Positions 1 through 14,664 of a stretch of 14,664 bases of DNA are shown here, one piece after another (the first letter of the stretch is position 1; every line of letters starts with the position of its first letter). Below the pieces are notes generated by a model. The model saw nothing but the letters and a program-made list of their open reading frames with translations, was not told the DNA's origin and did no database searches. The translations under genes were made by a program, and so were the position numbers. Origin of the DNA: Thiomonas sp. X19 (GTDB taxonomy: Bacteria; Pseudomonadota; Gammaproteobacteria; Burkholderiales; Burkholderiaceae_C); NCBI RefSeq assembly GCF_900089495.1, contig NZ_LT605203.1, forward strand, positions 2,634,675-2,649,338, written 5' to 3'.

Positions 1-2
1 CC

Positions 3-593
3 CGGAGCAGCGATCAGGTCAACCTCACGGATGAAGAGTCGCGCATCATGCCCGTGTCGGGTGGGGGCTTCGAGCAAAGCTACAACGCACAAGCCGGCGT
101 GGACATCGCGACGATGATGGTGATCACCCAGCATGTGAGCCAGGCATCCAACGACAAGCGCGAAGTTGTGCCTACGCTGCAGCAGATCCAAGCGTTACCC
201 GCGGTGCTGGGCGAGGTGCACACGCTCATCACGGACAACGGCTTCTTCAGCCAAGCCAACGTGATCGCGTGCAACGACGCGGGTATCGAGCCGCTGCTGG
301 CGCTCAAGCGGGAGTCGCATCACACGCCGGTGATGGGGCGCTTTGCACCCGATGTGCCCGAGCCCCAGACGACGGATCCGCTCGTGCAGATGGCACACCG
401 CCTGGGCACGCAAGCAGGCCGAGCCCTGTACGGCCTGCGCAAGCAGACAGTGGAGCCGGTGTTCGGCATCATCAAGCAAGTGATGGGTTGGCGCCAGATG
501 AGCATGCGCGGGCTGGCCAAGGCACAAGGCGAATGGAGCTTGGTGACCATGGCTTGGAACATCAAGCGCATGCACGTCCTGCGAGCCGCGTGA
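3..593 (+). CDS. IS1182-family transposase, C-terminal part (5' end outside window)
   Basis: This is the C-terminal part of a DDE transposase that cuts and joins the ends of its own IS. The frame is open from base 3, so the gene continues upstream of the window; the ATG at 48 is internal. About 196 residues are visible and align without gaps to the C-terminus of the complete transposase at 10590-11945, roughly 70 percent identical by eye. The second catalytic Asp lies in LITDNGFFSQANV and the catalytic Glu in VEPVFGIIKQVMGW, the usual DDE_Tnp_1_6 pattern. The start of the conserved block (QVNLTDEESRIM) is present. The first catalytic Asp must lie outside the window. No stop or frameshift is seen in the visible part. 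Confidence 0.88.
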   Translation, partial: RSSDQVNLTDEESRIMPVSGGGFEQSYNAQAGVDIATMMVITQHVSQASNDKREVVPTLQQIQALPAVLGEVHTLITDNGFFSQANVIACNDAGIEPLLALKRESHHTPVMGRFAPDVPEPQTTDPLVQMAHRLGTQAGRALYGLRKQTVEPVFGIIKQVMGWRQMSMRGLAKAQGEWSLVTMAWNIKRMHVLRAA

Positions 594-740
594 GGGCAAT
601 AGTGCGCCCCGACCACGCCAAAACCGAGTCCCCAGGCCGCCCCATGTGCCCTCACAGTGTCTCGCCAACCATCGAGAGCGTTCGATCAGCGCGCCGCTGT
701 CAAAAAAAACGCGTCGCACTGATCAATCGGATTCGCTCGG

Positions 741-763
741 GTTCAAGTCCGACAGCCTCCTAG
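741..763 (+). repeat. Right terminal repeat of IS1182 element A
   Basis: This 23-base segment matches 12097-12119 at 20 of 23 positions, including the shared core CCGACAG and the final CTCCTAG. It marks the 3' end of element A. The final CTAG may be the target sequence rather than IS sequence, because both copies end there and CTAG is palindromic. The stop codon that now ends the exbB fragment lies inside this repeat. Confidence 0.65.
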
Positions 764-1282
764 ACCCAGCACCGCAATCAACAAGCCGGAAGCGGTAGCG
801 ATGAGAGCATCGCCAACTCCGCCGGTCACAGCCTGGGTTGCTGCACCAGGGTTGGATAGCGCCTGAAAGGTGTTGAACATGCCGATGATGGTGCCCAGCA
901 GGCCCAGCAGCGGGGCCAGGGTGACGATGGTGTCGAGCACCCACAGTCCGCGGTCGATGCGCGGCGCCTGGTCCATCACGGCCTCTTCCAGGCGGCTGGA
1001 AAAATGGTCCAGCGAGTCTTGCATGTCGTGACGCAAGGCCACGGCAGCGACTTGCGCGGCTGGGGCGTCAGGCTCAAGCTCAATCTTGGCCTTCAGCAGC
1101 TTGGCGTCCACATGCGCGTGGCCCTTCAGCTCATGCACCCAAGACTTGCATTGCACCTGCATGCGGCCGAGAACCCACAAGCGCTCAAACGTTACCGCCA
1201 GCGCCACGAGCAGCAACACGGCCATGATGTAGAGAATGCCGCCCGAGGTTTGGGCAAGGCGGGTAAGAGTGTCAAGCGACAT
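743..1282 (-). pseudogene. exbB: ExbB/TolQ/MotA-family proton channel subunit, 3' end removed by IS1182
   Basis: ExbB is an inner-membrane proton-channel protein that, with ExbD, energises TonB-dependent outer-membrane uptake. The 179-codon frame starts at the ATG at 1282, with GGAG 7 bases upstream. A first membrane segment lies near residues 14-33 and a second near 112-135, containing the family signature APLLGLLGTIIGM. The third segment (ATASGLLIAVLGL) is cut: after about residue 174 the frame enters the IS end and adds only GGCRT before a stop. Family members continue for several tens of residues more, so this is a 3'-truncated gene. The usual partners exbD and tonB are absent. The product might still insert in the membrane but should not make a working channel. 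TolQ is an alternative name, but the length and sequence favour ExbB. Confidence 0.85.
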
Positions 1283-1552
1283 GGTCGGACTCCAGAACAG
1301 GACTGAGTAAAACCATGTACCGTAGGGATTGATTATGACAACTCGTTCAGCCTCAAAAAGTATTTTGTGGTTTTGTGTAACTTTTGTAGTTAACTAGAAA
1401 TAGGATTAACCATTATGCAATTGCGGTTTCAAAGAGGATCGCAATATGTTTTCGGCTAGGAATGGGGGTTGGATTTTCTTGGGTATTAACCTGCATCTTG
1501 GAAAACACCATCAATGAAAAGCGGATCATGGGATTTTCTCGATATCACCCTA
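1283..1552 (-). other. AT-rich leader of exbB, no gene seen
   Basis: This stretch upstream of exbB is clearly more AT-rich than its surroundings and has no credible reading frame. It should contain the exbB promoter. I could not fix a -35/-10 pair with confidence, and I see no good match to the 19-base Fur box expected for an iron-regulated exbB. A short inverted repeat, TAACT-ACAAA-AGTTA on the minus strand, lies at about 1381-1395. Confidence 0.4.
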
Positions 1553-1815
1553 TTACCCAAACTGCAGCTTGGTGCGATAGCACCAGGGCGCCTCCGTCAG
1601 CAGTCGGTGCGCATGCGTGTTGCCCGTCTTGGGGATTGACCCGCGGTTCACGCGCTCGCCACAGGAGCGTTCCGAGGGGCCAATTCGAGGTAGCTCATGA
1701 GCTTGCGCGGATGATCAAAGCGGGCCATGTCGCCGATCTCCGCCACCAGCCCGACGGTGCTGACCACGTCGCCCCCCGCAGGGCGCACAAGGCCTTGACC
1801 ACGGACTGGAGTCGG
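1553..1815 (-). pseudogene. Decayed IS110-family transposase C-terminus
   Basis: Reading the minus strand from about 1815 down to the TAA at 1553-1555 recovers, in shifting frames, the conserved C-terminal domain of IS110-type transposases (Transposase_20). The pieces are VVKALCALRG, then VVSTVGLVAEIGDMARF and HPRKLMSYLEL, then PSERSCGERVNRGSIPKTGN and LLTEAPWCYR. At least two single-base frame changes are needed, near 1777 and 1680. The N-terminal catalytic DEDD domain is not present. It belongs to a different IS110 subgroup from the transposase at 5754-6832. This is a dead remnant, and no element ends were found around it. Confidence 0.7.
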
Positions 1816-1921
1816 CCTCCTCAACAGTTGCTGATGACTCGCTCACAGCGTGTAGCTCGGCACGCAATCGTGCAACCTACAAATCGGCAGGAGGTCGACC
1901 CCGCCCTGCCTGCGGCGATGA

Positions 1922-1947
1922 TGTCTAAGACCAATACTGTTCAGATA
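1922..1947 (+). repeat. IS4 element left end: target duplication plus inverted repeat
   Basis: Positions 1922-1931 (TGTCTAAGAC) are the left copy of a perfect 10-base target duplication. Positions 1932-1947 (CAATACTGTTCAGATA) are the left terminal inverted repeat. The inverted repeat is perfectly matched at 3371-3386, and the direct repeat recurs at 3387-3396. Confidence 0.95.
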
Positions 1948-3386
1948 GACGTTTCTCGTGCACAATCTGGCTCCATCGAGGCTTCGATGGACGGACACGA
2001 TGGCGAGAACTCGCAAGGCGCTGGCGGCGCAGGTTGACGTGGCCCATCTGATCAGCGCGGGGGTGTTGGCCGGCGTGTGCCCGCGCGCCCTGATCGAGGA
2101 GGTGTTGGCGGACACCGGCAAGGCCAGCCAGCGCGAGCGCCGGCTGCCGGCGCCAGCGGTCGTGTACTACGTGATGGCGCTGGCGCTGTGGCGGGAGGCG
2201 CCCCTGGAGGAAGTGCTGCGCGTGGTGTGCGAAGGCCTGCAGTGGTTGGGCGGCGGCGAAGCGGGCGCGGTGCAGGCCAGCAAATCGGCGATCTCGCAGG
2301 CGCGCACCCGATTGGGCCCCGAGGTGATGCGTCGACTGGCCGAACGGGTGCTGCGGCCGCTGGCCGCGCAGGGAGCGCCGGGGGCCTGGTATCGGGGGTT
2401 TCGCGTCATGGCGCTGGATGGCAGTTGCCTGGACGTGGCGGATGAGGCGGCCAACGCCACGTTCTTTGGCTACCCCGGCGCCGCGCGTGGCGAGACCGCG
2501 TTCCCGCAGGCCCGGGTGCTGGGTCTGGTGGAATGCGGCACGCATGCGGTGGTGGCAGCCCGCCTGGCCCCCTACAGCCGCAGCGAACAGAGCCTGGCCG
2601 CCGAGCTGCTGCCCGCCCAGCTCACCGCGGACATGCTGGTGCTGGCTGACCGCAACTTCTACGGCTTCAAGCTCTGGCAGAGCGCCTGCGCCAGCGGCGC
2701 CAAGTTGGCGTGGCGGGTCAAGTCCAGCCTGGGGCTGCCGGTGCAGCAAGCGTTGCCCGATGGCTCCTATCTCAGCACGGTCTTTGACAGCGCGGACCGC
2801 GCGCGGTGCCCGGGGCAAACGGTGCGGGTGATCGACTACGCGCTGCAGGGCCTGGCCACGCCCGGGCAAGACCGCTACCGGCTGGTGACCAACCTCCTCG
2901 ATCCGCAGGCGGCCCCGGCCTTGGAGTTGGCGGCGCTGGACCACGAGCGCTGGGAGATCGAGGGCGTCTTCGACGAGTTCAAGACGCATCTGCGTGGCCA
3001 CAGCACGGTGCTGCGCAGCAAGACGCCGGAGTTGGTGCAGCAGGAGCTGTGGGGCTTGCTGCTGGCGCACTTCGCCGTGCGCCAGCTCATGGCGCAAGCC
3101 GCCTGGCCCCGAGGCCTCGACCCGGATCGCTTGAGCTTCACCCACGCCGTGCGCGTGATCAAGCGCAAGATGCCGCAAGCCGCAGCCGTTCCCCCCTGAG
3201 CGCCTGGCGGCGTGGCGCCATGCGCTGCTCGACGCGATCGCGCAGGGCCGCTGCGTCAGCAGTCGGGGGCGCTTCAACCCACGCGGTGTCAAGCGCAAGA
3301 TGAGCAACTTCAACGTCCGCCATCGCGGTGAGTTGCTCCACCAGAGGCATCAGCCCGTGCCGGTGCTTCGTATCTGAACAGTATTG
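1932..3386 (+). mobile_element. Complete IS4-family insertion sequence (1455 bp)
   Basis: The element is bounded by perfect 16-base inverted repeats and flanked by a perfect 10-base direct repeat; a target duplication of this size is normal for the IS4 family. It holds one transposase gene. The intact duplication shows insertion without later rearrangement at this site, so it is probably one of the younger events in the window. It landed next to the IS110 remnant (1553-1815), whose nearest recognisable homology ends about 100 bases away. Confidence 0.93.
2000..3199 (+). CDS. IS4-family transposase, C-terminus shifted out of frame at a C-run
   Basis: This DDE transposase moves the surrounding IS. 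An IS4-type N-terminal domain spans about residues 10-95 (from LISAGVLAGVCPRALIEEVL), followed by the DDE_Tnp_1 catalytic domain. The Asp residues lie in MALDGSCLDV and LVLADRNFYGF, and the Glu in RWEIEGVFDEFKTHLRG. I chose the ATG at 2000; the GTG at 1958 is in frame but adds an unconvincing leader. The frame ends at TGA 3197-3199, directly after six C residues (3191-3196). In the +1 frame it continues as ERLAAWRHALLDAIAQGR and then NPRGVKRKMSNFNVR to TGA 3375-3377 inside the right inverted repeat, which resembles the family's normal C-terminus. The full product would be about 458 residues. This is either a one-base insertion or a CCC-TGA type +1 frameshift site. Confidence 0.88.
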   Translation: MARTRKALAAQVDVAHLISAGVLAGVCPRALIEEVLADTGKASQRERRLPAPAVVYYVMALALWREAPLEEVLRVVCEGLQWLGGGEAGAVQASKSAISQARTRLGPEVMRRLAERVLRPLAAQGAPGAWYRGFRVMALDGSCLDVADEAANATFFGYPGAARGETAFPQARVLGLVECGTHAVVAARLAPYSRSEQSLAAELLPAQLTADMLVLADRNFYGFKLWQSACASGAKLAWRVKSSLGLPVQQALPDGSYLSTVFDSADRARCPGQTVRVIDYALQGLATPGQDRYRLVTNLLDPQAAPALELAALDHERWEIEGVFDEFKTHLRGHSTVLRSKTPELVQQELWGLLLAHFAVRQLMAQAAWPRGLDPDRLSFTHAVRVIKRKMPQAAAVPP

Positions 3387-3396
3387 TGTCTAAGAC
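3371..3396 (+). repeat. IS4 element right end: inverted repeat plus target duplication
   Basis: Positions 3371-3386 (TATCTGAACAGTATTG) are the exact inverse complement of the left end. Positions 3387-3396 (TGTCTAAGAC) repeat the bases before the element. The +1-frame stop of the transposase (3375-3377) lies inside the inverted repeat. Confidence 0.95.
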
Positions 3397-3544
3397 TGTG
3401 TTTGTTCGCGACTTCTGGACCGTTCTGATGCGCTCTGCCGTTTTGGCTTACCCCTCAACCAGCGTGCGCCGGCCGCAGGTCGAGCGGACGCTGACGTCTA
3501 TGCTCAAGAGACACGGCACAATGGCTTTCCTTCGTCCCTGAATC

Positions 3545-3649
3545 GTGCGTTCTCGGCCCTTTCTTTGTGTCTCGGACATGCTGCCCCCCAATCTGACCAC
3601 CCTCCTGGCCAAGAGGCTGCAGCCCGTGGCCGAGAAGGAGATGGCATGA
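3545..3649 (+). CDS. Very small ORF overlapping the next gene (hypothetical)
   Basis: This 34-codon frame runs from a GTG at 3545 (or 23 codons from the ATG at 3578) to TGA 3647-3649. Its end overlaps the start of the next gene as ATGA at 3646-3649, typical of translational coupling. The peptide from the ATG starts MLPPNLTTLLAKRLQPVAEK. I do not recognise it. It could be a real leader ORF or the 3' remnant of a longer gene cut off when the adjoining DNA was lost. The overlap is the main reason to list it. Confidence 0.35.
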   Translation: MRSRPFLCVSDMLPPNLTTLLAKRLQPVAEKEMA

Positions 3650-3999
3650 GTCCGGAGCGGCTGCAGTTGCTAGCGCAGCGGGTTTGCGCGTTTGTGCGGG
3701 CGGCTGCCACGCCGCCGACGATGGGACGGTTGCGGGACATGCTGGAGCAGGAGGGGATGGACGCCCAGGAGGATGCGCTCCTGGCCCTGTGTCATGCCCT
3801 GGAACTCCAGGGCCGACTGCAGCGTGTCGGGGCGGCGGCTCTGCGCTACCGTGTAGGGCCGAACATCACGCAACCCCTCGATGCTCAAACCCTCGAGGTT
3901 TTGCTGCGGCCCCCCGCCGGCGCAGCGCCAGCCAACCCAGCAACGGGCGCGCCGCGTGTGGTTTACAAACGCAGCGTCCGCAAACCCGCTCAGGGGTAG
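3646..3999 (+). CDS. Hypothetical protein, 117 residues, N-terminal helical domain
   Basis: The start ATG at 3646 has AAGGAG (3635-3640) 5 bases upstream, a strong ribosome-binding site. The first about 75 residues look helical (MSPERLQLLAQRVCAFVRAA, then GRLRDMLEQEGMD and ALLALCHALELQGRLQ) and could form a small helix-turn-helix-like fold ending in ALRYRVG. The last 40 residues are rich in Pro and Ala and end in a basic tail, VYKRSVRKPAQG. The frame stops at TAG 3997-3999 but stays open in the same frame to 4176, where a zinc ribbon is encoded. I do not recognise the family. A DNA-binding or transfer-associated role would be a guess. Confidence 0.6.
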   Translation: MSPERLQLLAQRVCAFVRAAATPPTMGRLRDMLEQEGMDAQEDALLALCHALELQGRLQRVGAAALRYRVGPNITQPLDAQTLEVLLRPPAGAAPANPATGAPRVVYKRSVRKPAQG

Positions 4000-4176
4000 A
4001 ACCCAGGCTTCCACCTGCCCGATCAACCCGCCATCACCGTCCAGGCTATCGAGGCCGTTCCCGCCCGCAGCAGCAACCGTTGTGCACATTGCGGCAAACC
4101 GCATGTGCTGATGGAACACCTGTGCATCGGACGGCAGGAGCGGGCTCTGGTCGTGGTCTGCGGGCCCTGTGCTTGA
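4000..4176 (+). other. Zinc-ribbon coding segment in frame behind an amber codon
   Basis: This segment continues in the same frame as the preceding gene after TAG 3997-3999 and ends at TGA 4174-4176. It encodes about 58 residues with two CxxC pairs, CAHCGKPH and CGPC, separated by about 28 residues, the pattern of a small structural zinc ribbon. There is no ATG before the first cysteine pair and no clear ribosome-binding site. It is therefore either the C-terminal domain of the 3646 gene cut off by a nonsense change, a readthrough domain, or a separate ORF with an unusual start. The cysteine spacing argues that it was coding. Confidence 0.5.
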
Positions 4177-4191
4177 TCTTTAGAGGCGGAG

Positions 4192-4612
4192 GTGTCGCTT
4201 GTCCTGGCCAATTCCACCAATGGATGTGCACAGGAGGAGCCGCAGGAGATCGACGAGGCACATCCCCTGCTGTTCGGTGCTGCCCATGTGCTCAAGAAGG
4301 TCGCAGCAGCGGCTGCAGGGCTTGCTGGATGGGCGCGCGTTGGCGCGTCCTGGCCAGCGTGCGTCGCTTGCAGGGGCTGGACTTGCTGGTGCCCGGAGCG
4401 CTGGCAGGGCGCAGGCTGACCTGGCGGCTGGAGCCGGGGTTTGGTGTGGGGCTGACGATCCGGCGGACTCAGCATCACCGCTGTGTGCTGCAGCGATGGG
4501 CACAAGCGGAGGTGGACCCGCCCAGCCCTTGCGCGATCCGCAGACGCGCGATCTACTTGATGGGATGAATGACATCGAACGGACGCTGGCGTGTTGGCGG
4601 CGTCGGCCATGA
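4192..4612 (+). pseudogene. Frameshifted hypothetical gene (about 140 residues originally)
   Basis: No single frame reads convincingly through this stretch, but protein-like pieces occur in all three forward frames in the expected order. The first frame gives SLVLANSTNGCAQEEPQE and HPLLFGAAHVLKKVAAA (4192 to about 4310). The second gives VRRLQGLDLLVPGALAGR and WRLEPGFGVGLTIRRTQ (about 4350-4510). The third gives RDPQTRDLLDGMNDIERTL (about 4525-4612). The final TGA (4610-4612) overlaps the next ATG (4609), so the last frame is probably the authentic end of the gene. The simplest reading is a gene with two or more small indels. I do not recognise the protein. Sequencing errors are an alternative. 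Confidence 0.4.
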
Positions 4613-4914
4613 CCCGTCGCGCAGCGTCGCTTGCGCCTCTGCGCTCGCAGGCGGAACTCACCGCGGTGCGCACGGCCCTGGTGGGCATCCTGGGGTGCCA
4701 GGATGACGATCTGTGCTTGTGCTACACCCCGGAAGGTCTGATCGAGCTGAAGCTGCAGCGCCTCGATGCCGCAACGCCGCGCGAGACCGTGCTGCGCATC
4801 GGCACGGCCGATGAACTGCAGGCCTGGGCGCAGGCCAGGATGCGGCTGCTGCGACGTGTGGGCCAGCGCACTGTGCGGCGCAGGGCTCCAGAGCCGGGCA
4901 AGCCCTCCCCTTGA
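4609..4914 (+). CDS. Hypothetical protein, 101 residues
   Basis: The ATG at 4609 overlaps the stop of the preceding frame as ATGA, so the two are probably translationally coupled and in one operon. An in-frame ATG at 4591 is possible but lies inside the upstream gene. The protein is acidic to neutral in its middle (ILGCQDDDLCLCYTPEGLIE, then LKLQRLDAATPRETVLRIG) and ends in a basic tail (RTVRRRAPEPGKPSP). It has no signal peptide or membrane segment. The family is not recognised. The frame is intact and its composition is coding-like. Confidence 0.6.
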   Translation: MTRRAASLAPLRSQAELTAVRTALVGILGCQDDDLCLCYTPEGLIELKLQRLDAATPRETVLRIGTADELQAWAQARMRLLRRVGQRTVRRRAPEPGKPSP

Positions 4915-5215
4915 TCCGGGTCAAGGCCGGCGCCGCATCGCCCCCGTAAGCTGCCCGACAGCCTGGGCGCCAGCGGCAGGCCAGATTGCCGAGCTGTGCC
5001 AGCGTTTGTGCAGCCAGGCTGCCGGGCTGCCGGCGGCGGCCTGAGCCCGGCCGTATTCCACTCCGCGCTGCGGCCTGATCTCACCACCTTTTCGCCCACC
5101 TCCCTTCTGACCAGCCATGCCGGGGTGTCCACGGCTTTGCAGATCGTGGCCGTGGCCTGTGGACTGCTGGGGCCGTTGCTGCTGGCGCTGACGCGCCGAC
5201 ACACTTGACGCGGCG
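4915..5215 (+). other. About 300 bases without a confident gene
   Basis: This stretch lies between the small gene cluster and the toxin-antitoxin operon. The only open frame worth noting starts at GTG 4996 and ends at TGA 5208. It would encode 70 residues with one hydrophobic segment near the end (LQIVAVACGLLGPLLLAL) and a short basic tail, like a small membrane protein. There is no good ribosome-binding site and no homology I recognise. Other frames give short runs without support. It may be decayed sequence belonging to the upstream cluster. Confidence 0.3.
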
Positions 5216-5245
5216 TTGGACACACGCCATCTGGGCGAGTAGGAT
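5216..5245 (+). promoter_or_regulatory. Likely sigma70 promoter of the toxin-antitoxin operon
   Basis: TTGGAC at 5216-5221 and TAGGAT at 5240-5245 are spaced by 18 bases, a fair match to a sigma70 -35/-10 pair. The -10 lies inside the palindrome at 5238-5256. A repressor bound there would block RNA polymerase, as expected for an autoregulated toxin-antitoxin operon. Confidence 0.5.
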
Positions 5246-5256
5246 TTAATCCTACT
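5238..5256 (+). promoter_or_regulatory. Palindromic operator before the antitoxin gene
   Basis: AGTAGGAT (5238-5245) and ATCCTACT (5249-5256) form a perfect 8-base inverted repeat around TTA. It ends 21 bases before the antitoxin ATG and overlaps the proposed -10. Ribbon-helix-helix antitoxins of the ParD type repress their own operon through such palindromes. The symmetry is seen directly; the role is inferred from context. Confidence 0.65.
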
Positions 5257-5277
5257 GTCATGATTGGAGTTCACACC

Positions 5278-5543
5278 ATGCGAACGACGCAGCAATTTAG
5301 CATCACCCTGCCGAACGACATGGCCAACGCTGTGAAGGCCAAGGTCATCGCTGGGGAATACGCGACCGAGAGCGAGGTCATCCGCGATGGCTGCGTGCCT
5401 TGATGGCCCAGGATCGCGCGGTCGAGAAGTGGTTGCATGACCAGGTTGGCCCAGCCTACGATGCATTGAAGGCCGACCCTTCACGTGCCGTCACCGCTGT
5501 CCAGGTGCGCGCCCGCTTGGCGGCTGAGTTTGCCAAGGCGTGA
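5278..5543 (+). pseudogene. parD: ParD-type antitoxin with a one-base deletion
   Basis: The ATG at 5278 is preceded by GGAG 8 bases upstream. The first frame gives MRTTQQFSITLPNDMANAVK and then KVIAGEYATESEVIRDG, a typical ribbon-helix-helix N-terminus of ParD/CopG antitoxins. It then hits TGA at 5401-5403. Restoring one base after about 5391 (where family members read DGLRALM) reopens the frame through MAQDRAVEKWL and ARLAAEFAKA to TGA 5541-5543, giving 88 residues, normal for ParD. The defect removes the C-terminal part that would neutralise the toxin. Loss of antitoxin is tolerable here because the toxin gene is also broken. A sequencing error in this one base cannot be excluded. Confidence 0.75.
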
Positions 5544-5587
5544 AGACCTACCGCGTTGTGTTTTCGCCAGAAGCCGTGGAGATGTGA
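5540..5587 (+). pseudogene. parE: ParE/RelE-type toxin, N-terminal remnant cut by IS1111
   Basis: A GTG start at 5540 overlaps the antitoxin stop (GTGA), the standard antitoxin-toxin junction. Only about 14 residues remain (MKTYRVVFSPEAVEM), matching the first beta strand and helix start of ParE/RelE toxins. The frame ends at TGA 5585-5587, where the IS1111 left end begins. The rest of the toxin is not found on the other side of the element, so DNA was lost as well as interrupted. The identification rests on a short match plus gene order. Confidence 0.65.
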
Positions 5588-5599
5588 TGGATGCCTCCC
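5587..5599 (+). repeat. Left inverted repeat of the IS1111-type element
   Basis: ATGGATGCCTCCC is exactly complementary to 7112-7124. It lies immediately after the truncated toxin reading frame. Confidence 0.85.
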
Positions 5600-5753
5600 T
5601 CCCCACGGGGATCGAGGCAGGGGCACGGAGTTGACCGGATCAGCGTCGGGGATCGCCCGCTGCATCGGCGGGTGGGCCCCGAGTGGATACGGCATCGATG
5701 TGCCCAGAACGTGATAGACCACAGGTCTTCACCAACACCATCGGAGGCCCGAA

Positions 5754-6832
5754 ATGAATCGTAGGACTGGAGTCGGCGCGGGGCAAATCATCGGCACGAT
5801 GAATGGGCTGCGGGTCGTGGGCCTGGACATCGCCAAGCGGGTGTTTCAGTTGCATACGGTGGACATATGGCCACAGGAGAACTGAGCAACGTCCAGATCA
5901 AGCGCGGCAAGGTGCTGGAACACTTCGCCAACCATCGCCCGTGCCTGATCGGCATCGAAGCGTGCGGCGGCGCGCATCACTGGGCACGCGAGCTGCGCGT
6001 GCTTGGCCACGAGGTGCGCCTGCTGCACGCGCAGGCCGTGCGGCCGTTCGTCTCGGGCAACAAGACCGATGCCACCGATGCGCGGGCAATCTGGCTGGCC
6101 GTACAGCAGCCGGGCACGAAATTCGTGGGCATGAAGTCGCTGGCGCAGCAGGCCACGTTGACGCTGCACCGCCAGCGTGAGCTGCTGGTGAAGATGCGCA
6201 CCATGCAGCTCAACGCGCTGCGCGGGTTGCTCTATGAGTTCGGCGCAGTCTTCGCCAAAGGCAAGAAGGCGTTGCTGGGCGAGGTCGAGTCGGCGTTGGA
6301 TGCACTGAGGAACAAGCTGCCGCAGATGGTGGCCGACAGTCTGCGCGAGCAGGTGGCGCGCATCAAGGCGCTGAGCGAGGACATTGCCGCAATCGAGCAG
6401 CGGCTGAGCCTGCAACTGCGTGACGACCTGGACATGCGGCGCATTGCCGAGATCCCGGGCGTGGGCCTGCTGACAGCCACGGCAGCAATCGCCACAATGG
6501 GCCAGGCCAGCGCCTTCAGGTCAGCGCGCGAGTTCTGCGCTTGGTTGGGGCTGGTGCCGCGGCAGTGGGGCTCCGGCGGCAAGGTGCGTCTGCAGGGGAT
6601 TTCCAAGCGCGGCGACAGCTACCTGCGAACGTTGCTGGTGCATGGAGCGAGAGCGGTGCTTACACGCGCCAAAGAACCGGGGCCCTGGCTTGAGGCTCTG
6701 CGTGCACGGCGGCCAGCTAACGTCGTTGTCGTGGCGCAGGCGGCCAAGACGGCGCGAACGATCTGGGCCGTTACGGCCAGGCAGCAGGAGGATCAGAGGG
6801 GCTACCAGGGCGTGAGACCGCAATCGGCCTGA
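5754..6832 (+). pseudogene. IS110-family (IS1111-type) transposase, frameshifted near its N-terminus
   Basis: This is a DEDD recombinase that moves IS110-family elements. The ATG at 5754 has GGAGG 7 bases upstream. The first frame encodes MNGLRVVGLDIAKRVFQLHT with the first catalytic Asp, then stops at TGA 5883-5885. The main frame runs from about 5867 to 6832 and carries the remaining catalytic residues (LIGIEACGG, then NKTDATDARAI), a coiled middle (KSLAQQATLTLHRQRELL), and the C-terminal Transposase_20 domain (EIPGVGLLTATAAIATMG, then REFCAWLGLVPRQWGSGGK). The frames join if one AT is removed from GACATATGG at 5862-5870, restoring VDMATGE. The element is therefore probably inactive in cis. 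An efficient frameshift is less likely because no slippery run is present. Confidence 0.85.
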
Positions 6833-7111
6833 CCGACTGCTCGTCGATCAACCTGTCGAGAGGAAGAACTTGTTGTTGAAGGCGATGAGGCAGCAAGAAG
6901 CAATGTGATGCGAAACCGGTCGGACCGGGACAAGCCAAGCCTGACAAACTGCCAGGACTTCAACAGTCCGTCGTGGAGATGAGGCGCTTGTCCGCGAATT
7001 GCATCGGGGCCGGCGAGCCACACTGGGCAACCAGGTGACCCGCCGATCGAGGCCGGATATAAGGCAGCAGCCGACAGCTTCACATCGCAACGCCGATTGC
7101 GCTTGACCGCC
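6833..7111 (+). ncRNA. Noncoding right end of the IS1111-type element; possible guide-RNA gene
   Basis: These about 280 bases after the transposase stop have no credible gene. In the IS1111 subgroup the noncoding region downstream of the transposase is known to encode the structured guide RNA (called seekRNA or bridge RNA) that pairs with target and donor DNA. Local structure is present, for example CCGGTC-G-GACCGG at 6916-6928. I could not fold the region or identify guide loops, so the call rests on position and family. Confidence 0.35.
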
Positions 7112-7124
7112 GGGAGGCATCCAT
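7112..7124 (+). repeat. Right inverted repeat of the IS1111-type element
   Basis: GGGAGGCATCCAT is the exact inverse complement of 5587-5599. It marks the right end of the IS1111-type element to within a few bases. Confidence 0.85.
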
Positions 7125-7130
7125 ATAAGG

Positions 7131-7173
7131 AGTTTGGGTGGCCATAGGTGGGGCAGTTTGAAGTGGCCATCGG
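7131..7173 (+). repeat. Two direct repeats resembling IS21-family end repeats
   Basis: AGTTTGGGTGGCCATAGG (7131-7148) and AGTTTGAAGTGGCCATCGG (7155-7173) are imperfect direct repeats 24 bases apart. IS21-family elements carry several such TGGCC-containing repeats near their ends as transposase binding sites, so this is probably a short leftover of an IS21-type end. No istA or istB gene is present. It lies between the IS1111 right end and fumC and may have replaced the native fumC promoter. Confidence 0.4.
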
Positions 7174-7205
7174 GGGCCCTTGCCGAATAAGCCGGAGAGA
7201 CAAGC

Positions 7206-7346
7206 ATGAGCGAGAGCAACACACAGCAGGGCGCGGCGCCGCCCATCGGTATTGCCGCCACGGGTATGCGCACCGAATCGGACTCGATGGGCCAGATCGA
7301 TGTGCCAGCGAATCGGTACTGGGGCGCGCAAACACAGCGCAGCCTA
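7206..7346 (+). pseudogene. fumC: Class II fumarase, N-terminal fragment
   Basis: Fumarase C interconverts fumarate and malate in the TCA cycle. The ATG at 7206 has GGAGAG 8 bases upstream. The 47 codons end ESDSMGQIDVPANRYWGAQT then QRSL, the conserved FumC N-terminus preceded by about 20 extra residues. An IS630 element enters at TA 7345-7346. The reading frame resumes exactly at 8541 when the element and one TA are removed. Confidence 0.9.
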
Positions 7347-7418
7347 GTGCTATGACACGCAAATAACGAAACATGAATACACTCTCGACATCGCGACTTG
7401 ATGCTTGGAGGTGTTGTC

Positions 7419-8533
7419 ATGCGACAGACGGAATTGCATTTGACCGACGAGGATCGATCGCTCGTAGACGCGATTCGCAGCAAAGGGCTGCATCAAGCGC
7501 GGGAGGTCAATCGAGCGCATGTTCTGTCCTCGCTGGACAGGGGCGTGCCAGAGGCCCAGATCCTGGCGGTGCTGGGAATGGGACGCACGGCTGTGTGGCG
7601 TACACGCGCAGCGTATCTACAAGGCGGCGTGGCGTTGGCGGTCTTCGACGTTGCACGCTCAGGGCGGCCACGCCAGTACGACACAGACGACGAAGCGCGG
7701 GTGACGGCGCTGGCTTGTTCGGCGCCTCCCGCGGGTCGGCAGCGCTGGACGATGGTGGAACTCGAGCGGGCCGCACGCCAGGAACCTGGCCTGGCCAACG
7801 TGAGCCGAGAAACCGTGCGGCGCATGCTCAAAAAAACGATCTCAAGCCCTGGCGCAAGCTGATGTGGTGCATTGGTGAGTTGACTGAGGAGTACCGCAGT
7901 CGCATGTACGCCTTGCTTGAGCTGTATGCGCGGCCGATGTCGCAGGCAGAGCCGGTCATCTGCATCGACGAGAAGAGCTTGCAACTCATCGGTCACAGGC
8001 ATGCGCCGCTGCCCATGCAATCGCGCAGCCCCGAAAAGGTGGATTACGAGTACGTGCGCCACGGCACAACCAATCTGTTCGTGGCCGTCGAGCCCAAAGC
8101 CGGGAAACGGACCGTCTCGGTCACAGAGCGCCGAGGCAAGGCCGACTTCGTGGCCTTCGTCAGCAACTTGTTGACCCATACGTATGCCAAGGCTCGGCGC
8201 GTTCATCTGGTTCTGGACAACCTGAACATCCACTTCAGAAAGTGCTTCGACGACGTGTTGGGCAAACGCGCAGCAACCAAGCTCTTGCGCCGGGTGCAGT
8301 TCCACGACACGCCCAAGCACGCGAGCTGGCTGAACATGGCGGAGATCGAGATCGGTGTCCTCAGTCGTCAGTGTCTGGACCGACGCGTTGAAAGTCAACA
8401 CCGTCTGCAGTGCGAGGTTGACGCGTGGCAGAAGGCTCGCAACGTCGCGCAGCAAACCATCGAGTGGAAGTTCACTCGTCAGGATGCGGATCGGAAGCTC
8501 AGTCGACATTACGTTCCGAAATTTTCGTGTTGA
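7419..8533 (+). CDS. IS630-family transposase made by -1 frameshift
   Basis: The start ATG at 7419 has GGAGG 7 bases upstream. The first frame encodes a helix-turn-helix N-terminus ([20 protein letters not shown], then [20 protein letters not shown]) and ends at TGA 7860-7862. The catalytic part lies in the -1 frame to TGA 8531-8533. Joining at the seven-A run 7830-7836 gives [19 protein letters not shown], the normal family sequence, and a product of about 371 residues. The DDE residues lie in [20 protein letters not shown] and [10 protein letters not shown]. Many IS630 members use such a shift to make the full enzyme, so this is probably a working transposase. A plain deletion is the alternative. 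Confidence 0.88.
7830..7837 (+). promoter_or_regulatory. A-run frameshift site in the IS630 transposase
   Basis: Seven A residues followed by C are read CTC AAA AAA ACG in the first frame. Slipping back one base gives CTC AAA AAA AAC GAT and enters the catalytic frame. A-runs of this kind promote -1 slippage in bacterial IS genes. No downstream pseudoknot was worked out. Confidence 0.6.
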
Positions 8534-8540
8534 TGTACTA

Positions 8541-8939
8541 GTGCACTTTTCCATCGGCGACGACCGCATGCCCAAGCGCGTCTACCACGCCTACGGCTAT
8601 GTCAAGAAGGCCGCGGCGCTGATGAACCTGGCAGCGGGGCGACTCGAGGCACGCCGCGCCAATGCCATCGTTCAAGCCGCAGACGAGGCCATCGCCGGAC
8701 TACTCGACACCGAGTTTCCGCTCTACGTCTGGCAGACGGGATCCGGCACGCAGTCGAACATGAACGTCAACGAGGTCTTGTCCAACCGCGCAACGCAGAT
8801 TTTGGGCGGAAGCATCGGCTCCAAGGACCCGGTGCATCCCAATGACCACGTCAATATGGGGCAGTCGCCCAACGACACGTTCCCGACAGCCATGCACATT
8901 ACCGGAGTCATGGCCATCGATGAAAACCTGATCCCTAAG
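8541..8939 (+). pseudogene. fumC: Class II fumarase, middle fragment cut by the unclassified element
   Basis: This continues the frame of 7206-7346. It contains [18 protein letters not shown], the substrate-site motif [20 protein letters not shown], and [20 protein letters not shown]. Homology ends after ENLIPK at about 8936-8939, where the next element begins. About 180 of the usual 460-470 residues remain, and the catalytic C-terminal two thirds is not found in the window. The protein cannot be functional. Confidence 0.9.
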
Positions 8940-8952
8940 CCGGCAGAGCCGG
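8940..8952 (+). repeat. Short hairpin at the left edge of the unclassified element
   Basis: CCGGC-AGA-GCCGG is a perfect 5-base stem with a 3-base loop, 8 bases inside the proposed left end. It could be a terminal recognition structure or chance in GC-rich DNA. Confidence 0.45.
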
Positions 8953-9009
8953 AACCAAACAGGGGAGTAGCCTCGCGCTCTGGCGAAGCACATTGAAGCG
9001 GAGGCCGCC

Positions 9010-10518
9010 ATGGATCTTCTGACGACGCGGTACGCGCAGAATCTGACGGGCGTGCTGTCGTGCTACGACCGCATCGTCATCACCGGCACGCTGCCCGGAG
9101 CCTGCTTTGCCGACGGCATGACGAGCTTTCTGTACTCGCGCGGCATCCGCATCTTCGACTATCCGCAGTTCGCGCTGCCGCTGCGTGAGCGTATCCGCGC
9201 CAACGCGCAGGCGCTGGCCGCCGAGCACGCCGCGACGATCGAACACATCGCCAAGGCCCACATCCGCAAGGAAGACGTGGTGGCCAAGGTGCTGGCCACG
9301 CGCGGCGATGCGCCGGGGCTGGTGCATGTGATCTCGGCCATGGAGGCCTGCGCGACCTACCAGCCCTGGCACGACAAGGCCAGCGGGCGCACCTTCTTGC
9401 GCCCCGACACCACCAAGTGCCTGCACTACTACTTCTACTGGATGGACCGCGAGCTCGGTCTGATCTACGTGCGCGTGCCCACCTACTGCCCGTTTCGGCT
9501 GCAGGTGTACTGCAACGGTCACAGTTGGCTGGCCAGACGGCTCATGCGCGAGGACATCGGCTTCGCGAGCGCCGACAACGCCTTCGTGCGCATCGACGAC
9601 TTCGCGCGCGCGCAGGCGCTTGCCGACACGCTCAAGCCCGAGTTGCTGCACCGTCACCTGGACCGCTATGCCCAGTTGTGCTGCCCGGCCCACGATGTAT
9701 TCGGGCAGGCCTATCACTGGAGCATCATGCAGGCCGAGTATTCGACCGATCTGGTGTTCAAGACCGAGCAACTCCTCAGGCCCCTGTACGAGCAGCTCTC
9801 GCGCGAGGCGGTGCTGTCGGTCAAGGCCGAGCAAGTCGCCACCTTCCTGGGCAAGAAGGTGACCCCGCAGTTGGCCGCCGAGATCGGCTCGCGGCTGAGC
9901 ACGCGCATCGAGGGCACCTGCATCAAACACAGGTTCGATTCCTGCCCGATCAAGATCTACGACAAGTTCGCCCGCATTCTGCGCATCGAGACCACCACCA
10001 ACGACGTCTCGTTCTTCAAGCACCACCGCAAGGTGGAACACCGAAGCGGTCGTGCCACGCGCGAGGTCGCGCCGCTGAAGAAGTCCATCTACAGCCTCAT
10101 CGACCTGCGCGAAATCCTGCTCGGCTGCAACCAGCGCTACCTCGAGTTCCTCTCCAGCCTGAACGACCATAGCGGCGGTCAACGCGCCCTCGAGCGCGTC
10201 ACCCATCCCAAGCCCGACGGCGACCGCTCCTTCAAGGGCCTGAACTTCTTCGATTCCCACGACCAAGCGCTGCTTCGCGCGGTGCAGCGACCAGAGTTCA
10301 ACATTCATGGTCTGGCCAGATGCGATCTCGCTCACCTGCTGCCCGACATGTCGGGCAGCAAGCTGTCGCGACAACTTCGCCGTTTGCGCGTACTCGGATT
10401 GCTCAAGCGCGCAGCAAACACGTACCGCTACTACCTCACTCGTGCTGGCCGATTGGCCACCGCAGCATTCGAACGCCTCACCACATTCGTCATCGTTCCC
10501 GCCATGGCAAATGCTTGA
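9010..10518 (+). CDS. Unrecognised 502-residue protein with C-terminal winged-helix-like domain
   Basis: The ATG at 9010 has GGAGG (9000-9004) 5 bases upstream. The frame is intact to TGA 10516-10518. There is no signal peptide or membrane segment. Recognisable blocks are NLTGVLSCYDRIVITGTLPG near the N-terminus, YYFYWMDRELGLIYVRVPTY around residues 140-160, and PIKIYDKFARILRIETTTND around residues 313-332. The C-terminus (about residues 430-490; DLAHLLPDMSGSKLSRQLRR, then LGLLKRAANTYRYYLTRAGR) looks like a winged helix-turn-helix, and similar proteins may be labelled MarR-like for that reason. No DDE, DEDD, HUH, serine or tyrosine recombinase motif is obvious. Its place in an insertion inside fumC suggests it is the mobility protein, but this is inference. 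The gene itself is certain; its function is unknown. Confidence 0.85.
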   Translation: MDLLTTRYAQNLTGVLSCYDRIVITGTLPGACFADGMTSFLYSRGIRIFDYPQFALPLRERIRANAQALAAEHAATIEHIAKAHIRKEDVVAKVLATRGDAPGLVHVISAMEACATYQPWHDKASGRTFLRPDTTKCLHYYFYWMDRELGLIYVRVPTYCPFRLQVYCNGHSWLARRLMREDIGFASADNAFVRIDDFARAQALADTLKPELLHRHLDRYAQLCCPAHDVFGQAYHWSIMQAEYSTDLVFKTEQLLRPLYEQLSREAVLSVKAEQVATFLGKKVTPQLAAEIGSRLSTRIEGTCIKHRFDSCPIKIYDKFARILRIETTTNDVSFFKHHRKVEHRSGRATREVAPLKKSIYSLIDLREILLGCNQRYLEFLSSLNDHSGGQRALERVTHPKPDGDRSFKGLNFFDSHDQALLRAVQRPEFNIHGLARCDLAHLLPDMSGSKLSRQLRRLRVLGLLKRAANTYRYYLTRAGRLATAAFERLTTFVIVPAMANA

Positions 10519-10539
10519 TTCACTCATCATCATTCAGTG

Positions 10540-10563
10540 CCAGTTTGCAGAACTTTGAACTGG
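10540..10563 (+). repeat. Hairpin after the 502-residue gene
   Basis: CCAGTT (10540-10545) and AACTGG (10558-10563) form a perfect 6-base stem around a 12-base loop, 22 bases after the stop codon. It lies 7 bases inside the proposed right end of the element. It could be a terminal structure of the element. It lacks the T-run of an intrinsic terminator. Confidence 0.45.
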
Positions 10564-10570
10564 TAAGGGA

Positions 10571-10595
10571 CTAATCAGACCGTCATCGCATGAGC
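10571..10595 (+). repeat. Probable left terminal repeat of IS1182 element B
   Basis: This segment is an imperfect inverse match to 12097-12119: about two thirds of positions agree with one gap. It begins CTAATCAGACCGTC and runs over the transposase ATG at 10590. The position is reasonable for the family, but the match is not strong. Confidence 0.4.
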
Positions 10596-11945
10596 CGCTT
10601 CATTGCCGTAGATCGAGACACTGCTTACCTGCTGCCGCCGTCGGTCAACGAATGGTTGCCGCAGAACCACCTGGCGCGCTTTGTCGTCGAAATCATCGAC
10701 CAGTTGGACCTGAGTGAGTTGGTTCGGCAATACGCGGGACGCGGCAGCCATGCCTACCACCCAGCGATGCTGCTGGGCTTGTTGGTCTACGGCTACGCCA
10801 CCGGGGTGCACTCCAGCCGCAAGATCGAGCGCGCCTGCCACGACTCGGTGGCGTTTCGCTTCATTGCCGCCAACACCCAGCCCGACCACGACAGCATCGC
10901 CACCTTCCGGCGGCGCTTCCTGCCGCAGATCGAGGCGCTGTTCGTGCAAGTGCTGGTGCTGGCGCGCGAGATGAAGTGCCTGAAGCTGGGCAACATCGCC
11001 CTGGACGGGACCAAGATCGCGGCCAATGCGAGCAAGCACAAGGCGCTGTCCTGGGAGCACGCCAACAGAATCGAGGCCCAGCTGCGCGAAGAAGTGCAGT
11101 TGCTGCTGAAGCTGGCCGAAGACAGCGACAGTCGCCCCGTCAATGACGGACTGGACGTGCCGGCAGAGATCGCACGACGCGAGAAGCGCCTGGCCGGCAT
11201 AGCGCAAGCCAAGACCAAGATCGAGCAGCGTGCGCGCGAGCGGCACGCCGTTGAGCAGCAGGAGTACGAGGCCAAGTGCGCCAAGCGCGATGCCCAGCGT
11301 GAGGCAGGCAAGAAGCCGCGTGGGGCGGACCCACAGCCCCCGTCGAGCGAGCCCAAGGCCGGTGACCAAGTCAACCTCACCGACGAAGAGTCGCGCATCA
11401 TGCCCACCTCGCGCGGGGGCTTCGAGCAAAGCTACAACGCCCAGGCCGCGGTCGATACCCAGACGATGCTGGTGGTGGCGCAGCACGTCTCGCAGGCGCC
11501 CAATGACAAGCGCGAAATTGCTCCGATACTGGATAGGGTTCAGGCACTTCCAGAGGTGCTCGGGCAGGTCAATGCGCTATTGGGCGACACGGGCTACTTC
11601 AGCGCGGCCAACGTCAACGCCTGCGCGGCGCAGGGAATCGAGCCCATGCTGTCGATGAAGCGCGAATCGCACCATATTGCGGTGCTCCAGCGCTTCGCTG
11701 CGGATGCGCCGGCCCCCGAAACCGACGATCCGGTGCTCAAGATGGCCCACCGGTTGGCGACAAAAAAAGGGCGGGCACTGTATGGACTGCGTAAGCAGAC
11801 GGTGGAGCCGGTGTTCGGGATCATCAAGCGCGTGATGGGCTGGAGCCAGATGAGCATGCGCGGACTGGACAAGGCGCGCGGCGAATGGTCGCTGGTGACG
11901 ATGTCTTGGAATATCAAGCGGCTGCACGTACTGCGGGCGGCGTAA
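10590..11945 (+). CDS. IS1182-family transposase, full length (451 residues)
   Basis: This DDE transposase moves IS1182-family elements. The N-terminal DUF772 domain begins MSRFIAVDRDTAYLLPPSVN and includes MLLGLLVYGYATGVHSSRKI. The first Asp lies in IALDGTKIAANAS. A charged, helical, probably coiled-coil insertion (about residues 155-250, with EIARREKRLAGIAQAKTKIE) precedes the DDE_Tnp_1_6 part, where the second Asp lies in LLGDTGYFSAANV and the Glu in VEPVFGIIKRVMGW. Length and motifs are normal, and the frame is intact. The ATG at 10590 lies only about 20 bases from the IS end and has no good ribosome-binding site (AAGGG at 10565 is too far), so translation may be weak. Confidence 0.93.
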   Translation: MSRFIAVDRDTAYLLPPSVNEWLPQNHLARFVVEIIDQLDLSELVRQYAGRGSHAYHPAMLLGLLVYGYATGVHSSRKIERACHDSVAFRFIAANTQPDHDSIATFRRRFLPQIEALFVQVLVLAREMKCLKLGNIALDGTKIAANASKHKALSWEHANRIEAQLREEVQLLLKLAEDSDSRPVNDGLDVPAEIARREKRLAGIAQAKTKIEQRARERHAVEQQEYEAKCAKRDAQREAGKKPRGADPQPPSSEPKAGDQVNLTDEESRIMPTSRGGFEQSYNAQAAVDTQTMLVVAQHVSQAPNDKREIAPILDRVQALPEVLGQVNALLGDTGYFSAANVNACAAQGIEPMLSMKRESHHIAVLQRFAADAPAPETDDPVLKMAHRLATKKGRALYGLRKQTVEPVFGIIKRVMGWSQMSMRGLDKARGEWSLVTMSWNIKRLHVLRAA

Positions 11946-12027
11946 AGGGAAGGCCCAGAGCCACAACAACCGTCAAAACATAGCCCTGCAACGAGCCCAA
12001 GGAGCTTCGCAAGTCGATCAGGTGCCT

Positions 12028-12060
12028 CGCGGCGGCCGAATCCGCCTCGCGGCCGCCGCG
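12028..12060 (+). repeat. Strong GC-rich inverted repeat in the tail of IS1182 element B
   Basis: CGCGGCGGCC (12028-12037) and GGCCGCCGCG (12051-12060) form a perfect 10-base stem around 13 bases, downstream of the transposase stop. It could stop transcription or block read-through translation at the IS end. No T-run follows, so an intrinsic terminator is not supported. Element A lacks it. Confidence 0.5.
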
Positions 12061-12096
12061 AAAGCCGACACGCGGCCGGCGCGGTGCCTCTACGAG

Positions 12097-12119
12097 GCTC
12101 AAGCCCGACAGGCTCCTAG
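12097..12119 (+). repeat. Right terminal repeat of IS1182 element B
   Basis: Twenty of 23 positions match the end of element A at 741-763. The repeat ends with CTCCTAG and is followed by the signal-peptide codons of the gene it interrupts. Confidence 0.7.
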
Positions 12120-12161
12120 GCAGGCTGCTGCGAGCACGAGGCTTGGAATGAGTCGGGACAT
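12099..12161 (-). pseudogene. Leader of an exported (lipo)protein gene cut by IS1182
   Basis: The ATG at 12161 (minus) has AAGGAG 7 bases upstream. It begins MSRLIPSLVLAAACLGA, a clear signal-peptide core, and after about 17 codons enters the IS right end, which adds CRA and a stop at 12101-12099. The LGAC sequence looks like a lipobox, but its Cys codon lies in the IS end, so whether the original was a lipoprotein is unknown. The gene points the same way as the two exported-protein genes upstream of it (12479-14026) and may have been the next gene of that cluster. Confidence 0.55.
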
Positions 12162-12478
12162 GGTGGATCTCCTTGTTGAATGGGTGCGTCGTCATGCAAG
12201 GTGTTGCGGGTTGGTCGCTCGTCACCTGAAGCAACGATCTTGCGCCAAATGAAGTTCACGCCTCCCGCACATCGCGCTGTTCGCCAGTTTCCGGATTGCA
12301 GAAGAGCACCGCCATATTATTCTGAGGTGGTCACGATCATGACTGGGAACTCCATGATGGATGGGCAAGAGTTCACCTTCAAGTCGGGCGGCTGTCCATG
12401 CTGGGGGGCACCTGAGATGCCGAGTCCAGATTCCCGGTTACGAACAGCGCAATGGCCCTGTCCGAATCCCTGGCTGAT
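12162..12478 (-). other. 317 bases between the DUF302 gene and the truncated leader gene, no gene recognised
   Basis: Neither strand gives a convincing gene. Plus-strand frames ending near 12482 and minus-strand frames through here have no recognisable sequence or good ribosome-binding site. The part next to 12161 must hold the leader gene's own upstream signals; an AT-rich spot, AATAATATGG on the minus strand near 12315, could be a -10, but I could not pair it with a -35. No terminator with a T-run was seen after the DUF302 stop. Confidence 0.4.
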
Positions 12479-12934
12479 CTAGCCCCCAGCGGCTTGAGCA
12501 GCGATCGCATGCAGGACCTTGGTCATGGTCAGAATGGGCTGGGCCGAGGGACTGATGGCGTAGCGCTGGGCGAACACCGCAGGGTCGGTATAGCCCAACC
12601 AGACCCGATGCTCGGCGTCTTCCCAGACCAGCATTTTCAAAGGCAGCCCAAGTCCTGCCTGTTGGTTCATCTGCATCAACTTCGTGCCCAAGGCCGGATT
12701 GCCGAAGATCACCAGCTTGGTGGGCCGAAGTTCCAGCCCCGCCTTGTGCGCCAAGCCGCTGTGATCCACCACCGCCACGATGTGCAAATGGCGTTGCTGG
12801 ACCGCGTGTTCCAAGTGCTGCAGCGTCTGCGCAACCGTATGCGTGCTGCGCACCTCAATCACTCGCGGGGCTTGTGCCCAGGCGCTCTGGACCAGAACAA
12901 ATGCGGCAGCAAAGGCCAGCAGGAATTTGGACAT
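12479..12934 (-). CDS. Exported DUF302-family protein (151 residues)
   Basis: I chose the ATG at 12934 because AAGGAG lies 6 bases upstream; an earlier in-frame ATG at 12973 would add 13 hydrophilic residues before the signal peptide. Residues 1-20 (MSKFLLAFAAAFVLVQSAWA) are a signal peptide with an AWA-QA type cleavage site, so the protein is periplasmic. The mature part matches DUF302: TVAQTLQHLEHAVQQRHLHI, then LRPTKLVIFGNPALGTKLM, then GLGLPLKMLVWEDAEHRVWL and GYTDP. DUF302 proteins are small alpha/beta proteins of unknown biochemical role, often near redox or stress genes. It lies 42 bases after the beta-propeller gene on the same strand, so the two are probably one operon. Confidence 0.85.
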   Translation of the reverse strand: MSKFLLAFAAAFVLVQSAWAQAPRVIEVRSTHTVAQTLQHLEHAVQQRHLHIVAVVDHSGLAHKAGLELRPTKLVIFGNPALGTKLMQMNQQAGLGLPLKMLVWEDAEHRVWLGYTDPAVFAQRYAISPSAQPILTMTKVLHAIAAQAAGG

Positions 12935-12976
12935 CTCAATCTCCTTGTTGATCGGGTTCCAGTCATCCATCACAAA

Positions 12977-14026
12977 TCACTCGGATTCGTGCGCCAGCAC
13001 CCAGCGATTGCTGGCGATGCCTGGCAGGCGTTGGAGCACCTGGCCGTTGCGCAGATCGACCACCACGGACTCGTGGCGGTTCTCGATGGTCGTGATGGCC
13101 TCGGCGCCATGGGGCAGCACCGCGAGGCCGCTGAGCTTGTCGGGACCTGCCTTGCCGACAGCGACCTTGACCTCACCCAGATAGCGCGGCCCGGTGGTGG
13201 AGAACCGAAGAATATGCCCGGAGAACCCAGCCGCGTACACGCTGTTCTGGTCGGGACTGACCGCCAGTTGCATGAACCCAGCCGTGGCGGCGGGGATTTT
13301 GGCGTACGCAAAATGGGGATCGACCTCAGCCGTGGGCATGCTGAAGATCGCGTTGGTCACGGGATTGAATGCGCTCATCACACCGCTCTGGATGTCCGCA
13401 GAGAACAACAGCCCGCGCGCCCAGACCAGATCGCCGGAATGGCCGATGGGGATCCGCCGCAGGATGTGACCGGTGGAGGGATCGATATCGGCGATGGCCG
13501 TATCCATATTGCCACCCACATACAAGTGGCTGGCGTCCGCGTTGAACGCCAGCGCATTGCCACCAACCGATATCTCGTAGCGCAACGCATCATCGCGGGT
13601 TGAGTACGCCGCCAAAGCCTTGCCGGAGAGCACGAACACCAGACGGTGGTCGGGCGAGACGACTGCCACGCGCCCACCCGGGATGCTCTTGAATTGCCGG
13701 ACTGGTTTGTCTGTACGGAGGTCGATCACATTGGTGGTCCCGGCAAGACTCGGGATGAAGACTTGGTGGTCCTGCGCATTCACACCGACAAAAAAGCTAT
13801 TCCCCTTGGGGGTGCCGGCCTGGCCAAAGGCCACCACATGCGCAGCATTGCCGGGCCAGCGCACCACTGCCATCTTGCCCGGGCCGCCCCCCATGGGTGG
13901 GGCCGGGAAGGCTCCGACCAAGAGCGCGGATGTGCCCGCCGGGGAGGCATATGCAGGAGCGGCGGGAGCCGCCACAGCCATCAGTGCGAACAAGGCAAGG
14001 CTGGACAGACGCAAGCAGGGTTTCAT
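12977..14026 (-). CDS. Exported beta-propeller (YVTN-like repeat) protein, 349 residues
   Basis: The start is ATG 14026, with AAGGAA about 9 bases upstream; an in-frame ATG at 14083 would put 19 residues before the signal peptide. The signal peptide runs MKPCLRLSSLALFALMAVAA to about PAYA-S. The mature protein is a string of beta-strand repeats of the YVTN/WD-like propeller type, for example HQVFIPSLAGTTNVIDLRT, RLVFVLSGKALAAYST, HLYVGGNMDTAIADIDPSTG and NSVYAAGFSGHILRFSTTG. Such propellers act in the periplasm as binding scaffolds or dehydrogenase-like proteins. No catalytic motif is seen, so the substrate is unknown. It is first of a two-gene unit with the DUF302 gene and lies 223 bases downstream of merA on the same strand. 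Confidence 0.82.
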   Translation of the reverse strand: MKPCLRLSSLALFALMAVAAPAAPAYASPAGTSALLVGAFPAPPMGGGPGKMAVVRWPGNAAHVVAFGQAGTPKGNSFFVGVNAQDHQVFIPSLAGTTNVIDLRTDKPVRQFKSIPGGRVAVVSPDHRLVFVLSGKALAAYSTRDDALRYEISVGGNALAFNADASHLYVGGNMDTAIADIDPSTGHILRRIPIGHSGDLVWARGLLFSADIQSGVMSAFNPVTNAIFSMPTAEVDPHFAYAKIPAATAGFMQLAVSPDQNSVYAAGFSGHILRFSTTGPRYLGEVKVAVGKAGPDKLSGLAVLPHGAEAITTIENRHESVVVDLRNGQVLQRLPGIASNRWVLAHESE

Positions 14027-14234
14027 CGGGCAAAGTTCCTTGGGGTTGGGTGGAAGGGGGGGACGACGGCTGCATGGGTGCAAGCCGCCTCGAGCAAGTG
14101 CAAATCAACCGACGCGGGGACTTCGGGGGGATCGGGTTGCATACTCCCCAGTGGATGGGTCGGAATAGGCTAAAGTTCCTGACACCCCGATGGGCATAAA
14201 GACGTATCCGCGTGCTACCGTCGCTTGGGGCGAA

Positions 14235-14663
<429 letters not shown>

Positions 14664-14664
14664 G

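Follow-up and report, generated by a model that had tools for sequence, protein, structure and literature searches.

In this study, we identified a one-gene insertion sequence of 1,636 bp that is probably moved by its own product, a predicted Rep_trans-like tyrosine nickase with a TATA-binding protein (TBP)-like fold and a C-terminal MarR-like winged helix. The element lies on the + strand of the window, that is, the whole stretch of 14,664 nucleotides of Thiomonas sp. X19 DNA that was analysed. Its mobility is near certain from the comparison of copies, and the predicted fold, the conserved residues and the target core together make a Rep_trans-like nicking mechanism likely.

Compared with a fumC locus of the same genus (L098), the window carries the 5′ part of fumC at 7175-7345 (+ strand, 86.7% identity) and the middle part at 8542-8939 (+ strand, 86.9% identity), where homology ends; the sequence-only reading had seen this abrupt stop at about 8936. 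The last three bases of the homology, AAG (8937-8939), are compatible with both fumC and the element end. Across this site, fumC reads CCC-AAG in the two closest same-genus relatives and CCC-AGC in a third, and the window reads CCT-AAG. The bases CCT at 8934-8936 (+ strand) are the target bases to the left of the insertion, and end comparison across relatives placed the insertion sequence at 8937-10572 or, equally, at 8938-10573 (+ strand); the cut position is ambiguous because CTAA is common to target and element. The proposal of a discrete insertion at 8932-10570 in fumC thus held for the insertion itself and for its left flank, but its exact edges are those given here, and the right flank consists of 16 nt of the leader and the ORF of an IS1182-type element, the left end of which is apparently missing (10574-11945, + strand). 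The 76%-identical relatives of this IS1182-type element in the Thiomonas sp. X19 genome have a common sequence starting 84 nt before the ATG, and the leader beside our element is apparently truncated.

Two insertions interrupt fumC: between 7346 and 8541 lies an element with a transposase presumably of IS630 type, as named from its sequence, and at CCT^AAG lies the 1,636-bp element. No 3′ half of fumC was found within the window, and a search of the genome returned only a 67%-identical paralogue. The locus has probably arisen by recombination, such as could take place between two element copies, or has lost neighbouring DNA. The window (1-14664) is dense in insertion sequences, including an IS1182 fragment (12-591), an IS4 element (1958-3199), an IS110 element (5867-6832) and the IS1182-type element (10590-11945). 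Among the 40 matches listed on contig C3 of the same genome (G000), at least 36 are full-length IS1182-type copies, 76% related to the one on the right flank. At 14250-14663 (− strand), the window also encodes what we take to be the C-terminal part of a protein resembling mercuric reductase.

The mobility of the element is evident from genomes with several copies. Three copies in a Rhodocyclaceae genome have the same sequence throughout 1.62 kb and diverge immediately on both sides; G247, a genome of the same class as that of the window, has five identical copies, each of 1,642 bp, as well as a sixth left end leading into an identical protein up to the limit of the fetched DNA. Empty sites were also found. 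The copy in Paraburkholderia elongata interrupts one end of an IS21-type element, unbroken versions of which occur on plasmids: the joined junction aligned unbroken (query 2 to at least 337) with 8 among the 30 plasmid records listed, and in the four compared 63-68 of 70 bases match, with native AATTCCTAAC, and AATTCCTAAA in one. A looser case is a joined junction from G247 matching at least 21 repeats of that genome, one of which, aligned base by base, runs in register, with CCCTCCGAACC against CCCTAAGAACC at the joined site. Another copy lies within a run of CCCTATT repeats. The sequence-only reading had suggested a new mobile element type, to be checked by homologue flanks, empty sites and structure; the homologues have unrelated flanks and two sharply conserved ends, empty sites exist, the predicted structure resembles a replication-initiator fold (see below), and the suggestion is supported. 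Several mapped copies have broken reading frames, indicating that not all copies are live. The six left ends of G247 are all on the + strand, which raised the question of a strand bias; GC skew, sampled in 20 pieces, was too noisy for the replichores to be assigned, and the three copies in CAJQTY01 differ in orientation.

The gene is present once in the Thiomonas sp. X19 genome and has a patchy distribution: with its own genome included, it occurs in 9 of the 274 genomes from the class and in 10 of the 398 from the phylum. Relatives are abundant: at least 7,651 of 7,999 scored candidates matched (E≤0.001), and searches with two more distant relatives gave at least 7,892 of 8,000 and at least 7,960 of 8,000, although these lists may overlap. 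Judged by record titles, many of them of metagenome bins, relatives occur in Proteobacteria, Brocadia, Bacteroidota and Verrucomicrobia and, more distantly, in Actinobacteria. None of the best 120 relatives bears a transposase name, and approximately nine-tenths of them come without a contig longer than 5 kb, many being under 2 kb, as would collapsed repeats. The listed relatives are named hypothetical protein or MarR/ArsR family regulator, so that surveys of insertion sequences using family models would probably miss these elements. Two neighbouring coding sequences of a Mycobacterium riyadhense plasmid (L074, 2947-6367), located beside IS4 genes, match the family at approximately 26% identity; the intergenic repeat there looks different from the family ends, and the actinobacterial branch may use ends of another kind.

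A search of 369 genomes with the left-end motif detected 11 sites in 5 genomes, and a reversed control pattern gave no match. Six of these sites were opened for miniature elements; at one (L166) a left end stands alone, with no gene, and at another (L169) a left end is parted from its gene, and we therefore claim no miniature element. At L169, the gene of a related element is separated from its left end by another insertion, the ends of which begin GGGTCTTCGTG. The circle-junction pattern gave one chance match in viral contigs.

The putative transposase gene is intact and has 502 codons (9010-10518, + strand) and, judged from the sequence, a ribosome-binding site GGAGG (9000-9004, + strand) five bases upstream of the ATG, as expected from the earlier description of one intact gene with a strong ribosome-binding site. 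Residues 1-388 (9010-10173, + strand) form the predicted catalytic domain, and residues 390-502 (10177-10515, + strand) form a MarR/HxlR-like winged helix, which confirms the C-terminus proposed from the letters. The AlphaFold2 model of residues 1-388 (pLDDT 92.9) has a fold like TATA-binding protein, and its first structural match outside the TBPs is a Rep_trans rolling-circle initiator. Initiators of this build nick DNA to begin the replication of certain plasmids and filamentous phages. The structural scores were middling, and the best Foldseek E-value for the catalytic domain was 2e-3; neither model reached an E-value below 0.001 against solved structures, and the viral library gave weak matches, most of them without a name.

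The conserved-looking blocks noticed earlier correspond to a set of residues kept across 101 aligned relatives. These are D20 (9067-9069, 101/101), the predicted metal ligand corresponding to RepDE D46; Q241-x-E243 (9730-9738, 101/101 and 100/101), the counterpart of Rep_trans motif I (RxD; RepDE R140-x-D142); K315-x-Y317-x-K319 (9952-9966; 101, 100 and 101 of 101), the counterpart of motif III (RepDE R189-x-Y191-x-K193), in which Y317 is the predicted nucleophile; and R325-x-E327 (9982-9990, 101/101), the counterpart of motif IV (RepDE R212-x-E214), all on the + strand. A separate predicted strand carries each of D20, E243 (where Rep_trans has D), E327 and Y317. Alignment A2 has 94 rows, and A3 lacks the plasmid row and L058 and has P0121 added. 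The motif pattern was devised after both families had been seen, and 64 family ORFs were removed from 751 before the background count.

No DDE, DEDD, HUH or recombinase model was among the Pfam or NCBIfam matches of 15 members in these sequence-based searches; the best matches were weak helix-turn-helix (HTH) models and all others had E≥0.05, among them a sub-threshold Replic_Relax match (E 0.097) from a single member. The IS110 model did not match the 502-residue protein, while it detected the window's own IS110. The protein had been described as having no known transposase signature. This remains true of transposase models, but the protein is not without a signature, since it carries the Rep_trans-like set of active-site residues. 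Rep_trans membership was considered and dropped: PF02486 (Rep_trans) was not among the Pfam matches of the 15 members at E≤1, whereas control proteins matched, and profile-profile comparison of the family with seven Rep_trans proteins by hhalign gave probabilities below 1%. The exact motifs RxD and YxKxxE are absent, the family having QxE, and YxK without the E. We therefore term the family Rep_trans-like, not a member, given that no sequence profile connects the two, that Q replaces R in motif I, that the E of YxKxxE is absent, and that the presumed nick lies outside the hairpin described below.

We then compared the ends. Across loci, the left end is mostly CCTAA[GC]CCGGnnnAGCCGGAACCAAA, with T[AT]AGnGACTA at the right end; in the window, the right-end motif TAAGGGACT^A lies at 10564-10573 (+ strand; alignment A7 of 36 right ends, with base counts over 42). 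At 37 left junctions, the flank ends in C (35), C (36) and T (35), followed by A (35); at 42 right junctions, the element ends in A (42), C (37, otherwise T) and T (41), followed by A (42) and mostly by A (34). These counts indicate that CTAA is common to target and element and that the target is CCT^AA, with a CT^AA core, the presumed cut site, at both ends and in the target. Neither terminal inverted repeats clearly above the shuffled level (26 to 300 of 300 shuffles scored at least as high) nor a target duplication (exact duplication length 0) was found in 12 copies.

Three nucleotides inside the left end begins a hairpin, CCGG-CAGAG-CCGG (8940-8952, + strand), followed by the conserved AACCAAACAGG (8953-8963, + strand; left-end alignment A6, 33 sequences). 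In these 33 left ends (31 distinct), 99.2% of cells are paired, and three of the four pairs of the stem CCGG/CCGG show changes on both sides, a result reached in 0 of 500 shuffles; slid versions of the stem scored worse. Compensated stems include CTGG/CCAG, GCGG/CCGC and CCGA/TCGG. The CT^AA core sits 3 nt outside this hairpin and not in its loop. A hairpin was also sought at the right end, where no consensus pair was found. Alignment A6 includes L025 and L044, which the first left-end pattern had missed, and leaves out L039 (stem mismatch), L043 and L046; L082 and L083, with left flanks CCCA and CACA, are in A6 and absent from the junction base counts, and L042 was left out of A7 as doubtful. 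In the Brocadia copies L025, L043, L044 and L046, a second, inverted left-hairpin region lies between the left end and the gene. A search for an RNA component gave one Rfam match only, far below its gathering score. A perfect 24-bp palindrome in the winged-helix part of the gene (10337-10360) is overlapped by a sub-threshold Rfam match on the other strand.

These ends might also be those of a new double-strand site-specific recombinase, with a double-stranded CTAA circle recombining with CCTAA via the shared core and no single-strand step. Target and element junction both have CTAA, as a core would, and a winged-helix dimer could equally well bind the left palindrome as a double-stranded site; such a palindrome would covary too, so that covariation does not prove the hairpin form. 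However, the end bases need not agree within a copy, left CCTG, CCCA or TCTA occurring with right ATTA, ACTA or ACCA (L004, L015, L024, L030 and L032; mutation after insertion is possible), and the predicted fold and residue set resemble those of a single-strand nickase. On balance, we consider such a recombinase unlikely.

Less probable still is an integrated rolling-circle mini-plasmid, in which the protein would be a replication initiator and the copies would spread as replicons integrating at CCTAA. The hairpin close to the presumed nick fits such a replicon, and the Rep-Arvir archaeal initiators have the same TBP-like and MarR-like winged-helix architecture, as far as the accessible part of PMC13107129 describes them. 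Against this, the 36 copies with both ends mapped, that of the window included, have the same ends and measure only 1595-1728 bp, which leaves room for one gene and no space for a second; no family match was detected in 50,697 phage records, and the 13 plasmid records with a match are all replicons of 199 kb or more. It is very improbable that the protein is a regulator or passenger of an element moved in trans by another transposase, as the regulator-type winged helix and the MarR or ArsR names of some relatives might suggest, given that the mapped elements have room for this gene alone, that a set of residues is invariant in the non-HTH domain and that the protein matches no transposase family model.

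We thus favour transposition by the Rep_trans-like nickase, the 502-residue protein being the probable transposase. The winged helix and the catalytic domain would recognize the left-end hairpin and the right-end TAAGRGACT. Y317, aided by a metal on D20, E243 and E327, would nick a single strand at the CT^AA of each end and remain joined to the 5′ phosphate. Joining of the ends would give a single-strand circle with the junction GACT^AAGCCGG (GACTAAGCCGG), and the donor would regain CCT^AA. The circle would enter another CCT^AA, and replication would then render the insert double-stranded.

The known transposase chemistries are those of DDE, HUH, tyrosine and serine recombinase, DEDD and Cas1 enzymes, and a TBP-fold nickase would extend them by one. 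We found no such transposase described in the titles and abstract starts searched, and it is probable that these TBP-fold, Rep_trans-like tyrosine nickases form an undescribed transposase class driving a family of insertion sequences that is very large and widely distributed. If so, Rep_trans-type enzymes would, like HUH enzymes, act in replication, in conjugation and in transposition, and single-strand transposition would have been invented a second time, independently. The short fixed target without target duplication could also interest genome engineers.

Unlike DDE insertion sequences, the element lacks terminal inverted repeats and target duplication in the 12 copies, and it differs from IS110/IS1111 in matching no DEDD model and in having no long non-coding RNA region, its non-coding DNA being 73 and 54 bases. 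In IS200/IS605 elements, which lack terminal inverted repeats and do not duplicate their target, a hairpin lies subterminally and the left end is preceded on its 5′ side by a short fixed target. Our element shares all these features of organization, but has no HUH family match (by sequence comparison), encodes a 502-residue two-domain protein and lacks a right-end consensus hairpin. The HUH Y2 elements IS91/ISCR and Helitrons are likewise without inverted repeats or target duplication, according to the accessible text of PMC5714925, and a rolling-circle style is expected in both cases; here, in contrast, no HUH family matches, the hairpin is at the 5′ end of the gene and the target is different.

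The closest likenesses are with enzymes that act on replicons. Rep-Arvir (DUF7845) proteins, in the part of PMC13107129 available, combine a TBP-like catalytic domain with a MarR-like winged helix downstream of it and show kinship to Rep_trans in structure only; the domain order and the purely structural relation to Rep_trans are those of our protein, whereas Rep-Arvir proteins replicate archaeal viruses and plasmids, and DUF7845 was not among the Pfam matches of the 15 members. MOBT relaxases (NicK, Orf20, RelSt3) start conjugation and have an N-terminal HTH and a nic site in the hairpin loop, as given in the accessible part of PMC9371924, whereas our protein has a C-terminal winged helix, no Pfam Rep_trans match and CT^AA outside the hairpin. 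They nick at CT'AA, the same core as the element target, in a conserved nic site with a GC-rich hairpin, and Rep_trans-type catalysis is expected in both. The Rep_trans initiators (PF02486: pT181-family Rep, RepSTK1) belong to plasmids rather than to a mobile element and differ from the family in the absence of sequence or profile similarity, in R rather than Q in motif I, in having no C-terminal MarR-like winged helix and in a nick within the hairpin loop and not beside it, as is presumed for the element; they share with it the TBP-like fold in the model, a CT'AA-type core and the residue set D, xxE/D, [RK]xYxK and RxE in the same order.
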